Assembly: GCA_000233775.1 (NCBI GenBank)
Contig: CP003096.1
Coordinates: 186,001-250,000 of the forward strand
DNA: 64,000 bases
Direction: 5' to 3'
Origin: Thermovirga lienii DSM 17291
Lineage (GTDB): Bacteria; Synergistota; Synergistia; Synergistales; Thermovirgaceae
Position numbers and translations under genes: made by a program. The notes below the pieces were generated by a model. The model worked only from the letters and a program-made list of their open reading frames with translations, did not search any database and had not been told where the DNA came from. How positions within the stretch are numbered: position 1 is the first letter of the stretch; each line of letters begins with the position of its first letter. Positions 1 through 64,000 of this stretch are shown one piece after another.

Positions 1-978
1 TTTTGCTTCGACGTCTTCTTTTACCTTTAGGGGCATGGTTTCCTTGATGACCTTTCTCTGCTTGTCTTCCACCATGTCCCACAATGGAGCCTCTTCGTTT
101 GGTGCCGCAAGTTCGTTGATTTTTTGCTTCACCGGGGATATTACGTCCCCTGTTAAGCTCTCCAGTATATCGTGGAATAGAGATAGCAATACAGATTCAA
201 TATGGAATTTCCCGCTTTTGAATATCTCTAATTCATATATTGGAGCAAACATCTTTTCCTCGTATAAAGAATAGACTGCAGCCAAAAGGGTCACCACATA
301 GGTGTGGGCAAGGACGCTGCTTTCTAAGGTACGCTTGATTCGGTTCCATCGGATCAGGTATTTAAGGTTCCGCACGGTCAGGAAATATTCCTTGTGGCTT
401 TCGACTATTCTGTCGTATTCTTCATAATTTGGGATCTCGCTTATACTTTTTTGGATCTCTTTTTCCCGTGTAATGTAAGCACTCTCGTATACTTTTTTGT
501 TCGTAATGCATTCTTCCAGGGCGGCCTTTCTTTTGCAGTAATTGAAGAGGTTGTCTACGCGCTCAATGATTTCTGGCTCTTCACTGTCCAGACGAAGCTT
601 TGCTTTCATGTATGGCAAAAGTTCGTTACCAATAGGCCTTGGGAAGAGAGGTGCGATTTTATGTGCTGCTTCGTTTCTGAGGGTTTCGTAGTAATTTTCG
701 CCCCGCTTCTTGTCCTTAACTGGTATGTTCTCAAGGGATTCTATGGTGTGTCTTGGAATGTCCGATATTTCGAACTTGGTGAAAGACTGAAGCAGTGCAC
801 GCAAGATGAGGTGATCGATGAACTTGTCATTTTCGCCCATCTGGCGGGCTATCGCGTAACCCAGGTGGGCAACGTATGCTGCATTCTCTGCCTCGGTCCA
901 TGTCTCTATGCGGGGCAGGAAGTTCCATCGCTGCATGCTCATTAACCTTTTTAACGCTGAAATCAGGCTTCTTGCCAT
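1..978 (-). CDS. Tandem HD-domain protein, YfbR-like (3' end cut by window edge)
   Basis: An open frame of 326 codons runs from ATG at 978 to the window edge with no stop, so the C-terminus lies outside. An AAAGGGG ribosome site precedes the ATG. Residues about 215-290 resemble the HD nucleotidases of the YfbR type: a His in LAHT (about 225), an FHD doublet (about 269-270), then SLTGD and SPVK, the segment that in YfbR reads EVLTGD..TPVK. Residues about 15-80 look like a second copy of the same fold in which the His and HD ligands are lost (QSF in place of the HD doublet). YfbR enzymes remove the 5' phosphate from deoxynucleotides. Substrate and activity here are inference. The plus-strand open frames over this stretch are shadows. 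Confidence 0.7.
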   Translation of the reverse strand, partial: MARSLISALKRLMSMQRWNFLPRIETWTEAENAAYVAHLGYAIARQMGENDKFIDHLILRALLQSFTKFEISDIPRHTIESLENIPVKDKKRGENYYETLRNEAAHKIAPLFPRPIGNELLPYMKAKLRLDSEEPEIIERVDNLFNYCKRKAALEECITNKKVYESAYITREKEIQKSISEIPNYEEYDRIVESHKEYFLTVRNLKYLIRWNRIKRTLESSVLAHTYVVTLLAAVYSLYEEKMFAPIYELEIFKSGKFHIESVLLSLFHDILESLTGDVISPVKQKINELAAPNEEAPLWDMVEDKQRKVIKETMPLKVKEDVEAK

Positions 979-1161
979 GCCCTCAACCCCTTTCAGGCAC
1001 ATGTATAACCTAATTTTAGCATGATGAAGAAAGCTATTATCAAGTGGCTCGCCCGAACAGCAGAGAGGCCTCTTTGGAGTAATGTAAAATTTTTAAAGCA
1101 TACAACACCAAAAGTAAAGACCTCGTACATTATTGTAGAGGCTAGGGAGTTTATACTAGCT

Positions 1162-1326
1162 TTAGGATGGAGGTAAGGGTGGGTCGTTAAAGACCGGGTC
1201 GGCATATTAATGATGTTGGGCCGTGGGTCAGATAGACCACCCTCCGCCAACCCGGACAGTATCAAGGGCGAGGCGGACCTCGGCCCGAGTTCACGAGGTA
1301 GGGTGCGGAGGGCAGCCCTCTTTACG
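1162..1326 (+). ncRNA. Putative IS110 bridge RNA (copy A)
   Basis: This non-coding left-end segment is conserved with copy B (51926-52094) and folds into stem-loops supported by paired changes. Stem 1 is 1194-1202 with 1247-1255 (CCGGGTCGG/CCAACCCGG); the outer C-G pair becomes T-A in copy B. Stem 2 is GGGCGAGG (1266-1273) with CCTCGGCCC (1278-1286); copy B has GGGCAAGG and CCTTGGCCC, a G-C to A-T exchange. A small hairpin GGTC/GACC sits inside stem 1. IS110 left ends are known to encode bridge RNAs with target- and donor-binding loops. The loop inside stem 1 is the most variable part between copies, as expected for a guide loop. Exact RNA ends cannot be read from sequence. Confidence 0.65.
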
Positions 1327-1350
1327 CTCCATCACTACAAAATGATGGAG
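1327..1350 (+). promoter_or_regulatory. Hairpin masking the transposase ribosome site
   Basis: CTCCATCA (1327-1334) is exactly complementary to TGATGGAG (1343-1350), with an 8-base loop. The 3' arm contains the GGAGG that serves the ATG at 1359. The same hairpin is intact in copy B (51902-51925). When folded it would hide the ribosome site, a plausible brake on transposase synthesis. The structure is read directly; the regulatory role is inference. Confidence 0.55.
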
Positions 1351-1358
1351 GTAACCCT

Positions 1359-2315
1359 ATGAATAACTGTATAGGTATTGACGTAGGAAAGCAAGAGTTA
1401 GTTGTATTTGACGGTAAGAATCATAGAATATTCCCTAATGACGAACACCTATCGCAACTGCACAACTACATAAAATCTAGGGGTAAAGATGTAAAAATAA
1501 TATTTGAACCTACCAGCACATATTCAAGACGGTTAGAAGAACTGTGCATAACGAACAGCATTCCCTTCAAAAAGGTCAACCCTAGCATCGTCCCAAACCT
1601 CAGGCGTGTAGAGAATATCCGTTCAAAGACAGACAAAAGCGATTCGCAATTGCTCTTTCTATACGGCAGCAGAGAGGATGTTGTAGAGAGTGCTCCCAAA
1701 GACAACTGGCCTAAAAGCGTAATATCAATACTAAACCTATACCAAATATTTCAGCGTAATCGCATAGCCCTTCAAGGTAGCTTGGACGCCCTGATACGAG
1801 AACCCTATATGCTTGAAGATTCCTGCAACCTCATAAAAGAAGAGATCCGCCGCCACAAGGCCATGGAAGAAAAAATGCTAAAGGACGCCGAGGGTTTAGT
1901 AATCGAAAATGGAAGGGAAGATATGCTGCAGTTTCTAAAATCAATTCCTGGAATCGGAATAGTTACGGCTCTGTATCTCCTAGTCTTTTTCTTTAAATTC
2001 CCTGATGCAAACAGAAAACAGATAACTGCCCTTGCAGGGCTAGATCCCATTCAGCATCAGTCTGGAAGCTCTGTACACGGAAAACCTCGCATCAGCAAGC
2101 AAGGAAGCTCTCTTATAAGAAAAATCCTCTACCAGGCTACCCTATCTGCTGCAAGGTATAACCCTTATATACGAAAACATTATGAGAACCTAAAAAAATC
2201 AGGGAAACCAGACAAATTAGCTAGAACTGCCGCAGCCAGAAAACTCTTACTCTTGGCTTTCTCTATATTTAAATACAAGCGACCCTTTACTCTGGAATAT
2301 GAACCTGTAAACTAA
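1359..2315 (+). CDS. IS110-family transposase (DEDD recombinase)
   Basis: 318 residues, normal for the family. The N-terminal RuvC-like DEDD domain begins with GIDVGKQELV (first Asp about residue 8), followed by IIFEPTSTYS (Glu about 50) and KTDKSDSQLL (the Asp pair about 91-94). The C-terminal transposase_20 part has SIPGIGIVTA and the LAGLDPIQHQSGSS stretch that carries the catalytic Ser region. ATG at 1359 has GGAGG seven bases upstream, inside the hairpin at 1327-1350. The frame is uninterrupted, so this copy may be active, in contrast to the interrupted copy at 49674-51893. It acts on DNA in the cytoplasm with the guide RNA encoded in its left end. Confidence 0.9.
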   Translation: MNNCIGIDVGKQELVVFDGKNHRIFPNDEHLSQLHNYIKSRGKDVKIIFEPTSTYSRRLEELCITNSIPFKKVNPSIVPNLRRVENIRSKTDKSDSQLLFLYGSREDVVESAPKDNWPKSVISILNLYQIFQRNRIALQGSLDALIREPYMLEDSCNLIKEEIRRHKAMEEKMLKDAEGLVIENGREDMLQFLKSIPGIGIVTALYLLVFFFKFPDANRKQITALAGLDPIQHQSGSSVHGKPRISKQGSSLIRKILYQATLSAARYNPYIRKHYENLKKSGKPDKLARTAAARKLLLLAFSIFKYKRPFTLEYEPVN

Positions 2316-2386
2316 AAACAAATCTATAGATCAAAACCCTTGACTTTCAATACAGTATCTGACCCCAAAGTGTAACTCTACCTGCT

Positions 2387-3721
2387 TCATCCCCTTTTCC
2401 TTATAACCCACCAGGGAGCCATGGAGGTGTCCAGGTGTCCTGCGCCGAATATTTCCCAGAGGGTTGAGAAGGCATTGTGAACCCTGTTGATCATTGCAAA
2501 TATTGGAGTAAACACTATCCAGGGGAAAAGTTTCATATCCTGCCAGGGCCTTTCGGACAGCACCAAGACGAAGATTATGAAGAAAAACGCAGTAACGGTA
2601 AGGTAAAACAAGTACACCAAAGCCATTATCCCCAAGGCAAAGGATGCAGGGAAAGCTATCACAATGTACGTCAAGTATCCTGTTATGGCAAAGGGCATGA
2701 CTATCTGAAAAAGAAGCCCCATCCACAGCAGTGCAATGAAGTTTCTCCATCCAACCAATCTCGGAGTGAAGGTCATCCAGTGTTTTCTGAAGTATATGTA
2801 AGCCAGGTCACCATCCCAGCGCAAACGCTGCTTGAAGAAATCCTTAAAGGTCTCAGGCACGTCCGTTAGTCCCACTGCCTCCGGGTCGAAGACTATCTTC
2901 ATATTTTTGTGCCGCCCAAAGTAGTTCTTTATTCTAAGCGTCAAGTCTAAATCTTCTGCGCTGCCTGTTCCCCAGCCCATTACCGTCTTTAACATTTCTT
3001 TTCTGAAGACGCCGAATGCTCCAGAGATGTTGTTGATTATATTGAAGGCGCTTAGCCCTGTTCTGCTGGCTTGGATGGAGAAGAAGTACTCTATGGCCTG
3101 AAGTCGGGTGACAAGGCTTCTGCGTATATTTCTGACCTTCAAGGAGCCGGATACTGCTACCACGTCAGGATCTTCGAAGTGCCTGGTTGCCCTCTCCACC
3201 ATATTGTTGTCAAAGGACGTATCTCCATCCAATGCCATTACTATTTCACCTTTTGCAAAAATAAGTCCCGAGTTAAGAGACGATACCCTTCCGCCTCGCT
3301 TCCATTTGGGGAGTACCAGTAAGCTTCTTTTAGGCATTTGGCTTACTGCTTTTTCCATAGACCTGGCGGCTTCGTAGGTTTCTTTGTTTTTCTCAGCACC
3401 GTCTACGACGGCTATAATTTGGATAGGTCCTGGGTAGAGCTGCTCCGCCAGCGTCTGAATGGTCCTTTTTACACCGTCCTTCTCGTTGTAGCAGGTGATT
3501 ATGCAGGAAACGAATGGATAATTGCGGTCCTGGGTATATTTTTCGCTCATCCTTATAAGGCCGTACTTCAAGATGCCCAAAAGCACCATGAGGTAAACCG
3601 GAACTTCAAAGAACAGCACGAAAGGCACAAAACGGAATATGACCTGCCAAGTCTTGGCAGAGAAGGGATCTCCCAGGATAACTATAAATACATCAAATAC
3701 TCGAGACAAAAAGTCAGTCAT
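2387..3721 (-). CDS. Membrane-bound family 2 glycosyltransferase (polysaccharide synthase type)
   Basis: 444 residues with the layout of processive GT2 synthases such as PgaC/BcsA. An N-terminal membrane segment (about 28-55) is followed by a cytoplasmic GT-A domain with VVDG (105-108), DGD (165-167), the catalytic ED pair in SAEDLDL (256-257) and the QRLRW acceptor motif (298-302). Three or more membrane segments follow (about 328-420). It would polymerise and extrude a sugar chain from a nucleotide-sugar donor; the sugar cannot be read from sequence. No PilZ domain is visible. The start overlaps the stop of the upstream gene by 8 bases, so the two are co-translated. The HlyD- and TolC-like genes upstream suggest the product is exported through both membranes. 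Confidence 0.88.
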   Translation of the reverse strand: MTDFLSRVFDVFIVILGDPFSAKTWQVIFRFVPFVLFFEVPVYLMVLLGILKYGLIRMSEKYTQDRNYPFVSCIITCYNEKDGVKRTIQTLAEQLYPGPIQIIAVVDGAEKNKETYEAARSMEKAVSQMPKRSLLVLPKWKRGGRVSSLNSGLIFAKGEIVMALDGDTSFDNNMVERATRHFEDPDVVAVSGSLKVRNIRRSLVTRLQAIEYFFSIQASRTGLSAFNIINNISGAFGVFRKEMLKTVMGWGTGSAEDLDLTLRIKNYFGRHKNMKIVFDPEAVGLTDVPETFKDFFKQRLRWDGDLAYIYFRKHWMTFTPRLVGWRNFIALLWMGLLFQIVMPFAITGYLTYIVIAFPASFALGIMALVYLFYLTVTAFFFIIFVLVLSERPWQDMKLFPWIVFTPIFAMINRVHNAFSTLWEIFGAGHLDTSMAPWWVIRKRG

Positions 3722-5117
3722 TACCTAGCACTCCAGACAGCCTGCTGAGTATCCTCCCTGCGTCATCTCCGTCCATTAAATCGTCGGGTGTAGAGAACAA
3801 AGCTACCCTGAACTCTAATGTTCCTTCATAATTTATTTCTATCAATGACTCGAGGTTTTTAATCCTTTCTGAGAGGATTTTTGCTCCCCTTTTGTCCGTC
3901 TTGGGCAAGAGGAGCCACAGGTTGTTGACGGAAGTCCTGGTGGAAACGTCCGTTCCCCTGATTAGTTGCCTCAGCCTTCTGGCTATTTCGTTGGCCAGGG
4001 CCAAGGTCTTTTCGCGTCCAATTTTTAGGGAAACCTCAGGGAGATTGGCTATGTAAATTCCAACTATGGAAAAATTGTCCTCAGGATATCTTCTGTGAAG
4101 CTCCAAAAGCCAATCTATGAGTTTGCTGAAATGCTGAGGAGTCATGTAGTTGAGGTGGTCGAAGAGGCTGTATATTTCCTCCATAGTTCCCACCCTTGCA
4201 GAAGTCCTTCCTTTATCGGTTATCCTGAAACCGTATATGTTTTTGACTACTAGCTCGTCGGTTTCAGACCTGGTTCTGCAGTTGAAACAGTCCACTACCA
4301 CTTCCGGATCTATAAACCTATGCCCACAATCGTTGCACGAATAGCTTTCCGCCGGATGGTCGTAATCTTCTCCCAGGTGCCTGAGCCTTGTGTGGCAGAA
4401 GGGACACCTTAGGTGGTCTTCTAGCAAGAAGTCTTCTACAGGTCCAACCCTTCCGCAGGTAAAACAGTGGATGAATTCCTTTTTGACTATATCTATGCTG
4501 CGGCAGTTGGGACATATGTCTATGTAGTTCAAGTGAGACGTTTTGCACCTTGGGCACAGCCTTATGCGGTCTTTAAGCTCCCCGAACTCCAACAAACCCT
4601 TTTGTTTTAAAAACATTATCCATTCTTCCCCCATAGAAGGGTCATCGCTTAGACAGGACGCCAGAGGATATGTGTAGGCATTGGGGGTAAAGGGTTCAAG
4701 TAGAGGCTCTATCTCCGTGTTAGGTCTTGCATATAAATATGCCAACAGGCGAAAATCTGGGCTCTCCTTTTGAGCCTCCTGGTTTACCTCGTTCAGGCGG
4801 TTTAAAATTTGAAGAGCCTTCATTGTTACTTCATCTATGGAGGAGACCGTACCGTCGCACAGGGCCGATATCCTAGCAGGAAGCGGAGAAGTCGTAAATA
4901 ACGGCTTGGCGCACGATGAAGGGTTGCTTCGTATCATGCATGAGGCTTTGAGTGCCATTTCTACAGGCTCGGCGCCGTCTATAATGAAGGCGTCAGCCTC
5001 TTCTAGGGTCTTTCCCAGCTCTTCCAGGGAGCTTACATCTCTTAGGGTGTCATACCTGTTGAGGCAGGGGGTTTCCGCCAAGGTAAAGCGAACAAATTTT
5101 ATGTCCCTTTCGGTCAT
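3714..5117 (-). CDS. Zinc-ribbon (TackOD1-like) protein with degenerate GGDEF domain
   Basis: 467 residues. Residues 1-110 look like a weak receiver-like domain. Residues about 185-285 hold six CxxC pairs (188/191, 202/205, 218/221, 238/241, 261/264, 277/280), including an IHCFTCGRVGP stretch typical of the TackOD1 metal-binding domain, as I remember that family. Residues about 305-460 resemble a GGDEF domain, but the signature position reads NNLWLL instead of GGDEF, so cyclase activity is unlikely. It sits between the adaptor and the synthase genes and overlaps the synthase start. A role as a c-di-GMP or metal-responsive cytoplasmic regulator of polysaccharide synthesis is inference. The domain name is moderately sure; the degenerate cyclase is clear. 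Confidence 0.65.
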   Translation of the reverse strand: MTERDIKFVRFTLAETPCLNRYDTLRDVSSLEELGKTLEEADAFIIDGAEPVEMALKASCMIRSNPSSCAKPLFTTSPLPARISALCDGTVSSIDEVTMKALQILNRLNEVNQEAQKESPDFRLLAYLYARPNTEIEPLLEPFTPNAYTYPLASCLSDDPSMGEEWIMFLKQKGLLEFGELKDRIRLCPRCKTSHLNYIDICPNCRSIDIVKKEFIHCFTCGRVGPVEDFLLEDHLRCPFCHTRLRHLGEDYDHPAESYSCNDCGHRFIDPEVVVDCFNCRTRSETDELVVKNIYGFRITDKGRTSARVGTMEEIYSLFDHLNYMTPQHFSKLIDWLLELHRRYPEDNFSIVGIYIANLPEVSLKIGREKTLALANEIARRLRQLIRGTDVSTRTSVNNLWLLLPKTDKRGAKILSERIKNLESLIEINYEGTLEFRVALFSTPDDLMDGDDAGRILSRLSGVLGND

Positions 5118-5142
5118 CTTTCACTCACTTCCTTTTTCATTT

Positions 5143-6192
5143 TTACTTCCAGAATTTAAAGTGGAATCCCCAGTGAGTGGAGAAGGGCATTCCTTCCATC
5201 AGCAAGTTTGCCGGTACTGGCTCAATCGGTTCCAGGACAACCTTTACTGCCACCTCGTTCTCGCTGAAGGGATCCCTAAGTTCGGGAGGTACAGTTTGGG
5301 CTCTGGTCGGCATCTCCTTTACCTTGGCTTTTATTACCTTTCCTCCTGGGAATCTTAGACTTACAGGCCTTCCGACGGATACGAAATGTAGGTCTTCCGG
5401 CTCGACGTACGTCACAAAGGTTACCGAATCCCTGTCAGCCACTGTAGCAAGTACGTCGCCTTGGGCCAGGTTTTGGTTGGGTACCACGAAGATTTCTGCG
5501 ATTATGCCGTTAACAGGAGAGGTCACATCCATGGGTTTTTCTGCCATCTCAAGGGCCTTTATTTCAGCCTCCAGCTGCTTTAGCCTTACCTCGTACTGCA
5601 GGTCTACAGCCGTTTCTGATTTGGCCAATTCGTCCTTCAGCCTTATATAGTTTGCTGCTGCCAAGGCAAAGGCGCTTTTTGCCGAGTTCAGCTCTGCCCT
5701 CGTAGCAGCGCCCTTTTCGAATAGTTCCTCTGTGTCTTTAAGGATCTTTCTGCGATATTCCAATTCTTGCTTTGCCAGGGACAAAAGCTCCTTCAGTCTT
5801 GGTGCGTCGCTGGGAGCAGGGTAATATTCGAGCAGGGCGTCCCTTTCCGCTTTAAGGACCTGAAGCCTTTCTGGCTGAGATGTGGGCTTTATAGTAAAGA
5901 GTACATCCCCTGCTTTTGCTATTTCTCCCTGTCTTGCCGATACAGATTCTACTACGCAGGCTCTGGGGGAAGTTACGGCGACCCTTTCCATCTGCAGCAC
6001 TCCAGGAGAAATGGAGAAGAACAAACCGCTTCCTATCTTGAACATAAAGTACAAAAAGGGGCTGCAGACTATAAGCACCACCAGAAACCACCGCCATTTG
6101 GGGAAGACCCGTTTGGCTGGCGCATAGGGCACCTTTAAGCCGTCCTTTGCGTCTGGGTTCTTGCTCTTTGGGGAGTCAAATTTTACTTTCAC
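5143..6192 (-). CDS. HlyD-family periplasmic adaptor (membrane fusion protein)
   Basis: 349 residues. A short basic cytoplasmic tail is followed by one membrane segment (about 34-58). Next comes a lipoyl half-motif (about 70-105), a long helical hairpin (about 108-215, rich in Glu, Lys, Leu and Ala), the second lipoyl half with SPVNGIIAEIFV (about 228-245) and a beta-barrel region. Such proteins bridge an inner-membrane exporter and a TolC-type channel. Its ATG overlaps the stop of the TolC-like gene by 4 bases (ATGA). There is no ABC ATPase nearby, and the partner on the inner membrane is a GT2 synthase, an arrangement like Alg44-type adaptors in synthase-dependent secretion. The partner assignment is inference from the gene order. 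Confidence 0.85.
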   Translation of the reverse strand: MKVKFDSPKSKNPDAKDGLKVPYAPAKRVFPKWRWFLVVLIVCSPFLYFMFKIGSGLFFSISPGVLQMERVAVTSPRACVVESVSARQGEIAKAGDVLFTIKPTSQPERLQVLKAERDALLEYYPAPSDAPRLKELLSLAKQELEYRRKILKDTEELFEKGAATRAELNSAKSAFALAAANYIRLKDELAKSETAVDLQYEVRLKQLEAEIKALEMAEKPMDVTSPVNGIIAEIFVVPNQNLAQGDVLATVADRDSVTFVTYVEPEDLHFVSVGRPVSLRFPGGKVIKAKVKEMPTRAQTVPPELRDPFSENEVAVKVVLEPIEPVPANLLMEGMPFSTHWGFHFKFWK

Positions 6193-8351
6193 GGTTTCAT
6201 CTCCTTATATTCCTTCCATGATTGAACAAAAATGCCCTCAAACTGGGGCGAAGCAAGGTTTTCTTCTATATATGCCATACCTTCATGGAACTTTGCCCTG
6301 CCTGCTGAGGCATAGCTTTCCTGTTCGGATAGACAGCTTTCTACACTTTGAGCCACGCCTATCTTAAGGTGTGGGTAGCTTGCCATTATGGTTTTTGCCC
6401 GTTTTGCTACATTTTGGGGGGTTGAGGAGTATATCATTACAGCTGCATACTCCAGGCCAGCATCCTCAAACCCAGGAGCTGTTACCCTTCCAAGTTCACC
6501 TTCCAGGTACCTGGGATGTATAGATAGGGAAACGGGTAAGGGCGAGGTCCTTGCTACGTCTTTTACCGTATCCACAAGTTTTTGGGCCAGCTCCTTTCTT
6601 TTGGCAGCGGCGCCGGGAAGGGAATCGGGCTCTATATCCAGATGAATCCCTCTGAAAGGAAAGGGGGACAAGCTTTTAACCAGCTTTAAAAGTTTAGGCC
6701 GTTCTTTTTCAAGCAGCCAGTTTGGATCTCCTAGCAAAAGATCAACAGTAATGCCCTGCCTGTGGCACTCTTCGATAAGGTCCCTAAGGGAAGCCTTCCC
6801 TTCAGGAGTTTCTAGGTATCTTAATTGTGTATTGTTAAAGGAAACGAGCATCCTTTTAAATCCCTCAAAGCGGAGGCGCTGTACCTCTTCTTTCCTGGTC
6901 TCTGCGTTCAGGAAGGGGGAAGGATCCCAGACATAGGCGGAAAGAAGCAGGGAGGGCTCCATCATATTGTCGTTAAGTGGGGTCAGAGAGCCTGAGTTAA
7001 CTTTCAACGGGAAATATCGGGTTTTATTTCCTCCGAGGGCCTCTAGGTCTGGCGGATAGGCAAAAACTGCAAGTTCCGCTTCGGTCTGCAGAAAGAGGCT
7101 TTGGGCATCTATAAGGTCTAGGGACGCCCGCAAGTAGCTGTAACGGCTTTTTAAGAGCTGCTCAAAGGTGTCTCCTGGAAGTTTGCTGTGTCTCAGGCTG
7201 TTTTCCCTTATGGCTTCCTCGGCTGACTGGAGTCGTCTTCCGTTTGCTTCTATGGATTTGAGGGCATACTCTCTCAACTTGAGGATCCTGGAAAGCTCCT
7301 CTTCCATTCTGATCTCCGCCGCCATGCGGTCCTGCTGTTCCTTTTTTAGGCTTTCCTCTGCCGCCAGCTTGAGAGGATCTTCTTCTTTGTTGAGAGCGTT
7401 GAATGGGTTTTTTATGGTTGCGGAGACATAAACCCCACTTCCCGCTCCCCCGGGAAAATCCTTTCCAGCGGATACGCCAAGCTCTATGGTTCCTTCTCGT
7501 TCAAGGTCTTCTGAAAGCTGGGCTATTTTGCCCTTAAGCTCCATCGCTTTGTCTCGGTAGTAAAGGTCAGCCAGACGAGGAATGTTGTCATAAAGGCTTT
7601 CTGTGTCCTTTTGGGGCCCAGGAAGTGTCGGAGCTTCACAGCTTTCAGGGATAGACCATCTCTTGCCCGTTGCCAGGCGAATAGCCCCAAGGGCCTGGTC
7701 TATTCGCATCTTTGAACTTTCCAGGTCCCTTTTGGCCATATCGAAGGCTGACATAAATTCCAGGCGGTCTGCCTCAAGGAGAAGGCCCTTTTCTTTCCTT
7801 TCCTTCAATATCTTCTCTGCTTCTTTTGCATCGGCAAGGAAGGCCTCTATGAGTCTTTCCTTCCTAAGTTCAGCCCATATGACTATGTACGCCTTCCGTA
7901 AGCTTGTGAGGGTCGTCTCCATGCTTTTGCGCAGAAGGGCTTCTCCTTTCAACCTTTCAAGCTCCGCCTTCAATAGGCGGATCTTCTCGCCGTTCCAAGT
8001 TCCCAGGATCGGGAAGGAAATTCCTCCAGTGACGGTGAGCTTCTGGTAGTGTATGTTTTCTTCGGAAGTTTCGCTCTCTGGTTCATCACTGTAGCCGTAG
8101 GTGGTTCGCAAGAAAAGGTCTGGTCCCATTCGGTCTTTCTCCGCTTCCAGTATGTAAGCGCTTTCGTTCAAGGCCGACATATATGTCAAAACCTCTGGGG
8201 ATTGGTGAATCATAGCCTCCAGCTTTTCCAAAGGAGGCAAAGGCTCAGCGTTTATGGGGCTGCAGAGGGCAACTTGGCTTGTGCAAAGAAGAACAGCCAA
8301 CACTATAATGCTAGTAATTAAACTAAAATCGGGGATCAACCTCTTCAACAT
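6189..8351 (-). CDS. TolC-like outer-membrane factor fused to a glycosidase-like TIM barrel
   Basis: 720 residues from ATG at 8351. That start has GAGGGG upstream and opens with a signal peptide (hydrophobic residues about 10-30, cleavage near VALCSP). An in-frame start farther upstream would add 49 residues before the signal and is unlikely. Residues about 40-450 are the paired long coiled helices of a TolC/OEP protein. Residues about 480-720 form a separate domain with LLLSAYVWDPSP, FKRMLVSF, GIHLDIEP (570-575, with Asp572 and Glu574 as candidate acids) and AVMIYSS. This pattern resembles glycoside-hydrolase-type TIM barrels of the GH18-like sort. A channel that carries its own sugar-cutting domain would suit polysaccharide export or trimming. 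The enzymatic role is inference. Confidence 0.75.
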   Translation of the reverse strand: MLKRLIPDFSLITSIIVLAVLLCTSQVALCSPINAEPLPPLEKLEAMIHQSPEVLTYMSALNESAYILEAEKDRMGPDLFLRTTYGYSDEPESETSEENIHYQKLTVTGGISFPILGTWNGEKIRLLKAELERLKGEALLRKSMETTLTSLRKAYIVIWAELRKERLIEAFLADAKEAEKILKERKEKGLLLEADRLEFMSAFDMAKRDLESSKMRIDQALGAIRLATGKRWSIPESCEAPTLPGPQKDTESLYDNIPRLADLYYRDKAMELKGKIAQLSEDLEREGTIELGVSAGKDFPGGAGSGVYVSATIKNPFNALNKEEDPLKLAAEESLKKEQQDRMAAEIRMEEELSRILKLREYALKSIEANGRRLQSAEEAIRENSLRHSKLPGDTFEQLLKSRYSYLRASLDLIDAQSLFLQTEAELAVFAYPPDLEALGGNKTRYFPLKVNSGSLTPLNDNMMEPSLLLSAYVWDPSPFLNAETRKEEVQRLRFEGFKRMLVSFNNTQLRYLETPEGKASLRDLIEECHRQGITVDLLLGDPNWLLEKERPKLLKLVKSLSPFPFRGIHLDIEPDSLPGAAAKRKELAQKLVDTVKDVARTSPLPVSLSIHPRYLEGELGRVTAPGFEDAGLEYAAVMIYSSTPQNVAKRAKTIMASYPHLKIGVAQSVESCLSEQESYASAGRAKFHEGMAYIEENLASPQFEGIFVQSWKEYKEMKP

Positions 8352-8469
8352 TCGCCACCCCTCTTGTTTTGCAAAAAATATATTAAAAAAATATTTTTTT
8401 GTAAAGCGTGTTATTGTTTTGTGTATAGGATTTGCTAAACTAAAAAAGTTAGTGGAGGGGGTGAAAGCT
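8352..8469. promoter_or_regulatory. Divergent promoter region between envelope cassette and Fe-S gene
   Basis: This AT-rich 118-bp gap separates two genes transcribed away from each other, so it must hold both promoters. It contains an imperfect inverted repeat, CAAAAAATAT with ATATTTTTTTG, around 8371-8400, and TTGTAA about 17 bases before TATAGG on the plus strand. These are candidates only; no regulator can be named. Confidence 0.35.
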
Positions 8470-9162
8470 TTGTCTTTTTTTGAGGAACTTAAAGACACGC
8501 TTATTGAAAATGGGGCCGCATTGGTTGGTTTTGCTGACCTTCATGATGTGACGCCTTATTCGGAGCTGCCCTACGGTATATCTATAGGCTTTGCCTTGGA
8601 TCCGGAGATTATAAGCGGTATTACAGACGGGCCAACCCATGAATACGCTAGGCTTTACGACCATGCCAACCGGTCCTTATGGAGCCTGGGAGCCTTGGCC
8701 GAGGAGATGATATTGTCGAAGGGTGGCAGGGTGAAAAATTTGCCGTCCACCATAGACAAAGTTCCTGAAAACTTGAGGACGGCCCTGCCACATAAGACCG
8801 TGGCCACCAAAAGCGGCCTTGGATGGATCGGAAAGTGCGCCCTTTTGATCACCAAGGAGTACGGTTCGGCTTTGAGATTCACTTCTTTGTTGACTGATCT
8901 TCCTCTTCCTGTTGGTGAGCCTATAACAGAATCTAGGTGCGGCGAATGCAGGGCCTGTCTGAAGGCTTGCCCTGTCACTGCGCCTTCTGGAAAGAATTGG
9001 AACAGCTCTTTCGAAAGAGAGGACTTTTTCAATGTATGGAAATGCTATGAAAAGACAAAAATTGAGGCTTCCAGACCCGAGATAGGCAAACTCATATGTG
9101 GGATGTGCATTGCTGCGTGCCCATATACAAAAGCTTACATAAAAAGAAGTGGCGCCAAGTAA
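8470..9162 (+). CDS. QueG-like double-cubane [4Fe-4S] protein
   Basis: 230 residues from a TTG start at 8470, chosen because GGAGGGGG ends eight bases before it; the GTG at 8461 would overlap that site. The protein resembles the core of epoxyqueuosine reductase: KSGLGWIGKCALLI (about 118-131), then two Fe-S motifs, CGECRACLKACP (about 157-168) and CGMCIAACP (about 213-221). It is shorter than typical QueG (300 residues or more) and lacks its C-terminal HEAT-like part, so it is better called a QueG-like paralogue. It would transfer electrons to an unknown acceptor in the cytoplasm. It lies 40 bases upstream of a diguanylate cyclase gene in the same direction, so the two probably share a transcript. 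Confidence 0.7.
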   Translation: MSFFEELKDTLIENGAALVGFADLHDVTPYSELPYGISIGFALDPEIISGITDGPTHEYARLYDHANRSLWSLGALAEEMILSKGGRVKNLPSTIDKVPENLRTALPHKTVATKSGLGWIGKCALLITKEYGSALRFTSLLTDLPLPVGEPITESRCGECRACLKACPVTAPSGKNWNSSFEREDFFNVWKCYEKTKIEASRPEIGKLICGMCIAACPYTKAYIKRSGAK

Positions 9163-9202
9163 CATTCATCGAGTCCCTGCAATTATGGAGGAGGTGCCGA
9201 AG

Positions 9203-10111
9203 GTGAAGCTTGATTTTGATAAGAAATTTTACGAGGAAATAATCGAAAACTTAAATGATGGATTATATATAGTCGATACAAACAGGGTGATAAGGTTCTG
9301 GAACAAGGCTGCAGAAAGGCTCACAGGATTTACCGCTGAAGAAGTTATTGGATATTCTTGTTCGGACAATATCCTCATGCATGTAGACGAAGAGGGCAAC
9401 AGCCTATGCAAAGAGCGGTGCCCCATAGTTTATGCTTTTGAAACGGGGAAAGGGCAGGAAGCAGAGGTTTATTTGCATCACAAGGACGGGCATAGGGTCC
9501 CTGTGTGGATAAGGGTGGGCCTTATTAGGGATAAAGATGGCAATATTATAGGAGCCTCTGAGCTTTTCAGTGATTTGAGTTCTAGAGATGCTTACCGATT
9601 GAAAGTGGCTGAGCTGGAGAGCATTGCCATGTTGGATGCCTTGACCGGATTGCCGAACAGGTATTACATGGAGCACGAGATCAATTCCAGGATAGAGGAG
9701 AGAAAGCGCCTGGGCGTTCCTTTTGGGATTTTGTTTATGGACATCGATCATTTTAAGCATTTCAACGATACCTACGGCCACGATGTGGGCGACAAGGTGC
9801 TAAAGATGGTGGCTCAGACCTTTGTAAGCAACAGTAGGCCTTTTGATGTTTATGCCCGTTGGGGAGGAGAGGAATTTTTAGCAGTCATAAGGAACGTAGA
9901 CGTAGTAGAGCTAGAAAAGATAGGCAATAGGATGAGGATGCTCGTAGGAGAGTCTTTCGTAATGCACGAAGGCAAAAAACTTAAAGTCACCATATCTGTG
10001 GGAGCTACTTTGTTTCGAGATGGCGACACTCTTGAAAGCGTCGTAAAAAGGGCCGACACACTGCTTTACGAAAGCAAAAACGCTGGAAGAAATCGTATTA
10101 CGGTAGGATGA
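9203..10111 (+). CDS. PAS-GGDEF diguanylate cyclase
   Basis: 302 residues from GTG at 9203, preceded by GGAGGAGG eight bases upstream; the ATG at 9185 lacks such a site. An N-terminal PAS domain (about 5-125: IVDTNRVIRFWNKAAERLTG) is followed by a short helix and a GGDEF domain (about 140-300). The active site reads GGEEF (221-225), so cyclase activity is expected. The inhibitory I-site RxxD (RPFD, 212-215) lies exactly five residues before it, so product inhibition is likely. No membrane segment is seen, so the enzyme is cytoplasmic and senses an internal signal through PAS. Its position opposite the polysaccharide cassette suggests that c-di-GMP controls that cassette, which is inference. 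Confidence 0.92.
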   Translation: MKLDFDKKFYEEIIENLNDGLYIVDTNRVIRFWNKAAERLTGFTAEEVIGYSCSDNILMHVDEEGNSLCKERCPIVYAFETGKGQEAEVYLHHKDGHRVPVWIRVGLIRDKDGNIIGASELFSDLSSRDAYRLKVAELESIAMLDALTGLPNRYYMEHEINSRIEERKRLGVPFGILFMDIDHFKHFNDTYGHDVGDKVLKMVAQTFVSNSRPFDVYARWGGEEFLAVIRNVDVVELEKIGNRMRMLVGESFVMHEGKKLKVTISVGATLFRDGDTLESVVKRADTLLYESKNAGRNRITVG

Positions 10112-10219
10112 GCCTGTCTCCGACCTTTGGTTGTCTTCAGCTATTCTAGGGTTTCAAGGAGCTTGAAGGATTAATTCCTTTCTAACTTTCCCGTTGACTA
10201 GCCATGTTTTTTCCTTGAT

Positions 10220-10261
10220 AATAAATAATCAGATATCGGATACGATATCTGATTATTTATT
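10220..10261. promoter_or_regulatory. Perfect 19-bp inverted repeat, candidate GntR operator
   Basis: AATAAATAATCAGATATCG (10220-10238) and its exact reverse complement (10243-10261) are separated by GATA. The repeat lies 19 bases before the ATG of the GntR-family gene at 10281, over the expected promoter and leader. An autoregulatory operator for the following catabolic operon is the simplest reading. A terminator for the cyclase gene is less likely because the stem is AT-rich and ends without a T tract. Confidence 0.6.
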
Positions 10262-10280
10262 GAGGCATGGAGGCTGAAAA

Positions 10281-10946
10281 ATGAAAGTTCCGACTATAGC
10301 TGATTTGGCTCTTGAAGAGATAAGGCAGATGATCCTTTCCGGCCAATTCAAGCCAGGCGAGAAGGTCAATATAGACAAGCTATCAAGAGACTTATCCATA
10401 AGCAAAACTCCCATAAGGGAGGCTTTAAAGGAGCTTGGAAGAGAAGGGCTTCTTTCCTATCAGGCCCGGGAGGGGTGGAGTGTAGCTTCCCACAGCCCTG
10501 AGGAATTTTCTCAGTTGGAAGAATTGCAGCAGGTCTTAAGGTCTTACATAGGAGCCAATATTTACAAGTTTGTAGATAATTTAGACTTTGACGAACTGGA
10601 GAACATAAACGACAACATCATACATTTCGTTAACACCAAGCAGTACGATAGGGCATTTTTGGAAAACGACAAATTTCACATGAAGATCTACGGAGCCCAT
10701 CCCAACAAGATAATTTTAGAACAGCTTCGCCAGGTCAATAATGCCATAGGCCTTCAAAGGCGTTTCATCCTAAAAAAATGCATAGAGAAAGACCCCAAAT
10801 TTTATTTGGACAACCTTAAAAAACAGCACAAAGAAATATTAGATTCCCTCAAGTCAAAGGATGCCCAACGTATCAAGGCTTCTTTTGATCACCACTTCGA
10901 GACCTTAAACGAGATGCTGAAAAGACAGATGGAGGAGGAATTATAA
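10281..10946 (+). CDS. GntR-family regulator, FCD subfamily
   Basis: 221 residues. The N-terminal winged helix (about 8-72) contains LEEIRQMILSGQFKPGEKV and LSISKTPIREALKELGREGL, the family hallmark. The C-terminal all-helical FCD domain (about 80-215) includes the metal/ligand His residues in NDKFHMKIYGAHPN and in DHHFETLN. A GGAGG site precedes the ATG. Such proteins bind an organic acid and control a neighbouring operon. The 19-bp palindrome directly upstream is the likely binding site. The next gene starts three bases after the stop, so the regulator is the first gene of the operon and probably controls itself. The ligand is unknown; an amino-acid-derived acid fits the neighbours. Confidence 0.88.
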   Translation: MKVPTIADLALEEIRQMILSGQFKPGEKVNIDKLSRDLSISKTPIREALKELGREGLLSYQAREGWSVASHSPEEFSQLEELQQVLRSYIGANIYKFVDNLDFDELENINDNIIHFVNTKQYDRAFLENDKFHMKIYGAHPNKIILEQLRQVNNAIGLQRRFILKKCIEKDPKFYLDNLKKQHKEILDSLKSKDAQRIKASFDHHFETLNEMLKRQMEEEL

Positions 10947-10949
10947 GCC

Positions 10950-13805
10950 ATGACCCAGCCCATTTTTAACCCTTCCTACGGGCCCATGAGAGTTTTGGGG
11001 TATGCCTCTGGCTCAGGAGCCACACTGTTTAGGGCATTAGAAATGCAGAAAAAGCTTGAGCAGACCGACGAAGGCAGCCCCTTCCAAATAGTTGGTTTGT
11101 TTTCTGACAACCCTGACTCCAAGGCCGTTCAGCTGGCAAAAGAACTGAACATACCTGTAAAGACCCTGGATATCAGGCAGTTTTATAAGGAACACAATGC
11201 GCCCATAAAAGACAGGGAGGTTCGAAAGCTTTTCGACCAAAAAGCCTTGGAGCTTTGGGAAGACTTAAAGCCCCACCTTATATTGCTTGCCGGTTATGTT
11301 TGGGCCACAACAGAAGAAATTTTGGATGCCCTTCCAGTGGTCAACGTTCACCCAGCGGACCTTTCTGTTCAGAAAGACGGCAAGAGAGCATATGCTGGAG
11401 CTGATGGAGTAGGCGATGCCCTAAGGGCGGGAGAAAAACAGCTTAGGTCCTCGTCCCACTTGGCTACAAGTGAACTGGATGGAGGTCCCATACTCGTTAT
11501 CTCTCCTCCTGTCGATGTGATTCCAGCCGCGGAAGAGATGAGCTTCGAAGATTATAGAAAATATCATCTGAAACTCGTTAATGAGCAATCTCGGATCGTC
11601 GGGGCCAGGACAGTCTATGAGATAGCAATGGGACATTTCCAACTGGACAGCCAGGGCAAAGTCCTTTACAGGGGTGAGTATGTTCCTTTGGGGCTTAGGT
11701 TCGAAAGTTGGGACGAAAATAAGCCCCTTCCAGAGCGACCCCTTGAACCTCTTTATTCTCCTAAGAGCATTGCAGTAATTGGGGCCTCACAGAAGCTTGG
11801 AATAGGAAGGGCAGTTTTGGAGAACATAAAGACCTATGGTTTCAAAGGAGACCTGTTCGCTGTAAACAGGTCAAAAGAAGATGTCTCGGGAGCAAAAGGC
11901 TATAAAAGCGTAAAGGAAATTCCAAAAGAGCTGGATCTAGCCATGATGTGCATTCCTTCTTCAAAGGTGCTTGACGCGGTTCAGGAATGTGCCGAAAAAG
12001 GTGTAAAGGCCATTGTAGGGATAGCCGCCGGCTTCAAGGAAGTGGGCGAAAAAGGCGCCCTTTCGGAGAAGAAGCTTATGGAGATAGTAAACAGGGCAAA
12101 CATGCGCTTTTTGGGTCCCAACTGCATGGGGCTTTTGAATACCGATCCTAAAGTTAAGCTCCATGCCAACATCCTGCAGGGGCTGCCAAAAGAAGGAGGA
12201 GTAGCCTTCGTAACCCAAAGCGGTGCGATAGGGGCTGCCCTTTTGGATTATGCAGAAGAGCTCGGTTTGGGTTTTTCCCAGATCTATTCCACGGGGAACC
12301 AGGCAGATATAAACATAAATGACCTGCTTCCCGTCCTGGAAAAAGACGAGAGCACCAAGGTAGTGCTGTGCTATATGGAAACTTTGCCTGAGCCTGCCAG
12401 GTTCAGGAAAAACGCCCTATCCCTTACAAGGAAGAAGCCGCTGATAGTTATAAGATCCGGCAAGACCGAGGCGGGCATGATTGCGGCACAAAGCCACACC
12501 GGAAGCCTTGCTGGGGACAGTGCCATGATAGAAGCCATGATAGAGCAGGTAGGGGCAATAACGGCAAAGAGTCTGGAGGAGGCTTTCCTTTTGGCGGCCG
12601 CCCTGGAGAGCATGCCCCTTCCTAAGGGAAAAAGGGTTGGGGTTATCTCCAACGCAGGAGGGCCCGGCACATTGGTGGCAGATGCCCTTGCTGAAAGAGG
12701 GTTTGCCCTGCCTTTCCTTCCGGAGGATGCCCGTGCCCGCCTGGCGGAGAAAGTCCTTCCCGAGGCTTCAACAGGAAATCCCATAGATTTAGTGGCTACA
12801 GCTAGACCAGAGCATTATGCCTTGGCAGCTAAAGAGATGGTCCGTTCAGGACTTTACGATGCCTTGGTGGTAATAGTGGTTCCTCCTGCGACGGTGGATA
12901 CAGGTGAGGTCGCCCGCGCCATGCTGCCATACATCAAGGAATTTAATGGCCCCGTACTGTCGTGCTTCTTTGGGCCCAACCTTGGCAGGGATGGCCGCAT
13001 GGTGTTTCAAAAAGAAGGCATACCCTCATTCCCATTTCCAGAACAGACGGCAGAGGTTCTTTCCAAGATGGCCAAGATGGAGACTAGCTGCTTTCACCAC
13101 CAAGCTTGGCCGGACGCCCAAAGGCCTTCTCTATCTGTCAGGAAAGACATAAGGCGCACTTTGGGCAAGAACAAAGGCTTTTTGCCTCCTTTGCAGCTTA
13201 GGGACCTGCTTAATGAATATGGGATAAAGACCGTACCAACTTGGGGTTTGAGCGAAATTGGCTCTTTGGAAGGGATTTACAAAGAAGGAACCTCTTATGT
13301 GCTGAAGGTGGACCACCCGGAAATAATTCACAAGAGCGAAAGCGGCGGAGTGGTGCTCGGGATAAAGACGCTGAGGGAGCTCGAAGAGTCCATCGGCTTG
13401 ATGAAGAAACGCCTCCCCGGAGCAAGGGACCTTTTGGTTCAGGAAATGGCTTCTGGTGAAATGGAGATAATCCTTGGTGCGGTTAAAAAAGGATCTCTTG
13501 GGCATGCCGTCATGATGGGCCTTGGAGGGGTGGCAGTGGAGGTACTGAAGGACACTGTCCTTTTGCCAGTTCCCTTCTCTCCGGCTGAGGCCCATATAGC
13601 GCTTAGAAAGCTAAAGGCATGGCGTCTTATTTCAGGATATCGCGGCAAAAAGGGAGCAGATGTGGAAGAAATAGTCCAATGGCTTGGCAGTTTGGCCCGA
13701 TTGGTTCAGGACTTTCCGGAATTAAGCGAACTGGATATAAACCCTGTCATAGTTACTCCAGAAGGGCTTGTCGCCGTTGATTGGAGAGCTAGCTGGGAAT
13801 TTTAG
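10950..13805 (+). CDS. PurN-like formyltransferase fused to ADP-forming acyl-CoA synthetase
   Basis: 951 residues with two unrelated parts. Residues about 10-240 are a folate-dependent formyltransferase domain. GYASGSGATL matches the loop of PurN, and all three catalytic residues are present: Asn132 and His134 in VNVHP and Asp177 in ELDGGP. Residues about 268-951 are a complete NDP-forming acyl-CoA synthetase: a CoA-binding Rossmann domain starting SPKSIAVIGAS, the ligase domain with the phospho-His loop QSHTGSLAGD (His516), and a C-terminal ATP-grasp domain (about 715-951). The synthetase normally turns acyl-CoA, ADP and phosphate into acid, CoA and ATP. The fusion suggests that a formyl or one-carbon acyl group is passed to CoA and then cashed for ATP; that is inference. 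It is the second gene of the GntR-led operon. Confidence 0.82.
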   Translation: MTQPIFNPSYGPMRVLGYASGSGATLFRALEMQKKLEQTDEGSPFQIVGLFSDNPDSKAVQLAKELNIPVKTLDIRQFYKEHNAPIKDREVRKLFDQKALELWEDLKPHLILLAGYVWATTEEILDALPVVNVHPADLSVQKDGKRAYAGADGVGDALRAGEKQLRSSSHLATSELDGGPILVISPPVDVIPAAEEMSFEDYRKYHLKLVNEQSRIVGARTVYEIAMGHFQLDSQGKVLYRGEYVPLGLRFESWDENKPLPERPLEPLYSPKSIAVIGASQKLGIGRAVLENIKTYGFKGDLFAVNRSKEDVSGAKGYKSVKEIPKELDLAMMCIPSSKVLDAVQECAEKGVKAIVGIAAGFKEVGEKGALSEKKLMEIVNRANMRFLGPNCMGLLNTDPKVKLHANILQGLPKEGGVAFVTQSGAIGAALLDYAEELGLGFSQIYSTGNQADININDLLPVLEKDESTKVVLCYMETLPEPARFRKNALSLTRKKPLIVIRSGKTEAGMIAAQSHTGSLAGDSAMIEAMIEQVGAITAKSLEEAFLLAAALESMPLPKGKRVGVISNAGGPGTLVADALAERGFALPFLPEDARARLAEKVLPEASTGNPIDLVATARPEHYALAAKEMVRSGLYDALVVIVVPPATVDTGEVARAMLPYIKEFNGPVLSCFFGPNLGRDGRMVFQKEGIPSFPFPEQTAEVLSKMAKMETSCFHHQAWPDAQRPSLSVRKDIRRTLGKNKGFLPPLQLRDLLNEYGIKTVPTWGLSEIGSLEGIYKEGTSYVLKVDHPEIIHKSESGGVVLGIKTLRELEESIGLMKKRLPGARDLLVQEMASGEMEIILGAVKKGSLGHAVMMGLGGVAVEVLKDTVLLPVPFSPAEAHIALRKLKAWRLISGYRGKKGADVEEIVQWLGSLARLVQDFPELSELDINPVIVTPEGLVAVDWRASWEF

Positions 13806-13828
13806 GACAATAACGGAGGTGAGCGCTT

Positions 13829-15055
13829 GTGGGATATAAGGAAGAAGGCAAATGGTGGGTAAGTCCGGAAAATTACGCTCCAGAAGTGAGAGCACAGTTT
13901 GGTTTCCCGGAGAAGGTAGAGATTTTGGATACCACCCTCAGGGACGGTGAACAGCAGGCTGGAATAATATTTACCAAGGAAGACAAGCTGAAAATTGCCA
14001 AAGCCCTTGCGGAGGCGGGAGTTCACCGCATAGAGGCAGGGACTCCTGCAGCCAGCAGGGAAGATGCAGAGGCAGTAAAGGCCATCGTGGACGCCAAACT
14101 GGACTCCAAGATATTCGTGTTTGTCCGGAACATGGTGAAGGACATAGAGCTTGCCAAGTCTTTAGGAGTAGATGGAGTCATAGCTGAAATAATAGGAAGC
14201 GAGCATTTGCTTGAGTTCGGTAAGAGGTGGACCTTCGAGAAGGCCATAGAGGCTTGTGTCGAGGCAACTAAGGCAGCCCACGATATGGGCCTTTATGTGA
14301 CCTTTTTCCCGGCAGACTCCAGCAGGGCATCGGACGATTTCCTCTTTCGCATGGTAGATGCCGTGGCTGAGAAGGGCCACATTGACTCTTTGGCGTTGGT
14401 GGATACTTTCGGCTGTTTTTCTCCGGAGGGAGCCGCCAGGAGGGTTAAAAAGCTCCGCGAACGGTACGATTTCCCCATAGAGGCTCATTTTCACAGTGAT
14501 TTCGACATGGGGGTTGCGACGACCATAGCGGCCCTCCAGGCAGGGGCAAGCGTCGCTCACGTCACAGTCAACGGCATTGGGGAAAGGGCAGGCAGCGTGC
14601 CTTTGGAGTCCGTCGTACTGGCTTTGGAAGCCCTCTATGGAGTAAAGACGGGGATTCGGACGGAGAAGATCAAGGGCCTTTCCGATCTGGTCGCAGAACT
14701 TTCAAACTTCCCGGTTTGGCCCATCAAACCTATTACAGGAAGCAGGATCTTCGGTTGGGAGACCGGCTTGCCGTCAAGCTTGTGGTTAAACTGCAAGGAC
14801 ACGGACCCACTGATCATGCTTCCCTATCACTGGCAGCTTACTGGGCAGAACGAGCCCAAAATATATTTGGGCAAAAAAAGCGGCAAGGACAACCTCAACC
14901 TTTGGCTTAAAGAAGCGGGCCTTGATGTCCCCGACGAGCTCAAGCCCGACCTTTTGCAGGCGGTAAAGGATCTTTCCATAAAGCTGAAGAGGGACCTCAA
15001 CATGGAGGACTTCAAGGACCTGGTGGCATCTTTTTTGACCGAGAGGGGGATTTAA
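13829..15055 (+). CDS. DRE-TIM metallolyase (isopropylmalate/homocitrate synthase family)
   Basis: 408 residues from GTG at 13829 with GGAGGTGAG upstream. The signature DTTLRDGEQQAG gives the catalytic Arg38 and metal ligand Asp39. The metal-binding HFH pair is His220 and His222, followed by NGIGERAGS (about 247-255). These features place it in the LeuA/NifV/citramalate synthase branch, which joins acetyl-CoA to a 2-oxo acid or runs the reverse cleavage. The C-terminal 100 residues are shorter than the regulatory domain of LeuA, so feedback control is not expected. The exact substrate cannot be read. Between an acyl-CoA synthetase and an aminotransferase it most likely serves the breakdown of an amino-acid-derived oxo or hydroxy acid. 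Confidence 0.8.
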   Translation: MGYKEEGKWWVSPENYAPEVRAQFGFPEKVEILDTTLRDGEQQAGIIFTKEDKLKIAKALAEAGVHRIEAGTPAASREDAEAVKAIVDAKLDSKIFVFVRNMVKDIELAKSLGVDGVIAEIIGSEHLLEFGKRWTFEKAIEACVEATKAAHDMGLYVTFFPADSSRASDDFLFRMVDAVAEKGHIDSLALVDTFGCFSPEGAARRVKKLRERYDFPIEAHFHSDFDMGVATTIAALQAGASVAHVTVNGIGERAGSVPLESVVLALEALYGVKTGIRTEKIKGLSDLVAELSNFPVWPIKPITGSRIFGWETGLPSSLWLNCKDTDPLIMLPYHWQLTGQNEPKIYLGKKSGKDNLNLWLKEAGLDVPDELKPDLLQAVKDLSIKLKRDLNMEDFKDLVASFLTERGI

Positions 15056-15056
15056 G

Positions 15057-16214
15057 TTGAAATTGTCCCCTAAATACGCCAACTTGAAGCCTACTCCAAT
15101 GCTCAAGATCTTTCAGGCTGCAGCAAAGATGGATAACGTGATAAACCTTGGAATAGGCGAACCTGACTTCGATACGCCAAAGGACATAATAGAGGCAGGA
15201 TGTAGCGCCGCGAAGGAAGGTTTTACCCACTATCCCCCAGTTATGGGATTTTTTGACCTGAGGGAGGAAATATCGTCCTATTGGTCCAAAAAATATGGGC
15301 TGTCTGTTTTGCCTGACGAGATAATGATAACTACGGGAGGCATCCAGGCCTCATATCTAGCGCTGCAGGTGCTGTGTGAGGAAGGATCAGAAATCCTTAT
15401 GCCGGCAATATGTTTTACTCCCTATTTTCAGCAGGCCGATTTCGTGGGCGCCAAGGTAAGAGCGGTACCGCTGGATGAAGAAAACCAGTTTCGTCTTACC
15501 CCAGAAAGCCTGAGCAGGGCAATAACCCCTAAATCTCGCGTGTTAATTCTAAATTCGCCTGCAAACCCCACAGGAGCCGTTCAAACGGAGGAAGATTTAA
15601 GGGGGATTGCGAAAATAGCAGAAGAAAAGGACCTTGTGGTGATTTCGGACGAAATATACGAAGCCTTTATTTTTGACGGCAAACATATTCCTTTTTCATC
15701 CCTTCCAGGAATGAAAGATAGGACTATAACCATTTCGGGTTTTTCCAAAACGTACGCCATGACCGGTTGGCGGATCGGATATGCTTTTGGTCCTTCCGAT
15801 GTCATAAGAGCCATGGGGGTTATCTCTGTAGCGCAGAGCATGGGGGTGAACACCCTTGCCCAGAAGGCGGCGGTTTTTGCCCTTAGAAACAGAGATGACT
15901 TTGTTCACGAAATGGTAAATACCTACAAGAGGCGCACGTCCGTTGCAGCGGAAGCTTTCGATTCTATCCCATCCCTTAAGTGTCAAAAGCCCAAAGGGGG
16001 GTTCTATCTTTTTGTGAACATAAAGGAGACAGGAATGGATTCTGTAACTTTTTGCATGGAGGCTTTGGAGAAGGTTCAAGTTGCCATGATACCTGGCGTT
16101 TCCTTTGGTCAGGAAGGCGAAGGGTATGTCCGCATAGCGTGTACGGTGGATGAGGCCAAGCTGCTTGAGGCGGCCGAGCGGGTCAGAAGGTTTTTGGAGG
16201 AAACCCAACCTTAG
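15057..16214 (+). CDS. Class I PLP-dependent aminotransferase
   Basis: 385 residues from TTG at 15057, one base after the previous stop. It is a fold-type I aminotransferase of the AspC group: NLGIGEPDFDTP (about 30-41), NSPANPTGA (about 166-174), SDEIYE (about 197-202), the PLP lysine in SGFSKTYAMTGWRIGY (Lys231) and the carboxylate-binding Arg in the EGYVRIACT stretch near the end. It swaps an amino group between an amino acid and a 2-oxo acid in the cytoplasm. Tight coupling to the DRE-TIM lyase and the downstream sodium symporter suggests that it takes the amino group from the imported amino acid. The substrate is not evident from the residues seen. Confidence 0.9.
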   Translation: MKLSPKYANLKPTPMLKIFQAAAKMDNVINLGIGEPDFDTPKDIIEAGCSAAKEGFTHYPPVMGFFDLREEISSYWSKKYGLSVLPDEIMITTGGIQASYLALQVLCEEGSEILMPAICFTPYFQQADFVGAKVRAVPLDEENQFRLTPESLSRAITPKSRVLILNSPANPTGAVQTEEDLRGIAKIAEEKDLVVISDEIYEAFIFDGKHIPFSSLPGMKDRTITISGFSKTYAMTGWRIGYAFGPSDVIRAMGVISVAQSMGVNTLAQKAAVFALRNRDDFVHEMVNTYKRRTSVAAEAFDSIPSLKCQKPKGGFYLFVNIKETGMDSVTFCMEALEKVQVAMIPGVSFGQEGEGYVRIACTVDEAKLLEAAERVRRFLEETQP

Positions 16215-16300
16215 GAGGGAGGGAGCGCTTTTCAGTTAAAGCTAAAAAATTTTAAAAAGCACCAGAGCAATGGAAGTTAGATAAAAGGAGGGAGAAGGAG

Positions 16301-17671
16301 ATGTCAAACAATAAAGGTGCAGGGGGGCAAATGGGGCGAGACCAGTTTAGAAGCCGCCTGGGATTTATCTTCGCGGCAGCTGGCTCTGCCATAGGCTTGG
16401 GCAATATATGGCGGTTTCCATACATGACAGGAGCCAGCGGTGGCGGCGCGTTCGTTTTGATGTATCTGGCTATAGTTTTGGTTGTTGGCGTAAGCTTGCT
16501 GTTAGTGGAATTTTCTATAGGCAGGCACGGCAAGGCCAATGCCGTTGATAGTTACGCTAAAATAAACAAGTCCTTTGCGTGGATAGGTTATTTGGGGGTT
16601 TTTACTTCTTTCCTTTTGATTTCCTACTATTCAGTTGTTGGCGGTTGGACCATATTCTACACCTTTAAATCTGCGACGGGTAGTCTTGCGAGCGTCCCTG
16701 CAGACCAGATGGGCAACTTTTTCGGAGGTTTCATAAGCAAGCCTCTTATGCCGCTCTTTTACCACTTTCTTTTCATAGCACTTACTGTGTGGATCGTTGC
16801 CAACGGCATATCAGGTGGGATAGAGAAATATACCAAAGCCCTGATGCCCCTTCTGTTCGTGATGCTTTTGATACTTTTGGTTAGGGCAATAACCCTTCCC
16901 GGCGCCATGAAGGGCGTGGCCTGGTATTTGAAGCCCGACTTTTCGAAGCTTACGGGCTCCACTGTGGTTGCAGCTTGTGGCCAGGTGTTTTTCTCCCTGT
17001 CGTTGGGACTTTCGGGCATGGTGACTTACGCTTCCTATCTTTCCAAGGACGAAAACCTCATCTCCAACTCCTTCATAGTGGCCATGGCGGACACATTGAT
17101 AGCCATAATAGCAGGATTCGTAATATTCCCAACCATATTTGCCTTTGGTGGAGAGCCCAGCGGCGGCCCGGGATTGGTTTTCATCTCCTTGCCTCAGATT
17201 TTCACTAAGATGCCTTTAGGGTCGGTGTTCGCTTTCATTTTCTTCTTGCTTTTGGTCATTGCAGCTCTCACGTCGTCCATCTCGATAATGGAGGTTTGCA
17301 TCACCTTCTTTACCGAAAAGGTCAAATGGAGCAGGTTGAAGGCTTCCCTGTTTTATGGAGCAGTGTGCTTTTTGCTTGGTGTCCCAGTGTCTTTGAGCTT
17401 TGGCATGTGGGGAGACGTGAAAATCCTTGGCAAAGGAATATTTGATCTGTTTGACTATTTCTGCTCCAATATCTCCCTACCTCTCAGCGGCCTTGCCTGC
17501 GCCATACTTGTCGGCTGGTTTTGGGGCAAAGACAAGGCCCTTGCGGAGGTCACAAACAACGGCACCATTCAAAGCAGCGTCGCCGGTTTGTGGTTTTTTA
17601 CCGTGAAATACATCATTCCTATCGTTCTTGGAATCATTTTCCTCCAGGCTATAGGTATACTCAATGTTTAA
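16301..17671 (+). CDS. Sodium-dependent transporter, NSS (SNF) family
   Basis: 456 residues with about 11 membrane segments. The N-terminal signature FIFAAAGSAIGLGNIWRFPY (about 24-43) is the unwound first helix that binds sodium and substrate in LeuT-type transporters, and TGASGGGAF follows. Bacterial NSS proteins import amino acids or related compounds with sodium. A GGAGGGAGAAGG site precedes the ATG. It is the last gene of the operon and is followed by a strong terminator at 17690. Its place after an aminotransferase supports an amino acid as the operon's substrate, but the substrate itself is unknown. Confidence 0.9.
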   Translation: MSNNKGAGGQMGRDQFRSRLGFIFAAAGSAIGLGNIWRFPYMTGASGGGAFVLMYLAIVLVVGVSLLLVEFSIGRHGKANAVDSYAKINKSFAWIGYLGVFTSFLLISYYSVVGGWTIFYTFKSATGSLASVPADQMGNFFGGFISKPLMPLFYHFLFIALTVWIVANGISGGIEKYTKALMPLLFVMLLILLVRAITLPGAMKGVAWYLKPDFSKLTGSTVVAACGQVFFSLSLGLSGMVTYASYLSKDENLISNSFIVAMADTLIAIIAGFVIFPTIFAFGGEPSGGPGLVFISLPQIFTKMPLGSVFAFIFFLLLVIAALTSSISIMEVCITFFTEKVKWSRLKASLFYGAVCFLLGVPVSLSFGMWGDVKILGKGIFDLFDYFCSNISLPLSGLACAILVGWFWGKDKALAEVTNNGTIQSSVAGLWFFTVKYIIPIVLGIIFLQAIGILNV

Positions 17672-17689
17672 GTAAGCTGATTTAGCTGT

Positions 17690-17724
17690 AAAAAGGCCTG
17701 CACGGAAAGGTGCAGGCCTTTTTT
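17690..17724 (+). terminator. Rho-independent terminator of the GntR catabolic operon
   Basis: GGCCTGCAC pairs with GTGCAGGCC (right arm 17710-17718) around a 6-base loop. The stem is flanked by A and T tracts (TTTTTT at 17719-17724). It lies about 20 bases after the stop of the transporter gene. Confidence 0.92.
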
Positions 17725-17784
17725 GTAGCTTTAGTTTTATGTCTTATTTTTTCATGCTAAAACAGCGAACGAGGTCTTATGTGT

Positions 17785-18130
17785 TTATTTTTCGTTCTTT
17801 TCCATGAATTCAGATATAACCTTATTGAATTCGTCAGGTTTTTCTAGGTGGTGGCAGTGTGAGCCTCCCTTTATGAGGCTTTGTACTTCGTCGACGAAGC
17901 GTTCGATAGTCCATAGCGATTTGGTGTCCTTAACTTCCGCTATAGAGTTGCCACAGCCGAGTTGATCGTAGAAAATAACAGGTCTTGTATTGGAAAGGGT
18001 CTCCAGCGATTCAAGGTAAAAATGAGTCATGCCAGGTCCGCCGTGAAGGACCAAGAGGGGAATACCAGACTTTTCCTCCATTGACGTCTATAAACCCTTC
18101 TTTAACACGGCTTTCTAAGTGTCTATCCAA
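17785..18130 (-). pseudogene. Degraded proline iminopeptidase-type alpha/beta hydrolase
   Basis: Only pieces of a roughly 300-residue hydrolase remain. An N-terminal piece from TTG at 18130 reads [19 protein letters not shown] frame change near 18065 then leads into the oxyanion-hole stretch [19 protein letters not shown] and [12 protein letters not shown]. After EVQSLI the frame jumps straight to [14 protein letters not shown], the catalytic-His region that normally lies about 180 residues later. The nucleophile GxSxG and the catalytic Asp are therefore missing. At least one frameshift/deletion and one in-frame deletion are needed to explain this. It cannot be an active enzyme. The open stretch 17785-18081 alone should not be annotated as a small protein. 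Confidence 0.8.
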
Positions 18131-18246
18131 TTGTAAATTATACTCTTTTGAGCGCCATATTTAAAATAATATGCAAAAATTTACTATGTTATTATAATGA
18201 TAGCATTTTGGGCAAAACAGGAAGGCTCAAAATTGGAGGAGTACTT

Positions 18247-18348
18247 ATGAAGTACGTTCGCATGGCTATTGAAAAAGAATCGCCGGAACAGTTGGGATAC
18301 GACAAGATAAAATACAACCTTACGGAAAGCTCTATACGTGACCGTTAA
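18247..18348 (+). CDS. 33-residue mini-ORF of unknown role
   Basis: ATG at 18247 has GGAGGAG nine bases upstream, and the frame closes after 33 codons, 10 bases before a terminator stem. The peptide is hydrophilic and includes SPEQLGYDKIKYNLTESS. It has no run of a single amino acid of the kind seen in attenuation leaders. The stretch faintly resembles the N-terminus of a class I aminotransferase, so it may be the remnant of a larger deleted gene, which would fit the degraded gene next to it. I do not assign a function. Confidence 0.35.
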   Translation: MKYVRMAIEKESPEQLGYDKIKYNLTESSIRDR

Positions 18349-18357
18349 AACCAATAA

Positions 18358-18395
18358 AACCGCTGCCTGGAGCCAAACTACCAGGGGCGGTTTTT
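18358..18395 (+). terminator. Rho-independent terminator after the mini-ORF
   Basis: ACCGC-TG-CCTGG pairs with CCAGG-G-GCGGT around a loop of about 10 bases and is followed by TTTTT. One small internal mismatch is present. It isolates the mini-ORF from panD. Confidence 0.75.
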
Positions 18396-18499
18396 ATTAC
18401 ATGGTGGCAAAATTGTGGTCCTTTAAGTACAATATGCAGGTGCTTTTCAGGTATTGAAAAAGAGGGTATTTTTTAAAAATTTGTTGGGGGTATGTAGTC

Positions 18500-18853
18500 T
18501 TGACCAGGAAGATGTTAAAGTCGAAGATACACAGGGCCACTGTAACAGAGGCGGATCTTAATTACGAAGGAAGCATAACCATAGACGAATCCTTGATGGA
18601 GATGGCAGATATACTGGAATTCGAGCAGGTTAACGTATGGAACATCAACGCAGGCACCAGGTTTACAACCTATGCCATGAAGGGAGAGCGCGGCAGCGGG
18701 ATCATATGCGTAAACGGCGCCGCGGCGAGGCTCGTTTCCGTTGGAGACTTGGTGATAATAGCAAGCTGGAAGGACGTAAGCGACGAGGAGGCAAAGTCGC
18801 ACGAACCGAAGATAGTATTCGTGGACGAAAACAACAGGCCAAAGGAGTCGTAG
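18500..18853 (+). CDS. panD: Aspartate 1-decarboxylase precursor
   Basis: 117 residues, the normal PanD length. The start is TTG at 18500, which gives [20 protein letters not shown]. The self-cleavage site is Gly24-Ser25 in NYEGSIT; Ser25 becomes the pyruvoyl group. The conserved [14 protein letters not shown] and [14 protein letters not shown] stretches follow. The enzyme makes beta-alanine from aspartate for pantothenate and CoA synthesis. It stands alone between a terminator and the microcompartment regulators; no other pan genes are in the window. CoA demand of the neighbouring acyl-CoA pathways may explain the position, but that is speculation. Confidence 0.95.
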
Positions 18854-18886
18854 AGCGCGATTGTCCTTCTTTGAAGGGACTTCATA

Positions 18887-20119
18887 ATGGATGGAGCGGG
18901 GATGTACAGAGAGGGAACTTTAGAGTGGTGGAGGTACGTTGTAGATGTCGATGCCCTTGAGGGGATCGTAGAGAATTTTGCTGTGTCCAATAACTATGCC
19001 GCCATATTGACTACGCCGGAAGGGACACCTGTCACTAAACCCTGTAATTTCTCAAATTTCTGTAGAATAATGAGATCCATGGATGGAGGAAAAAGGTGTC
19101 GCAAAAGCGACGCGGAAGGCGGCAGAAAGGCCATAACCTCTGGAGATGTGAAGATATATACCTGCCATGCCGGGTTGATAGACATGGCGGTTCCCATAAT
19201 GCTGAGCGAGGATAAGACCGTTGGCATATTGTTAATGGGGCAGGTTAAGCTTAGAGAATACACCAATAAAGAAGTTCAAGAGCTAGCTGCTAGGTTTTGG
19301 CGTTTTGACTACGGGGAACGGAAGAAACTAATAGAAAGTTTCCTTAAGATACCTGTTGTAGATGAAGAACAGCTCAGAAGAAGCGCCATGCTTTTGAAGC
19401 TAGTGGCTTCCCACATAGTGACTATATGTGAGAAACACTTGTCCGAGAGAAAGTTCCTGGAAAAAGGGATAACCATAATGAAGAGAAAAGTGAACAAGGA
19501 AGCCCTCGAAAGGAACTTGAAACAGGCCCAGGTCAGGTCTTTGCAAAACAAGTTAAACCCGCACTTTATCTTTAACACCCTGAACGTGATCTCTCGTTTG
19601 GCTATGTTTGAGGGGGCCAAGCAGACCCAGGAGCTGACGATAAAATTTGCCGAGTATTTACGCTACGTCTTAGGAAAGCAAAAACGTGGGAATTTCGTCA
19701 TGCTGAAGGACGAGCTGGATTGTGTCAGGTGTTTCTTGGATATATATAAATCCAGGTTTGGGGAGAGGCTATCCTTTGAGATAGAGGCAGAGCCCGAGAC
19801 GTTGGACGTCTTTGTCCCGTTCATGCTTTTGCAGCCGGTGGTGGAAAATGCCGTAGTTCATGGTGTGGAACCATCTGTAAAACCTGCTTGCGTTACTATA
19901 AAAAGTTGCATAAGGGATGACCTTTTATACCTAACCGTAAAGGACGACGGGGTAGGATGTGACACAGAAAAGCTCAAAAAGGGGCTTGGACTCAGTAATC
20001 TAGAAGAAAAAGTGAGGTTATATTTCAAAGAGAAGGCTGACATAGCCTTCAAAAGCACCCCAAACGAAGGGACAGAGGTTCAGATAGTGATCCCTATAAT
20101 CAAGGAAGGGGAAAGATGA
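18887..20119 (+). CDS. PocR-domain sensor histidine kinase (LytS type)
   Basis: 410 residues. Residues about 15-185 form a PocR ligand-binding domain with conserved cysteines 53, 59, 71 and 93 and ending in VGILLMGQV. A coiled linker (about 195-220) leads to a His_kinase (LytS-type) domain with the phospho-acceptor His226 in LNPHFIFNTLN. An HATPase domain (about 300-405) carries ENAVVHG and GLGLSNL. No membrane segment is visible, so the sensor is cytoplasmic. PocR domains are known from propanediol/glycerol regulators, matching the diol microcompartment downstream. The start could also be ATG at 18902, which has GGAG upstream. The stop overlaps the response-regulator start by four bases. Confidence 0.88.
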   Translation: MDGAGMYREGTLEWWRYVVDVDALEGIVENFAVSNNYAAILTTPEGTPVTKPCNFSNFCRIMRSMDGGKRCRKSDAEGGRKAITSGDVKIYTCHAGLIDMAVPIMLSEDKTVGILLMGQVKLREYTNKEVQELAARFWRFDYGERKKLIESFLKIPVVDEEQLRRSAMLLKLVASHIVTICEKHLSERKFLEKGITIMKRKVNKEALERNLKQAQVRSLQNKLNPHFIFNTLNVISRLAMFEGAKQTQELTIKFAEYLRYVLGKQKRGNFVMLKDELDCVRCFLDIYKSRFGERLSFEIEAEPETLDVFVPFMLLQPVVENAVVHGVEPSVKPACVTIKSCIRDDLLYLTVKDDGVGCDTEKLKKGLGLSNLEEKVRLYFKEKADIAFKSTPNEGTEVQIVIPIIKEGER

Positions 20120-21717
20120 CTTCCAAAAAACTCAGCAAGTACAAACTTTTGATAGTTGAAGACGAACCAATAGAGAGCAAGGCTGTAAGGTTTGTGTTGG
20201 GAAAAGCCTTTGGTAACCTGTTTGAGGTCAAGGAAGCCAACGATATTTTTTCTTTTGAAGAAATAGCGCTTAACTGGCTGCCAGATATAGTTCTGTTGGA
20301 TATTCGGGTCCCAGGCGGCAATGGGTTATCTCAACTTAAGAAGTTGAGGGAAGAGGGCTTTGGCGGAGAGGTCATAGTCACTACTGCTTACGATGTCTTT
20401 GAATATGCCCAGGAAGCGGTAGAGTTAGGTGTGAGCTCTTTTTTGGTCAAGCCTGTTTCGGACGGCAAGCTTGTCGAGGCGATAAATAGTGTCGTCAAGA
20501 CCATAGAAGATAAGAAACAAGCTTTTGCTGAGAGCGACAAGATAAAGGATTTCGTTTCGAGAAATAAAGGAATTTTCGTATATGCAGCTTTGCAGGATCT
20601 GGTCAAACACAACAGGCTCGACAAAGACATAGAGATGGTCTTTTCCGCCCTCAAACTACCTCCTGTAAACCCCTGTGTGGTTTTAGGTGTTGCGTGCTTC
20701 AGCAGTTTTGACCCTGCGGGAGGCGGTTTAATTCATTTTTGGCGAGAGTTGGAAGGGGTCTTTGAGGACGGAGTTGTTGTGCCGTGGGGAGATTTTTGCT
20801 TCTTAGTGATGGTGCCCGCCCTGCAGGGAAGAGAAAGCGTGTCCTTTGAAGATATGGGGCTGAAGCTTCTTGGGCATCTTTCCTCTAGAGGCCTTAAATC
20901 TAATGTCATATGTGGTGGATATATCGCCGATTTGCGTAAGATGCCGAAAGTTATATCCCAGCTGGAGGAGGTCGTAGAGGAGAGCCTTTTTAAGGGTTTT
21001 GGGCAGGTTGTATTGTGCGATGATTCAGCGGAGAAAAAAGAAAATGAAACCGATCCACTAGCCCTCGAAAGTGATGGGCACAAGTCTTTCAACTATCTAG
21101 TAGATGGCTTTCTTAAAAACGACAGCAAGCTGGTTGCCGATAGCATTGAGGCCATAAATTCTTTTGCGGGAGAAATCGCGCTGAAGAATCTTGGGATGGC
21201 CAAGATGATTGCTTTGGGAATCTTGGGGCAGCTTCTGAGGTTGTTCATAGAGCTAAAGTGCGATTTTTCCATGATGAGAGAGTGGGCGAATAAGCAGATT
21301 CTAAATTTTCTCGGCGCTTCCAACCCTAAAGAGCTGAACAAGGCTTTCTCTCAGGCGATATTGAGTTCCTGGACGATCAGGAACAGCGCAGCGGATGAGT
21401 CGGCTATCATAGTGCAGCAGGTTCTGTCCTACATAAGGTCCCATTATGAGGACGTCACACTGCAAAGTGCCGCAGATTATGCCAACGTCAGCCCATCATA
21501 TTTGAGCAGGCTCTTTAAAAAATCTCTCAATAAGAGGTTCATAGATGTGGTAAAAGAAGAAAAAATAGAAAGAGCAAAGATATTGCTTTCTCAAGGCCTG
21601 TCTGTCAGGGACACCGCTTTGATGGTAGGATATGGGAACATAAATTACTTCAGCATCCTTTTCAAGCAGCTTACCGGCGAAAGCCCCTCGGAGTACGCTA
21701 AGAGGCACTCTTATTAA
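20116..21717 (+). CDS. Response regulator with AraC-type DNA-binding domain
   Basis: 533 residues. The N-terminal receiver (about 8-130) has the acidic pair in IVEDEP (about 15-16), the phospho-acceptor Asp62 in VLLDIRVPGG, a Thr/Ala switch in VTTAYD and Lys in FLVKPVS. A roughly 280-residue middle part is of the YesN type. The C-terminal AraC double helix-turn-helix (about 430-530) includes NVSPSYLSRLFKKSLNKRF and VGYGNINYFSILFK. It is translationally coupled to the kinase gene. It is the obvious activator of the microcompartment operon that begins 170 bases downstream, where A-rich direct repeats lie at helical spacing. The target assignment is inference. Confidence 0.93.
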   Translation: MTSKKLSKYKLLIVEDEPIESKAVRFVLGKAFGNLFEVKEANDIFSFEEIALNWLPDIVLLDIRVPGGNGLSQLKKLREEGFGGEVIVTTAYDVFEYAQEAVELGVSSFLVKPVSDGKLVEAINSVVKTIEDKKQAFAESDKIKDFVSRNKGIFVYAALQDLVKHNRLDKDIEMVFSALKLPPVNPCVVLGVACFSSFDPAGGGLIHFWRELEGVFEDGVVVPWGDFCFLVMVPALQGRESVSFEDMGLKLLGHLSSRGLKSNVICGGYIADLRKMPKVISQLEEVVEESLFKGFGQVVLCDDSAEKKENETDPLALESDGHKSFNYLVDGFLKNDSKLVADSIEAINSFAGEIALKNLGMAKMIALGILGQLLRLFIELKCDFSMMREWANKQILNFLGASNPKELNKAFSQAILSSWTIRNSAADESAIIVQQVLSYIRSHYEDVTLQSAADYANVSPSYLSRLFKKSLNKRFIDVVKEEKIERAKILLSQGLSVRDTALMVGYGNINYFSILFKQLTGESPSEYAKRHSY

Positions 21718-21725
21718 GTAAACCA

Positions 21726-21820
21726 GTCAAAAAAACAAAGATTTTAAGCAAAAAAACGAGTGCTATACAAATTAAACTTTTCTTTCTCTTTCCCCCTTTT
21801 AATTGGTCAAAAAAATAAGA
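21726..21820. promoter_or_regulatory. Candidate AraC-type direct-repeat sites before the microcompartment operon
   Basis: CAAAAAAAC occurs at 21728 and again at 21749, exactly 21 bp (two helical turns) apart. CAAAAAAAT follows at 21808, 80 bp from the first. The first and third share the longer form GTCAAAAAAAYAA. Tandem direct repeats at two-turn spacing are typical for dimeric AraC-family activators. They lie between the response-regulator stop and the first shell gene. Because the repeats are A-rich, chance similarity cannot be excluded. Confidence 0.45.
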
Positions 21821-21886
21821 CCTCCTTTAATTGAAGCCTTCCTACTGTTGTGAGAACATAACCGTTGGGAGGAGAGAGGGGGTCTG

Positions 21887-22225
21887 GTGGTGGAGAAAGC
21901 CAGGGTCATTCAAGAATATGTTCCAGGCAAGCAGATTACTCTTGCCCATATCATAAGGAACCCGCGCAAAGAGCTGTGCGAGAAGATAGGGATTGATCAT
22001 CAAGGTGCGATAGGCATACTCACCATTACCCCTGGCGAAGGATCAATTATAGCCGCAGACATTGCCTCCAAGTCAGCCTCGGTGCGAGTAGAGTTCGTCG
22101 ACCGCTTTACAGGTTGTCTTTTGATCAGCGGTGATGTCTCTTCAGTCGAAAATTCCCTCCGAAGCATAGTGGCCTTTTTCGGGTCGAAGCTTCTTTTCTC
22201 TTCTACAGAGGTGACCTTCTCATGA
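21887..22225 (+). CDS. pduU: Microcompartment shell protein, PduU/EutS type
   Basis: 112 residues from GTG at 21887 after a GGGAGGAGAG site. It has the circularly permuted BMC fold of PduU/EutS: an N-terminal RVIQEYVPGKQITLAHI strand that builds the small beta barrel, then IGILTITPGEGSIIAADIA. This hexamer forms a shell tile with a capped centre. It is the first gene of the operon and overlaps the next start by four bases. In Salmonella pduU and pduV are also adjacent near the end of the operon; here the pair stands first. Confidence 0.85.
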   Translation: MVEKARVIQEYVPGKQITLAHIIRNPRKELCEKIGIDHQGAIGILTITPGEGSIIAADIASKSASVRVEFVDRFTGCLLISGDVSSVENSLRSIVAFFGSKLLFSSTEVTFS

Positions 22226-22677
22226 CGAGAAGGGTGATGGTTGTGGGAAGAACTGGTGTAGGGAAGACTACTCTTCTGGAAAAGTTGGGGCTTTTGAACT
22301 CGGCGGTCAAGAAAACCGAAAGCGTTGAGTTCGCTCCTCAGTTCATAGACACTCCCGGTGAATTTATGGAAATGTCCAGATTCTATCATGCCCTCATCAC
22401 TTCCTCCACTAAGGCCGATGTCGTCTTGCTGGTAGTTGATGCTTCCAATCCTGGACAGCTACCTCCAGGCATATCCAAGGCTTTCGCTGCCCCTGTTTTG
22501 GGGTGTGTTAACAAGATAGACCTTTTGTGTGGCGATTGTGAGGAAAAAGTTGATAATGCCCGGAAAAAGTTGTTGGAAGCTGGGGTTGAGGAGGTGTATG
22601 CCGTATCTGCCAAAGAAGGGATAGGAGTAAGGGAACTCAAGGAAAAAATAGAAGAAATTTTATGGAGGTGCGCATGA
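22222..22677 (+). CDS. pduV: PduV/EutP-type small GTPase
   Basis: 151 residues. The Walker A motif GRTGVGKT (about 8-15), an IDTPGE stretch (about 39-44, switch II) and NKIDLL (about 93-98) define a P-loop GTPase. EutP/PduV proteins are tied to microcompartments; PduV has been linked to movement of the particles, and EutP was reported to have acetate kinase activity, so the role is uncertain. The start overlaps pduU by ATGA, and the next shell gene begins within two bases of the stop. Confidence 0.85.
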
Positions 22678-22678
22678 C

Positions 22679-22957
22679 ATGAACGGAGAAGCTTTGGGTT
22701 TGATTGAGACCAGAGGGTTAGTGGGTTGTATCGAGGCTGCAGATGCCATGGTGAAAGCCGCAAACGTTAGACTGGTCGGCTACGAGAAGATTGGCTCTGG
22801 TTACGTCACCGTGATGGTCAGGGGAGATGTTGGAGCTGTAAAGGCCGCAGTTGACGCGGGACTTGCTGCAGCCAAAAAGGTTGGAGAAGTTGTTTCTGTA
22901 CATGTAATCCCAAGGCCGCATTCTGACACGGAAAAGATCCTTCCCAAGTTGGACTAA
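22679..22957 (+). CDS. pduA: BMC-H hexameric shell protein, PduA/PduJ type
   Basis: 92 residues, one BMC domain: [20 protein letters not shown] at the start, [18 protein letters not shown] (pore loop region), and [11 protein letters not shown] at the end. It is nearly the same length as PduA and closely related to the second copy at 29802. Hexamers form the main shell facets and a small pore for the diol. The two paralogues differ mainly at the KIGSG versus KLSGAG pore segment, so their pores may differ in selectivity. Confidence 0.92.
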
Positions 22958-23001
22958 TTGCGTTCTTGAGCATTTGAGCTTTGGAAAAGGGGGTTAGGGG
23001 A

Positions 23002-23808
23002 ATGGACCAGGAATTGATGGGAAAAGTGATGGAAGAAGTAATGAAGAGGCTTTCCGTTGCGGAAGAGCCCAAGAAGAAAGAAAGCCCAGCTCCAGCTTCA
23101 TGTTGTGAAGCATTGTCGGCGGCTGGGGTTACAGAGTTTGTCGGTACAGCTATGGGCGATACCATCGGGCTTGTTATAGCCAACCTTGAGAGCCGCATTC
23201 TTGAGAAGTTTGGTTGGGATCCGAAATACAGGTCCATAGGGATCATCTCCGACCGCGTAGGTGCAGGCCCTCAGATAATGGCAGCTGACGAGGCGGTTAA
23301 AGCCACCAACACCGAAGTGGTGCTTTTGGAGCTTCCAAGAGACACCAAAGGAGGGGCAGGCCACGGCTGTTTGATCCTCCTTGGCGCAGAAGACGTTTCC
23401 GATGCTCGCAGGGCTGTGGAAGTGGCCCTTAAAGACCTTGAGAGGACCTTCGGCGACGTCTATGCCAACGATGCCGGACACCTGGAGTTTCAGTATACCG
23501 CCAGGGCGAGCTACGCATGCAATAAGGCCTTTGGAGCCCCCCTTGGTAAGGCTTTTGGCCTTATCGTAGGTGCCCCTGCCGGAATAGGTGTGGTCATGAC
23601 CGATGCAGCTTTGAAGGCTGCAGAGGTGGAGATGCTCTTCTACAGCACGCCCACCAATGGCAATACCTATACCAATGAGGTTGTAATGGGCGTCACCGGC
23701 GATTCGGGGGCTGTAAGGCAGTCATTGATCGCGGCCCGCGAAGTGGGTCTCAAGTTGTTAGGAGCATTTGGTGAGCCTCCCAAATCTCTTACCAAACCAT
23801 ACATCTAA
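23002..23808 (+). CDS. pduB: BMC-T trimeric shell protein PduB
   Basis: 268 residues from ATG at 23002, which follows GGGGGTTAGGGG; an upstream TTG frame would add seven residues without support. The N-terminal helix MDQELMGKVMEEVMKRL and linker (about 1-40) resemble the extension that ties the shell to the enzymatic core in PduB. Two fused BMC domains follow (about 45-265), with ending REVGLKLLGAFGEPPKSL. In Salmonella a second start yields the shorter PduB'; a comparable internal start is not clear here. It forms pseudohexameric trimers in the shell. Confidence 0.92.
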   Translation: MDQELMGKVMEEVMKRLSVAEEPKKKESPAPASCCEALSAAGVTEFVGTAMGDTIGLVIANLESRILEKFGWDPKYRSIGIISDRVGAGPQIMAADEAVKATNTEVVLLELPRDTKGGAGHGCLILLGAEDVSDARRAVEVALKDLERTFGDVYANDAGHLEFQYTARASYACNKAFGAPLGKAFGLIVGAPAGIGVVMTDAALKAAEVEMLFYSTPTNGNTYTNEVVMGVTGDSGAVRQSLIAAREVGLKLLGAFGEPPKSLTKPYI

Positions 23809-23845
23809 GGCCGTACAGGCTTTGGTTATTGGGAGGTGAGCGCAA

Positions 23846-25519
23846 ATGGCGGAAAAGAAAAGAAGTAAGCGTTTTCAGACCTTAGAGAACAGGCCGGTCC
23901 ACAAGGATGGGTTTATAGGGGAATGGATAGAAACTGGTTTGATCGCCATGGGAAGCCCCAACGACCCAACACCCTCCGTCAAGGTTAGCGACGGAAAAAT
24001 AGTGGAAATGGACGGCAAAAGACGAGAAGACTTTGACATGATAGACCAGTTCATAGCAGATTACGCCATAGATGTCTCCATAACAGAAGAGGCTATGGCA
24101 AAGTCAGATGTGGAACTTGCAAGAATGCTCGTCGATATAAACACTCCAGCTGAAGAAGTCAGAAAGGTCTTTGGAGGACTGACGCCTGCGAAACTAGCAT
24201 CGGTAGTAGATAAGCTGAACATAGTTGAAATAATGATGGCCATGCAGAAGATGCGGGTCAGGCAGACGCCGAAAAACCAGGCTCACGTCACTAGCGCTAC
24301 AGACAACCCCGTGATGCTGGCCTGCGACGCTGCAGAAGCAGCTTACAGAGGATTTGCCGAGATAGAGACCACGGTTGCCGTGTTTAAGTACGGTCCTCTT
24401 AACGCTCTATCTTTGTTGGTTGGGTCCCAGGTTGGCCGTCCCGGAGTGTTGACTCAGGATGCACTGGAAGAATCCTTTGAGCTTGAGATAGGCATGAGAG
24501 GTCTTACGGCCTACGCGGAGACCGTCTCTGTCTATGGTACGGAGAGCGTATTTGTAGATGGCGACGATACGCCGTGGTCGAAGGCCTTTTTGGCTTCGTG
24601 CTACGCCAGCAGGGGCATAAAGATGAGGTTCACCAGCGGTACAGGAAGTGAAGTCCAGATGGGAGCCGCAGAGGGCAAGAGCATGCTTTACCTGGAAGCC
24701 CGCTGCATCCTTATAACCAAGGGTGCGGGAGTCCAGGGGCTGCAGAACGGCTCCATTTCCTGCATAGGTGTTCCAGGCGCTGTCCCGAGCGGCCTTAGAG
24801 CTGTAGCTGCGGAGAACCTTTTGACCATGGCTATGGGCATGGAGGTCGCTTCTGGTAACGACCAAACCTTCTCGCACTCTGACCTGCGCCGCACAGCAAG
24901 GACCATACCTCAGTTCTTCCCCGGAACGGACCTTATCTTCTCAGGATATTCTGCTGTTCCCAACTGCGACAACATGTTTGCCGGGTCCAACTGGGACATA
25001 GAGGACATAGACGATTACCTTGCCCTGCAGCGAGATTTCAAGGTAGACGGTGGCGTTCGCCCTGTGTTGGAGGAAGACGTAATTGCGGTGAGGAACAAGG
25101 CAGCGAGGGCCCTTCAGGCCGTTTACGAGGAACTTGGGTTCCCCCCGATCACCGATGAAGAAGTGGAAGCAGCCACTTATGCCAACACCAGCAAGGATGT
25201 CCCACCAAGGAATATTCCAGAGGACCTGAAAGCTGCTGACAGGATCATGAAAGAGGGAATAACCGGTGTGGACGTTATAAAGGCGTTGGCTAAACGGGGT
25301 TACAGGGATGTAGCGGAAGCCATTTTGATGATGATGAAGCAGCGCATCTCTGGGGACTATCTCCAGACCTCTGCTTGGATCGATGAAAACGGCTACGTTT
25401 GGAGCGCGATCAACGATCCTAACACTTATCAAGGACCTATGACAGGTTATCAGATGAGCCCTGAGCGTTGGGAAGAGATAAAGAATATTCCTTGGGCGAT
25501 AAGGGCAGAGGACGTTTAA
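23846..25519 (+). CDS. pduC: B12-dependent diol/glycerol dehydratase, large subunit
   Basis: 557 residues, the usual length for PduC (about 554). The whole chain aligns with PduC/DhaB1: KRSKRF at the N-terminus, KMRVRQTP, QVGRPGVLTQ, VYGTESVFVDGDDTPWSKAF, GVQGLQNGS and SNDQTF-like GNDQTFSHSD. The Ser in NGSISCIG is as I recall for diol dehydratases, where the Klebsiella glycerol enzyme has Ala. This hints at 1,2-propanediol as substrate, though glycerol may also be used. The adenosylcobalamin enzyme turns the diol into an aldehyde inside the shell. GGGAGGTGAG precedes the ATG. It is followed by the medium and small subunits. Confidence 0.95.
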   Translation: MAEKKRSKRFQTLENRPVHKDGFIGEWIETGLIAMGSPNDPTPSVKVSDGKIVEMDGKRREDFDMIDQFIADYAIDVSITEEAMAKSDVELARMLVDINTPAEEVRKVFGGLTPAKLASVVDKLNIVEIMMAMQKMRVRQTPKNQAHVTSATDNPVMLACDAAEAAYRGFAEIETTVAVFKYGPLNALSLLVGSQVGRPGVLTQDALEESFELEIGMRGLTAYAETVSVYGTESVFVDGDDTPWSKAFLASCYASRGIKMRFTSGTGSEVQMGAAEGKSMLYLEARCILITKGAGVQGLQNGSISCIGVPGAVPSGLRAVAAENLLTMAMGMEVASGNDQTFSHSDLRRTARTIPQFFPGTDLIFSGYSAVPNCDNMFAGSNWDIEDIDDYLALQRDFKVDGGVRPVLEEDVIAVRNKAARALQAVYEELGFPPITDEEVEAATYANTSKDVPPRNIPEDLKAADRIMKEGITGVDVIKALAKRGYRDVAEAILMMMKQRISGDYLQTSAWIDENGYVWSAINDPNTYQGPMTGYQMSPERWEEIKNIPWAIRAEDV

Positions 25520-25532
25520 AGGGGGTGAAACT

Positions 25533-26201
25533 ATGGTTTCTCTGAATGAAGAAGTTATTCGCAAGGTCATAGCTGAAGTTTTAGCTGAAATGGCTCCTTC
25601 CTCTCCAACAGCGAAAAAGGCAGAAAGCCTTTCGGTGCCTAAAGCTGCTTCGTCCATGAGACTGGTGGAGAAGGGCAAGGCTGAAAAAAGTTCCGACCCT
25701 AAGGATGTGGTCATTGGCATCTCTCCAGGGTTTGGAGTTGGTTTTAACGAGACTATAGTTGGCACCCCGCACTCTGAAGTGTTAAGGCAGCTTATGGCGG
25801 GAATAGAGGAAGAGGGGCTGAAGCCGAGGATAGTAAGGGTGCTGCATACCTGTGATGTGGCTTTTATAGGCAAGAAAGCGGCGGAGCTTGCCGGGTCTGG
25901 TATAGGTATAGGGGTGCTTTCCAGAGGAACGGCAGTCATTCACCAAAAGGACCTGCCTCCCCTTGGAAACCTGGAGCTATTCCCTCAGTCGCCGCTTTTG
26001 GATCCTGAGACGTTCCGTGCAATAGGCCGTAACGCTGCAAAGTATGCCAAAGGCGAGAGTCCCGTGCCTGTTCCCACCAAGAACGATCCTATGGCGAGAC
26101 CTCGCTACCAAGGTTTGGCAGCCCTTCTACACAACAAGGAGATGCGGTTTGTCGATCCTAAAAAGGGTCCGGTAGAAATTGAAGTTGCCGTTGATAGATG
26201 A
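25533..26201 (+). CDS. pduD: Diol dehydratase, medium subunit
   Basis: 222 residues. The N-terminal helix EEVIRKVIAEVLAEM plus a flexible linker (about 1-45) is an encapsulation-peptide-like extension, as known for PduD. The conserved core has VVIGISPGFGVGF, GTPHSEVLRQLMAGIEEEG and RGTAVIHQKDLPPL. The subunit contributes to cobalamin binding in the C-D-E complex. AAAGGGGGTG precedes the ATG. The gene lies 13 bases from pduC and 13 bases before the preferred pduE start. Confidence 0.94.
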   Translation: MVSLNEEVIRKVIAEVLAEMAPSSPTAKKAESLSVPKAASSMRLVEKGKAEKSSDPKDVVIGISPGFGVGFNETIVGTPHSEVLRQLMAGIEEEGLKPRIVRVLHTCDVAFIGKKAAELAGSGIGIGVLSRGTAVIHQKDLPPLGNLELFPQSPLLDPETFRAIGRNAAKYAKGESPVPVPTKNDPMARPRYQGLAALLHNKEMRFVDPKKGPVEIEVAVDR

Positions 26202-26214
26202 GGGGGTGCTAGGA

Positions 26215-26745
26215 ATGGCTATGGAGTTGAATGAACAGCTTATAGCGGAGCTTGTGAGAAAGACATTGAAAGAGGTCATGGGATCGGCTAATGCTCCTAC
26301 AGATGCTACCCCTACGGGTGAAAAGAGCAAAAACAACCTGAAGGTAGAGGATTATCCTCTTGCTTCTAAAAGGCCAGAGCTTCTAAAGACGCCTACAGGC
26401 AAAGCTATTGAAGACGTAAATTTGGATAACCTTTTGAGCGGCAAGGTGGGCTTTGAAGATTTGCGTATTACTCCTGAGGCTCTGGAGTATCAGGCCCAGA
26501 TCGCTGAAGCTGCTGGCAAGGAGCAGGTCGCAATGAACCTGAGAAGGTCTGCAGAGCTTATAAAGGTCCCCGATAAGAGGTTGCTGGAGATATATAACGC
26601 CCTGCGACCCCGCAGGTCCACGAAGCAGGAACTTTTAGACATAGCTGATGAGCTGGAGAGCAAGTACAACGCAGTGGTTAACGCCAGGATGGTTAGAGAA
26701 GCTGCGGACGTATATGAGCGCAGGGGATTACTGAAGAGCGCCTAA
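26215..26745 (+). CDS. pduE: Diol dehydratase, small subunit
   Basis: 176 residues from ATG at 26215 with AGGGGG upstream; an earlier in-frame TTG at 26179 would overlap pduD and lacks a site. The N-terminal amphipathic helix (MELNEQLIAELVRKTLKEVM) resembles a targeting peptide. The conserved part contains YPLASKRPELLKTPTGK, RRSAELIKVPD, IYNALRPRRSTK and ARMVREAADVYERRGLL, all typical of PduE. It completes the dehydratase heterotrimer. Confidence 0.94.
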   Translation: MAMELNEQLIAELVRKTLKEVMGSANAPTDATPTGEKSKNNLKVEDYPLASKRPELLKTPTGKAIEDVNLDNLLSGKVGFEDLRITPEALEYQAQIAEAAGKEQVAMNLRRSAELIKVPDKRLLEIYNALRPRRSTKQELLDIADELESKYNAVVNARMVREAADVYERRGLLKSA

Positions 26746-26769
26746 TTAAAGACTAACTAAGGAGGGGTT

Positions 26770-28638
26770 ATGGTGCCCATAGTGGCTGGCATTGACATAG
26801 GAAACTCGACCACAGAGGTTGCTTTGGGTAAGGTGGAAAACGGTCAGGTGGAATTTTTATCCTCCTCTTTGTATCAGACCACTGGTCTTAAGGGGACAAC
26901 CCAGAACGTAAGGGGCGTAAAGATGGCCCTGGGGTTGGCCTTGGAGAAGATAGGCTTTGGCAGGGAAGATTTTTCAAAGATAGATGTAATCTGCATAAAT
27001 GAAGCCGCCCCTGTCATAGGCGATGTGGCCATGGAAAATATAAGTGAGACCATAGTGACCGAATCCACCATGATAGGCCATAACCCCTCAACGCCAGGCG
27101 GCGTAGGGGTAGGAAAAGGCAGGACCGTTCATATTGATGACCTGTTGAACGTGGAGAAAAATGATCCTGTTATAGTGGTGATTCCCTCCAATTGGGACTA
27201 TGAAGCTGCGTCAGAGGCAATAAACAGAGCGATAGAAAAGGGGATTTCTGTGGAGGGCGCCATATGCCAGGGGGACGACGGAGTCCTCATAGCCAACCGC
27301 ATCAACAAGGTCATACCCATAGTAGATGAAGTAATGTCCATAGAAAAGGTTCCTCTTGGGATGTATGCCTGCGTGGAAGTGGCTCCTCCTGGGAGGGTCA
27401 TAGAGGCGCTTTCTAACCCTTACGGCATAGCTACTATTTTTTCCCTTTCGCCAGAGGAGACCAAACATGTCGTTCCCGTGGCCAGGGCCTTGATAGGCAA
27501 CCGCTCTGCTGTGGTCATAAAGACGCCCACCGGTGAGGTCAAGGAAAGGCGAATACCTGCCGGGGAGCTTTACATTGATGGGGCCTCAGGAAGGAGGACC
27601 GTCAATGTGGAAAGCGGCGCAGAGGCAATAATGAAAGTTTTGGAAGAGAGCCAGCCTGTCAAGAACATATTTGGCCAACCTGGCACCAACGTGGGAGGAA
27701 TGATGGAGAGGGTAAGGAGGACCATGTCCAACCTTACTGGGCTTCCGGTCGCAGATATCCACATAAAGGATCTTTTGGCGGTGGACACCTTGGTCCCTCA
27801 GAGGGTCGTAGGGGGGATAGCCGGCGAGTTTTCCCAGGAACACGGGGTAGCCTTGGCTGTGATGGTGGAGACGGAGAAGCTGCCCATGACCCAGCTGGCT
27901 GAGGCTATTTCCCAGGAGACTGGTGTTAAGGTCATGATCGGTGGAGTCGAGGCGGAGATGGCCGTAAGGGGAGCCCTTACCACTCCAGGAACGAAAAAGC
28001 CTCTTGCTATTTTGGATTTGGGAGCAGGAAGCACCGATGCATCTTTGATGAAAGAAAACGGTGAAATTGACCTTATCCACCTTGCTGGTGCCGGGAATAT
28101 GGTCAACACCATAATAGCCAGCGAGCTGGGCATAGAGAGTATGGAACTGGCAGAGTCCATCAAGCGTTACCCCCTATGTAAGGTTGAAAGTCCCTTCCAC
28201 GTAAGGCAGGAGGACGGAAGGGTTAGGTTTTTCGATAACCCCTTGTCGCCCAACCTCTTTGGAAAGAACGCCCTCGTTGTAGAAGACGACATACTGATGC
28301 CTCTGGAACTGGATATTCCTGTGGAGAGGATAAGGGAAATAAGGCGCAGGGCCAAAAGGGAAGTGTTTGTTACCAATTCCTTGAGGGCGCTTGAGAGGGT
28401 GTCCCCGGCTGGCAACGTGAGGCTTTTGGATTACGTTGTCCTTGTCGGAGGGTCTGCCTTGGACTTTGAGATTCCGTCGATGATAACCGACGCCCTTTCC
28501 AGGTTTGGCGTAGTGGCTGGCCGAGGAAACATAAGGGGAACTGAGGGACCCCGCAATGCGGTGGCTACAGGGCTAGTTTTGGGGTTTGCCAGTAAGGGGC
28601 TGCCGGTGAAATGGCTGAGCGGAGCGCGGAGGGCCTAG
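26770..28638 (+). CDS. pduG: Diol dehydratase-reactivating factor, large subunit
   Basis: 622 residues, close to PduG/DdrA (about 610). An ASKHA-type ATPase: AGIDIGNSTTEVAL (about 5-18), the swiveling-domain stretch with GAICQGDDGVLIANRI, and a second phosphate motif ILDLGAGSTDASL (about 415-427), then VVLVGGSALDFEIP near the end. It uses ATP to pull damaged cobalamin out of the dehydratase so that a new cofactor can bind. GGAGGGG precedes the ATG. The partner small subunit follows four bases after the stop. Confidence 0.94.
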   Translation: MVPIVAGIDIGNSTTEVALGKVENGQVEFLSSSLYQTTGLKGTTQNVRGVKMALGLALEKIGFGREDFSKIDVICINEAAPVIGDVAMENISETIVTESTMIGHNPSTPGGVGVGKGRTVHIDDLLNVEKNDPVIVVIPSNWDYEAASEAINRAIEKGISVEGAICQGDDGVLIANRINKVIPIVDEVMSIEKVPLGMYACVEVAPPGRVIEALSNPYGIATIFSLSPEETKHVVPVARALIGNRSAVVIKTPTGEVKERRIPAGELYIDGASGRRTVNVESGAEAIMKVLEESQPVKNIFGQPGTNVGGMMERVRRTMSNLTGLPVADIHIKDLLAVDTLVPQRVVGGIAGEFSQEHGVALAVMVETEKLPMTQLAEAISQETGVKVMIGGVEAEMAVRGALTTPGTKKPLAILDLGAGSTDASLMKENGEIDLIHLAGAGNMVNTIIASELGIESMELAESIKRYPLCKVESPFHVRQEDGRVRFFDNPLSPNLFGKNALVVEDDILMPLELDIPVERIREIRRRAKREVFVTNSLRALERVSPAGNVRLLDYVVLVGGSALDFEIPSMITDALSRFGVVAGRGNIRGTEGPRNAVATGLVLGFASKGLPVKWLSGARRA

Positions 28639-28642
28639 AAGG

Positions 28643-29176
28643 ATGAGCAAACACGGACCTATGGAGCTTAAGGGTATACAAGAAAACAGGCCAGTTATAG
28701 TGCTTTTGCTCTCAGATTCGTGCCCCGAAGAATGGGTGAGGCACATAGGTGCCGGCTGTGAAGAAGAGGGGGTGCCTCTTGCATGGGGCAGGAGGTCGGA
28801 TGGTAGGGCTTCATCTCTTGCCAAGGAGGCAGCTGTTATTTCCAGGTTGGAAGTAGGCATAGGGTTGGACAGGACAGAAAGCGCTGTAACCATGTTCTCT
28901 CTTTCGGAGCACCCACCGTACGTTGCCGCGTTCCACGGTGGGGATCCTTTGGTTTTGAGGTGGCTGGGGCACAACGCCTCCAGGCTTGTTAAGAGGGAAC
29001 CGCTGTTGGATAAAGAAGAATTTTTGAAGAAAAGAAAAGTGTCCAAGGACCTTTCGAAAAAATTGCAAAGCGCAGCGCCGAAGCTGACTGAAGCGGGTGA
29101 GGAATCTTACGAGGAATTGGTCAAAAAGGTAGTTGCGTACGTACTGGAAGGATTAGGGAACGTTAGGGGTGGGTAG
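28643..29176 (+). CDS. pduH: Diol dehydratase-reactivating factor, small subunit
   Basis: 177 residues. The first 115 match the PduH/DdrB fold (RPVIVLLLSDSCPEEWVRHI, EEEGVPLAWG, LEVGIGLDRTESAVTMF), which mimics the dehydratase medium subunit and helps PduG open the damaged complex. The chain is about 50 residues longer than the Salmonella protein. The extra part, LDKEEFLKKRKVSKDLSKKLQ to VVAYVLEGLG, ends with an amphipathic helix that may act as a targeting or assembly peptide. That last role is inference. Confidence 0.85.
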   Translation: MSKHGPMELKGIQENRPVIVLLLSDSCPEEWVRHIGAGCEEEGVPLAWGRRSDGRASSLAKEAAVISRLEVGIGLDRTESAVTMFSLSEHPPYVAAFHGGDPLVLRWLGHNASRLVKREPLLDKEEFLKKRKVSKDLSKKLQSAAPKLTEAGEESYEELVKKVVAYVLEGLGNVRGG

Positions 29177-29178
29177 CG

Positions 29179-29769
29179 ATGAGCGATTCTCATGCAGCAG
29201 TTGGGTTCATAGAGACAGTAGGTTTGGCTGCAGCTATAGAGGCTGCGGATGCGGCGTGCAAGACGGCAAATATAAAGCTCATAGGAAGGGAAAACTCTAG
29301 AGGCAGCGGGATGATAACCATAAAGATAAGAGGAGAGGTTTCTGCTGTTAAGAGTGCTCTTTTGTCTGCCCATGCTGCAGCCTCGAAGGTGAACAAGGTG
29401 GTTTCGGTCTCCATTATACCCAGGCCCGGTGCAGCCTTAGAGCCTGTAATGGTTTATAACAAGGAGACGCTTTCTGCCGAAGGCCAGAGGAAGGCCGAAG
29501 ACGAAAAAGAGAGCGAAACAAAGCCCCAAAAAGAAGAGAAAGAACAAAAAACAGAAAAGACATCAGAAGCAAAAGAGACAGAAGCAGAAACAGAAGCCTC
29601 AAAAGAAGAAAAGGAGCAAAAGCCCGTAGAGCCTTCTGAAGTAAAAGAAGTCGAAACGGAGCCCAAAAAGGAAGAAAAAGAGACTCTAGCTGAAGAGACA
29701 AAGGAAGACAAACCGACCAAAAAGACGACAAGGGGAAAGGGAAAAGGACGGAAAAAGCCCAGCAAGTAG
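29179..29769 (+). CDS. BMC-H shell protein with long Glu/Lys-rich tail (PduK-like)
   Basis: 196 residues. Residues 1-85 are one BMC domain (GFIETVGLAAAIEAADAACK, GSGMITIKIRGEVSAVKSAL, VVSVSIIPRPG). Residues about 95-196 are a low-complexity tail built almost only of Glu, Lys, Thr, Ala, Ser and Pro in loose KEEKEQK-type repeats, ending in a basic patch (RGKGKGRKKPSK). PduK and EutK also carry C-terminal extensions, but with Fe-S or nucleic-acid-binding parts, which are absent here. The charged tail may project into the lumen or cytosol and organise cargo. The next gene begins 33 bases downstream. Confidence 0.85.
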   Translation: MSDSHAAVGFIETVGLAAAIEAADAACKTANIKLIGRENSRGSGMITIKIRGEVSAVKSALLSAHAAASKVNKVVSVSIIPRPGAALEPVMVYNKETLSAEGQRKAEDEKESETKPQKEEKEQKTEKTSEAKETEAETEASKEEKEQKPVEPSEVKEVETEPKKEEKETLAEETKEDKPTKKTTRGKGKGRKKPSK

Positions 29770-29801
29770 GAAAGAGCCGTTAAGAGATGGGAGGGTTTTT
29801 G

Positions 29802-30119
29802 ATGAAGGGAGAAGCTTTAGGTTTGTTGGAGACAAAAGGTTTTGTGGGAGCTATAGAGGCGGCAGATGCAATGGTAAAGGCTGCTAACGTGACCTTGATA
29901 GGGCACAAGCTTTCCGGCGCAGGGTTGGTGACAGTGATGATAAGGGGAGATGTGGGGGCAGTGAAAGCTGCAGTGGATGCTGGGGCAGCAGCTGCTAAGG
30001 CAGTTGGCGAGGTTGTTTCTGTACACGTCATCCCAAGACCCCACACTGATACAGAGACCATGTTGCCTGAGGGAGAAAAAGACAACAAGGCAGATTTGAA
30101 CATAGGGGTAGAAGACTAG
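29802..30119 (+). CDS. pduJ: BMC-H hexameric shell protein, PduJ type
   Basis: 105 residues from ATG at 29802 with GGGAGGG upstream; an upstream start would add only five residues. One BMC domain nearly identical to the PduA-like protein at 22679, with pore segment [15 protein letters not shown], and a 15-residue polar tail. Major facet protein of the shell. In Salmonella PduJ can replace PduA when placed at the pduA position; here two such genes lie 7 kb apart in one operon. Confidence 0.92.
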
Positions 30120-30153
30120 CCTTAGATTGAAGGCGCAGGGGAGAGAGCCAGTC

Positions 30154-30807
30154 ATGTTGAACATGGAAAAACTTGTAGATGCCATCACTAAAGAGATAAG
30201 CGCCCTGCTTGCGTCGGGCAACTTCCCCATTGTGGTTGGAGTAAGCAACAGGCACGTGCATTTGTCTAGGGAGCACACAGACATTCTGTTTGGCGAAGGA
30301 TACGAACTCACCAAGATGAGGGATTTGAGGCAGCCTGGAGAGTTTGCTGCCAAGGAGACTGTCACTGTGGCTACAGCCGGGGGCGTTTTGGAAAATGTGA
30401 GGATCCTGGGCCCCATAAGAAAAAAGACCCAGTTTGAGCTTTCTGCTTCCGACGCCAGAAAGCTGCGAATAGACGTTCCCGTGGTAAAAAGCGGCTCTTC
30501 CCACGAGTTAGAAAGCCCCGTATTGCTTATAGGTCCAAAAGGGAGTGTCTCTCTCACCGAGGGTGTTGGGCTCGCATGGAGGCATATACATTTGTCTCCC
30601 GAAGAAGCCTTGGCCTTGGGAGTGAAAGACGGCCAGGAAGTAGATGTGGAGGTCAAGGGGGACAGGGGCGTCATATTTAGAAAGGTATGGGTGCGGGTGA
30701 GCGACAAGTTCGTAAGCGAGTTTCACGTGGATGTGGACGAAGCGAACGCTTGCGGGCTAAAGACCGGGGATTACGTTCAGATAGTCCGCATACCAGAAAG
30801 TTTGTAA
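30154..30807 (+). CDS. pduL: Phosphate propanoyl/acetyltransferase PduL
   Basis: 217 residues from ATG at 30154, eight bases after GGGGAGAG. The N-terminal helix NMEKLVDAITKEISALLASG is an encapsulation peptide like that of PduL. Two beta-barrel domains follow, with the zinc-binding motif SNRHVHLSREH (about 37-47) and RHIHLSPEEAL (about 140-150) giving the His ligands. The enzyme converts acyl-CoA and phosphate to acyl-phosphate and frees CoA within the shell. No propionate kinase gene (pduW) is found in the window, so ATP formation would need a kinase elsewhere. Confidence 0.94.
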   Translation: MLNMEKLVDAITKEISALLASGNFPIVVGVSNRHVHLSREHTDILFGEGYELTKMRDLRQPGEFAAKETVTVATAGGVLENVRILGPIRKKTQFELSASDARKLRIDVPVVKSGSSHELESPVLLIGPKGSVSLTEGVGLAWRHIHLSPEEALALGVKDGQEVDVEVKGDRGVIFRKVWVRVSDKFVSEFHVDVDEANACGLKTGDYVQIVRIPESL

Positions 30808-30821
30808 ATGGGGGATAGATC

Positions 30822-31703
30822 TTGTCCAGATTAGATGCATGTGCTGAGGCGTTAAAAAGCGGTAAGGCCATCGCTCCATGGAAGAAGTTGTACCTGGGAA
30901 TCGACCTGGGGACCACGAACATCGTGGTTGTGGCCTTGAACGAAAATGGCGAGCCAGTAGCTGCGTCGATGACATCGTCTACAGAAATAATACGAGACGG
31001 TGTAGTGGTTGATTACTGGCGGGCCATAAAGGAGACGGAGAAGAACATAGAGGTGATTTGCTCGAAGCTGGGGGTCTCCCTGGATAGGCTTTTGGAAAAT
31101 TCCGTCGGAGCTTCGGCGTATCCTCCGGGCATATCTCCCAGGACGGCCCAAGTCTGTGCCAACGTAGTGGAGGCTTTAGAGATTCCATGCAAGGGCCTGT
31201 ATGAGGAGCCAGTAGCTGCAGCAAGAGCGCTGAACATGGAAGAAGGCGTGATAGTGGACGTAGGTGGAGGTACGACGGGAATAGCGATCTTCAAGGAGGG
31301 AGCGGTCACATACTCCGCCGACGAGCCTACAGGGGGGACACACATGACATTGGTGATCTCTGGCAGGATGGGGCTTTCCTTTGAAGAAGCCGAGGAGAAA
31401 AAGCGAGTCAAGGCCAATCACAAGTTTTTGAGGCCCATATTGGTTCCCGTCGTGGAAAAGATGGCCACCATAGTCAAAGAACATTTACATAAGGCTTCTT
31501 GGGATTTTTCAGGCGATCCAATATATCTGGTCGGTGGAGGAGCGGACATCGAAGGTGCTGAAGAAGTGTTTTCGTCCATCGTCCAATATCCTGTGAAGCT
31601 TGCAAAGCATTGTCTTTTGGTTACCCCGTTGGGCATAGCGTCCATGCTCTGGGAAGAACAGTGCGAAAAGATGGTGAAAGAAGATGCAGCGCACGTTAAT
31701 TGA
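30822..31703 (+). CDS. eutJ: EutJ-type ASKHA chaperone
   Basis: 293 residues from TTG at 30822. An actin/Hsp70-like ATPase: YLGIDLGTTNIVVVALNENG (about 25-44), VEEPVAAARAL-like EEPVAAARALN, VDVGGGTTGIAIF (about 146-158) and YLVGGGADIEG (about 234-244). EutJ is thought to serve as a chaperone for the ammonia-lyase or shell; it is found in many diol loci too. It follows pduL by 14 bases and overlaps the next gene by 20 bases. Confidence 0.88.
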   Translation: MSRLDACAEALKSGKAIAPWKKLYLGIDLGTTNIVVVALNENGEPVAASMTSSTEIIRDGVVVDYWRAIKETEKNIEVICSKLGVSLDRLLENSVGASAYPPGISPRTAQVCANVVEALEIPCKGLYEEPVAAARALNMEEGVIVDVGGGTTGIAIFKEGAVTYSADEPTGGTHMTLVISGRMGLSFEEAEEKKRVKANHKFLRPILVPVVEKMATIVKEHLHKASWDFSGDPIYLVGGGADIEGAEEVFSSIVQYPVKLAKHCLLVTPLGIASMLWEEQCEKMVKEDAAHVN

Positions 31704-32358
31704 TCGTCTCGTAGAGGAGGTCATATCGAGGCTGTCCAAACCGAGGGTGGCTTTTTTGTGGGGCAGTGGTGAGGCACCTAATAAGGCCTTGGAAACTGAG
31801 GCTTTTAACGCCGTCCACTACCTGCCAGCGGAAAGCTGTTTTTCGCCTTTGAGCCATCTTAGGCCCTGTTACTTTTTGGATCGTTTGGAAGACATCAAAA
31901 AGGAAGTAAAGACGCTGGATTTTTTAGTGGCCTTGCAGGTTTCACCTGCGGTGCTGCAGGAATTGTGTTCGGCTTTTCCCATAAGCAATATCAGCCTTTT
32001 TATCTCTTGTTTTATAGATGCAGGAAAGCCTGTGATCATGGATTTGCGTGCCATAAGAGAAAGGTACGAATGGGGCGGCTTAATGCAGAAGTTATTTGAA
32101 GCAAGGCTCAGGGAGCTTAGGAGCTTGGGAGTGGTTTTTGTCGATAAAAAGGTTTCTTCTGAAACAACTAGCGCGCCGCAGGGCGAGGGAAAAAGCTTGG
32201 TACTAAAAGATAAAGGTTGGCTTGCCTGGAGCGAAGTTAGCGGAATGCTTCCTGGTGGTTGTAGGGCTTTGGTGCTCAAAGGTGATACGAAACTTAGTTT
32301 TGAAGCAATCTCCAGGCTAAGGGAGCAAGGTGTTATGGTCACAAGAGAGGAAGGATAG
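31684..32358 (+). CDS. PduM-like microcompartment protein
   Basis: 224 residues, start inside the end of eutJ. The N-terminal IDRLVEEVISRLSK is an amphipathic helix like the targeting peptides of other lumen proteins. The rest shows alternating strand and helix segments with no catalytic motif that I recognise. Its position between pduL/eutJ and pduN is the position of pduM in Salmonella, and PduM is needed to build the compartment by an unknown mechanism. The name is based mainly on position and the N-terminal helix, so confidence is moderate. Confidence 0.5.
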   Translation: MQRTLIDRLVEEVISRLSKPRVAFLWGSGEAPNKALETEAFNAVHYLPAESCFSPLSHLRPCYFLDRLEDIKKEVKTLDFLVALQVSPAVLQELCSAFPISNISLFISCFIDAGKPVIMDLRAIRERYEWGGLMQKLFEARLRELRSLGVVFVDKKVSSETTSAPQGEGKSLVLKDKGWLAWSEVSGMLPGGCRALVLKGDTKLSFEAISRLREQGVMVTREEG

Positions 32359-32360
32359 AG

Positions 32361-32663
32361 ATGGCTATTTCTGCTCGGCTGGTAGTCAAGCCCACAGAAG
32401 CGCTTTTAGAGGTCTTAAAGAGCAGGTTGAGACCTCGGGTGGTTAAAGATTTTAACGGGGCAGGGGCATTGCTGCTCATTCAGGGAGCGGTTGTGGATGT
32501 TTTGGCGGCCATAGATGTGGCGACCAAGGCTTCCAACGTCAAAGCCTCTGAAGTTGTAGGTAACTGCCCGCAGCAGCTTAATACCGTTGTATTTTGGGGA
32601 AGTGTATCGGATGTGAAGCAGGCTCTTTCAGCCTTGAAGGAATGGGGAGATGTTAAGCCATGA
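32361..32663 (+). CDS. Divergent single-domain BMC protein
   Basis: 100 residues. A weak BMC domain is visible: DVLAAIDVATKASNVKASEVVG matches the helix and strand of the fold, and VFWGSVSDVKQALSAL matches the second helix. The usual pore segment is replaced by GNCPQQLNTVVF. It may be a minor shell or edge protein. The stop overlaps the pduN start by four bases (ATGA). No specific Pdu name is justified. Confidence 0.7.
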   Translation: MAISARLVVKPTEALLEVLKSRLRPRVVKDFNGAGALLLIQGAVVDVLAAIDVATKASNVKASEVVGNCPQQLNTVVFWGSVSDVKQALSALKEWGDVKP

Positions 32664-32947
32664 AGATAGGTAAGGTCATAGGCCATGTGGTTTCCACGAA
32701 AAAGGACGAAAGGCTAGTGGGGTTCAAGCTTTTGGTGGTGCAGGTGCTTCACCCCACGAAGGAAGGCGATTTGGGAGTGAGGGAGGACAAGTACCACGTA
32801 GCGGTAGATTTGGTGGGCGCTGGTGTAGGAGAGCTGGTCCTTCTGTGTTCTGGTAGCTCTGCCAGGGTCTCTGCCAGCGAAGAGAAGGGCGCCCCGGTGG
32901 ACGAGGCGATAGTGGGAATAATTGATACCGTGGATTTTAATCTGTAG
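32660..32947 (+). CDS. pduN: BMC-P pentameric vertex protein PduN/EutN
   Basis: 95 residues with the EutN/CcmL fold: KIGKVIGHVVSTKKDERLVGFKLL at the start, a VDLVGAGVGELVLLCSGSSAR centre and AIVGIIDTVD near the end. Five copies form the caps on the 12 shell vertices. It is coupled to the BMC gene before it, and the adenosyltransferase gene begins 14 bases after the stop. Confidence 0.93.
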   Translation: MKIGKVIGHVVSTKKDERLVGFKLLVVQVLHPTKEGDLGVREDKYHVAVDLVGAGVGELVLLCSGSSARVSASEEKGAPVDEAIVGIIDTVDFNL

Positions 32948-32961
32948 AGGTGAAATTTAAG

Positions 32962-33984
32962 GTGCGGATATATACAAGGCAGGGAGATCGAGGAGAGACC
33001 CATTTAGCCGATGGCAGCAAGGTTTCGAAGGATCATCCTGCGATAGTGTTGAACGGCCATATAGACAAGGCGGTTTCTGTTCTTGGCGCTGCCAGGAGCA
33101 CCGCTCCAGAGGTTCTGAAGGAAGAAATAAAGGCCCTTCAGGAGATGCTCATGAGTTTAATGGCCTTCGTTGCGAGAGGTTCCAAGGAATATGAGCTTCC
33201 AGGCGTAGAAAGTCTGGAGTCGAAGATAGATTCTATTCAGGAAAGGTATCCCTTCGATTGTTATTCGAAGGTTTTAGATGTGTTCAATAAAGGCAAGTTT
33301 GTGGTTCCTGGAGAAAGCTTGTGTGAATCCTTGCTCCATGTGGCAAGGACGGTGGTCAGGGAGGCAGAACGCTATGCCCTCCAGGCAGCTAAAAAGCAGG
33401 CTTTGGACGAAAGGCTTGTGCCTTTTCTTAACAGGCTGTCGGACTACATCTGTGTCCTTGCTATAGCTGCCGTATTTGAAGATTTTGTCTCCCGCATAAC
33501 GCAAATAGTTATGAGGGAATTAGCGAAATATGGAAATTTTAACCTTAATAAAACTGGTGGGGGTGCAGGAACTATGTACAGCAAGGGTATGAATTTGGAT
33601 TTGGCGCTTAAATTTGTAGATGCTGCCACGAAAAGGGCGTCGGAGATAGGGGTTCCTATGGTTATAGCTGTAGTCGATGAGAGTGGGGTTCTTACTGCCT
33701 ATTCCAGGATGGACGGGGCGCTTTTGGTAAGTTGTGACTTGGCCATCAAGAAGGCAAAAACGGCAGTATCCCTCCGCATGCCAACCGACAAAGTTGCAGA
33801 GCTCGTTCAGCCTGGCAAGCCTTTGTATGGCCTTCAGTCGGACTCCAACCTTTGCTGTTTCGGCGGAGGGTTCCCCATCAAAAAGGATGGAAAGGTAATA
33901 GGTGCTATTGGGGTCAGCGGAGGCAGCGTAGAAGAAGATATGGACGTTGCCCAGTATGCCTTGTCTGTCTCTTCGGCGTTTTAG
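32962..33984 (+). CDS. pduO: PduO-type ATP:cob(I)alamin adenosyltransferase with PduOC domain
   Basis: 340 residues from GTG at 32962, nine bases after AGAGGTG; the GTG at 32950 is too close to that site. The N-terminal domain (about 1-185) has IYTRQGDRGET (ATP site), FVVPGE, LHVARTVVREAER (catalytic Arg) and LNRLSDYICVLA. The C-terminal PduOC domain (about 205-340) has GMNLDLALKFVDAATKRASEIG and IGVSGGSVEEDMDVA, a possible heme/corrin-binding fold. It remakes adenosylcobalamin for the dehydratase released by the reactivase. The chain matches two-domain PduO (about 336 residues). Confidence 0.92.
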   Translation: MRIYTRQGDRGETHLADGSKVSKDHPAIVLNGHIDKAVSVLGAARSTAPEVLKEEIKALQEMLMSLMAFVARGSKEYELPGVESLESKIDSIQERYPFDCYSKVLDVFNKGKFVVPGESLCESLLHVARTVVREAERYALQAAKKQALDERLVPFLNRLSDYICVLAIAAVFEDFVSRITQIVMRELAKYGNFNLNKTGGGAGTMYSKGMNLDLALKFVDAATKRASEIGVPMVIAVVDESGVLTAYSRMDGALLVSCDLAIKKAKTAVSLRMPTDKVAELVQPGKPLYGLQSDSNLCCFGGGFPIKKDGKVIGAIGVSGGSVEEDMDVAQYALSVSSAF

Positions 33985-34016
33985 CGAAGTTTCCTACATG
34001 GGTTTGCAGGGGGTGT

Positions 34017-35426
34017 ATGGCTTTGAGAGAGCAGGATATAAAACAGATTGTCGCTAAGGTTTTGGAGGAGCTGAAAGACCAAGTAGGCTCACTGGAAAAA
34101 AGCAGGACAAACCAGGCTTCTTACTGCTATGGCGATGTGGACGATGCCGTGGAAATGGCCGTCAAGGCCCAGAAGATATGGCAGTGGGAGTACAGCTTGG
34201 AGGAAAAAAAGAGAATAATAGACGGGCTTAAAAAGTTTTTATTGGATTACGTTGAGGAACTTGCGGTTTTGGCCGTCGAGGATACAGATATGGGCAGGGT
34301 AGATGACAAGATAGCCAAAAACAAACTTGCTATAGAGAAAACTCCCGGCCCTGAATTTTTTACCACCAAGGCCACTTCAGGAGACAATGGCTTGGTTTTG
34401 GAGGAGCTTTCTCCTTTTGGGGTTATAGCCTCCATAACTCCTTCTACCAACCCCACGGCTTCGGTGATAAATAACACCATCTGCATGATCTCAGGTGGAA
34501 ATGCCGTTGTCTTTGCTCCTCATCCTTCGGCCGTCAAGTGTTCTTTGAGAAGCTGCGAGCTGATCAATCAATACTTGACGTCCCAGGGCGTTCCCACTGG
34601 GTTGGTATCGAGCCTTTCCATAGCGACCCTGGAAAATGCCCAAAAGCTCATGACCCACAAGGACGTAAGGCTGATTTCTGCCACCGGTGGTCCAGGTGTC
34701 GTGAAGGCCGCTTTGAGCTCTGGCAAACCTGCCATCGGTGCGGGCCCAGGCAACCCGCCTGTTATTGTGGACGAGACGGCTCATTTGGAGAAGACCGCAA
34801 AGGACGTCATAGCAGGCTGTTCCTTTGACAACAATCTGCCCTGCATAGCTGAGAAGGAGCTTATAGTGGTCAACTGCGTTGCGGACCAGCTTAAAAGGTA
34901 CATGCTGGAGAACGGTGCCTTCGAGCTCAAGGGCGGTGACGTGGAAAAGTTGAAAAAACTTGTCCTGACCGAGGATGGAAAGCCCAATAAGAGTTATGTC
35001 GGCAAGGATGCGGTGCGCATATTGGCCGATATAGGCATAAAGGTTCCAGAGAGCATCAGGGTAATTTTGGTTGAGGCAGAAGAAAAAGATCCTCTCGTGC
35101 AGGAAGAGATGCTCATGCCCGTATTGCCGATGGTGAGAGTGTCGGACTTCGAAGAGGGGCTTATGATGGCCTTGAGGGTAGAACACGGCTTCAGGCATTC
35201 GGCAGCTATCCACAGCACCAACATAGACAACATGAGCAGGATGGCAAGGGCCATGGAGACCACTATTTTCACTAAAAACGCCCCTTCCTTTGCCTCCATA
35301 GGTTTCGGCGGCGACTGCCCTACGGCGTTTACCATAGCTACCACTACAGGCCAGGGGCCCACAACACCTCTTTCCTTCTGCAGGGTGAGGCGCTGCCTGC
35401 TGCATGGGGCGTTCAGGATAGTTTAG
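34017..35426 (+). CDS. pduP: CoA-acylating aldehyde dehydrogenase PduP
   Basis: 469 residues from ATG at 34017 after GGGGGTGT. The N-terminal helix MALREQDIKQIVAKVLEELK is the classic PduP encapsulation peptide. The aldehyde dehydrogenase fold follows, with ITPSTNPTASVINNTICMI, ATGGPGVVKAA and the catalytic Cys276 in DNNLPCIAEKE. It oxidises the dehydratase product (propanal or 3-hydroxypropanal) to the acyl-CoA using NAD and CoA inside the shell. Its NADH must be reoxidised within the shell; PduS or the GldA-type enzyme are the candidates present. Confidence 0.95.
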   Translation: MALREQDIKQIVAKVLEELKDQVGSLEKSRTNQASYCYGDVDDAVEMAVKAQKIWQWEYSLEEKKRIIDGLKKFLLDYVEELAVLAVEDTDMGRVDDKIAKNKLAIEKTPGPEFFTTKATSGDNGLVLEELSPFGVIASITPSTNPTASVINNTICMISGGNAVVFAPHPSAVKCSLRSCELINQYLTSQGVPTGLVSSLSIATLENAQKLMTHKDVRLISATGGPGVVKAALSSGKPAIGAGPGNPPVIVDETAHLEKTAKDVIAGCSFDNNLPCIAEKELIVVNCVADQLKRYMLENGAFELKGGDVEKLKKLVLTEDGKPNKSYVGKDAVRILADIGIKVPESIRVILVEAEEKDPLVQEEMLMPVLPMVRVSDFEEGLMMALRVEHGFRHSAAIHSTNIDNMSRMARAMETTIFTKNAPSFASIGFGGDCPTAFTIATTTGQGPTTPLSFCRVRRCLLHGAFRIV

Positions 35427-35446
35427 CCCTGATGGGGGAATAGGAA

Positions 35447-36781
35447 ATGATTTCAAAGGATGAACTTTTAAAAGCTGTATTTGAGGCAGGTGTCGTGGGA
35501 GCAGGTGGAGCAGGCTTTCCCACCCATGTAAAGTTGAAGGCCGATGGCATAGATACCTATGTAATTAACGGTGTGGAGTGCGAGCCCCTTTTGTTTAAGG
35601 ATAAGCACCTCATGAGAGAAGAAAGCCAATTTTTGGTGGACTCTGCCAGAGAGGTTGCAGAGGCAATCGGCGCAAAGAGGGCTGTTTTCGTGCTCAAGGA
35701 AAAATATAAAGAGGAAATAGAAAGCCTTAGAAAGGCTGGGGGAGAGGTGATCCCCATAAGGGATTACTATCCTGCTGGTGATGAGGTCATCTTGATCAGG
35801 GAGGCTTTGGGCAGGACCGTTCCCGAAGGTGGGCTTCCGCTCATGGTTGGCGTGGTAGTGAGCAATGTAGAGACCTTGTACAACCTTGGAAGGGCGATGG
35901 ACTCCAAGAGCGTGACCCACAAGTTTGTTACGGTAAGCGGTTACGTGAAAGAGCCTGGTGTTTGGCTTGTCCCTGTAGGGGTTCATGCTTCAAGCCTTAT
36001 AAAAGCCTGTGGCGGTATCACCATTGAGGACCCGTGGTACATAGATGGAGGTCCAATGACGGGTAAATACCGCAAGGACCTGGACTTCGTGGTCAGCAAG
36101 ACCACAAGTGGCATAATTGTGGTTCCCGGTGATTCGGCTTTAGTCAAATACGAGACCATGCCGGTTGAAATTATGTTGAAGCAGGCCAAGTACGCATGTA
36201 TTCAGTGCAACCAGTGTACATTGGTGTGTTCCAGAAAGCTTGTTGGCTATGACCTTAAGCCCCACATGATAATGCGGGCCATGGCGTACAACAAGTTGGC
36301 GGACATATCTGTTTTAAAGAGTGCCTTCTTATGTTCCGAGTGCAACCTGTGCAGTGGCTTGCATGCCTGTCCTATGCAGCTTTCTCCAAGGAGGGTGAAC
36401 CAGCAGCTTAAGGCCATATTGCGGCAGCAGGGAGTGAAGCCGGAATTTCAAAAGCGCGATATGCAGATGGACCTCATGAGGGATTACAGGCTCCTTCCTT
36501 CCGGCAGGCTAAAAAGGCGAATAGGCCTTGATAAGTTTCCGGAGGAGCTGCCTTTCAGGGGCGTTTTTAAGGATTTTGACGAAGTTTTTGTGCCTTTCTT
36601 GCAGCACATAGGCCGCCCGTGCGTTCCTGCAGTCAGTGAGGGAGATTTTGTGGCGGCAGGCCAGGCATTGGGTTTTCCGCCAGAGGGTGCCTTAGGAGCG
36701 GCAGTTCATTCTTCTATCGATGGAGTTGTCCTCAGTGTGACTGCTGAAGGGGTAAAAATAAAGAAAGTTGATATGGAGTGA
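35447..36781 (+). CDS. pduS: PduS, RnfC-like flavin/Fe-S cobalamin reductase
   Basis: 444 residues. An N-terminal RnfC/Nqo1-like Rossmann domain with GVVGAGGAGFPTHVKL (about 14-29) and NGVECEPLLFKD. The SLBB-like middle is followed by two [4Fe-4S] clusters: CIQCNQCTLVC (about 251-261) and CSECNLCSGLHACP (about 296-309). A C-terminal barrel-like domain is present. PduS reduces cob(II)alamin to cob(I)alamin for PduO and may pass electrons across the shell together with PduT, whose gene is six bases downstream. Confidence 0.93.
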   Translation: MISKDELLKAVFEAGVVGAGGAGFPTHVKLKADGIDTYVINGVECEPLLFKDKHLMREESQFLVDSAREVAEAIGAKRAVFVLKEKYKEEIESLRKAGGEVIPIRDYYPAGDEVILIREALGRTVPEGGLPLMVGVVVSNVETLYNLGRAMDSKSVTHKFVTVSGYVKEPGVWLVPVGVHASSLIKACGGITIEDPWYIDGGPMTGKYRKDLDFVVSKTTSGIIVVPGDSALVKYETMPVEIMLKQAKYACIQCNQCTLVCSRKLVGYDLKPHMIMRAMAYNKLADISVLKSAFLCSECNLCSGLHACPMQLSPRRVNQQLKAILRQQGVKPEFQKRDMQMDLMRDYRLLPSGRLKRRIGLDKFPEELPFRGVFKDFDEVFVPFLQHIGRPCVPAVSEGDFVAAGQALGFPPEGALGAAVHSSIDGVVLSVTAEGVKIKKVDME

Positions 36782-36787
36782 TATTAG

Positions 36788-37336
36788 ATGGAAAAAGCCT
36801 TGGCGACCATAGAAAGTATCAGCGTGGCGAGGGGATACCAAATAGCAGACAGCATGCTGAAATCTGCGAGCATTTCCCTTTATTATGCTTCCACTACATG
36901 TCCAGGCAAGTTTTTGATCATAGTTGGAGGGCAGGTTAGCGCTGTAAAGACAGCCCTAAACAGGGCATTGGACGTAGGCAAGGAGATGGTGGTGGATTAT
37001 ATGTTCCTGCCCAACATACATCCCCAGGTCATTTCCGCTCTTACTTGTTCGACAGAGGTGAAGGATATAAAGGACTTAGGGGTGGTTGAAGCCATGTCTG
37101 CACCGTCTGTTTTGGAGGCAGCGGACGCAGCGGTTAAGGCTTCAAGGGTGAATTTGATAGAGGTAAGAGTGGGTAGAGGCATGGGGTCGAAGAGCTTTTT
37201 CTCTGTGACTGGCGATATCTCCGACGTGAAAAATGCAGTGAAGGCTGCAGAGGGGGTGATTTCTTCTCGGGGGCTTTTGGTGGAGGCAGTGGTCATAAGC
37301 AGGCCGCACAAGGACCTGGTTGGCGTTTTGGGTTAG
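36788..37336 (+). CDS. pduT: BMC-T Fe-S shell protein PduT
   Basis: 182 residues, two fused BMC domains (about 1-85 and 95-180). The cysteine in STTCPGKFLIIVGG (about residue 38) corresponds to the cluster-binding Cys of PduT, where three subunits hold one [4Fe-4S] cluster in the trimer pore. It is the presumed electron port between PduS and the outside. The second domain contains GVVEAMSAPSVLEAADAAVK and VISRPHKDL. Confidence 0.93.
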   Translation: MEKALATIESISVARGYQIADSMLKSASISLYYASTTCPGKFLIIVGGQVSAVKTALNRALDVGKEMVVDYMFLPNIHPQVISALTCSTEVKDIKDLGVVEAMSAPSVLEAADAAVKASRVNLIEVRVGRGMGSKSFFSVTGDISDVKNAVKAAEGVISSRGLLVEAVVISRPHKDLVGVLG

Positions 37337-37389
37337 TAATTTTTAGAGAAGTAGAGTAAGCCCGATAAATAAAAATGGGAGGGGTCAGT

Positions 37390-38505
37390 ATGGGAACCAA
37401 AGTAATGATATCACCTAGCAAGTATGTTCAGGGAGCCGGAGCACTGGCAGAGATAGGCGCGCAGGCAAAGCACCTGGGTAAGAAAGCCTTTGTAATAGGC
37501 GGCAAAAGGGCAATGTCCACTTCCAAGGGCATTGTCGAGGAAAGCTTCAAGAAAGAGGGCATAGAGGCTATTTTTGAGCATTTCAATGGAGAGTGCTGTG
37601 ATCCTGAGATAAACAGGCTGAAGAAGATAGCAGAGGACAATGCCATTGAATTCGTTGTTGCCGTAGGTGGAGGTAAGGTGATAGACACAGCCAAGGCCAT
37701 AGCTGCAATGATGGGAAAGCCTGTGGTAATAGTCCCCACCATAGCTGCTACCGATGCCCCATGCAGCGCATTGTCGGTCATTTACACCGAAGACGGCGTA
37801 TTTGACAGGTATTTTGTTTTGCCCAAAAACCCGGATCTAGTGTTGGTAGATACTTCCATCATAGCCAAGGCGCCAGTGAGGTTTTTGGTATCCGGTATGG
37901 GAGATGCTCTGGCCACGTGGTTTGAGGCTGATTCATGCTTCAGGTCCTCTGCCAAGAACTTGCCGGGCGGGTATTCCACGGCCACTGCTTTGAGCCTTGC
38001 CAGGCTATGTTATGACATTTTGATGGAGTACGGCAAGATGGCCAAGCTTTCCGTAGAGAAGGGCGTAGCTTCCCCTGCGGTAGAAAAGGTAGTTGAGGCA
38101 AACACCCTGCTGAGCGGAATAGGCTTTGAAAGCTCTGGCCTTGCCGCGGCTCATGCTATCCATGATGGCTTTACTATCTTGGAAGAGACCCACAGCGTAT
38201 ATCACGGAGAAAAAGTGTCATTTGGAACCCTGGTGCACATTGTCCTCGAGGACAGGTCTTGGGAGCAGATAGAGGAGGTCATGAATTTCTGTGTTGAAGT
38301 GGGCCTGCCTATAACGTTAAAGCAGATTGGTGTAGTTGACCCCACGCCGGAAAAGATAATGAAGGTGGCAGAGAAGACCTGCGAGCCGGGAATGTTGATC
38401 CACAACATGCCATTCGAGGTAACTCCTAAGATGCTCTTTGATGCCATCTTTGCAGCCGACGCCATAGGCACAAATTACCTGAAGGAAAGAGGCATGGAGG
38501 TATAA
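37390..38505 (+). CDS. gldA: GldA-type iron-containing glycerol/alcohol dehydrogenase
   Basis: 371 residues from ATG at 37390, preceded by GGGAGGGG; ATG at 37375 would lie ahead of that site. Family III (iron/zinc) dehydrogenase of the GldA branch: MISPSKYVQGAGAL, VVAVGGGKVIDTAKA (about 96-110), PTIAATDAPCSALSVIY (about 122-138), and metal ligands Asp in SGMGDALATWFEA and His in AAAHAIHDGF and HGEKVSFG. It interconverts glycerol and dihydroxyacetone or a related diol/ketone with NAD. It closes the microcompartment operon, where Salmonella has pduQ instead. It may therefore recycle NADH, or handle glycerol. No clear targeting peptide is seen. Confidence 0.88.
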   Translation: MGTKVMISPSKYVQGAGALAEIGAQAKHLGKKAFVIGGKRAMSTSKGIVEESFKKEGIEAIFEHFNGECCDPEINRLKKIAEDNAIEFVVAVGGGKVIDTAKAIAAMMGKPVVIVPTIAATDAPCSALSVIYTEDGVFDRYFVLPKNPDLVLVDTSIIAKAPVRFLVSGMGDALATWFEADSCFRSSAKNLPGGYSTATALSLARLCYDILMEYGKMAKLSVEKGVASPAVEKVVEANTLLSGIGFESSGLAAAHAIHDGFTILEETHSVYHGEKVSFGTLVHIVLEDRSWEQIEEVMNFCVEVGLPITLKQIGVVDPTPEKIMKVAEKTCEPGMLIHNMPFEVTPKMLFDAIFAADAIGTNYLKERGMEV

Positions 38506-38543
38506 AAGTTCAAGAAGGGAAAATTATTTCTATAGATACACAG

Positions 38544-38581
38544 GCCGCCACCGGGCAAAATCCGCCTGATGGCGGCTTTTT
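38544..38581 (+). terminator. Terminator of the microcompartment operon
   Basis: GCCGCCA (38544-38550) pairs with TGGCGGC (38570-38576), with partial pairing of CCGGGC/TCCGCC inside, and is followed by TTTTT. It lies 40 bases after the gldA-type gene stop and ends a transcript of more than 16 kb. Confidence 0.85.
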
Positions 38582-38660
38582 ATTCAACACAGCAAGTATA
38601 CTTAATTAAACATGAACGACCATTGACCAGCCTTAAATATGTCTTTAGAATGGTTTATTA

Positions 38661-38739
38661 TCGGATACTGTACTGATTAGGTTTCCCCGTAGATAGATGC
38701 TTGCAGATATTCCAGAATAAAGGGGCGCTTGTATTTAAA
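38661..38739 (-). mobile_element. Remnant of an IS110 right end
   Basis: 38707-38739 matches the 3' end of the IS110 transposase gene (copy A about 2266-2298, reverse strand) with two differences in 33 bases. 38661-38672 matches the element's terminal GATACTGTA. The rest is decayed. This is a fossil of the same element family as the copies at 1104 and 49624. The whole gap from 38506 to 38876 has no gene: it holds the terminator at 38544, this remnant and the hairpin at 38832. Confidence 0.75.
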
Positions 38740-38831
38740 AAAGGATTGGTCCAGGTAACTCTAGAGAGGATGGTACTTGTATTTGTGATGGATCTAGCAG
38801 CAGCAATAACCCAAAGGGATACAAAGGATAA

Positions 38832-38858
38832 TTTAGGCGGGCCCAAAGCCCGCCTAAA
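38832..38858 (-). terminator. Hairpin ending the M15 peptidase transcript
   Basis: TTTAGGCGGGC (38832-38842) and GCCCGCCTAAA (38848-38858) form a perfect 11-bp stem with a 5-base loop, 19 bases beyond the stop of the minus-strand peptidase gene. The T tract on the minus strand is short, so termination strength is uncertain. Confidence 0.7.
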
Positions 38859-38876
38859 TTCATCAAGGGGGTAACT

Positions 38877-39266
38877 TTACGCAGCCTGGGTGTTTTGGGC
38901 TGGGTTAGTTTCTTTATTCTGCTTCCCAAATACACCTAGATGTATGAAATTACGGGAGTGGTAGGGGATCACCTGGTCAAAGCCTGCTGTTTTTGCCAGC
39001 CAGCAAACCTGGTCCATTATCCTGGCAGGGATGGCGATGTCAGCGGCCTGTCCGAAAAGGTGCAGGCTTTTTGCGACCCCTCCAACCTCCCGGTTGTGTT
39101 TTTCACATCTGTAGCCGCTGGTTATCACTATGGGTATTTTCATCTCCTGCCTGAGCTTTTCCAACTTTTCCAAAAGATCAGGGTGGAGCCTCACCCTGAA
39201 GCAGCAAGGACATTCGAACTCCCAAAGCTTAAAATGAGGAGCAATTTTTATGTCGTTAGGCCTCAT
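38877..39266 (-). CDS. Peptidase M15A-like (D-Ala-D-Ala carboxypeptidase/endolysin type)
   Basis: 129 residues of the small M15_3 fold: HFKLWEFECPCC, VITSGYRCEKHNREVGGVAKSLHLFGQAADI (zinc ligands His and Asp in SLHLFGQAADI) and NFIHLGV with the last His. Such enzymes cut peptide cross-links of the cell wall and are common in phage lysis cassettes. No signal peptide is present. The ATG overlaps the stop of the YvrJ-like gene (ATGA). Together with the small genes upstream it forms a compact cluster that may be a phage-derived module, although no other phage gene is near. Confidence 0.85.
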   Translation of the reverse strand: MRPNDIKIAPHFKLWEFECPCCFRVRLHPDLLEKLEKLRQEMKIPIVITSGYRCEKHNREVGGVAKSLHLFGQAADIAIPARIMDQVCWLAKTAGFDQVIPYHSRNFIHLGVFGKQNKETNPAQNTQAA

Positions 39267-39418
39267 GGCAGAGTCCCTCCGCGGTTGACTATAGCCAGCT
39301 GGAGGTCCCTTATGGCTTGGGTTAGCTCGTCAAGCCGCCGCTCCATGCGCACCAAAAGGTAGGCAGCAACGGCCACCGCAAAGCCGCCCTGGGCGACGGA
39401 AGCGACGAAATCTTCCAA
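39263..39418 (-). CDS. YvrJ-family small membrane protein
   Basis: 51 residues from TTG at 39418, with AAGGAGGTGAAAGG upstream. The sequence EDFVASVAQGGFAVAVAAYLLVRME (in two parts: a hydrophobic segment about 8-24, then a charged helix RRLDELTQAIRDLQ) matches the YvrJ family as I know it. It is probably a single-pass membrane protein with a cytoplasmic coiled tail, perhaps holin-like. It overlaps the M15 peptidase gene by four bases. Confidence 0.7.
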   Translation of the reverse strand: MEDFVASVAQGGFAVAVAAYLLVRMERRLDELTQAIRDLQLAIVNRGGTLP

Positions 39419-39451
39419 GGCCTTTCACCTCCTTAAGTTTAAGCGCTAATT

Positions 39452-39480
39452 GTAAAAGCCCGGCCTCTCGGCCGGGCTTC
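39452..39480 (-). terminator. Terminator between DUF2922 and YvrJ genes
   Basis: On the minus strand AAGCCCGGCC, loop GAGA and GGCCGGGCTT are followed by TTTTACA. The 10-bp GC-rich stem lies 18 bases after the DUF2922 stop. It partly separates the two halves of this small cluster. Confidence 0.8.
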
Positions 39481-39496
39481 ATTGCCTTCGCATATT

Positions 39497-39697
39497 TTAG
39501 AACATCTCTGTCACAGTGCGGTCTACGATGTCAGCGGAAAGTATGCTTACAGGGCCAGTGGTTATGGCGCCGCTGTCTATGATGGCCTGCATGGCGTTTT
39601 GTATCTCCTGGGTCGTAAGACCGTCCTTCGGATATCGCAGAGATAGGAGCCACCTGTCGTTGTCAGCTGTTCCAAAGTACATCCTGAGGGTCTTCAA
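39497..39697 (-). CDS. DUF2922-family protein
   Basis: 66 residues from TTG at 39697, nine bases after GGAGGTG. The pattern KTLRMYF...SLRYPKDGLTTQEIQNAMQAIIDSG...VSILSADIVDRTVTEMF matches DUF2922, a small family of unknown function usually encoded next to DUF1659, as here. No signal or membrane segment. The function is unknown. Confidence 0.75.
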   Translation of the reverse strand: MKTLRMYFGTADNDRWLLSLRYPKDGLTTQEIQNAMQAIIDSGAITTGPVSILSADIVDRTVTEMF

Positions 39698-39733
39698 GCA
39701 TTTTCACCTCCTTTCCTAGAGCTTTTGGCTGCA

Positions 39734-39958
39734 CTAAGCAGCAGTATCAAGTTCGTCCGTGTCGATCTTGTAGGTGTCGACTACGGGATAGGCCAGAAGG
39801 CTTCCTATGGCCTGAGTTACAGAAGCAATAGCTTCTGCCGTAGCCGCAGGGTCAATATCCCTTATGTTGAGGTTCGCCAACACGGGTTTACCCTCAGCAT
39901 CGGTTCCCACCTGAACTCTGATGTTAAGCCTGCTCTGGACGGGAATGTAACTTGCCAT
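39734..39958 (-). CDS. DUF1659-family protein
   Basis: 74 residues; GGAGGTGGCGCG precedes the ATG. It matches DUF1659: an N-terminal strand (LNIRVQVGTDAEGKPVLANLNI), then DPAATAEAIASVTQAIGSLLAYPVV and an acidic end. Almost always followed by DUF2922, YvrJ and sometimes a wall-active enzyme in other anaerobes, which is the order here. The function is unknown. Confidence 0.75.
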   Translation of the reverse strand: MASYIPVQSRLNIRVQVGTDAEGKPVLANLNIRDIDPAATAEAIASVTQAIGSLLAYPVVDTYKIDTDELDTAA

Positions 39959-39993
39959 CGCGCCACCTCCTTTCTTGAGTGTTACGCCTATTT

Positions 39994-40072
39994 AAGTGCA
40001 GAAGAACACATCAAAATACAACTTCAAAAATTCTTTTTTTTCGGTTGTATTTTCTTGTTCTGAAATGCACTT
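39994..40072. repeat. Nested inverted repeat upstream of the DUF1659 gene
   Basis: Three paired blocks share one centre: AAGTGCA (39994) with TGCACTT (40066), AGAAC (40003) with GTTCT (40057), and AAAATACAAC (40013) with GTTGTATTTT (40044). The inner arms are 31 bp apart, three helical turns. It could be a double operator for the minus-strand cluster or a hairpin element. The rest of 39959-40114 holds no gene. Confidence 0.5.
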
Positions 40073-40114
40073 ATTAGTTTGGGTACTTGTAAAACACGTT
40101 AATAGAAGGAGGTA

Positions 40115-41511
40115 AGTTACGTCCATATAATTGTGTAAAATTAAGAGCCAAGGCAAGGTCTCTGGTTTAAAATGGTAAGCGGAAAAACAAACCCAAACCG
40201 GAGGTGACCTTGCAATGGCTCAGTACAATATTACCATCGACTCAGAATTACTGCATCAGTTATTTTTGTCGGACAGTAAGGATTCTGGAGTATCTAAGTT
40301 ATTGGAGTCGGTATTGAATCAAGTTCTTCAAGCCCAGGCAACGGAACAATTGAGAGCAGAGGCTTACGAGCGGACAGAGGAAAGACGAGGGTATCGCAAC
40401 GGAACATACCCGCACAGGCTTACGACGAGAGTAGGGAGCCTTGTTTTGAGGGTGCCCAGGCTTCGTAATGGCAAGTTTTCTACGGAGCTTTTCAGCAGAT
40501 ATCAGAGGAGCGAACAGGCCTTTATTTTGGCTTTGATGGAGATGGTAGTAAATGGGGTATCAACCCGTAAGGTATCTGAGATAACCGAGGAGTTATGTGG
40601 AGTAAGGATATCCAAGTCATTGGTGTCGGAATTATGCAGGAGGCTGGATCCAGTTATAGAAGCGTGGAGAGATAGGTCTTTGAAGGATAAGGAGTATCCC
40701 TTTCTGATTGTAGATGCATTGGTTATAAGGGTGAGGGAAGAAAACAGGGTCTTACATAGGAGCATGCTTATATGTGTGGGTGTGAACAGAGAAGGTATAC
40801 GAGAAGTTTTGGGGTTTGTGGTAGGAGATAGCGAATCAGAGGAGAGCTGGGGGGATTTTTTCGGTTGGTTGAAAGATAGAGGTTTAAGAGGTGTGGATTT
40901 AGTGGTATCTGACGACCACAAGGGATTAGTAAAGGCTTTGAGGAGAAATTTTCAGGGGTCAAGCTGGCAGAGGTGTCAAACTCATTTTATACGGAACATA
41001 CTATCTGCTTCACCTAAGGGTCTTCAGGGGGAGCTCAAGACTCGGATACAGGCTATTTTGCATGCTCCGGATATGGGGACAGCCAGGATGTTGTTGATGA
41101 GGGTTTTAGAGGAATACGAAGAAAAAGCTCCTAAGGCGATGAGGATTTTGGAAGAGGGATTTGACGATGCTGTGGCGATATTGTCTTTGCCGGAGAAGTA
41201 TCGTAAGCGTCTGAGGACGACCAACAGTGTGGAGAGATTGAATGAGGAGATAAGGCGTAGGGAGAGGGTTATACGGATATTTCCAAGCAGGGAATCGGCA
41301 GTAAGGTTGCTTGGCGCAGTTCTTCTTGAGATAGACAACAAGTGGGCTGGTGGAAGGAAGTACCTTGATATGGATGAGTACTATGAATATCTTTCACAAC
41401 AGCAATCTAGATCAAGCCCTAAAATCTATTGCCTTTAACAAAAAATAAGAAAAATGCATAAGACCATTACCAGAGACCAAAACAAATTTACACAAAATAT
41501 GGGACTTGACC
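40115..41511 (+). mobile_element. IS256-family insertion sequence, copy 1
   Basis: The ends were set by analogy with copy 2. The left end AGTTACGTCCATATAATTG and the reverse complement of the right end, GGTCAAGTCCCATATTTTG, share GTCC and TTGTGTAAA-type blocks at the same distances. The length of 1397 bp agrees with copy 2 (1396 bp). No 8-bp target duplication is visible: AGGAGGTA lies on the left and TATATGAG on the right. Confidence 0.8.
40215..41438 (+). CDS. IS256-family transposase
   Basis: 407 residues, typical length. Mutator-type DDE transposase: YERTEERRGYRNGTY near residue 50, RQRSEQAF-like YQRSEQAFI, the first Asp in LIVDALVIRVRE (about 170), the second in DLVVSDDHKGL (about 233), the CxxH pair in WQRCQTHFIRN, and the Glu in TTNSVERLNEEIRRRERVIRIFPS (about 345). 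The frame is intact. The copy is less GC-rich than its relative inside cas10, so the two elements are not recent duplicates of each other. Confidence 0.93.
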   Translation: MAQYNITIDSELLHQLFLSDSKDSGVSKLLESVLNQVLQAQATEQLRAEAYERTEERRGYRNGTYPHRLTTRVGSLVLRVPRLRNGKFSTELFSRYQRSEQAFILALMEMVVNGVSTRKVSEITEELCGVRISKSLVSELCRRLDPVIEAWRDRSLKDKEYPFLIVDALVIRVREENRVLHRSMLICVGVNREGIREVLGFVVGDSESEESWGDFFGWLKDRGLRGVDLVVSDDHKGLVKALRRNFQGSSWQRCQTHFIRNILSASPKGLQGELKTRIQAILHAPDMGTARMLLMRVLEEYEEKAPKAMRILEEGFDDAVAILSLPEKYRKRLRTTNSVERLNEEIRRRERVIRIFPSRESAVRLLGAVLLEIDNKWAGGRKYLDMDEYYEYLSQQQSRSSPKIYCL

Positions 41512-41514
41512 TAT

Positions 41515-42195
41515 ATGAGTCACAATGCCCTTAGGTTAGATGAAACTGTAACATCAAAAATTGCGGAATATCTGCGTAATCAAATTCTCGTTTTTAAGAC
41601 CTATAAAAAGGGTGACAGAATAATAGAGTCTAAGATAGCCAATGAGCTAGGTGTAAGTCGAGCACCAGTAAGAGAAGCTCTTCGCAGGTTGGAGAGCCAG
41701 GGTCTCGTTGTCTCAATTCCGAGAAAAGGAACTTTTGTTTCTGATCTATCCAATGAGACTTTGGAAGAAATCTACGATCTTCGTTACTTGCTTGAAGAAA
41801 GTGTGTACGAGACCATTATTAAAAAAAAGCTTTTGAAAGATGAAGATTACGACCACATGGCTTCAATAATTGAAGATATGGTCGAAATTGCAAGTTCTGG
41901 TTTGGCTTGGGAAGATAAGGTTCTGGCTTTTTTCGGAAAGGATATAGAGTTTCATCGTTATATATGGATGAAGGCCAACAGACCAATAACAAGTAAAATT
42001 TTGGCAGATCTTTACCACCAATTAGAGCTGGGCATACTTGATGATCTAAGCCATGAAAAAAACTTAGTTGAGGTAGCTAATAACCATTACAAGATATTAA
42101 GATGCCTCCAAGCCGAAGACATAGAAAGCCTCAAACAAAGTAGAGCCTGGAGCCTTTTTGCGAGAAGGATAGAGAATATAAGACGAGAAAGATAA
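41515..42195 (+). CDS. GntR-family regulator, FCD subfamily, abutting IS256
   Basis: 226 residues from ATG at 41515. Winged helix (about 10-75) with VSRAPVREALRRLESQGLVV, then an FCD domain with FFGKDIEFHRYIWMKANRP and NNHYKILRC carrying metal-site His residues. The ATG lies only four bases beyond the inferred IS256 end at 41511, and no ribosome site is seen in the element end, so the native promoter and leader have been removed. Expression would depend on the element. It probably controls the TRAP/lyase genes that follow. Confidence 0.85.
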   Translation: MSHNALRLDETVTSKIAEYLRNQILVFKTYKKGDRIIESKIANELGVSRAPVREALRRLESQGLVVSIPRKGTFVSDLSNETLEEIYDLRYLLEESVYETIIKKKLLKDEDYDHMASIIEDMVEIASSGLAWEDKVLAFFGKDIEFHRYIWMKANRPITSKILADLYHQLELGILDDLSHEKNLVEVANNHYKILRCLQAEDIESLKQSRAWSLFARRIENIRRER

Positions 42196-42366
42196 AAATT
42201 TTGCATATCAAATCTGTCGACTGTAGGCAACACAGTACATTAACGATATTTTAGAGCAAATCGGAGAGTGGAGAAAAGTGGAGGTGATCAATCAGAGGCT
42301 ACCCTGCTTTGCGCGGAATAAGATAGGATTAAAGTTTCGAATCTTGCAGAGTTGGAGGTGTGTGTA

Positions 42367-43362
42367 ATGAAACTCAGGAAGTTCTCTTTAATAGCAAGCA
42401 TAATTTTGTTGATGACCGTGCTTGGCGCTTGCCCTATTATGGCCGAAGCTTCGTGGAAACTTTCTAATCAGCTGCCGCCTTCGCATTTTATCTCGAAGGG
42501 TATGGATATTTTTGCTCAGAAAGTAAGTGAGTATTCTAATGGTGAGCTAAAAGTGGAAGTCTTTCATTCTGCCCAGCTTTTTAAGGACACAGAAGTTGTA
42601 GAGGCTATTCAAGAAGGCCTTGTGGAAATGGCATTAATCCCAGTTAACAAGTGGTCTGGAATGATACCCGCCGCGGATGTTTTCGAAATGCCTTTCATAT
42701 TCAAGGATCTTACGTCACCTGAAAAGTTCATAAAGGCGGGAGCGAGTGATCTGCTTGATAAGGAGTTTGTCAAAAAAGGCGCTAAAGTAGTTTTTTGGGT
42801 AGATTACGGCTTAGTGCAGTTTTTCAATAACAAAAGGCCTCTTACTAAGCCAGAAGATTTCGCTGGGCTCAAAATCAGGACTTTCAGTAAGGGTACAGCA
42901 GACACGGTTAGCGCTCTTGGCGGAACCCCTGTTGTTATGAGCTCGTCAGAGATGTATATGGCTCTTCAAAGGGGTACCGTCGACGGAGCTACGACTGGCA
43001 TGCCTGCCGCTGTTTCAAGAAAGATTTATGAAGTTCAGAAATATATGACGCTCGCTAACTACACAACGGCCCAATTCTGTGTACAGGCAAACTTGGACTG
43101 GTGGGATTCTTTAAGCGAAAAAGAAAAAGAGATCTTGCTCAAGGCTGGAGCCGATGCGGAGAAAAATATAAGAAGTTCCATAGCTGATGCGGAGAGCAAG
43201 GCCTACGAAGTAATAAAGAATGCAGGCTTGGAAATCTACGAGCTTAATGAACAAGAAAGAGAACTTTTCAAGCAGGCTACTGAACCTGTAAGGGACGCCT
43301 TCGTGAAGAACACGGGTGATCTTGGCAAACAGCTAATGGAAATAGCAAATTCAATAAAATAA
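42367..43362 (+). CDS. dctP: TRAP transporter solute-binding protein (DctP family)
   Basis: 331 residues from ATG at 42367 with GGAGGTGTG upstream. A signal peptide (about 1-27, ending IMAEA) is followed by the DctP fold: LPPSHFISKGMDIFAQKVSE, FEMPFIFKD, the substrate Arg in GLKIRTFS (about 163) and GTVDGATTGMPAAV. It captures an organic acid in the periplasm for the DctQM permease encoded next. The 170-bp leader upstream (42196-42366) shows no clear motif. Confidence 0.93.
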   Translation: MKLRKFSLIASIILLMTVLGACPIMAEASWKLSNQLPPSHFISKGMDIFAQKVSEYSNGELKVEVFHSAQLFKDTEVVEAIQEGLVEMALIPVNKWSGMIPAADVFEMPFIFKDLTSPEKFIKAGASDLLDKEFVKKGAKVVFWVDYGLVQFFNNKRPLTKPEDFAGLKIRTFSKGTADTVSALGGTPVVMSSSEMYMALQRGTVDGATTGMPAAVSRKIYEVQKYMTLANYTTAQFCVQANLDWWDSLSEKEKEILLKAGADAEKNIRSSIADAESKAYEVIKNAGLEIYELNEQERELFKQATEPVRDAFVKNTGDLGKQLMEIANSIK

Positions 43363-43431
43363 GCCGGTGCACACATCGGAAAAGATGGAGCGTCCATGAG
43401 AAGAATTTATGAAAAAGCAGAAGGGGTAAAA

Positions 43432-43953
43432 ATGTTATCTTTCTTGAGACAATATATAGAGAAATTAAATTTAGCGTTGGGCTACCTAAGCGGTTTAGGT
43501 ATTCTCTTGATGGGATTAATTTTATTCTATGAAGTGGTGGCAAGATACTGCTTTAATTCTCCAACTATTTGGACCCAAGAGGTATCTATATACATTTTCA
43601 TATGGACTATGCTTGCTGGTGCCGCTTATACTCTCCAAATAGGCAAGCACGTCAGAATTGATTTGATTTTAATACACCTCTCACCTCGGACTCAGATATT
43701 TCTGGAAATAATAACTAGCGTGTTAGGAATGTTTTTTTCTGCGTATGTTGCCACGCAGGGTTGGGATATGGTTCAAGCCTCTTTGAAATACCAAAAACTA
43801 TCTGCCACGCCTTTAAGAGTTCCCATCTGGATACCCCAACTTGCCATTTTTATCGGTTTTTCGCTCTTGGCCTTGGAATTTTTCATATTGGTATGTGCAA
43901 AAATTTCAGAGGTTAGGAACGCATACGCAAAGGATGGTGAGAAAACATGCTAA
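43432..43953 (+). CDS. dctQ: TRAP transporter small membrane subunit
   Basis: 173 residues from ATG at 43432 (AGAAGGGG upstream); an earlier ATG at 43396 would add 12 polar residues. Four membrane segments (about 15-35, 45-65, 85-105, 125-150) and the family stretch RYCFNSPTIWTQEVSIYIFIW in two parts. It stabilises the large DctM subunit. The stop overlaps the DctM start by seven bases. Confidence 0.9.
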   Translation: MLSFLRQYIEKLNLALGYLSGLGILLMGLILFYEVVARYCFNSPTIWTQEVSIYIFIWTMLAGAAYTLQIGKHVRIDLILIHLSPRTQIFLEIITSVLGMFFSAYVATQGWDMVQASLKYQKLSATPLRVPIWIPQLAIFIGFSLLALEFFILVCAKISEVRNAYAKDGEKTC

Positions 43954-45227
43954 GCTTCCTGCTAGTCATCGGGGTGCTTCTTATTATCCTTTTTTTGGGG
44001 CTTCCAGTGGCGTTTTCTCTAGGTTCGACATCGGTAATCCTTATACTACTTAACCATTTGCCGGTAAAGATCATAGGGTCTACGATGTACTCAAGTTTAG
44101 AAAGCTTTACTTTGCTAGCTATTCCTCTGTTTGTACTGATGAGCCAGATATTACTAGATGGCAGAGTAGGAGATGACCTTTTCGATGTAATGAATGCGTG
44201 GGTTAGGCATCTCCCAGGAGGGCTGGCCATAGCGACTATTTTGGCGTGTGCCTTTTTTGCTGCAATAACTGGCTCAGGAGCGGCAACAGCAGCTACCATA
44301 GGGATGGTGGCCTACCCAGCGATGATACAAAGGGGATACGATAAAAAATTTACTCTTGGTCTTTTGGCTGCTGGTGGGACCTTGGGCATTTTGATACCGC
44401 CAAGCATACCCTTGATCCTATACGGTGCGATAACTGAAGAATCAGTTGGCAAGCTTTTCATAGCAGGTGTAGTCCCGGGGTTAATTTTGACAGCTATTTT
44501 TGTGGTCTACGCGGTTTTTAAGAGCAAACGTGGGGGATTTACTCCTATTGAAAGAACGTCGTGGTCAGAGAGATTGCGTGTTACAGGCAAAAATATATGG
44601 GGTATCTTGTTGCCCATTCTTATCATAGGTGGGATATATTCTGGAGCCTTTACTCCGACAGAAGCTGCAGCAGTAGGCCTGGCTTATAGCCTTTTCATTA
44701 CAGTGTTTATTTACAAGACTATAAAAATACGCGAATTGCCTAAAATATGCCTGAAATCTGTTGGGACATCAAGCATGATAGCGTTGATCATAGCTGCGGC
44801 AATTCTCTTTGGAAGAGTAATGACAATGCTCATGATCCCCCAAAAACTTACGGAGCTAATCATAGAGCATAATTTCACCCCCCTTATGTTTATTTTAGCC
44901 ATGAACCTCCTAATGTTGATTCTCGGCATGGTGCTTGAAACAGTATCCATAATATTGCTTACCATGCCCTTGGTTGCCCCGATTCTGTTGGCTCTTAACA
45001 TAGACCCTATATGGTACGCAATTATATTAACAATAAACATGACAATGGCTCTGATAACGCCTCCTGTAGGCATGAACCTTTATGTAATAAATGGGTTAAG
45101 CGACGATATAAACATGGGCGACATAATCCAAGGTGTATGGCCCTTTATAATTCTTATGATGTTCATGCTTGTATTGGCAATTGTTTTCCCACAGCTAAGT
45201 CTGTGGCTGCCATCAATTATGCATTAA
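43947..45227 (+). CDS. dctM: TRAP transporter large permease subunit
   Basis: 426 residues with about 12 membrane segments, typical DctM. Conserved parts include GLPVAFSLGS, IPLFVLMSQILLDG, ITGSGAATAATIGMVAYPAM, GGTLGILIPPSIPLILYG and the second-half repeat PTEAAAVGLAYSL. It couples sodium entry to uptake of the substrate delivered by DctP. The substrate is likely a di- or tricarboxylic acid because a lyase of the isocitrate-lyase superfamily follows. Confidence 0.93.
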   Translation: MLSFLLVIGVLLIILFLGLPVAFSLGSTSVILILLNHLPVKIIGSTMYSSLESFTLLAIPLFVLMSQILLDGRVGDDLFDVMNAWVRHLPGGLAIATILACAFFAAITGSGAATAATIGMVAYPAMIQRGYDKKFTLGLLAAGGTLGILIPPSIPLILYGAITEESVGKLFIAGVVPGLILTAIFVVYAVFKSKRGGFTPIERTSWSERLRVTGKNIWGILLPILIIGGIYSGAFTPTEAAAVGLAYSLFITVFIYKTIKIRELPKICLKSVGTSSMIALIIAAAILFGRVMTMLMIPQKLTELIIEHNFTPLMFILAMNLLMLILGMVLETVSIILLTMPLVAPILLALNIDPIWYAIILTINMTMALITPPVGMNLYVINGLSDDINMGDIIQGVWPFIILMMFMLVLAIVFPQLSLWLPSIMH

Positions 45228-45280
45228 ATATTGCGATCAATTAACTAAGGGCATTCAACGAATATGTTCATTTTTAGTTG

Positions 45281-45318
45281 AGCTGGCGTGACTTCTTTTT
45301 CGGAGGATAGCGCCAGCT
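45281..45318 (+). promoter_or_regulatory. Hairpin between dctM and the lyase gene
   Basis: AGCTGGCG (45281-45288) pairs exactly with CGCCAGCT (45311-45318) around a 22-base loop. It stands in the 129-bp gap after dctM. There is no long T tract, so it may be an mRNA processing or stability element rather than a terminator. Confidence 0.45.
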
Positions 45319-45356
45319 TTCGCCTTAGAAGAGATCTTAATAGCTGGAGGTGTGTT

Positions 45357-46274
45357 ATGCGAAAATCTGCCACATTGAGGCAACTTTTAAAAAAACCAGG
45401 AGCTATTGTTGCCCCTGGGGTATATGATGCGATAAGTGCAAAGGTCTGTGAGATTGTGGGCTTTGAAGCTTTGCAGCACTCAGGTTACGGTACCTCGGCA
45501 GTCACTTTGGGCAAGCCAGATGTAGGCTTTTTAACGCTTAGCGAAATGTCGACCCAAGTAAGGATAATATCTAGGGCCGTAAACATTCCAGTAGTAGGAG
45601 ACGGTGACAACGGTTTTGGTAACGCTATAAATGTGACAAGGACTGTGGAAGAATACATAAGCGCTGGTGCTGCAGGTTTATTTATAGAGGACCAGGTTAT
45701 TCCTAAACGATGTGGGCACATGGAGGGCAAGGAAGTCATACCTTTCGAAGAGATGGCTGGAAAGTTAAGGGCCGCACTGGATGCAAGGAACGAAATAGAT
45801 CCAGATTTTGTTGTTATTTATAGAACCGATGCTGTAGCCGTAAAAGGCTTCGATGATGCCATAGAAAGGGCAAAAAAAGCAGTGGATATGGGAGTAGATA
45901 TGATATTTATAGAGGCAATGGAAACAAAAGAGCAAATAGAAAGGGCAGCCGAAGAGCTTGCAGGGGTACATCTTATGTTAAACCTTGTGGAAGGCGGTAA
46001 GACGCCTCTTATTTCGATTAGTGAAGCTGAGGCGATGGGTTATAAATGGGTGGTGCCGGCCTTGTCGTGTCTATATTCGGCAGTGAAAGGTATGTTTGAA
46101 GTCATGAGAGAGATTAGGGAAAACGGAGTTTCGAATAACTACAAGGATAAATTGGTTTCGTTTAGTGAGTTCGCAGAAATACTACAACTGGACAATATAA
46201 GAAAAATGGAAGAGAAATATCTTCCCCAATATATTATCGAAGCTAAATACAGCGGAAAAAAACAAAAAGGGTAA
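45357..46274 (+). CDS. Isocitrate lyase/PEP mutase superfamily lyase
   Basis: 305 residues from ATG at 45357 with GGAGGTGTG upstream. TIM-barrel features of the methylisocitrate/dimethylmalate lyase group: APGVYDAISAKVCE, GYGTSAVTLG, DGDNGFGN (metal site) and the catalytic loop EDQVIPKRCGHMEGK with Cys119. Known relatives split 2-methylisocitrate or 2,3-dimethylmalate into a 2-oxo acid and a dicarboxylate. With the TRAP genes upstream it probably cleaves an imported branched malate-type acid; the substrate is not known. The tail after 280 is basic. It ends 47 bases before an IS-end remnant. Confidence 0.82.
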   Translation: MRKSATLRQLLKKPGAIVAPGVYDAISAKVCEIVGFEALQHSGYGTSAVTLGKPDVGFLTLSEMSTQVRIISRAVNIPVVGDGDNGFGNAINVTRTVEEYISAGAAGLFIEDQVIPKRCGHMEGKEVIPFEEMAGKLRAALDARNEIDPDFVVIYRTDAVAVKGFDDAIERAKKAVDMGVDMIFIEAMETKEQIERAAEELAGVHLMLNLVEGGKTPLISISEAEAMGYKWVVPALSCLYSAVKGMFEVMREIRENGVSNNYKDKLVSFSEFAEILQLDNIRKMEEKYLPQYIIEAKYSGKKQKG

Positions 46275-46290
46275 ATATAGATAGCTATTT

Positions 46291-47508
46291 TTACCTTAAG
46301 CAGAACAAATATTGACTTTTCCCCGAAATATAGGCACAGTTACAAAAATATAGCATTCTGTAAGGGGCCACAAATTGCTTCCGTTTAATTAGTTGAAGGA
46401 GATGGTGGGAGTCCCAGGAGATGTTTTGAGCTCCCACCATTTTTAGTATAAAGGTGTTTACTTTGTCCAAGAGTATAGGGGGTATGGAAGTAGCGGCTTT
46501 AGAACTGACTAGTGAGAGTTCAAATATTTTTTCCTTTGGAGTTTTCCCGTTCATATCTCTGCCTCCATGAGATCGTTTTTGATTGTAATATTTTACCCAG
46601 CTTGCGGCAGAAGTCATAAAGACCTTTCGGGATGTTATGTGAGGTAGTGCAGGTATGTAGAATTCCTCATCATCGGTGCGATGACTTCGTTCCACAAAAC
46701 CTTGGGCTTCTTTTTCTCCTTTTGGTATGGAGAGGAGAGTAACGCCTAAGGGTTCTAGGAATTTTTCCTGCAATATTTTTCTTTTTCTGCTTTCTTCAGA
46801 TCCGCCGAATTCGCTCCCGTTGTCAGTTTGGAAGAACATTCTATGTCTGATGCCCAAAGCCCGCATGAGGAAGGCGATGTAAAGTATGAAGGAGAAGCCA
46901 TTTGCGAAAGAGCATTCATCGGAGAAGCATAAGATTCTCATTCTTGTTTTGATATCGATAGCGGTAAATTGGTATTTGGGAAGCCTGTATTTAAACAGGG
47001 CAGCATATGCTTTTGGTGGGAGAGTCTTTGCGTCTGCTATATGTTTTGAATCGATCTGGAAGTATTGTAGGGCTTCCCAGTGGTTTAGGTTGGCATAGTA
47101 GCGTTTATTTCCGTTTCTAGAACGTACTTTTTTAGTTTTAACGTTGTTTCTGCGTAAGATGTTTCTGATGGTGTAGGAAGATATATTCAGATTGAGGGTT
47201 CTTTTCAGCTCTCTTGCAAGTCTTCTAGGACCCATGTTGGTTTTCTGTTGAGTTTCAATAACCAAAGCTTCGATGTGAGGTTTAGTTCTTTTTGGATGAG
47301 GGGATCTGGGACCTTTTTTGTGCAATAATTCTTTGGCAGATAGGCCATCTTTTTTCCGTTTCATCAATGTTCTAACCCATCTTTCAGTAATTCCCATGAT
47401 GTTAGCTATTTCTTTGGCTGTTTTACCTTTTTCTATCAAGTCGCATATAACTTCCATAGGGGCTTTGGGATTCCCTGATTCCTTTAGTCGCTGGTATAAT
47501 GAAGTCAT
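46291..47508 (-). CDS. IS481-like transposase (integrase catalytic core), intact
   Basis: 405 residues. An N-terminal helix-turn-helix (KTAKEIANIMGITERWVRTL, about 32-51) and a second one (about 80-130) are followed by an integrase core with the first Asp in YFQIDSKHIAD (about 151), the second in FFQTDNGSEFGG (about 229) and the Glu in GFVERSHRTDDE (about 269). GGAGGTAACCCGCC precedes the ATG. The frame has no stop inside the element: after VAPY the last 22 residues are read from host DNA beyond the 46359 edge. Confidence 0.85.
   Translation of the reverse strand: MTSLYQRLKESGNPKAPMEVICDLIEKGKTAKEIANIMGITERWVRTLMKRKKDGLSAKELLHKKGPRSPHPKRTKPHIEALVIETQQKTNMGPRRLARELKRTLNLNISSYTIRNILRRNNVKTKKVRSRNGNKRYYANLNHWEALQYFQIDSKHIADAKTLPPKAYAALFKYRLPKYQFTAIDIKTRMRILCFSDECSFANGFSFILYIAFLMRALGIRHRMFFQTDNGSEFGGSEESRKRKILQEKFLEPLGVTLLSIPKGEKEAQGFVERSHRTDDEEFYIPALPHITSRKVFMTSAASWVKYYNQKRSHGGRDMNGKTPKEKIFELSLVSSKAATSIPPILLDKVNTFILKMVGAQNISWDSHHLLQLIKRKQFVAPYRMLYFCNCAYISGKSQYLFCLR
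46321..46344 (-). repeat. Solitary IS481-like terminus
   Basis: On the minus strand TGTAACTGTGCCTATATTTC aligns without gaps to the 5' terminus of the IS481-like copies, which begins TGTAGATGAGCCTATATTTC. It lies 14 bp outside the left edge of the complete copy at 46359. It is probably a remnant of an older insertion. Confidence 0.5.
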
Positions 47509-47638
47509 GGCGGGTTACCTCCTTTTTCCTTTGTTTTGGTTGTTGTTGCAGCACCAGTATAAAGGAGAGGTACCCGCCTTTTCCATTATCTCTTTCACTT
47601 TACCAAAGTAGACGGAACGAAATATAGGCTCATCTACA
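46359..47638 (-). mobile_element. IS481-like insertion sequence, copy 1
   Basis: The limits come from comparison with copy 2 at 50077. The 5' terminus is TGTAGATGAGCC and the 3' terminus, reversed, is TGTAAGGGGCC, so the element starts TGTA and ends TACA. Length 1280 bp; copy 2 is 1279 bp because one A is missing. No obvious target duplication is seen. Confidence 0.82.
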
Positions 47639-47732
47639 AATTAGCCCGGGGGTATCCTTGATTTTTCATCCGTAGGCTTATATAATGAAATGCTACACGC
47701 CAAGATGTAGCAAAAGAAGGGAGGACGAGGAA

Positions 47733-48308
47733 ATGAAGAGTTTGAAAGGAACGAGGACAGAGGTAAACCTTTTGACGGCTTTTGCTGGCGAATCTCAGGC
47801 CAGGAACAGATATGACATGTTTGCCAGTCAAGCCAAGAAAGAGGGTTATGTACAGATAGCGGACATTTTTGCGGAGACTGCCAACCAGGAGAGGGAGCAT
47901 GCCAAGCGACTCTTTAAGTTTTTGGAAGGCGGAGAAGTGGAGATAAAGGCTTCTTTCCCTGCAGGAGTCATTGGAAGCACTCTTGAGAACCTCAAGGCTG
48001 CGGCCGCTGGGGAGAATTATGAGCATACTAGTATGTATCCTGAGTTTGCCAAGGTGGCCAGGGAAGAGGGCTTTGAGGAGATTGCAGCAGTCTTTGAGGC
48101 CATTGCGGTGGCGGAAAAGCAGCACGAGAAGCGTTACCTTGATCTGGCAGCCAACATAGAGGCCGGAAGGGTGTTTGAGAGGCCCGAAAAGGTTGTGTGG
48201 CGCTGCAGGAACTGTGGCTACCTTCATGAGGGCAAATGTGCTCCGGAGAAGTGTCCCGCCTGCGCACATGCGAAGGCACACTTCGAGCTTCTAGGCGAGA
48301 ATTGGTAG
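47733..48308 (+). CDS. Rubrerythrin
   Basis: 191 residues from ATG at 47733 (AGGGAGGACGAGGAA upstream). A ferritin-like four-helix domain with [27 protein letters not shown] and [14 protein letters not shown] gives the di-iron ligands (about Glu20, 53, 97, 130 and His). A C-terminal rubredoxin domain carries [20 protein letters not shown] with four Cys. It reduces hydrogen peroxide in anaerobes. The IS481-like element ends about 95 bases upstream. The next gene encodes a flavodiiron oxygen reductase, so the pair forms an oxygen-defence unit. Confidence 0.95.
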
Positions 48309-48318
48309 TTTCTCTTTA

Positions 48319-48348
48319 GGCAGAAGCTCGAAGAAGCTTCTGCCTTTT
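48319..48348 (+). terminator. Terminator after rubrerythrin
   Basis: GGCAGAAGC (48319-48327) and GCTTCTGCC (48336-48344) form a 9-bp stem followed by TTTTG. The next gene starts about 45 bases later with its own GGAGG site, so some readthrough is possible. Confidence 0.8.
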
Positions 48349-48394
48349 GTTATATATAGGGTTGTCCAATGTGTTCGGAAAAGGAGGAATTGGA

Positions 48395-49600
48395 ATGCAT
48401 CAGACCTTTAAGGCTGTAAAGGTTAGGGAAGGTCTTTACTGGGTTGGAGCCATAGATTGGGCCATAAGGGATTTTCACGGGTATGCTACGTCAAGGGGAA
48501 CCACTTACAATGCCTTTTTGGTGTTGGGTGAGTCGCCCATATTGATAGATACTGTAAAGGCGCCCTTTTACGATGAGATGATGGCCAGGATCGCCTCCGT
48601 GGTGGATCCTCATGAGATAGAGCTTGTGATATCCAATCATGCAGAGATGGATCATTCTGGGTGTCTTCCCAAGGTGATAGACGAGGTTAAGCCCAAGAAG
48701 GTTTTGGCCTCCAAGATGGGCGTAAAAGCTCTTAGGGCGCACTTTGGAGACGCCCTTGAAGTAGAGGAATTTCCTTCTGGCGGTGTGCTGGAAGTTTATG
48801 GTGTGAAGTTTCAGTTCATGGAGACCAGGATGTTGCACTGGCCGGATTCCATGTTCACTTATATGCCTGAAGAGAAGATCCTTTTCTCTCAGGATGGCTT
48901 TGGCATGCATCTTGCCACATACGAGAGGTTTGCCGACCAGATTCCAAGATGGATATTGGAACAGGAGGCTGCAAAATATTATGCGAACATACTGAATCCC
49001 TATTCTCCCCTGGTAGCCAAGCTTCTTGCCCAGACCCAGGAAATGGGCCTGGAGGTGGATTTGCTTCTGCCGGACCATGGCCCAATATACAGGACCAAGG
49101 AGGACATCAAGTGGATAATTGGCCGTTATGCTGACTGGTCCTCTGGTAAATTGCCTCAAAAAGTAGTGGTTTTCTATGACACCATGTGGGGCAGCACCGA
49201 TAAACTGGCCAGAGCCATAGGGGAAGGCATAGCTTCTCGCGGAATTAGCGCCAAGCTTCTGCCTTTGGGAGGGGCCCACAGGAGCGATGTGGCCACGGAG
49301 CTTCTGGAGGCGGGAGGTTTGGTCGTCGGTGCTCCTACGCTGAATAATAATATGTTCCCCTCTGTTGCGGACGTGCTTACCTATGTTAAGGGATTAGGGT
49401 TCAAGGGACGGATCGGCGCTGCTTTCGGCTCCTATGGATGGGGTGGCGAGTCGGTTAAGCAGGTGGCTCAGGTTCTGGAGGAGATGGGGACCAAGGTGGT
49501 GGATACCCTTAAGGTCCAATATGTTCCAGACCAAGATGATCTGTATGCCGCTTATCAGATGGGCGTAAAAGTAGCAGAGGAATTAAAAGCCACGAACTAG
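48395..49600 (+). CDS. Flavodiiron protein (oxygen/NO reductase, FprA/ROO type)
   Basis: 401 residues from ATG at 48395 with AAAGGAGG upstream. A metallo-beta-lactamase-like di-iron domain (about 1-250) with the ligand motif HAEMDHSG (about 79-86), plus MLHWPDSMFTY, LFSQDGFG and LLPDHGPIY. A flavodoxin domain (about 255-400) has DTMWGSTDKLA for FMN phosphate and GSYGWGGESVK. It reduces O2 to water (or NO to N2O) with electrons from rubredoxin. It ends inside a large hairpin against which an IS110 copy is inserted. Confidence 0.95.
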   Translation: MHQTFKAVKVREGLYWVGAIDWAIRDFHGYATSRGTTYNAFLVLGESPILIDTVKAPFYDEMMARIASVVDPHEIELVISNHAEMDHSGCLPKVIDEVKPKKVLASKMGVKALRAHFGDALEVEEFPSGGVLEVYGVKFQFMETRMLHWPDSMFTYMPEEKILFSQDGFGMHLATYERFADQIPRWILEQEAAKYYANILNPYSPLVAKLLAQTQEMGLEVDLLLPDHGPIYRTKEDIKWIIGRYADWSSGKLPQKVVVFYDTMWGSTDKLARAIGEGIASRGISAKLLPLGGAHRSDVATELLEAGGLVVGAPTLNNNMFPSVADVLTYVKGLGFKGRIGAAFGSYGWGGESVKQVAQVLEEMGTKVVDTLKVQYVPDQDDLYAAYQMGVKVAEELKATN

Positions 49601-49623
49601 GGGGCCCTGCCCCCTAGTTCGTG
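49591..49623 (+). terminator. Hairpin at the end of the flavodiiron gene, truncated by IS110
   Basis: CACGAACTAGGGGG (49591-49604) and CCCCCTAGTTCGTG (49610-49623) are exact complements with a 5-base loop. The stem includes the stop codon. It ends at the IS110 boundary (49624), so any T tract that followed has been pushed away or replaced. Confidence 0.65.
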
Positions 49624-50076
49624 GGGGTCAGATACTGTATTGAAAGTCAAGCATTTGAAGATTATTTTGTTTTTTATTGTACAGTTTTGTATTCCAAGGT
49701 AAAAGGGCGTTTAGATTTAAAGATAGAGAAAGCCAAGAGTAAAAGTTTTCTGGCTGCGGCAATTCTAGCTACTTTGTCTGGTTTACCTGAATTTTTTAAG
49801 TTCTCGTAGTGTTTTTTTATGTGAGGATTATACCTAGCGGCGGATAAAGTAGCTTGAAACAGCATTTTTCTTATGAGAGAGTTTCCTTGTTTGCTGATAC
49901 GGGGTTTCCCGTGCACAGATCTTCCCGATTGATGTTGAATAGGATCTAATCCTGCAAGGGCAGTTATCTGCTTTCTATTTGCGTTATGAAATTTGAGGAA
50001 AAAGACTAAAAGATGTAATGCGGTAACTACTCCAATTCCAGGGATGGACTTGAGAAAGTCCAACATGTCGCCCTTT

Positions 50077-51355
50077 TGTAGATGAGCCTATATTTCGTTC
50101 CGTCTACTTTGGTAAAGTGAAAGAGATAATGGAAAAGGCGGGTACCTCTCCTTTATACTGGTGCTGCAACAACAACCAAAACAAAGGAAAAAGGAGGTAA
50201 CCCGCCATGACCTCATTATACCAGCGACTAAAGGAATCAGGAAATCCCAAAGCCCCTATGGAAGTTATATGCGACTTGATAGAAAAAGGTAAAACAGCCA
50301 AAGAAATAGCTAACATCATGGGAATTACTGAAAGATGGGTTAGAACATTGATGAAACGGAAAAAGATGGCCTATCTGCCAAAGAATTATTGCACAAAAAA
50401 GGTCCCAGATCCCCTCATCCAAAAAGAACTAAACCTCACATCGAAGCTTTGGTTATTGAAACTCAACAGAAAACCAACATGGGTCCTAGAAGACTTGCAA
50501 GAGAGCTGAAAAGAACCCTCAATCTGAATATATCTTCCTACACCATCAGAAACATCTTACGCAGAAACAACGTTAAAACTAAAAAAGTACGTTCTAGAAA
50601 CGGAAATAAACGCTACTATGCCAACCTAAACCACTGGGAAGCCCTACAATACTTCCAGATCGATTCAAAACATATAGCAGACGCAAAGACTCTCCCACCA
50701 AAAGCATATGCTGCCCTGTTTAAATACAGGCTTCCCAAATACCAATTTACCGCTATCGATATCAAAACAAGAATGAGAATCTTATGCTTCTCCGATGAAT
50801 GCTCTTTCGCAAATGGCTTCTCCTTCATACTTTACCTCGCCTTCCTCATGCGGGCTTTGGGCATCAGACATAGAATGTTCTTCCAAACTGACAACGGGAG
50901 CGAATTCGGCGGATCTGAAGAAAGCAGAAAAAGAAAAATATTGCAGGAAAAATTCCTAGAACCCTTAGGCGTTACTCTCCTCTCCATACCAAAAGGAGAA
51001 AAAGAAGCCCAAGGTTTTGTGGAACGAAGTCATCGCACCGATGATGAGGAATTCTACATACCTGCACTACCTCACATAACATCCCGAAAGGTCTTTATGA
51101 CTTCTGCCGCAAGCTGGGTAAAATATTACAATCAAAAACGATCTCATGGAGGCAGAGATATGAACGGGAAAACTCCAAAGGAAAAAATATTTGAACTCTC
51201 ACTAGTCAGTTCTAAAGCCGCTACTTCCATACCCCCTATACTCTTGGACAAAGTAAACACCTTTATACTAAAAATGGTGGGAGCTCAAAACATCTCCTGG
51301 GACTCCCACCATCTCCTTCAACTAATTAAACGGAAGCAATTTGTGGCCCCTTACA
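50077..51355 (+). mobile_element. IS481-like insertion sequence, copy 2, inside IS110 copy B
   Basis: Starts TGTAGATGAGCC at 50077 and ends GGCCCCTTACA at 51355. Almost identical to copy 1 (46359-47638) in the reverse orientation. The near identity implies recent transposition between the two sites, about 4 kb apart. Confidence 0.82.
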
Positions 51356-51399
51356 CATTTTCTGCATTTTTTAAAATTTCTTTCTCCATTGCCTTGTAG
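50207..51399 (+). pseudogene. IS481-like transposase with a one-base frameshift
   Basis: Same protein as copy 1, but the A run near 50360 (CGG followed by A's then GATGG) has five A's where copy 1 has six. The frame from ATG at 50207 therefore ends at 50509, while the remaining 336 residues are open from about 50389 in the next frame. All three catalytic acids are in the second frame. As in copy 1 there is no stop before the element end; 14 host-derived residues follow VAPY. Slippage on the A run might restore some protein, but a simple mutation is more likely. Confidence 0.85.
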
Positions 51400-51925
51400 C
51401 GACGTATTTCTTCTTTTATGAGAGCGCAGGAATCCTCGTGCATGTATGGCTCTTGTGTTAGGGCATCCAAGCTGCCCTGGAGTGCTATGCGATTACGTTG
51501 AAATACTTTGTATATATTGAGTATCGATATTATGCTTTTAGTCCAGTTGTTTTTAGGCGTGCTCTGAGTCACATCCTCTCTGCTGCCATATAAGAAGAGC
51601 AATTGGGAATCGCTTTTATCCGTTTTTGTTCGGATATTTTCTACACGTCTAAGATTTGGGACTATACTGGGATTAACTGTTTTGAAAGAAATATTATTTG
51701 TGATGCACATCTCTTCTAATTTTCTTGAGTAAGTACTTGTAGGTTCAAATATTACCTTTACATTACTACCCTTTGATTTGATGTAATTTTGCAGTTGTAA
51801 GAGGTGCTCGTCGTTGGGGAATATCCTATGGTTCTTACCATCAAACGCAACTAACTCTTGCTTTCCTACGTCAATACCTATACAGTTATTCATAGGGATA
51901 CCTCCATCATTTTGTAGTGATGGAG

Positions 51926-52094
51926 CGTAAAGCGGGCTACCCTCCGTACCCTACCTCGTGAACACGGGCCAAGGTTTGACCTTGCCCTTGATACTGTTCG
52001 AGTTGGCGGGGGGTGGTCCTTCTGACCCACGGTCCAACACAATATCTCTAATGTCAACCCGATCTTTAACGACCCACCCATACCTCCATCCTAA
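51926..52094 (-). ncRNA. Putative IS110 bridge RNA (copy B)
   Basis: Counterpart of 1162-1326. The two stems are kept with paired changes: GGGCAAGG with CCTTGGCCC (51966-51987 region) and TCGGGTTG with CAACTCGA. The RBS-masking hairpin is at 51902-51925. The variable loop inside stem 1 differs from copy A in sequence and by about four bases in length, as expected if the two RNAs recognise different targets. Confidence 0.6.
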
Positions 52095-52186
52095 CGCTAG
52101 TATAAACTACTCTAGCCTTAACATAATGTACGAGATCTTTATTTTTGGTGTTTTCCTAACAGGTGTATTCAGATATTGTTTTTATT

Positions 52187-52870
52187 CTAGTATCTTAGCT
52201 CCTTCAGGCGCTTATATGCCTCCTTGTGGCCCTGAGATGCAGCTTTCTTATACCAATGGACTGCTGTCTTCAAATCTTTGTCCACAGGGCGCCCCATTTG
52301 AAACATGACACCCAGGGCGTACTGGGCTGATGCTTCGCCTTGGGACGCTGCTTCGTGGTACCAATAGAAAGCTTTCTTTAAATATGTCTCATCATTTTGT
52401 TGTTCGGAAAGTTGGAAATATCTATGAGCTAGGTAGAGTTGAGCCTTAGATTCTCCGTTGACGGAAGCGACGAACCACCAGTCCATGGCTTTTTGTTCGT
52501 TCCGTGGAACTCCTCTATCTTTAAACCAATAGAGGTTTCCGAGGTGTAGCTGTGCTTTTGTGTGCCCTTGCAACGCTGCCCGTCTATACCAATAAGCCGC
52601 ATTTTGTCCGTCTTGTGTGATTCCGTGTCCACCATTTTCATAGCAAATGCCCATCGCAAATTGTGCAGGTGCATATCCTTGTTCTGCGGCCTTCTTATAA
52701 AGTGCATATGCTTTCTGCATATTTTTTTCGACGCCGTCACCTAGCTGATATCTTAGTCCAAGTATGTATTGGCTCTTGGGATTTGTAGGTTCAGCGGCGT
52801 AGGTAATCCTTGTACCAATAGCTAGCAAAAGAACAAGTGTTATTGATTTAAGTATTTTATGGCTCTTCAT
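52187..52870 (-). CDS. Secreted Sel1-repeat protein
   Basis: 227 residues. A signal peptide (about 1-25, LVLLLAIGTRITYAAEP) is followed by about five Sel1-like repeats of 36 residues, each with the A-x-x-LG-x-x-Y-x-x-G pattern (QYILGLRYQLGDGVEKN, AQFAMGICYENG, AQLHLGNLYWF, AQLYLAHRYF, AQYALGVMFQMG). These alpha-helical solenoids bind partner proteins, commonly in the periplasm. It lies six bases downstream of another secreted protein gene, so both are co-transcribed. The function is unknown. The IS110 copy B boundary is 35 bases from its stop. Confidence 0.85.
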   Translation of the reverse strand: MKSHKILKSITLVLLLAIGTRITYAAEPTNPKSQYILGLRYQLGDGVEKNMQKAYALYKKAAEQGYAPAQFAMGICYENGGHGITQDGQNAAYWYRRAALQGHTKAQLHLGNLYWFKDRGVPRNEQKAMDWWFVASVNGESKAQLYLAHRYFQLSEQQNDETYLKKAFYWYHEAASQGEASAQYALGVMFQMGRPVDKDLKTAVHWYKKAASQGHKEAYKRLKELRY

Positions 52871-52876
52871 GTCGGT

Positions 52877-53836
52877 TTATCCTCCAATGTCTGATGGAGC
52901 ATAAAAATGTGCTTCAAATTCCAGTGGGTGAGGAATCAATTCGATTATCCAGGATGCTGCCATGTTCTTGAATTTGCTGTAAAAATTTGTGACTTTACCT
53001 GTTATTGTTTGGCCTTGAACACTGGCTTCCCATTGGCACTCTTCGGTTCTAGAGCCAGTACCGTAGCGAATCTCCAAGGTGGCGCTTCCCTGCCATCTGT
53101 AATTGGAGGGGAATGTTTCAAATGTCTTTCCCTTGTAAGAGGAGTCGGGTTTTCCGGGTTTGAGGGTTACGAAATATTCTACCCATCCTCCAGAGCCGTC
53201 TAGGATTTTTACGTATCCTGTTCCTCTACATTGGGGGACTCCTTTGGAGTTAAGGCCTAAAACGAACGAAACGGTTCTATCCCTGTATGACACTCCTGGT
53301 TCCCCAAAGAAGGTTCCAGCGGCCGATATGTTTCCCGTGACTGGGTCAACAGTTGAAGGCGTTTCTTTAGCCGTTGTTTTTCCTGTCTCGCCTTTATGGT
53401 CCAAGGCTGCCCTCAATTGGCTGCCATCTCCTGTAGAGACCCATATTTTGGCGGCTTCGAGCCTTTGTATGACTCCTTCGTAATATTTCCTTTCCGACTC
53501 AGAGCCTGATTCCATGGCTCGCTCCCAATTTTGGTAAGCCCTAAGTCTTTCTTTTTCAAAGTAGGCGATTGCGGCTCCCTTCGCCAAGCCGGGCGATGCG
53601 AGTGCAAAGCTGGAAAGTCCCCCATCGGGCAGTTGATAGCTAACGGAACCCACAGTTATATCCATAAATACTTCACGCAGGCTGTAGTCGCCAATCCCCG
53701 GGACGGTCACCTTCTGGTCCACTAGTTTTTCGAGAGGTCCTGCACTGGCGGGCAGGTTTTGCGCAGAGATAATTAGACATACCAATATGATTAAGCATGT
53801 TTTTATGGCAGTCATGGTTCTATTCAAAACAACCAT
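52877..53836 (-). CDS. Secreted protein of unknown function
   Basis: 319 residues from ATG at 53836, which is followed by a signal peptide (about 8-30, CLIILVCLIISAQNLPASAG). I do not recognise the family. A short N-terminal segment (VPGIGDYSLREVFMDITVG), a charged helix (about 75-115) and a beta-rich C-terminal half with a possible jelly-roll (GYVKILDGSGGWVEYFVTLKPG, ATLEIRYGTG) are visible. A conserved Cys pair (QCRGTG, EECQWE) may form a disulfide. It is the first gene of a two-gene unit with the Sel1 protein, with which it probably works in the periplasm. The 240-bp gap 53837-54076 to the CRISPR operon is AT-rich and holds both divergent promoters; no clear boxes are seen. Confidence 0.6.
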   Translation of the reverse strand: MVVLNRTMTAIKTCLIILVCLIISAQNLPASAGPLEKLVDQKVTVPGIGDYSLREVFMDITVGSVSYQLPDGGLSSFALASPGLAKGAAIAYFEKERLRAYQNWERAMESGSESERKYYEGVIQRLEAAKIWVSTGDGSQLRAALDHKGETGKTTAKETPSTVDPVTGNISAAGTFFGEPGVSYRDRTVSFVLGLNSKGVPQCRGTGYVKILDGSGGWVEYFVTLKPGKPDSSYKGKTFETFPSNYRWQGSATLEIRYGTGSRTEECQWEASVQGQTITGKVTNFYSKFKNMAASWIIELIPHPLEFEAHFYAPSDIGG

Positions 53837-54076
53837 CTCTTTTCTAAAGCAATAATTTAAATAAATGACAATCAATTATACCATGTTTTCCGATTAAATG
53901 TAGTTTTCATAGGGGGTAGGTTGTTCTGTTTGCTCGGTTCATGTGTGGTCTTGTCATTCTAATCAGGCACACAAAAAGTAGCACTTTCATTAACTTAAAC
54001 AATTATCCGTTCACCAATAAAATTAAATATGTTATCTTAAAAAAAGGAAAAGTTTTAAAAATAATGAGGTGTTTCA

Positions 54077-55183
54077 ATGAATCCATCAGTTGTTGTTATT
54101 ACTACGGGGACAAGTGTCCTAAGGGACGGAGCCTCAGAAGAAGAGAGGAAAATTTTGAACAGAACGGCCAACAAAAAAGAGTCCGACTTATCCCCAGAGG
54201 AAAAAAGCATCATTGACGGTATAGCAAAACGCCAAGGTACTCTTTTGCTTCAATGTTCAATCGAAGAGGCCAGGAATATGAGTGCAGAGTTAAACGGAGT
54301 TTTAGGGTTATATCGTTCGTCTCCGGAAGAAGGGAAAAATAACATCCATTTTCTGCTGAGGAGTGACACATATCAAGGTGCTAAGGCCGCTGAAATTATA
54401 AGTGAATGGATGCATCATAAAGGGCTTAATACTCAGTCCGAAAACTTTCCTGGTCTCAATACATCCAGCATAGCAGATTTCACTTCGGCCATGTCGGATT
54501 TAGTTAAGTGGTGCGATCAAATTCTGCCTGGTTACTCCAGAAAAGGATACAGGGTGGTTTTCTGTCTGGTCGGAGGGTTTAAAAGTTTCCAGGGTTTTAT
54601 GCAAGCCTTGGGCATGTTTTACGCTGATGAAAGTGTGTATATTTATGAGAACTCAGATGAACTATTACGCTTGCCTAGATTACCAGTGGATTTGGAAAGT
54701 TCTTTTGCCTCGGTGATAAAGAAGAAGCATCATATTGTTAGGAGAATGCTTTATAAGGATATTCCTGTCTCGGAGTGTGAGGGTATTCCCGAAATCATGT
54801 TATTGGAAGTTGATGGTTTTTGTTCTCTGTCTCCTTGGGGAGATCTGATATTCAATAAATTCAAAGAAAAATATTATTCCTCAGAGATACTGTTACCACC
54901 TCCATCTGCAAAGATAAAGATAAAAGAAAAAGCTTTAGAGCATATTTCAAAAGATGCGGCTCGCGTTAGGGATTTCAACGAAAGGTTGGATGACCTAGCC
55001 AGGTTTTTGGAAACTCAACAAAACATAAAGAGGCTTGATTTCAAGAAGCTAAAGGGTAATCCCATACCTCCATGCACTCACGAGGCAGATTTGAGTGCAG
55101 ATAAAGGGGCGTGGCGCATATTTGGGTATTTCGAGGACGAATGTTTTGTTATACATCACGTGGGAGAGTCTGATCTTCACTAA
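54077..55183 (+). CDS. CARF protein with RelE-like C-terminal domain (Cami1-like)
   Basis: 368 residues; GAGGTG precedes the ATG. Residues 1-210 form a CARF domain of the APE2256/TIGR02619 type: ITTGTSVLRDG (about 8-18) and VGGFKSFQGFMQ (165-176), the two loops that bind cyclic oligoadenylate. After a helical linker, residues about 300-368 (RLDFKKLKGN, THEADLS, AWRIFGYFEDECFVIHHVG) follow the strand pattern of RelE/HigB mRNA interferases. A CARF-RelE protein, Cami1, is known to cut ribosome-bound mRNA on cOA signalling. No HEPN motif is present, and no csm6 is seen elsewhere in the window. The gene heads the type III-A operon. CARF is sure; RelE is probable. Confidence 0.72.
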   Translation: MNPSVVVITTGTSVLRDGASEEERKILNRTANKKESDLSPEEKSIIDGIAKRQGTLLLQCSIEEARNMSAELNGVLGLYRSSPEEGKNNIHFLLRSDTYQGAKAAEIISEWMHHKGLNTQSENFPGLNTSSIADFTSAMSDLVKWCDQILPGYSRKGYRVVFCLVGGFKSFQGFMQALGMFYADESVYIYENSDELLRLPRLPVDLESSFASVIKKKHHIVRRMLYKDIPVSECEGIPEIMLLEVDGFCSLSPWGDLIFNKFKEKYYSSEILLPPPSAKIKIKEKALEHISKDAARVRDFNERLDDLARFLETQQNIKRLDFKKLKGNPIPPCTHEADLSADKGAWRIFGYFEDECFVIHHVGESDLH

Positions 55184-55200
55184 AAATTACCAGACATAAA

Positions 55201-55245
55201 CCCCTTAAATTGTCCCCTTTGGGTGTTTTACTTGTGTTAAGGGGG
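55201..55245 (+). promoter_or_regulatory. Inverted repeat covering the ribosome site of the WYL gene
   Basis: CCCCTTAA (55201-55208) and TTAAGGGG (55237-55244) are exact complements 28 bases apart. The second arm is the AAGGGGG ribosome site of the gene at 55254. It could hide the site in mRNA or act as an operator for the WYL regulator itself. Confidence 0.45.
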
Positions 55246-55253
55246 TGTTTTTG

Positions 55254-56273
55254 ATGCCTAAGGACAGTTCATCCGTAAGGCTCAGCAGGCTTTTAAACCT
55301 AATAAAGGACTTTATAACTAAAGAGTCTATCAATAGGGAAGATCTTTACTTGAAACATGGCTACACGAGCAAAAAAACCCTGCAGAGAGACTTAAATTTT
55401 CTAAGATATGAGTTGGATGTCCAAATTGTCTATGACCGTAGGAGCAGAACATATAGACTTGCCGACTGTGGCCCTGGTTTCATGGTTAAATCTCCTCTTT
55501 CAGAAATGGAAACTTTAGCGCTGCTAGTGGGGACAAAGCTTTCAGGACACTTTTTGCCCTTCCTTTCTGAATCTACCAAGGAACTTATATCCAAGCTTAA
55601 AAAACTTATGCCAGAGAGCAGTCGTTTTCAGGCTGATACCCTATCAGAGGCAATAATACTAGCCAATCCTGTCTCTAGAATAGACGGTAGTATTTTCAAA
55701 AAAGTGGTGGACGCAATACATGCAAAAAAAGTGATAAAGACTCAATACCGGTCGCCATACGAATTGCCAGAGCCTCAGGAGAGAGTGCATCATATCTCTC
55801 CTTGGTTTTTGTATTTTAAACACAAGGCCTGGTATGTATGGGGTAAGAGTGACCAATACGACAAAAGCGGTTCTTTTAGGATAAGTCGTTTTCGTTATGC
55901 CCAGATACGGGATGATATGAAATATGAAGAACCCCCCGAAAACATCAGGATAGAAGATTTGATCCATTCAGAAAACCCTTTTTGTGATGATGCTTACAAC
56001 CTCAAACTAAAAATCAAAGAGCCTTTTGCTACTTCCGTAAAAGACATGCTCAACTTGTATCCCCAGCAGAAAATCACAAAAGAACAAGATGGAACAGTAG
56101 TTTTCTCAGCGAAGGTGCGGAATCTGGAGGAAGTGAGCAGATGGGTCCTTTCTTCCGCTGATTGTGTGGAGATTCTAGAACCTCAAGAACTGAAAGAAAT
56201 AGTCAAGCGGAAGGCGACTACAATACTAAAAACATTGGTTAGCAGGGGTGAGCAAAAATGTATAGAAGGATAA
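55254..56273 (+). CDS. WYL-domain transcriptional regulator of the CRISPR operon
   Basis: 339 residues from ATG at 55254, nine bases after AAGGGGG. An N-terminal DeoR-like helix-turn-helix (about 8-65: RLLNLIKDFITK, TSKKTLQRDLNFLR) is followed by the WYL domain (about 140-240: SPWFLYFKHKAWYVWGKSD, FRISRFRYAQI) and the WCX extension (about 250-335). WYL proteins bind nucleic-acid-like ligands and often control defence loci. The stop overlaps the start of the second CARF gene by 16 bases, so it is embedded in the operon. Confidence 0.88.
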   Translation: MPKDSSSVRLSRLLNLIKDFITKESINREDLYLKHGYTSKKTLQRDLNFLRYELDVQIVYDRRSRTYRLADCGPGFMVKSPLSEMETLALLVGTKLSGHFLPFLSESTKELISKLKKLMPESSRFQADTLSEAIILANPVSRIDGSIFKKVVDAIHAKKVIKTQYRSPYELPEPQERVHHISPWFLYFKHKAWYVWGKSDQYDKSGSFRISRFRYAQIRDDMKYEEPPENIRIEDLIHSENPFCDDAYNLKLKIKEPFATSVKDMLNLYPQQKITKEQDGTVVFSAKVRNLEEVSRWVLSSADCVEILEPQELKEIVKRKATTILKTLVSRGEQKCIEG

Positions 56274-57328
56274 TAACTACCGTAGGGACATCGCTTTTGA
56301 CTAATAGAGACAGGCCGTGGGCAGGCTGGAGGCCCCAGACCAAATGCGATCTTCCTGATCCTAGGGAAGTAAGGGAATGGCTTAGCAATGTAGATCCAGC
56401 TTTAGCTAGCGCTGAGACAAACACATTGAGGGCCATGGATGTTTCTGAGCAAGATGAGCTGGTCTTTTTGCATTCTAACACTGAGGAGGGCACGTTTTGT
56501 GCTGCGCGCCTAGCTGAGTATTACGAAAAGATTGCAGCGAGGACTACCATGGAAAAAATAGAACAACTCGGCTATAGCGCATCAAATTTCGATAGGGGAC
56601 TTAAGTGTCTTATAGATATTGTGGTAAAGCACGTTAAAGATAGCAGAAACAGGGGGCAGATCCCAATTATTTGTGCAACTGGAGGGTTCAAGGCCGAGAT
56701 AGCATTCATGAACTTAATTGGTGCTTTGATGGAAGTAGAAGTTTTTTACATGCATGAACTTCACAAGGAGGTTGTCAGGTTACCCGTCTTGCCCCTTGCA
56801 TGGGATGTGGCTTTCGTGGAGGCGAACAAGGAATTTTTCACTTGGGTGGAAGAAGAACCACGTTCCAGTTCAGAGGTTGAAAGTTGGTTGAAGAAGGAAC
56901 CTAAATTGCGACCTCTCGTGGAGGATGCGGATGATGGTTGCACATATCTAACTAGTGCAGGGCACATGCTTTATAAGGTTGCCATGGAGAAAATTCAGGC
57001 AGGCCCTAGAGCCACATGGCCTCCTTCAGATCCTAGGCATCCAAAAGAGAAGAATAAAGTCTCCGCCACGGAGCATCATAGGCCTAGAGGATGGGAGCGG
57101 TTTGTGGATGCTCTTTGTGAGATAGACTGCGTGAGTATGGTGCGTTATGAGAACACCAACTGGAGTGGCCCGAAGGTTAAAATTTTGAATCCTGAAAAGG
57201 GGGAGATATGCGTCAGATACACTAAAGATAATTTGAGTTTGCCGCTTTTTGTATCAACAACCGCTCGAGGAATGGAACAGACGCAGTTGGTGGCTGATTA
57301 CATTTCAAAAAAGGTTTCAAAATATTGA
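56258..57328 (+). CDS. Second CARF protein with unassigned C-terminal domain
   Basis: 356 residues. The CARF domain (about 1-205) has ITTVGTSLLTNRDRP (about 6-20) and ATGGFKAEIAF (140-150), matching the first CARF protein. A middle winged-helix-like part follows (about 220-255). The C-terminal about 80 residues (GWERFVDALCEIDCV, GPKVKILNP, EICVRYTKD, LPLFVSTTARGMEQTQ) do not show HEPN (RxxxxH), PIN or nuclease motifs that I can identify. It may be an effector, a ring nuclease that degrades cOA, or a CARF-linked toxin of RelE-like fold; I cannot decide. It ends 23 bases before the cas10 ATG. Confidence 0.7.
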   Translation: MYRRIITTVGTSLLTNRDRPWAGWRPQTKCDLPDPREVREWLSNVDPALASAETNTLRAMDVSEQDELVFLHSNTEEGTFCAARLAEYYEKIAARTTMEKIEQLGYSASNFDRGLKCLIDIVVKHVKDSRNRGQIPIICATGGFKAEIAFMNLIGALMEVEVFYMHELHKEVVRLPVLPLAWDVAFVEANKEFFTWVEEEPRSSSEVESWLKKEPKLRPLVEDADDGCTYLTSAGHMLYKVAMEKIQAGPRATWPPSDPRHPKEKNKVSATEHHRPRGWERFVDALCEIDCVSMVRYENTNWSGPKVKILNPEKGEICVRYTKDNLSLPLFVSTTARGMEQTQLVADYISKKVSKY

Positions 57329-57351
57329 CAAAACTGAGGGGAGGGACGTCT

Positions 57352-58827
57352 ATGATTGAAGAGGAGAGAAGAGATTTTTTGCATGACCTGGCTATAGGGG
57401 GACTGCTGCACGACATAGGAAAAGTGGTTCAAAGGGCCAAGGGAATACGTAAAAATCATATGGAAGTAGGAGGTGAATGGCTCACCGAACTAGGACCACC
57501 GTGGGAAAAGTACGCATGGGCGGCATTTTACCACCATACCGACTATAAAGCGGCTACAGCCTTGAAAGATTTGGAGGATGCAGGCAAAGCTGTTGGGGCG
57601 GCAATTATAGCCCACGCGGACAACCTATCCGCATCGGAGCGGGAGGATGTTACAGGGAAATGGGATAAAGACGTGCCGTTGAGGAACATTTTCGACATGG
57701 TTCACTTAGAAGGCTGTGAAGAGAAGAGCTCTGCGCAGACCTATTTCCCTGTTGTCCCGCTTGATGACAGGGGGCTGATAATGCCCATAAGTAAAGATAG
57801 CAGGTCTAAAGAATTTAACTACGAATCCCTTGAAGAGGGATTGAAGGGTGCTTTGAAAGGAAGTTTTGGTGGCCCTACGTGGCTTTTAAGGGTTCTTGAG
57901 AGGTATACGGCTTTTGTGCCAAGTGATACAGCTATTGGTGAAGATCGTACCCCGGATATTTCTTTGTACGACCACTTGAGGACCACCGCAATGATAGCTG
58001 TCTGCATTGGGGATTTTGTGATAGCGGACCGCCCTCGACTTTTGCAAGAAAAGGACCCAATGGAATGCTACAAGGCCTTAGAGCGAGAACTTAAACGTGA
58101 CGGCGTTTCTCCTTTCTTGATGGTCGAAGGAGATATCAGAGGAATCCAAAAGTATATCTACGACATAAGTGGTAAGAAGGCTTTGAGGAGTCTCAGGGCG
58201 AGGTCGTTCTATTTGGAGGCGCTCCTGGAGTGTGTCCTTTGTGATCTGCTGGAGGTCCTAGGAATGCCAAGGACCCAGGTCCTCTTTGTAGGAGGGGGAC
58301 ACTGGGTTTTGCTATTACCCAACACCGAGAAGATAAAGGTTCAGTTAGAAGATTTCAAACGTTCACTCAATCGGAAACTTTATAGCTCAGAGGATGGCAA
58401 GCTTAGCATGTCTTTGACATGGGTGCCTTTTGGTTGGGAAGAGCTGAAGGAATTCAAGATGGACCGCGTCTTCAAACGGATGGCGCTTAAATTGGGCAAA
58501 GAAAGGTGCCGCCCTATGGAAGGGTTGTTGGAGGAGATATTGGGAGACCAAAAGGACGATTACTTAAGTAAAAGCTGCATCATCTGCGGAAGGAGAACCG
58601 ATGAATTGAAAAGTCTAGATCCAGAAGATGAAGAAGGTTCAGCGTGTGAAAAGTGTTTTTCTCTTACGAAGTTAGGCAAGGCAATTTCAGATAAAGCAGT
58701 CAAGTATTTATACAGTGAGCCTTTTTCCGAAGGTATCGTAGATATATTGGGTGTTCCTTACAGCATTGCAAAAAAAGCAAAAGATATACCCCAGGAAGCC
58801 AAAGTAGTGTCCATTATGATGGTGTAA
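57352..58827 (+). CDS. Cas10 N-terminal fragment (HD, first palm, zinc ribbon)
   Basis: 491 residues. ATG at 57352 follows GGGGAGGGACG. The last 8 codons before the stop at 58827 are read from the IS256 left end, giving the tail VVSIMMV after the native QEA. It contains the HD motif and the first, degenerate palm but not GGDD. It could still be translated and might keep HD activity. Confidence 0.85.
   Translation: MIEEERRDFLHDLAIGGLLHDIGKVVQRAKGIRKNHMEVGGEWLTELGPPWEKYAWAAFYHHTDYKAATALKDLEDAGKAVGAAIIAHADNLSASEREDVTGKWDKDVPLRNIFDMVHLEGCEEKSSAQTYFPVVPLDDRGLIMPISKDSRSKEFNYESLEEGLKGALKGSFGGPTWLLRVLERYTAFVPSDTAIGEDRTPDISLYDHLRTTAMIAVCIGDFVIADRPRLLQEKDPMECYKALERELKRDGVSPFLMVEGDIRGIQKYIYDISGKKALRSLRARSFYLEALLECVLCDLLEVLGMPRTQVLFVGGGHWVLLLPNTEKIKVQLEDFKRSLNRKLYSSEDGKLSMSLTWVPFGWEELKEFKMDRVFKRMALKLGKERCRPMEGLLEEILGDQKDDYLSKSCIICGRRTDELKSLDPEDEEGSACEKCFSLTKLGKAISDKAVKYLYSEPFSEGIVDILGVPYSIAKKAKDIPQEAKVVSIMMV
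58795..58802 (+). repeat. Target-site duplication, left copy
   Basis: GAAGCCAA, identical to 60199-60206 on the other side of the IS256 element. Eight base pairs is the usual duplication length for this family. Confidence 0.95.
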
Positions 58828-60198
58828 AATTGATGGCTTGAAGCAGGAGAGCCACCCCTCCCTCTGGTAGATAAGAAGTAGCTTAATCTTAATCATCAGG
58901 AGGGAGAAAAGATGGCTCACTACCAGGTTACCGTAGACTGTGATCTCTTGCAAGGATTATTTATTCGGGATGATGGATTGGCTCGGTTGGTGGAGAACAT
59001 CGTGAATCAGATACTCGATGCTCAGGCTACCGAACAACTCAGGGCCAAGCCATACGAACGTACCGAAGAGCGGCAGGGGTACCGCAACGGGTATCGGGAT
59101 AAGCTGCTCAAGTCTCGCGTAGGAGAACTTACGCTTATGGTTCCCCGTCTCCGGAGCGGGCACTTCTCCACGGAGCTTTTCGAGCGGTACCAGCGGAGCG
59201 AGCAGGCGCTCTTGCTGGCCATGGTCGAGATGGTCGTGAACGGCGTATCCACCAGGAAGGTAAGGGCGGTTGTTGATGAACTATGCGGCACGGAGTTCTC
59301 CAAATCCACCGTATCCAGCCTGTGCAAAAGACTGGACGACATCGTAAAGGAGTGGAACGAGCGAGATTTGAGCAGCCAGGAATACCCATTTCTCCTGGTA
59401 GATGCCATTGTCATCCGGGTGCGTAAAGGCGGCCGGGTACGGCTTTCAAGCGTACTTCTCGCTACAGGGATCAACCGGGAGGGATACCGGGAGATTTTAG
59501 GGCTTATGCTCGGGGATAGCGAATCAGAGGCTGCTTGGTCGGAGTTCTTCGGCCGGCTCAAGGAGCGCGGTCTCAAGGGAGTGGACTTGGTTGTTTCGGA
59601 TGATCACAAGGGCTTGATCAATGCGATAGAAACCCACTTCCAAGGAGCGACATGGCAGCGGTGCCAGACCCACTTTATCCGGAACATCCTGGACGCCTGT
59701 CCTAAGAGCCTCCAGGGCGACCTGCACGGGCGACTGCGGTTGATCTTCGACGCGCCGGATATGGAGACGGCCAGGCGGTTGCTGAACGAAACGATAGAGG
59801 CCTTTGGCGCCCGGGCGCCAAAGGCGGTAGAGCGACTTGAAGCTGGTTTCGAGGACGCAATGGCGGTGATGGCACTACCAGGGCGCTACCGGAAGCGGCT
59901 GCGCACCACCAATGGAGTCGAGCGGCTCAACCAGGAGATCCGCCGGCGGGAGCGGGTGATCCGAATCTTCCCTAACGAGGAGTCGGCTGTGAGACTGATC
60001 GGAGCAGTGCTTGTAGAGATCGACGAGGTGTGGACCACAGGAAAGCGCTACTTTGATATGGCAGAGTATTGGGAGTGGAAGGCTAACACAGAAAAACAGC
60101 AGAAGGAGGTGAATAATGCCGATACCCAGGTAAATGTAGCTTAAAACGGGGTGATCTTATCTGCCAGAGGGAATTTACACACAAATTTGGACTTGACC
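58803..60198 (+). mobile_element. IS256-family insertion sequence, copy 2, inside cas10
   Basis: 1396 bp between the two GAAGCCAA copies. The left end AGTAGTGTCCATTATGATGG and the reversed right end GGTCAAGTCCAAATTTGTG share the GTCCA and GTGTAAA blocks. A further subterminal inverted match, CCCTCTGGYAGATAAGA, lies near 58860 and 60170. The element is visibly richer in GC than the surrounding cas genes and than IS256 copy 1. Confidence 0.95.
58912..60144 (+). CDS. IS256-family transposase, intact
   Basis: 410 residues of the mutator type, about the same layout as copy 1: YERTEERQGYRNGYRDK, first Asp in LLVDAIVIRVRKGG, second in DLVVSDDHKGL, WQRCQTHFIRN, and Glu in TTNGVERLNQEIRRRERVIRIFPN. 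CAGGAGGGAG precedes the ATG. No internal stop or frameshift is present, so the element is probably still mobile. GC-rich codons (CGG, GCC, ATC) set it apart from its neighbours, pointing to arrival from another genome. Confidence 0.95.
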   Translation: MAHYQVTVDCDLLQGLFIRDDGLARLVENIVNQILDAQATEQLRAKPYERTEERQGYRNGYRDKLLKSRVGELTLMVPRLRSGHFSTELFERYQRSEQALLLAMVEMVVNGVSTRKVRAVVDELCGTEFSKSTVSSLCKRLDDIVKEWNERDLSSQEYPFLLVDAIVIRVRKGGRVRLSSVLLATGINREGYREILGLMLGDSESEAAWSEFFGRLKERGLKGVDLVVSDDHKGLINAIETHFQGATWQRCQTHFIRNILDACPKSLQGDLHGRLRLIFDAPDMETARRLLNETIEAFGARAPKAVERLEAGFEDAMAVMALPGRYRKRLRTTNGVERLNQEIRRRERVIRIFPNEESAVRLIGAVLVEIDEVWTTGKRYFDMAEYWEWKANTEKQQKEVNNADTQVNVA

Positions 60199-61170
60199 GA
60201 AGCCAACAGAGTTTTTGTGTTAAAAGAACCCCACAACAAACTCCAAGAGGAGGATGAAAGGTTCATCTCCCTGCCATGGGCTGGCTATGCATGGGATGAT
60301 GAAATAGAAAAGGTTTGTGATGACGGTTGTATAGGAACCCACAAAGTTGGCGCTCTTAGAATGGACGTGGACAACTTGGGCAAGATATTCGCTGAAGGGC
60401 TTCCTAAGGAAAAATACAGCTTATCCAGAATAGCCACCATGTCGAGGCTTTTAACGCAATTTTTCAAAGTATATATACCAGTTATCGTTCGAAATCCCAA
60501 GCTTCGTTTGGCAAAGGAACTCTTCGAAGGCTCACAGGATGCCCACAGAAGGTTAATAGTGGTTTATTCAGGAGGTGACGATCTTTACGTTGTTGGCGCG
60601 TGGAACGAAGTTATAGAGTTTGCCGTCGATGTAGTGAAATGTTTCCGCGAGTTTACTGGAGATAACCCTTCGGTGACCATCTCTGGAGGAATGGTGATGG
60701 CAGGGGAGACCACCCCCATGTATATGCTTGCAGAGATGGCGGGCGCTGCTGAAAAAAGCGCCAAAGAACACCAATGTGGGGAGGTAAAAAAAGACAGCCT
60801 TGCTTTGTTCTATTCAGGAGATCTGGATGCTCAAGGAGTTTTCGACAAAAAATTCAATACCCGTATAGAGCTTGATGCTTTGATCCATAGGATGAAATCT
60901 TTCCTTGAAAAAGCGAAATTCAAAAAAGACGAGAAAAAGGTGGAGTTGAAAGTGGAAAGGGCCTTCCTTCGTAAGATAATGGCCCTGCAAGAAATGGAAC
61001 GGGAAGGAAAACCTCTTTGGAGGGCCCATGCGGCTTACGCCGCAGGTCGCAGCAGAGAAGATAAAGATCCCATTGCGGGGGAGTTTTTTTCCGAGATGGA
61101 ATCGGCAGAAAAAGATGCTTTGAGGGTTGCCAGTGTGTGTGCCGAATGGTTGGATTACATGATTCGATAA
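60151..61170 (+). CDS. Cas10 C-terminal fragment (GGDD palm and domain 4)
   Basis: 339 residues if started at GTG 60151 inside the IS256 right end, after GGGG. The first 16 residues are element-derived; native Cas10 sequence resumes at EANRVFVLKE. It carries GALRMDVDNLGKIF and YSGGDDLYVVG (GGDD at 141-144) plus the C-terminal helical domain. Whether this piece is made depends on transcription out of the element and on the weak start. Confidence 0.75.
   Translation: MILSARGNLHTNLDLTEANRVFVLKEPHNKLQEEDERFISLPWAGYAWDDEIEKVCDDGCIGTHKVGALRMDVDNLGKIFAEGLPKEKYSLSRIATMSRLLTQFFKVYIPVIVRNPKLRLAKELFEGSQDAHRRLIVVYSGGDDLYVVGAWNEVIEFAVDVVKCFREFTGDNPSVTISGGMVMAGETTPMYMLAEMAGAAEKSAKEHQCGEVKKDSLALFYSGDLDAQGVFDKKFNTRIELDALIHRMKSFLEKAKFKKDEKKVELKVERAFLRKIMALQEMEREGKPLWRAHAAYAAGRSREDKDPIAGEFFSEMESAEKDALRVASVCAEWLDYMIR
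60199..60206 (+). repeat. Target-site duplication, right copy
   Basis: GAAGCCAA, identical to 58795-58802. Joining 58802 directly to 60207 keeps the cas10 reading frame (GAA GCC AAC). Confidence 0.95.
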
Positions 61171-61183
61171 GGGGGTGCAAGAA

Positions 61184-61651
61184 ATGGAAAGGGGAAAAAA
61201 CGACAATAGGAATAACCAATTGAACGGAAAAATAGAAAGATTAAAAAAAGAAATAATTGAATTAATGAGTAGTGAAAAAACTGATTATTCCAGGTTGGTT
61301 AGCATAGGAAAAGAAGTAGCACAGGAAATAAAAAAACTGAGCTCTAACCAGCTTCGCAAATTTCATGCTTACATAGTTCGGTTTGCGATGATGTACGAAA
61401 TACAGAAAAAATGCGGTGATAGAGATAGTAATGAAAGCTTTCAAAAAATACAACTTTTAAGATACCACTTGCACTATGCTGCTAAAAAAGTACAAAGTAG
61501 CAAGAGTGACGCCAAAAATTTGGCTGCTCTTTTAGGTGCTGCTGTTGAAAAAGTAAAACAACCTGAAGATTTATTACGATTAAAGTATCTTTCTGAAGCA
61601 ATAGTTGCTTACCATAAGTCATATAAATCAAATGAAGATAATGGGGAATAA
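61184..61651 (+). CDS. csm2: Csm2, small subunit of the type III-A complex
   Basis: 155 residues from ATG at 61184 with AAGGGGGTG upstream. All-helical; the family stretch ELIKKLSSNQLRKFHAYIVRF is seen here as IKKLSSNQLRKFHAY (about 47-61), and the C-terminal YLSEAIVAYHKSYK is the usual end. Several Csm2 copies line the complex and hold the target RNA. The gene starts 13 bases after the cas10 stop. Confidence 0.9.
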   Translation: MERGKNDNRNNQLNGKIERLKKEIIELMSSEKTDYSRLVSIGKEVAQEIKKLSSNQLRKFHAYIVRFAMMYEIQKKCGDRDSNESFQKIQLLRYHLHYAAKKVQSSKSDAKNLAALLGAAVEKVKQPEDLLRLKYLSEAIVAYHKSYKSNEDNGE

Positions 61652-61691
61652 TATTAAGAGATGTTTGGTTTATCAAGGGGAGGTTTTTCAA

Positions 61692-62474
61692 ATGGAAGAA
61701 AAAAAGAATAAACCCATAAATAAACCCATAAAAGGTAAGGTTATATTGTCAGGAGAAATAGTATGCAAAACAGGTCTCCACATAGGAGCTTCTGATGCTG
61801 GGCTTTCTATAGGCGGAATGGATAACCCTGTCATAAGAGATCCATTGACTAAGACACCTTATATACCTGGAAGTTCTTTGAAGGGTAAGTTGCGTTCCCT
61901 TTTAGAAAGGGCCATGGACAAGGAGTTTGATAAAAAGGGAGGGTCAGGTAAATCAGTTATATATAGGCATGAATGTTCTAAAGCGAGTTGTAAAGTCTGT
62001 AGATTATTTGGTTCCAGTTCAAAGGACAATGGGAATATTCCATCAAGGCTCCACGTGAGAGATGCTTTTCTCTCAGAGACAAGCATAAATGAGCTTTCAG
62101 AACTTGAGGAAGGCTTACCTTATACTGAATGGAAGGAAGAAAACAGCCTTGACAGGATAACCTGTGCAGCAAACCCTCGGTCTATAGAACGGGTTCCAGC
62201 AGGGGCGGTTTTCGAATTCGAAATAGTATATACGATTGAGAAAGAAGAAGATCTAAAGGATGACCTTAACAACTTGCAGGCTGTGCTGAAGCTATTGGAG
62301 GATGACGCACTAGGAGGCGGCGGTAGCAGGGGAAACGGCAGAGTCAAAATAGAGATAAAAGACGTTTTGGTCAGGAAAAAGGAACATTACCTTGAAGGAA
62401 AAGATGAGATCAAGGTCGAATTGGGCGGGGACGACCTTGGAACTTCTGTGGAAAAAGTTTACAGGGGGTCATAA
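61692..62474 (+). CDS. csm3: Csm3, Cas7-like target-RNA nuclease
   Basis: 260 residues from ATG at 61692 with AAGGGGAGG upstream; earlier starts would overlap csm2. The RAMP fold has GLHIGASDAGLSIGGMDNPVIRD with the catalytic Asp in GGMDNP (about 44), YIPGSSLKGKLRS and the Gly-rich loop GGGGSRGNGRVK near 217-228. Csm3 forms the backbone and cuts target RNA every six bases. It is also carries four Cys (HECSKASCKVC) that may bind zinc. It ends on the first base of csm4. Confidence 0.93.
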   Translation: MEEKKNKPINKPIKGKVILSGEIVCKTGLHIGASDAGLSIGGMDNPVIRDPLTKTPYIPGSSLKGKLRSLLERAMDKEFDKKGGSGKSVIYRHECSKASCKVCRLFGSSSKDNGNIPSRLHVRDAFLSETSINELSELEEGLPYTEWKEENSLDRITCAANPRSIERVPAGAVFEFEIVYTIEKEEDLKDDLNNLQAVLKLLEDDALGGGGSRGNGRVKIEIKDVLVRKKEHYLEGKDEIKVELGGDDLGTSVEKVYRGS

Positions 62475-63400
62475 TGTTGAAGCCTTTGGTCTTTCATCTT
62501 CGCTTCAAAAGCGGGATAAGACAGGGAACCCTTGCCGGCGATGTGAATCGCCAGGCGGGATTTATCGGCGGTTCTACCGTTTGGGGAGGGGTAGGTTGGG
62601 CTTCTGCTCAGCTAAATGGTCCTGAGATTACCGAACGCTTGGTCAGAACCTGCCGCCTGTCTTCTCTGCTTTGGAAGCGAGATGATTGTTATTATGTCCC
62701 TGCTCCTGTTTTCCCCGTCGCAGGAAAGGGAATCGATGACAGAAAGAAACTGAAAAAGGTTCAGTGGGTGCCTGTTGACGAACTAAACCATTTTGTTGCT
62801 GAAAAGATCAATTCCAATCTGGGCGACAGGTTTTTTACGGAGGAAACGGTAGTTTCCGCAGCCTTGGACAGAGTTAGCAAAGCTGCTGTTCCTTATTACA
62901 AAAGACGATTAAAGGTGGCAGAAGGTGTTGTTGGTGTCTTGGTGGCGGAATGCCCAGAAGACATGGTAGCTGCTTTTAAAGGAGCTATTAGACTACTTGG
63001 AGATACAGGGCTAGGTGGTGAAAGGAGCACCGGTTGGGGTGTTTTCGATGTGGAAGAAGTATCGGCTGCAGAAACCCCTTTCGGGGATCTTTTGCAGAAG
63101 GAAGGCAAAAGGTACATGACTCTTGGGGCCTTTTTGCCCAAACCGGAAGAATTAAATTTATTAGAAAAAGAGAGGGAGTACACAGGGTACAATTTGTGGA
63201 GATTTAGAGGTTATGTGGGAGAAACTGACGTTATAAAACCTACAGTGGTATGTCTATCTCACGGTTCTCTCCTTCCTTTCAAGCCTGTTGGGAAAGTAAT
63301 AGATATAACCCCCTCCAGGATGGAACATCCGGTGCTTTTCAACGGTTGCCCGCCATCTTTGGCCGTGGATTTGCCTAAGTTGGAGGAGGTGGAAGAATGA
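62474..63400 (+). CDS. csm4: Csm4, Cas5-like subunit
   Basis: 308 residues. LVFHLRFKSGIRQG at the N-terminus and the RAMP glycine-rich loop LGDTGLGGERSTGWGVFDV (about 176-194) identify Csm4. It binds the 5' handle of the crRNA and anchors Cas10 to the complex. The ATG overlaps the csm3 stop, and the stop overlaps csm5 by four bases. Confidence 0.92.
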   Translation: MLKPLVFHLRFKSGIRQGTLAGDVNRQAGFIGGSTVWGGVGWASAQLNGPEITERLVRTCRLSSLLWKRDDCYYVPAPVFPVAGKGIDDRKKLKKVQWVPVDELNHFVAEKINSNLGDRFFTEETVVSAALDRVSKAAVPYYKRRLKVAEGVVGVLVAECPEDMVAAFKGAIRLLGDTGLGGERSTGWGVFDVEEVSAAETPFGDLLQKEGKRYMTLGAFLPKPEELNLLEKEREYTGYNLWRFRGYVGETDVIKPTVVCLSHGSLLPFKPVGKVIDITPSRMEHPVLFNGCPPSLAVDLPKLEEVEE

Positions 63401-64000
63401 GCGAAAATAAGTTGCCGTGGAAGATAAAAAAATACAAAGCAAGGTTTGTGGCTCTTTCTCCAATACATATAGGAACAGGAGAGGTTCTTCCTGCATGCAG
63501 ATACGTATTGCCACCGGAGGGTCAAGATCAAGGCTGGTGCCTCAAAGAGTCCTTTTCAGCGGGGCTATTGGCTGAAGGCAGAATTTCGATCAAAGATTAC
63601 ATGGAGAAGCCTCTTTCCCTCGATATGCCCATTTTAAAGAGGGGGGTTGACGATGGGAACTTTCTTTACCCCATATCTTTTACTAAGGCAGCAAGAGAAA
63701 AGCTTAAAAAGGAAGTTAAACCTTTCGTAAGAGATGGCTTCGGGAGGGCTTACCTGCCGGGATCATCAATTAAGGGGATGCTGAGAACGGCTTTGGCGTT
63801 TTCTTTTTTGATGAATGAGGAACAGGCAAGGAAAAACTTACTTAAACAGCTTGACCAGCTCGAACCAAAAGGGCTTATAGAAAAAATGAATAATGTGAGT
63901 CCCAAGAATATAAAGGAAATACGAAAGAAAAATGCTGCTAGAGTTTCTCTTGTGGAGAACCTCTTTCGGCCTCTAGAAAAAGAAAAAACTGATCCCAAGT
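63397..64000 (+). CDS. csm5: Csm5, Cas7-like subunit (3' end outside window)
   Basis: The first 201 codons are present. The N-terminus KARFVALSPIHIGTGEVLPACRYV and the YLPGSSIKGMLRTALAFSF motif (about 124-142) are typical of Csm5, which caps the complex and helps crRNA maturation. ATG at 63397 overlaps the csm4 stop. Later genes (csm6, cas6, cas1/cas2) or an array, if any, lie beyond the window. Confidence 0.9.
   Translation, partial: MSENKLPWKIKKYKARFVALSPIHIGTGEVLPACRYVLPPEGQDQGWCLKESFSAGLLAEGRISIKDYMEKPLSLDMPILKRGVDDGNFLYPISFTKAAREKLKKEVKPFVRDGFGRAYLPGSSIKGMLRTALAFSFLMNEEQARKNLLKQLDQLEPKGLIEKMNNVSPKNIKEIRKKNAARVSLVENLFRPLEKEKTDPK

Follow-up and report, generated by a model that had tools for sequence, protein, structure and literature searches.

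The locus described here raises the question of why a formyltransferase domain should be carried on the same polypeptide as an ATP-making CoA synthetase, and in which pathway such a protein would act. As a rule, different enzymes handle the one-carbon units carried by folate and those carried by CoA, and to our knowledge HypX is the main known bridge between them. The window analyzed is a stretch of 64,000 nucleotides, bases 186001-250000 of the main contig of the 2.0-Mb genome of Thermovirga lienii DSM 17291, and all positions given below are counted from its first base.

A single unbroken open reading frame on the plus strand extends from an ATG at 10950 to a stop at 13805 and encodes a protein of 951 amino acids. 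The N-terminal domain, approximately residues 1-250 (10950-11699, plus strand), matches Formyl_trans_N (PF00551) over residues 14-192 with an E-value of 7.7e-13 and 49 bits against a cut-off of 26.1. The remainder of the protein comprises a CoA-binding domain (CoA_binding_2, PF13380, residues 272-397; 11763-12140, plus strand), a flavodoxin-like ligase domain with Glu477 and the phospho-acceptor His516 (Succ_CoA_lig, PF13607, residues 415-552; 12192-12605, plus strand), and an ATP-grasp domain with a second histidine, His794 (ATP-grasp_5, PF13549, residues 740-946; 13167-13787, plus strand), each scoring above its curated Pfam cut-off. The AlphaFold2 model of the whole fusion had a pLDDT of 86.9 and a pTM of 0.84, while the N-terminal domain modelled alone had a pLDDT of 93.1 and its best PDB matches were PurN structures (TM-score up to 0.87 by target length). 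In a profile search with the same domain the only convincing matches were PurN and PurU chains, and HypX was not matched. These results confirm that one chain combines a formyltransferase domain of the PurN fold with a complete ADP-forming acyl-CoA synthetase (ACD), the architecture recognized in the initial annotation. The fusion does not reach the curated cut-offs of the ACD equivalog models and falls, at 67.8 bits, under the threshold of 150.1 of the NCBIfam PurN equivalog TIGR00639. Elsewhere in the same genome a 220-aa frame, the size of PurN, gives a stronger PF00551 match of 186.8 bits.

The C-terminal part of the fusion model aligned with the single-chain ADP-forming CoA synthetase 8wzu, a 4-hydroxybutyrate:CoA ligase, at a TM-score of 0.91 by target length. 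This enzyme, Ca. Korarchaeum ACD1 (4xyl) and DddX (7cm9) share with the fusion the order of CoA-binding, ligase and ATP-grasp domains and the conserved phospho-histidine, glutamate and second histidine, whereas the N-terminal formyltransferase domain is found in the fusion only. Glu477, His516 and His794 were conserved in every alignment row covering them, bearing out the earlier description of the synthetase as complete with phospho-His516. HypX likewise joins a formyltransferase-fold domain to a CoA-handling domain, retaining the catalytic His and Asp and lacking the triad Ser, but its partner domain is enoyl-CoA hydratase/isomerase-like where that of the fusion is an ATP-making synthetase. 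Membership in the HypX family was rejected on the basis of the ACD nature of the C-terminal part, the nearest relationship to PurN and the lack of a HypX profile match.

The initial annotation had suggested a survey of conservation and neighbours, and a scan of GTDB genomes yielded 35 further fusion loci. Hosts belong to Synergistota, Bacillota, termite-gut Spirochaetes, Cand. Adiutrix and Cand. Sumerlaeota, including Oscillospiraceae, Lachnospiraceae/Cuneatibacter, Acidaminobacter, Soehngenia, and termite-gut Treponema and Spirochaetaceae. Within the phylum of the window's organism, matches running from the N-terminal domain into the ACD were found in 14 of 188 genomes, the window's own included; the other fusions of the phylum are 50-56% identical to the window protein and two of them are cut short. 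Chance or misassembly is excluded, because the fusion recurs in 35 other independent loci and in these 14 matches that start in the N-terminal domain. In one genome of the phylum (L093, G159:C81, approximately 11444-12214) the N-terminal domain occurs as a separate 257-aa frame, which may be a split gene, a frameshift or a fragment. In the class of Acidaminobacter, a search of 391 genomes recovered the fusion of the starting genome only, so the gene is rare in that class, and such patchy occurrence suggests horizontal spread. In a tree the synthetase parts of the fusions formed one clade (31/31, support 0.93) apart from stand-alone ACDs, and at the level of sequence comparison the fusion is shown to be old and of single origin. 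Mean identity was 56% for the N-terminal domain and 52% for the ACD, with a correlation of 0.91 over pairs; being as conserved as the ACD, the N-terminal domain is not a passenger. A search of the open-access literature found no paper describing the fusion, and within that literature the claim that it was unreported stands.

In the window the fusion is the second of four genes in an operon whose intergenic gaps measure 3, 23 and 1 bp. A GntR/FCD-type regulator (Pfam GntR and FCD; 10281-10946, plus strand) comes first, and the fusion is followed by an HMGL-like (DRE-TIM) gene for a predicted metal-dependent lyase (PF00682; 13829-15055, plus strand) and by a class I aminotransferase (PF00155; 15057-16214, plus strand), whose best PDB match is the aromatic aminotransferase 1dju. 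Next to the operon lies an amino-acid importer of the neurotransmitter:sodium symporter family (PF00209; 16301-17671, plus strand), which is present in 12 loci. Further downstream, an aspartate 1-decarboxylase (PanD) gene at 18500-18853 is located between the symporter and the regulators of a microcompartment locus. That B12-dependent diol/glycerol dehydratase locus (18887-35426) lies just downstream of the fusion operon and encodes the large subunit, a reactivase, BMC shell proteins, an EutP/PduV GTPase, a PocR-type sensor kinase, an AraC-type response regulator and an aldehyde dehydrogenase; orthologues of some of its genes also flank the fusion cluster of locus L040.

Neighbourhoods of the window and the 35 further loci were mapped by tblastn. 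An HMGL-like orthologue lies within 10 kb of the fusion in 31 of the 36 loci, spanning several phyla. Five loci have no such orthologue, but in three of them (L048, L053 and L064) the sequence breaks off near the fusion; the other two are L036 and L059. In L036 (Cand. Sumerlaeota) there is no HMGL gene within 10 kb and the fusion is followed by a chlorohydrolase/deaminase-type amidohydrolase, so that the enzyme may serve another purpose there. Within the phylum, 14 genomes hold both the fusion and an HMGL orthologue of 59-73% identity, counting G159 with its split or fragmentary fusion; as exceptions, one genome has only the fusion, on a truncated contig, and one has only the HMGL gene. Loci L040 and L041 each have two HMGL paralogues and one fusion, as if several lyases fed a single fusion enzyme. 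Regulators were of the GntR-FCD or XRE-cupin type, with GntR orthologues upstream of the fusion in most Synergistota loci. The remaining neighbours fall into two sets. The first consists of an aminotransferase and, in most cases, a sodium:amino-acid symporter; the second combines a dehydrogenase of the D-2-hydroxyacid or short-chain type with a TRAP transporter or two. An aminotransferase is present in half of the loci, mostly accompanied by an amino-acid symporter, and many loci have the hydroxy-acid import set without amino-acid genes. Since the two gene sets are interchangeable and even the aminotransferases come from two unrelated families, a 2-oxo acid is the likely common point. Comparison of the TRAP binding protein, dehydrogenase and aminotransferase with solved structures gave broad matches only, the aminotransferase being nearest an aromatic aminotransferase. 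Five Bacillota loci (L043, L047, L050, L055 and L057) also carry an ordinary stand-alone ACD at approximately 6200-8500, between the HMGL-like gene and the aminotransferase, and thus hold two such synthetases each.

The HMGL-like partner shares the DRE-TIM fold family, metal ligands and 2-oxo-acid residues with 2-isopropylmalate, homocitrate and methylthioalkylmalate synthases, and scores about equally on the isopropylmalate and homocitrate synthase models, below all cut-offs. In an alignment of 32 partner sequences with methylthioalkylmalate synthase 6e1j as reference, the Arg-Asp-Gln of RDGEQ, the Thr and both HxH metal ligands were kept in all 32. Unlike in those synthases, the Glu-His-Tyr Claisen relay was lost in all 32, with Glu227 replaced by Ala or Ser, His388 by Pro, and Tyr399 by Asp, Asn or Glu. 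In the plant methylthioalkylmalate synthase the E227A and H388A substitutions abolish activity (PMC11532901). With the metal and 2-oxo-acid site kept and the relay for acetyl-CoA enolisation gone, a lyase or aldolase appears likelier than a synthase. An acetyl-CoA-dependent synthase, including one in a malyl-CoA-type glycolate pathway (PMC6313629), was considered and is disfavoured by the missing Claisen relay.

Unfused HMGL relatives (37-44% identity) adjoin 2-hydroxyacid dehydrogenases, LarA-type racemases and TRAP transporters, in one case an HpaI-type aldolase with malic enzyme, and elsewhere acetate-kinase-family and galactarate-dehydratase-like genes. Several lie beside aldehyde:ferredoxin oxidoreductases, which point to an aldehyde product. 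Unfused loci with catabolic neighbourhoods of their own are L110, L112, L113, L111, L114, L117, L119 and L089, and the Claisen glutamate is missing in the three unfused proteins checked (L089, L091 and L085). The unfused HMGL-like genes probably constitute an under-recognised lyase family.

Taken with this context, the fusion is tentatively interpreted as the terminal enzyme, and the one that conserves energy, in an undescribed fermentation module. An importer would bring in an amino acid or a 2-hydroxy acid, and the aminotransferase or dehydrogenase would convert it into a 2-oxo acid. The HMGL-like enzyme would bind the 2-oxo acid at its metal and cleave it by lyase- or aldolase-type chemistry, with no condensation with acetyl-CoA. 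The fusion would then handle the fragment. Its N-terminal domain would move a formyl unit between tetrahydrofolate (THF) and an acceptor attached to CoA, probably a thiol, and the ACD half would convert a CoA thioester into acid and ATP via phospho-His516. Formyl-THF is available in the window's genome, which encodes both FolD and formate-THF ligase (Fhs). Whether the thioester would be formyl-CoA itself, or another acyl-CoA that the N-terminal domain formylates or deformylates, is among the least certain points. The order of steps, the use of folate, the thiol acceptor and the direction all belong to what we infer here. More doubtful is the fuller proposal of a new substrate-level phosphorylation, in which a metal-dependent lyase splits 2-oxo acids derived from amino acids or hydroxy acids, while a single protein passes the one-carbon fragment from folate to CoA or back and obtains ATP from formyl-CoA or a sister thioester.

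The nature of the acceptor was considered from active-site residues in 35 family sequences. PurN is glycinamide ribonucleotide formyltransferase, and its acceptor is an amine. The N-terminal domain of the fusion resembles PurN in fold, sequence profile, catalytic His and Asp, an Asn in most members and the SGxG loop, and differs in that PurN has the HxSLLPxxxG motif and the Asn, while the fusion family has HPADL with an insertion, a variable Asn and an attached ACD. The initial annotation described Asn132 and His134 (11343-11351, plus strand; PurN Asn106 and His108 positions) and Asp177 (11478-11480, plus strand; PurN Asp144 position) as intact, which holds for the window protein. His134 and Asp177 are invariant (35/35), but position 132 holds Asn in 25 of the sequences and Gly in the other 10, so that Asn132 is no fixed part of the catalytic machinery. 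The Gly always goes with a change of His170 to Tyr (25 Asn/His pairs, 10 Gly/Tyr pairs). It is therefore unlikely, though PurN as the nearest family formylates an amine and the aminotransferase loci with their amino-acid symporters would suit such a substrate, that the N-terminal domain is an amine formyltransferase (or, in reverse, deformylates to THF) acting on a CoA-bound amino compound in an N-formyl-acyl-CoA pathway, with the ACD making or breaking the CoA ester. Amine formyltransferases require the Asn, a position at which the hydrolase domain of FDH carries Ile (PMC4388273), and many of the loci import a 2-hydroxy acid without any amino-acid genes.

Other substitutions bear on whether the N-terminal domain is catalytic at all. 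The HxSLLPxxxG motif, common to PurN, Fmt, ArnA and FDH (PMC4388273), is absent from the family, being replaced by HPADL with an insertion before YAG in 35 of 35 aligned sequences, and an almost invariant LAGYVWATT stands where PurN has LAGFMRIL. Both changes would suit an arrangement in which the ACD half alone is catalytic, releasing acid and ATP from an acyl-CoA of the pathway, while the N-terminal domain senses folate or another metabolite or acts on something other than 10-formyl-THF. This arrangement is nonetheless improbable, as His134 and Asp177 never vary, the N-terminal domain evolves no faster than the ACD, and the Asn/His pair changes in a coordinated manner, as in a working active site. 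Where FDH uses a His-Ser-Asp triad, HypX lacks the Ser and uses an extra Asp instead (PMC6802093); in the fusion family the lost triad Ser corresponds to Ala136, and Asp137 is invariant at a spacing different from that of HypX Asp80. The lost Ser and dispensable Asn resemble formyltransferases of the thiol or hydrolase type and, to judge from residues, would be compatible with a thiol (CoA) acceptor, which is suggestive only.

The initial annotation had gone further and proposed an energy step in which 10-formyl-THF and CoA yield formyl-CoA, and formyl-CoA, ADP and phosphate then yield formate and ATP, or the reverse; it is considered here as a free-standing step, independent of the neighbouring genes. 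The conserved catalytic His and Asp, the full set of ACD residues, the thiol-compatible site and the precedent of HypX, which passes a formyl group from folate to CoA (PMC6802093), keep formyl-CoA chemistry possible for the fusion. As a self-contained step the scheme is nevertheless quite improbable. Fhs, an unrelated protein that achieves the same overall conversion (formyl-THF + ADP + Pi to formate + ATP), occurs in 28 of 33 fusion genomes, the window's own among them, the N-terminal domain is PurN-like and not HypX-like by both sequence profile and fold, and the constant HMGL and 2-oxo-acid context would be left unexplained. The fusion as a replacement for Fhs was rejected for the same co-occurrence. 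An annotation accident, in which an ordinary acetate:CoA ligase carries an irrelevant N-terminal attachment, is extremely improbable: the ACD domains are indeed approximately 30% identical to ordinary archaeal and bacterial ACDs, but the fusion forms a single clade across several phyla with a conserved operon partner.

The fermentation module also has points against it. The PurN relatives use an amine as formyl acceptor and have retained a similar phosphate-loop region, and the folate motif HxSLLP is missing family-wide. In addition, Fhs makes a route between formyl-THF, formate and ATP redundant in most genomes, L036 lacks the HMGL gene and five Bacillota loci carry an extra ACD. Both halves of the fusion come from known fold families, and there is a real chance that the pathway itself is new. 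The HMGL-like partners delineate a DRE-TIM subfamily whose members are likely to be wrongly annotated as homocitrate or isopropylmalate synthases. If the module is as proposed, the formyltransferase-ACD fusion would link folate and CoA by a second bridge, one that conserves energy, and the linked lyase and importers would turn an odd protein into a testable degradation module of gut, termite and digester anaerobes.

Follow-up and report, generated by a model that had tools for sequence, protein, structure and literature searches.

A CARF-RelE protein from the SyCsm6 clade, encoded first in a transposon-interrupted type III-A CRISPR operon of Thermovirga lienii

What kind of effector stands at the head of the type III-A CRISPR operon of Thermovirga lienii DSM 17291, and is the pathway that would trigger it still intact in this strain? 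The window analyzed here is a stretch of 64,000 nucleotides (contig CP003096.1, positions 186,001 to 250,000, forward strand). A preliminary description had assigned one of its genes to a Cami1-like CARF-RelE effector, by which the locus was thought to use translation arrest instead of Csm6. The features discussed in the following are collected in Table 1, where positions refer to the window unless another stretch is named.

Table 1. Features of the T. lienii type III-A locus within the window
Feature	Position	Strand	Basis and remarks
CARF-wHTH-RelE effector gene	54077..55183	+	368 aa, ATG start 54077, stop 55183, frame intact; PADLOC PDLC01934, Pfam Cas_APE2256, AlphaFold2 model, top PDB match Cami1
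CARF sensor domain, aa 1-205	54077..54691	+	ring-nuclease residues S13, E71, K169
winged-helix linker domain, aa ~206-268	54692..54880	+	model; aligned with Cami1 and Sis0811
RelE/BECR-fold domain, aa 277-368	54905..55180	+	YafQ fold match; conservation in 63 sequences
WYL/WCX-domain transcription regulator	55245..56273	+	Pfam WCX 1.6e-13, WYL 1.2e-08; homolog adjoins CARF-RelE in L037
second CARF protein, CARF7--CARF_DUF2103	56258..57328	+	PADLOC PDLC01931 E 1.3e-164; overlaps both neighbours
cas10/csm1, 5' part (HD, first palm/Csm1_B, zinc finger)	57325..58802	+	TIGR02578 E 7.4e-95; Pfam HD, Csm1_B
insertion sequence in cas10, 1,396 bp	58803..60198	+	transposase ORF 58912-60144; ends from comparing copies
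cas10, 3' part (second palm, GGDD cyclase motif)	60199..61170	+	Pfam Cas10-Cmr2_palm2 E 1.2e-33
csm2	61175..61651	+	Pfam Csm2_III-A E 7.3e-28
csm3	61605..62474	+	PADLOC Csm3 E 8.5e-77; ORF as listed, true start probably downstream of 61605
csm4	62474..63400	+	Pfam Csm4_C E 8e-19; PADLOC Csm4 7.8e-39
csm5, start only	63397..64000	+	PADLOC Csm5 E 1.5e-35; runs past window end (L014:398-1564)

The protein is of a known kind, in which a cyclic-oligoadenylate (cOA) sensor is joined to an mRNA-cutting domain of RelE type. PADLOC model CARF7--CARF_RelE (PDLC01934), from which it shows no notable difference, matches residues 3-366 (E 2.1e-126; model positions 2-358/359), and a CARF7-type CARF domain is indicated both by the PADLOC CARF7 models and by Pfam (Cas_APE2256, residues 66-202, E 2.6e-31). 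The sequence GAGGTG lies a short way ahead of the start codon; promoter-like sites upstream of the gene do not exceed the count expected by chance. In a scan that took a single genome for each species, 169 loci were confirmed, from which 80 relatives with 34-45% identity (best segment) were kept. Given these relatives and the uninterrupted frame, the ORF lies far beyond chance. Phage records contain no homolog of the protein.

Several details of the preliminary description could be located in the translation: the CARF loops TGTS and GGFK occupy residues 10-13 and 166-169, the C-terminal strand pattern AWRIFGYFEDECFVIHHVG spans residues 345-363, and, as had been stated, a motif search revealed no Rx4-6H (HEPN) motif anywhere in the 368 residues. 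Along with the BECR fold of the C-terminus described below, the missing Rx4-6H motif argues against a Csm6/Csx1 (CARF-HEPN) identity. In a search for HEPN/Csm6 proteins elsewhere in the genome, one CARF-HEPN model matched only the CARF region of the second CARF gene. A stand-alone toxin-antitoxin pair was likewise rejected because no antitoxin adjoins the gene, the downstream neighbour encoding a 342-aa WYL regulator and the upstream gene being divergent.

The proposed position as first gene of a type III-A operon is in good agreement with the gene order. On the same strand, the run reads CARF-RelE, WYL, CARF-DUF2103, cas10, csm2, csm3, csm4, csm5, a 225-aa ORF, cas6, cas1, cas2, cas2 and, at the operon end, a CRISPR array of 24 repeats; the WYL, second CARF and cas10 genes overlap by a few bases. 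A cas10 with HD and GGDD motifs, although interrupted by an insertion sequence, together with csm2-csm5 assigns the locus to type III-A. The 225-aa ORF between csm5 and cas6 (L014:1564-2238) has no PADLOC match and reveals a RAMP-like glycine-rich end (GFGSERERGFGS).

Association with type III genes extends to the relatives, at least 52 of the 80 adjoining such genes (40 of the 57 located on stretches of at least 10 kb), compared with 0 in the reversed-sequence control. The nearest relative locus and best match of the scan (44% identity) is situated on a Thermotogaceae MAG contig, L037, where WYL, CARF-RelE and a III-A cas10 are contiguous (L037:1-3425) and cas10 is uninterrupted and open to the contig end. 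No second CARF gene lies between CARF-RelE and cas10 on this contig.

The sensor domain retains all ring-nuclease residues. Our family alignment is composed of 63 full-length sequences, the T. lienii protein included; S13 and K169 are present in 63/63, and E71 is invariant too. S13 and K169 are equivalent to S12 and K169 of Sis0811, while S13/E71/K169 correspond to S12/E70/K167 of SyCsm6, in which the exchange K167A abolished cOA cleavage (PMC9676260). For the T. lienii protein, cOA cleavage is predicted from these residues. In the structure model, the adjoining winged-helix linker consists of helices 206-216, 218-223 and 231-234, a hairpin (242-251) and a helix (253-266). The Crn1-type ring nucleases Sis0811 and Sso1393 (7pq2, 3qyf) have the same CARF and wHTH domains and the S12/K169 pair, but lack a RelE domain. 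Departures of the T. lienii protein from its family are C163 (Asn in 62/63), T10 (Cys in 60/63), S340 (Trp in 57/63) and H360.

The nature of the C-terminus was addressed with an AlphaFold2 model of the 368-aa protein, built from the 63 sequences (pLDDT 94.7, pTM 0.86). Among PDB entries, Foldseek ranks Cami1 highest, first in its cA4-bound form on the 70S ribosome (E 5.3e-16) and then as the apo protein (8phj/8phb); Crn1-type ring nucleases come next. VIA-align superimposes the model on Cami1 with Z 20.6 and 326 residues aligned over 4..368; the rmsd of 6.0 indicates that the domains are placed differently. Residues 277..368 match the RelE-superfamily toxin YafQ (9lew_B) with Z 9.9 and an rmsd of 2.7 over 84/90 residues. 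The second CARF protein of the operon, modelled and searched identically, served as control; in the refined alignment it matches Cami1 only over 3..251, and thus a CARF match does not by itself bring about the RelE match. The full-length PADLOC model, the AlphaFold2 model and the fold matches to Cami1 and YafQ therefore bear out the CARF domain with RelE-type C-terminus claimed before. The outcome that would have contradicted this claim, a predicted C-terminus with a fold foreign to RelE, did not occur.

Sequence profiles give a different picture. Pfam RelE-clan models match neither the full protein nor its C-terminus alone, so that the RelE profile search suggested for the protein failed to detect the domain. 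C-termini of single relatives produce weak Pfam matches to YafQ (E 0.17) or Gp49 (E 0.0065), NCBIfam MAG6450 stays below its cut-off on the C-terminus (E 0.0028), and a C-terminal profile finds chance-level matches only among PDB sequences. By hhalign, the C-terminus matches YafQ weakly (16%, E 0.0016) and shows no profile match to the RelE domain of Cami1 (0.1%), whereas the predicted and solved structures do match. Hence, the RelE assignment rests on the predicted structure and the PADLOC family label, and the C-terminal RelE/BECR fold is supported by the modelled structure, not by sequence profile.

Conservation within the domain centers on N301, D305, L307, K323, L325, G327, T334-H335-E336 and R347. 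Over the 63 sequences, R347 occurs in 63/63, N301, D305 and L307 are invariant or nearly so, T334, H335 and E336 are found in 59-61, and position 323 is Lys in 50. The model places H335 and E336 on a strand of the RelE sheet (residues 335-338), and the strand that follows (346-353) carries R347. RelE, YoeB and HigB have their catalytic residues at these positions; we infer a catalytic role of H335, E336 and R347 in the T. lienii protein. The domain ends shortly past its last strand and lacks the Arg/Tyr residues active at the C-terminus of E. coli RelE. YafQ/RelE toxins have the BECR fold in common with residues 277-368, but are stand-alone proteins with protein antitoxins and display other conserved residues.

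The T-H-E...R set differs from those of both YafQ and Cami1, and the BECR fold also occurs in MqsR, which is classed as ribosome-independent, and in the gyrase-binding ParE (PMC11980606). Both points would suit a domain directed at free RNA, tRNA or, as in ParE, gyrase rather than the ribosomal A-site. We regard such another target as improbable, since the closest folds, Cami1 and YafQ, are both ribosome-dependent and the conserved His/Glu/Arg fits an RNase, not ParE.

With the same domain order and a full-length fold match, the protein might be assigned to the Cami1 clade proper, including the same docking at the ribosomal stalk. The tree, built on the CARF-wHTH part only, makes this highly improbable: the T. 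lienii protein and SyCsm6 (L013_SyCsm6) fall into a clade of 47 rows, separate from the Cami1 clade, each clade with support 100/99 and the two divided by branches of approximately 1.9 changes per site; deep branch order is not firm (85/72). Pairwise comparison points in the same direction, identity to SyCsm6 being 38% from end to end, RelE domain included, while similarity to AvCami1 (26%) ends at residue 263. The Chromatiales genome L172 encodes a protein differing in one residue from crystallised AvCami1, so that the comparison is with Cami1 itself. AvCami1 (Allochromatium vinosum; PDB 8phb, 8phj) agrees with the T. lienii protein in its CARF-wHTH-RelE order and is likened to it by the CARF motifs TCGTS and GGFK. 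In contrast, it carries HTRDRY...GWRLLVWR and a C-terminal tail, whereas the T. lienii family has THExDAW...AxRIFGHF and terminates soon after the last strand, and the two RelE domains are not alignable by profile. "Cami1-like" therefore holds for fold and domain order, but not for the clade, nor for the RelE sequence profile.

Consequently, we place the protein among the CARF7 CARF-RelE proteins of the SyCsm6 clade, with a build like that of Cami1. SyCsm6 (Sll7062, a CARF7-RelE protein encoded on pSYSA of Synechocystis sp. PCC 6803) has the same ring-nuclease residues and the same THE...R motif. The loci differ: SyCsm6 belongs to a type III-D locus with Csx1 next door, the T. lienii protein to a III-A locus with WYL, CARF-DUF2103 and an interrupted cas10.

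Taking together the domain architecture, the fold of the model, the conserved residues, the setting in the operon and the transposon, we consider it likely that the protein is a CARF-wHTH-RelE ancillary effector of the SyCsm6 clade, which would serve the III-A system as a ribosomal mRNA cutter and is probably untriggered here. For its ligand, ribosome dependence and mRNA cleavage, we infer the following course. Upon target RNA binding, Cas10 would produce cyclic oligoadenylate, probably cA4, to be bound by the CARF dimer. Binding would free or position the C-terminal RelE domain, which would then cut mRNA in the ribosomal A-site and stop translation, and the CARF domain would slowly cut the messenger as a ring nuclease and thereby reset the protein.

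Published work on the two branches differs in reach. Activated by cA4, Cami1 cleaves mRNA at the A-site of the ribosome (PMC11229360), and it has ring-nuclease activity (PMC12409355, PMC12830947). SyCsm6 is apparently dimeric and degrades both cA4 and cA6, a reaction most likely carried out by the CARF domain. It left total RNA uncut in vitro with no ribosomes present; its authors proposed ribosome-dependent cleavage without proof (PMC9676260). In the literature searched, ribosome action was shown only for the Cami1 branch, no toxic activity was demonstrated for the SyCsm6 branch, and no report describes SyCsm6 assayed with ribosomes. Translation arrest instead of Csm6 is thus not supported as it was written: it is conjectural for the SyCsm6 clade, SyCsm6 having shown no RNase activity where ribosomes were lacking.

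The behaviour of SyCsm6, the nearest studied relative, would also be consistent with a protein that acts mainly as a ring nuclease, i.e., as an off-switch, the RelE domain being inert or structural and the CARF-DUF2103 protein or the Cas10 HD nuclease being the real effector. Along this line, a Synergistota relative has lost RelE and kept CARF-wHTH, and a second CARF protein is encoded in the same operon. We nevertheless hold this explanation to be rather unlikely, because H335, E336 and R347 are conserved in 63 proteins from many phyla, which is unexpected for an inert domain, and because the SyCsm6 assay used total RNA, on which a strictly ribosome-dependent enzyme would be silent too. The Synergistota relative originates from Fretibacterium (L020:8400-9799); it ends after CARF-wHTH, and a CRISPR-repeat-like array starts at the expected RelE position.

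The CARF-DUF2103 protein is a possible second effector of the operon. With this CARF protein of another type (CARF7-DUF2103) and a WYL regulator encoded alongside, the CARF-RelE protein is not the operon's sole effector candidate. The C-terminal domain of the CARF-DUF2103 protein (aa ~260-356) is unrelated to that of the CARF-RelE protein and possibly represents an uncharacterised effector; this domain gave no Pfam match, and no PDB fold match when the model of the whole protein was searched. It contains the motif HHRPxGWERxVxxLCxxDCVS, common to a protein from a Schekmanbacteria III-B locus, L112. This locus holds a CARF-RelE of the SyCsm6 clade together with a 53%-identical CARF-DUF2103 (11263-12321 and 8001-9071), and thus the pairing of both protein types recurs in a distant phylum.

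Triggering of the CARF-RelE effector would require a functional Cas10, and in T. lienii cas10 is split. Neither this interruption nor the second CARF protein figured in the preliminary description. Copies of the inserted element, compared with one another, show that 8 bp of target sequence were duplicated (GAAGCCAA, 58795-58802 and 60199-60206), and the flanks joined without the element form a single 813-aa frame with HD and GGDD motifs. The genome contains 14 full-length, near-identical copies of this insertion sequence, one of which splits cas1 of the same CRISPR locus (L014, around 3676-5070, minus strand; 8-bp duplication CAAAACAA). The element in cas10 is a recently moved transposon, and the interruption suggests a loss of Cas10 function in the strain. 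A search of the genome for another Cas10 found none, the four weak matches all lying below the family cut-off; we assume these to be GGDEF-type domains. With cas10 split and no other Cas10 found, the strain probably makes no cOA signal, and its cA4 arm is probably silent. For the same reason, the translation-arrest arm is probably not triggered, and the CARF-RelE effector probably stands ready without its trigger in a pathway that has been disabled.

Among the arms of type III immunity that do not depend on HEPN domains, CARF-RelE proteins are a main one. The SyCsm6 clade is present in many phyla. Tentatively, and with more doubt than confidence, we raise the possibility that it forms a second class of CARF-RelE effectors distinct from Cami1, in which the active site is of a separate type (T-H-E...R) and the ribosome is probably reached by a different route. 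If true, type III systems would have two kinds of RelE-fold toxin at their disposal, each built differently. Due to its high-confidence fold, the T. lienii protein would be a practical test object for the SyCsm6 branch, and the strain provides a natural type III locus that combines an intact toxin effector with a transposon-split signal synthase. The region 5' of the CARF-RelE gene is rich in mobile elements; an integrase-type transposase is present there in two almost identical copies (46291-47508 and 50207-51399), one of them split into two frames.
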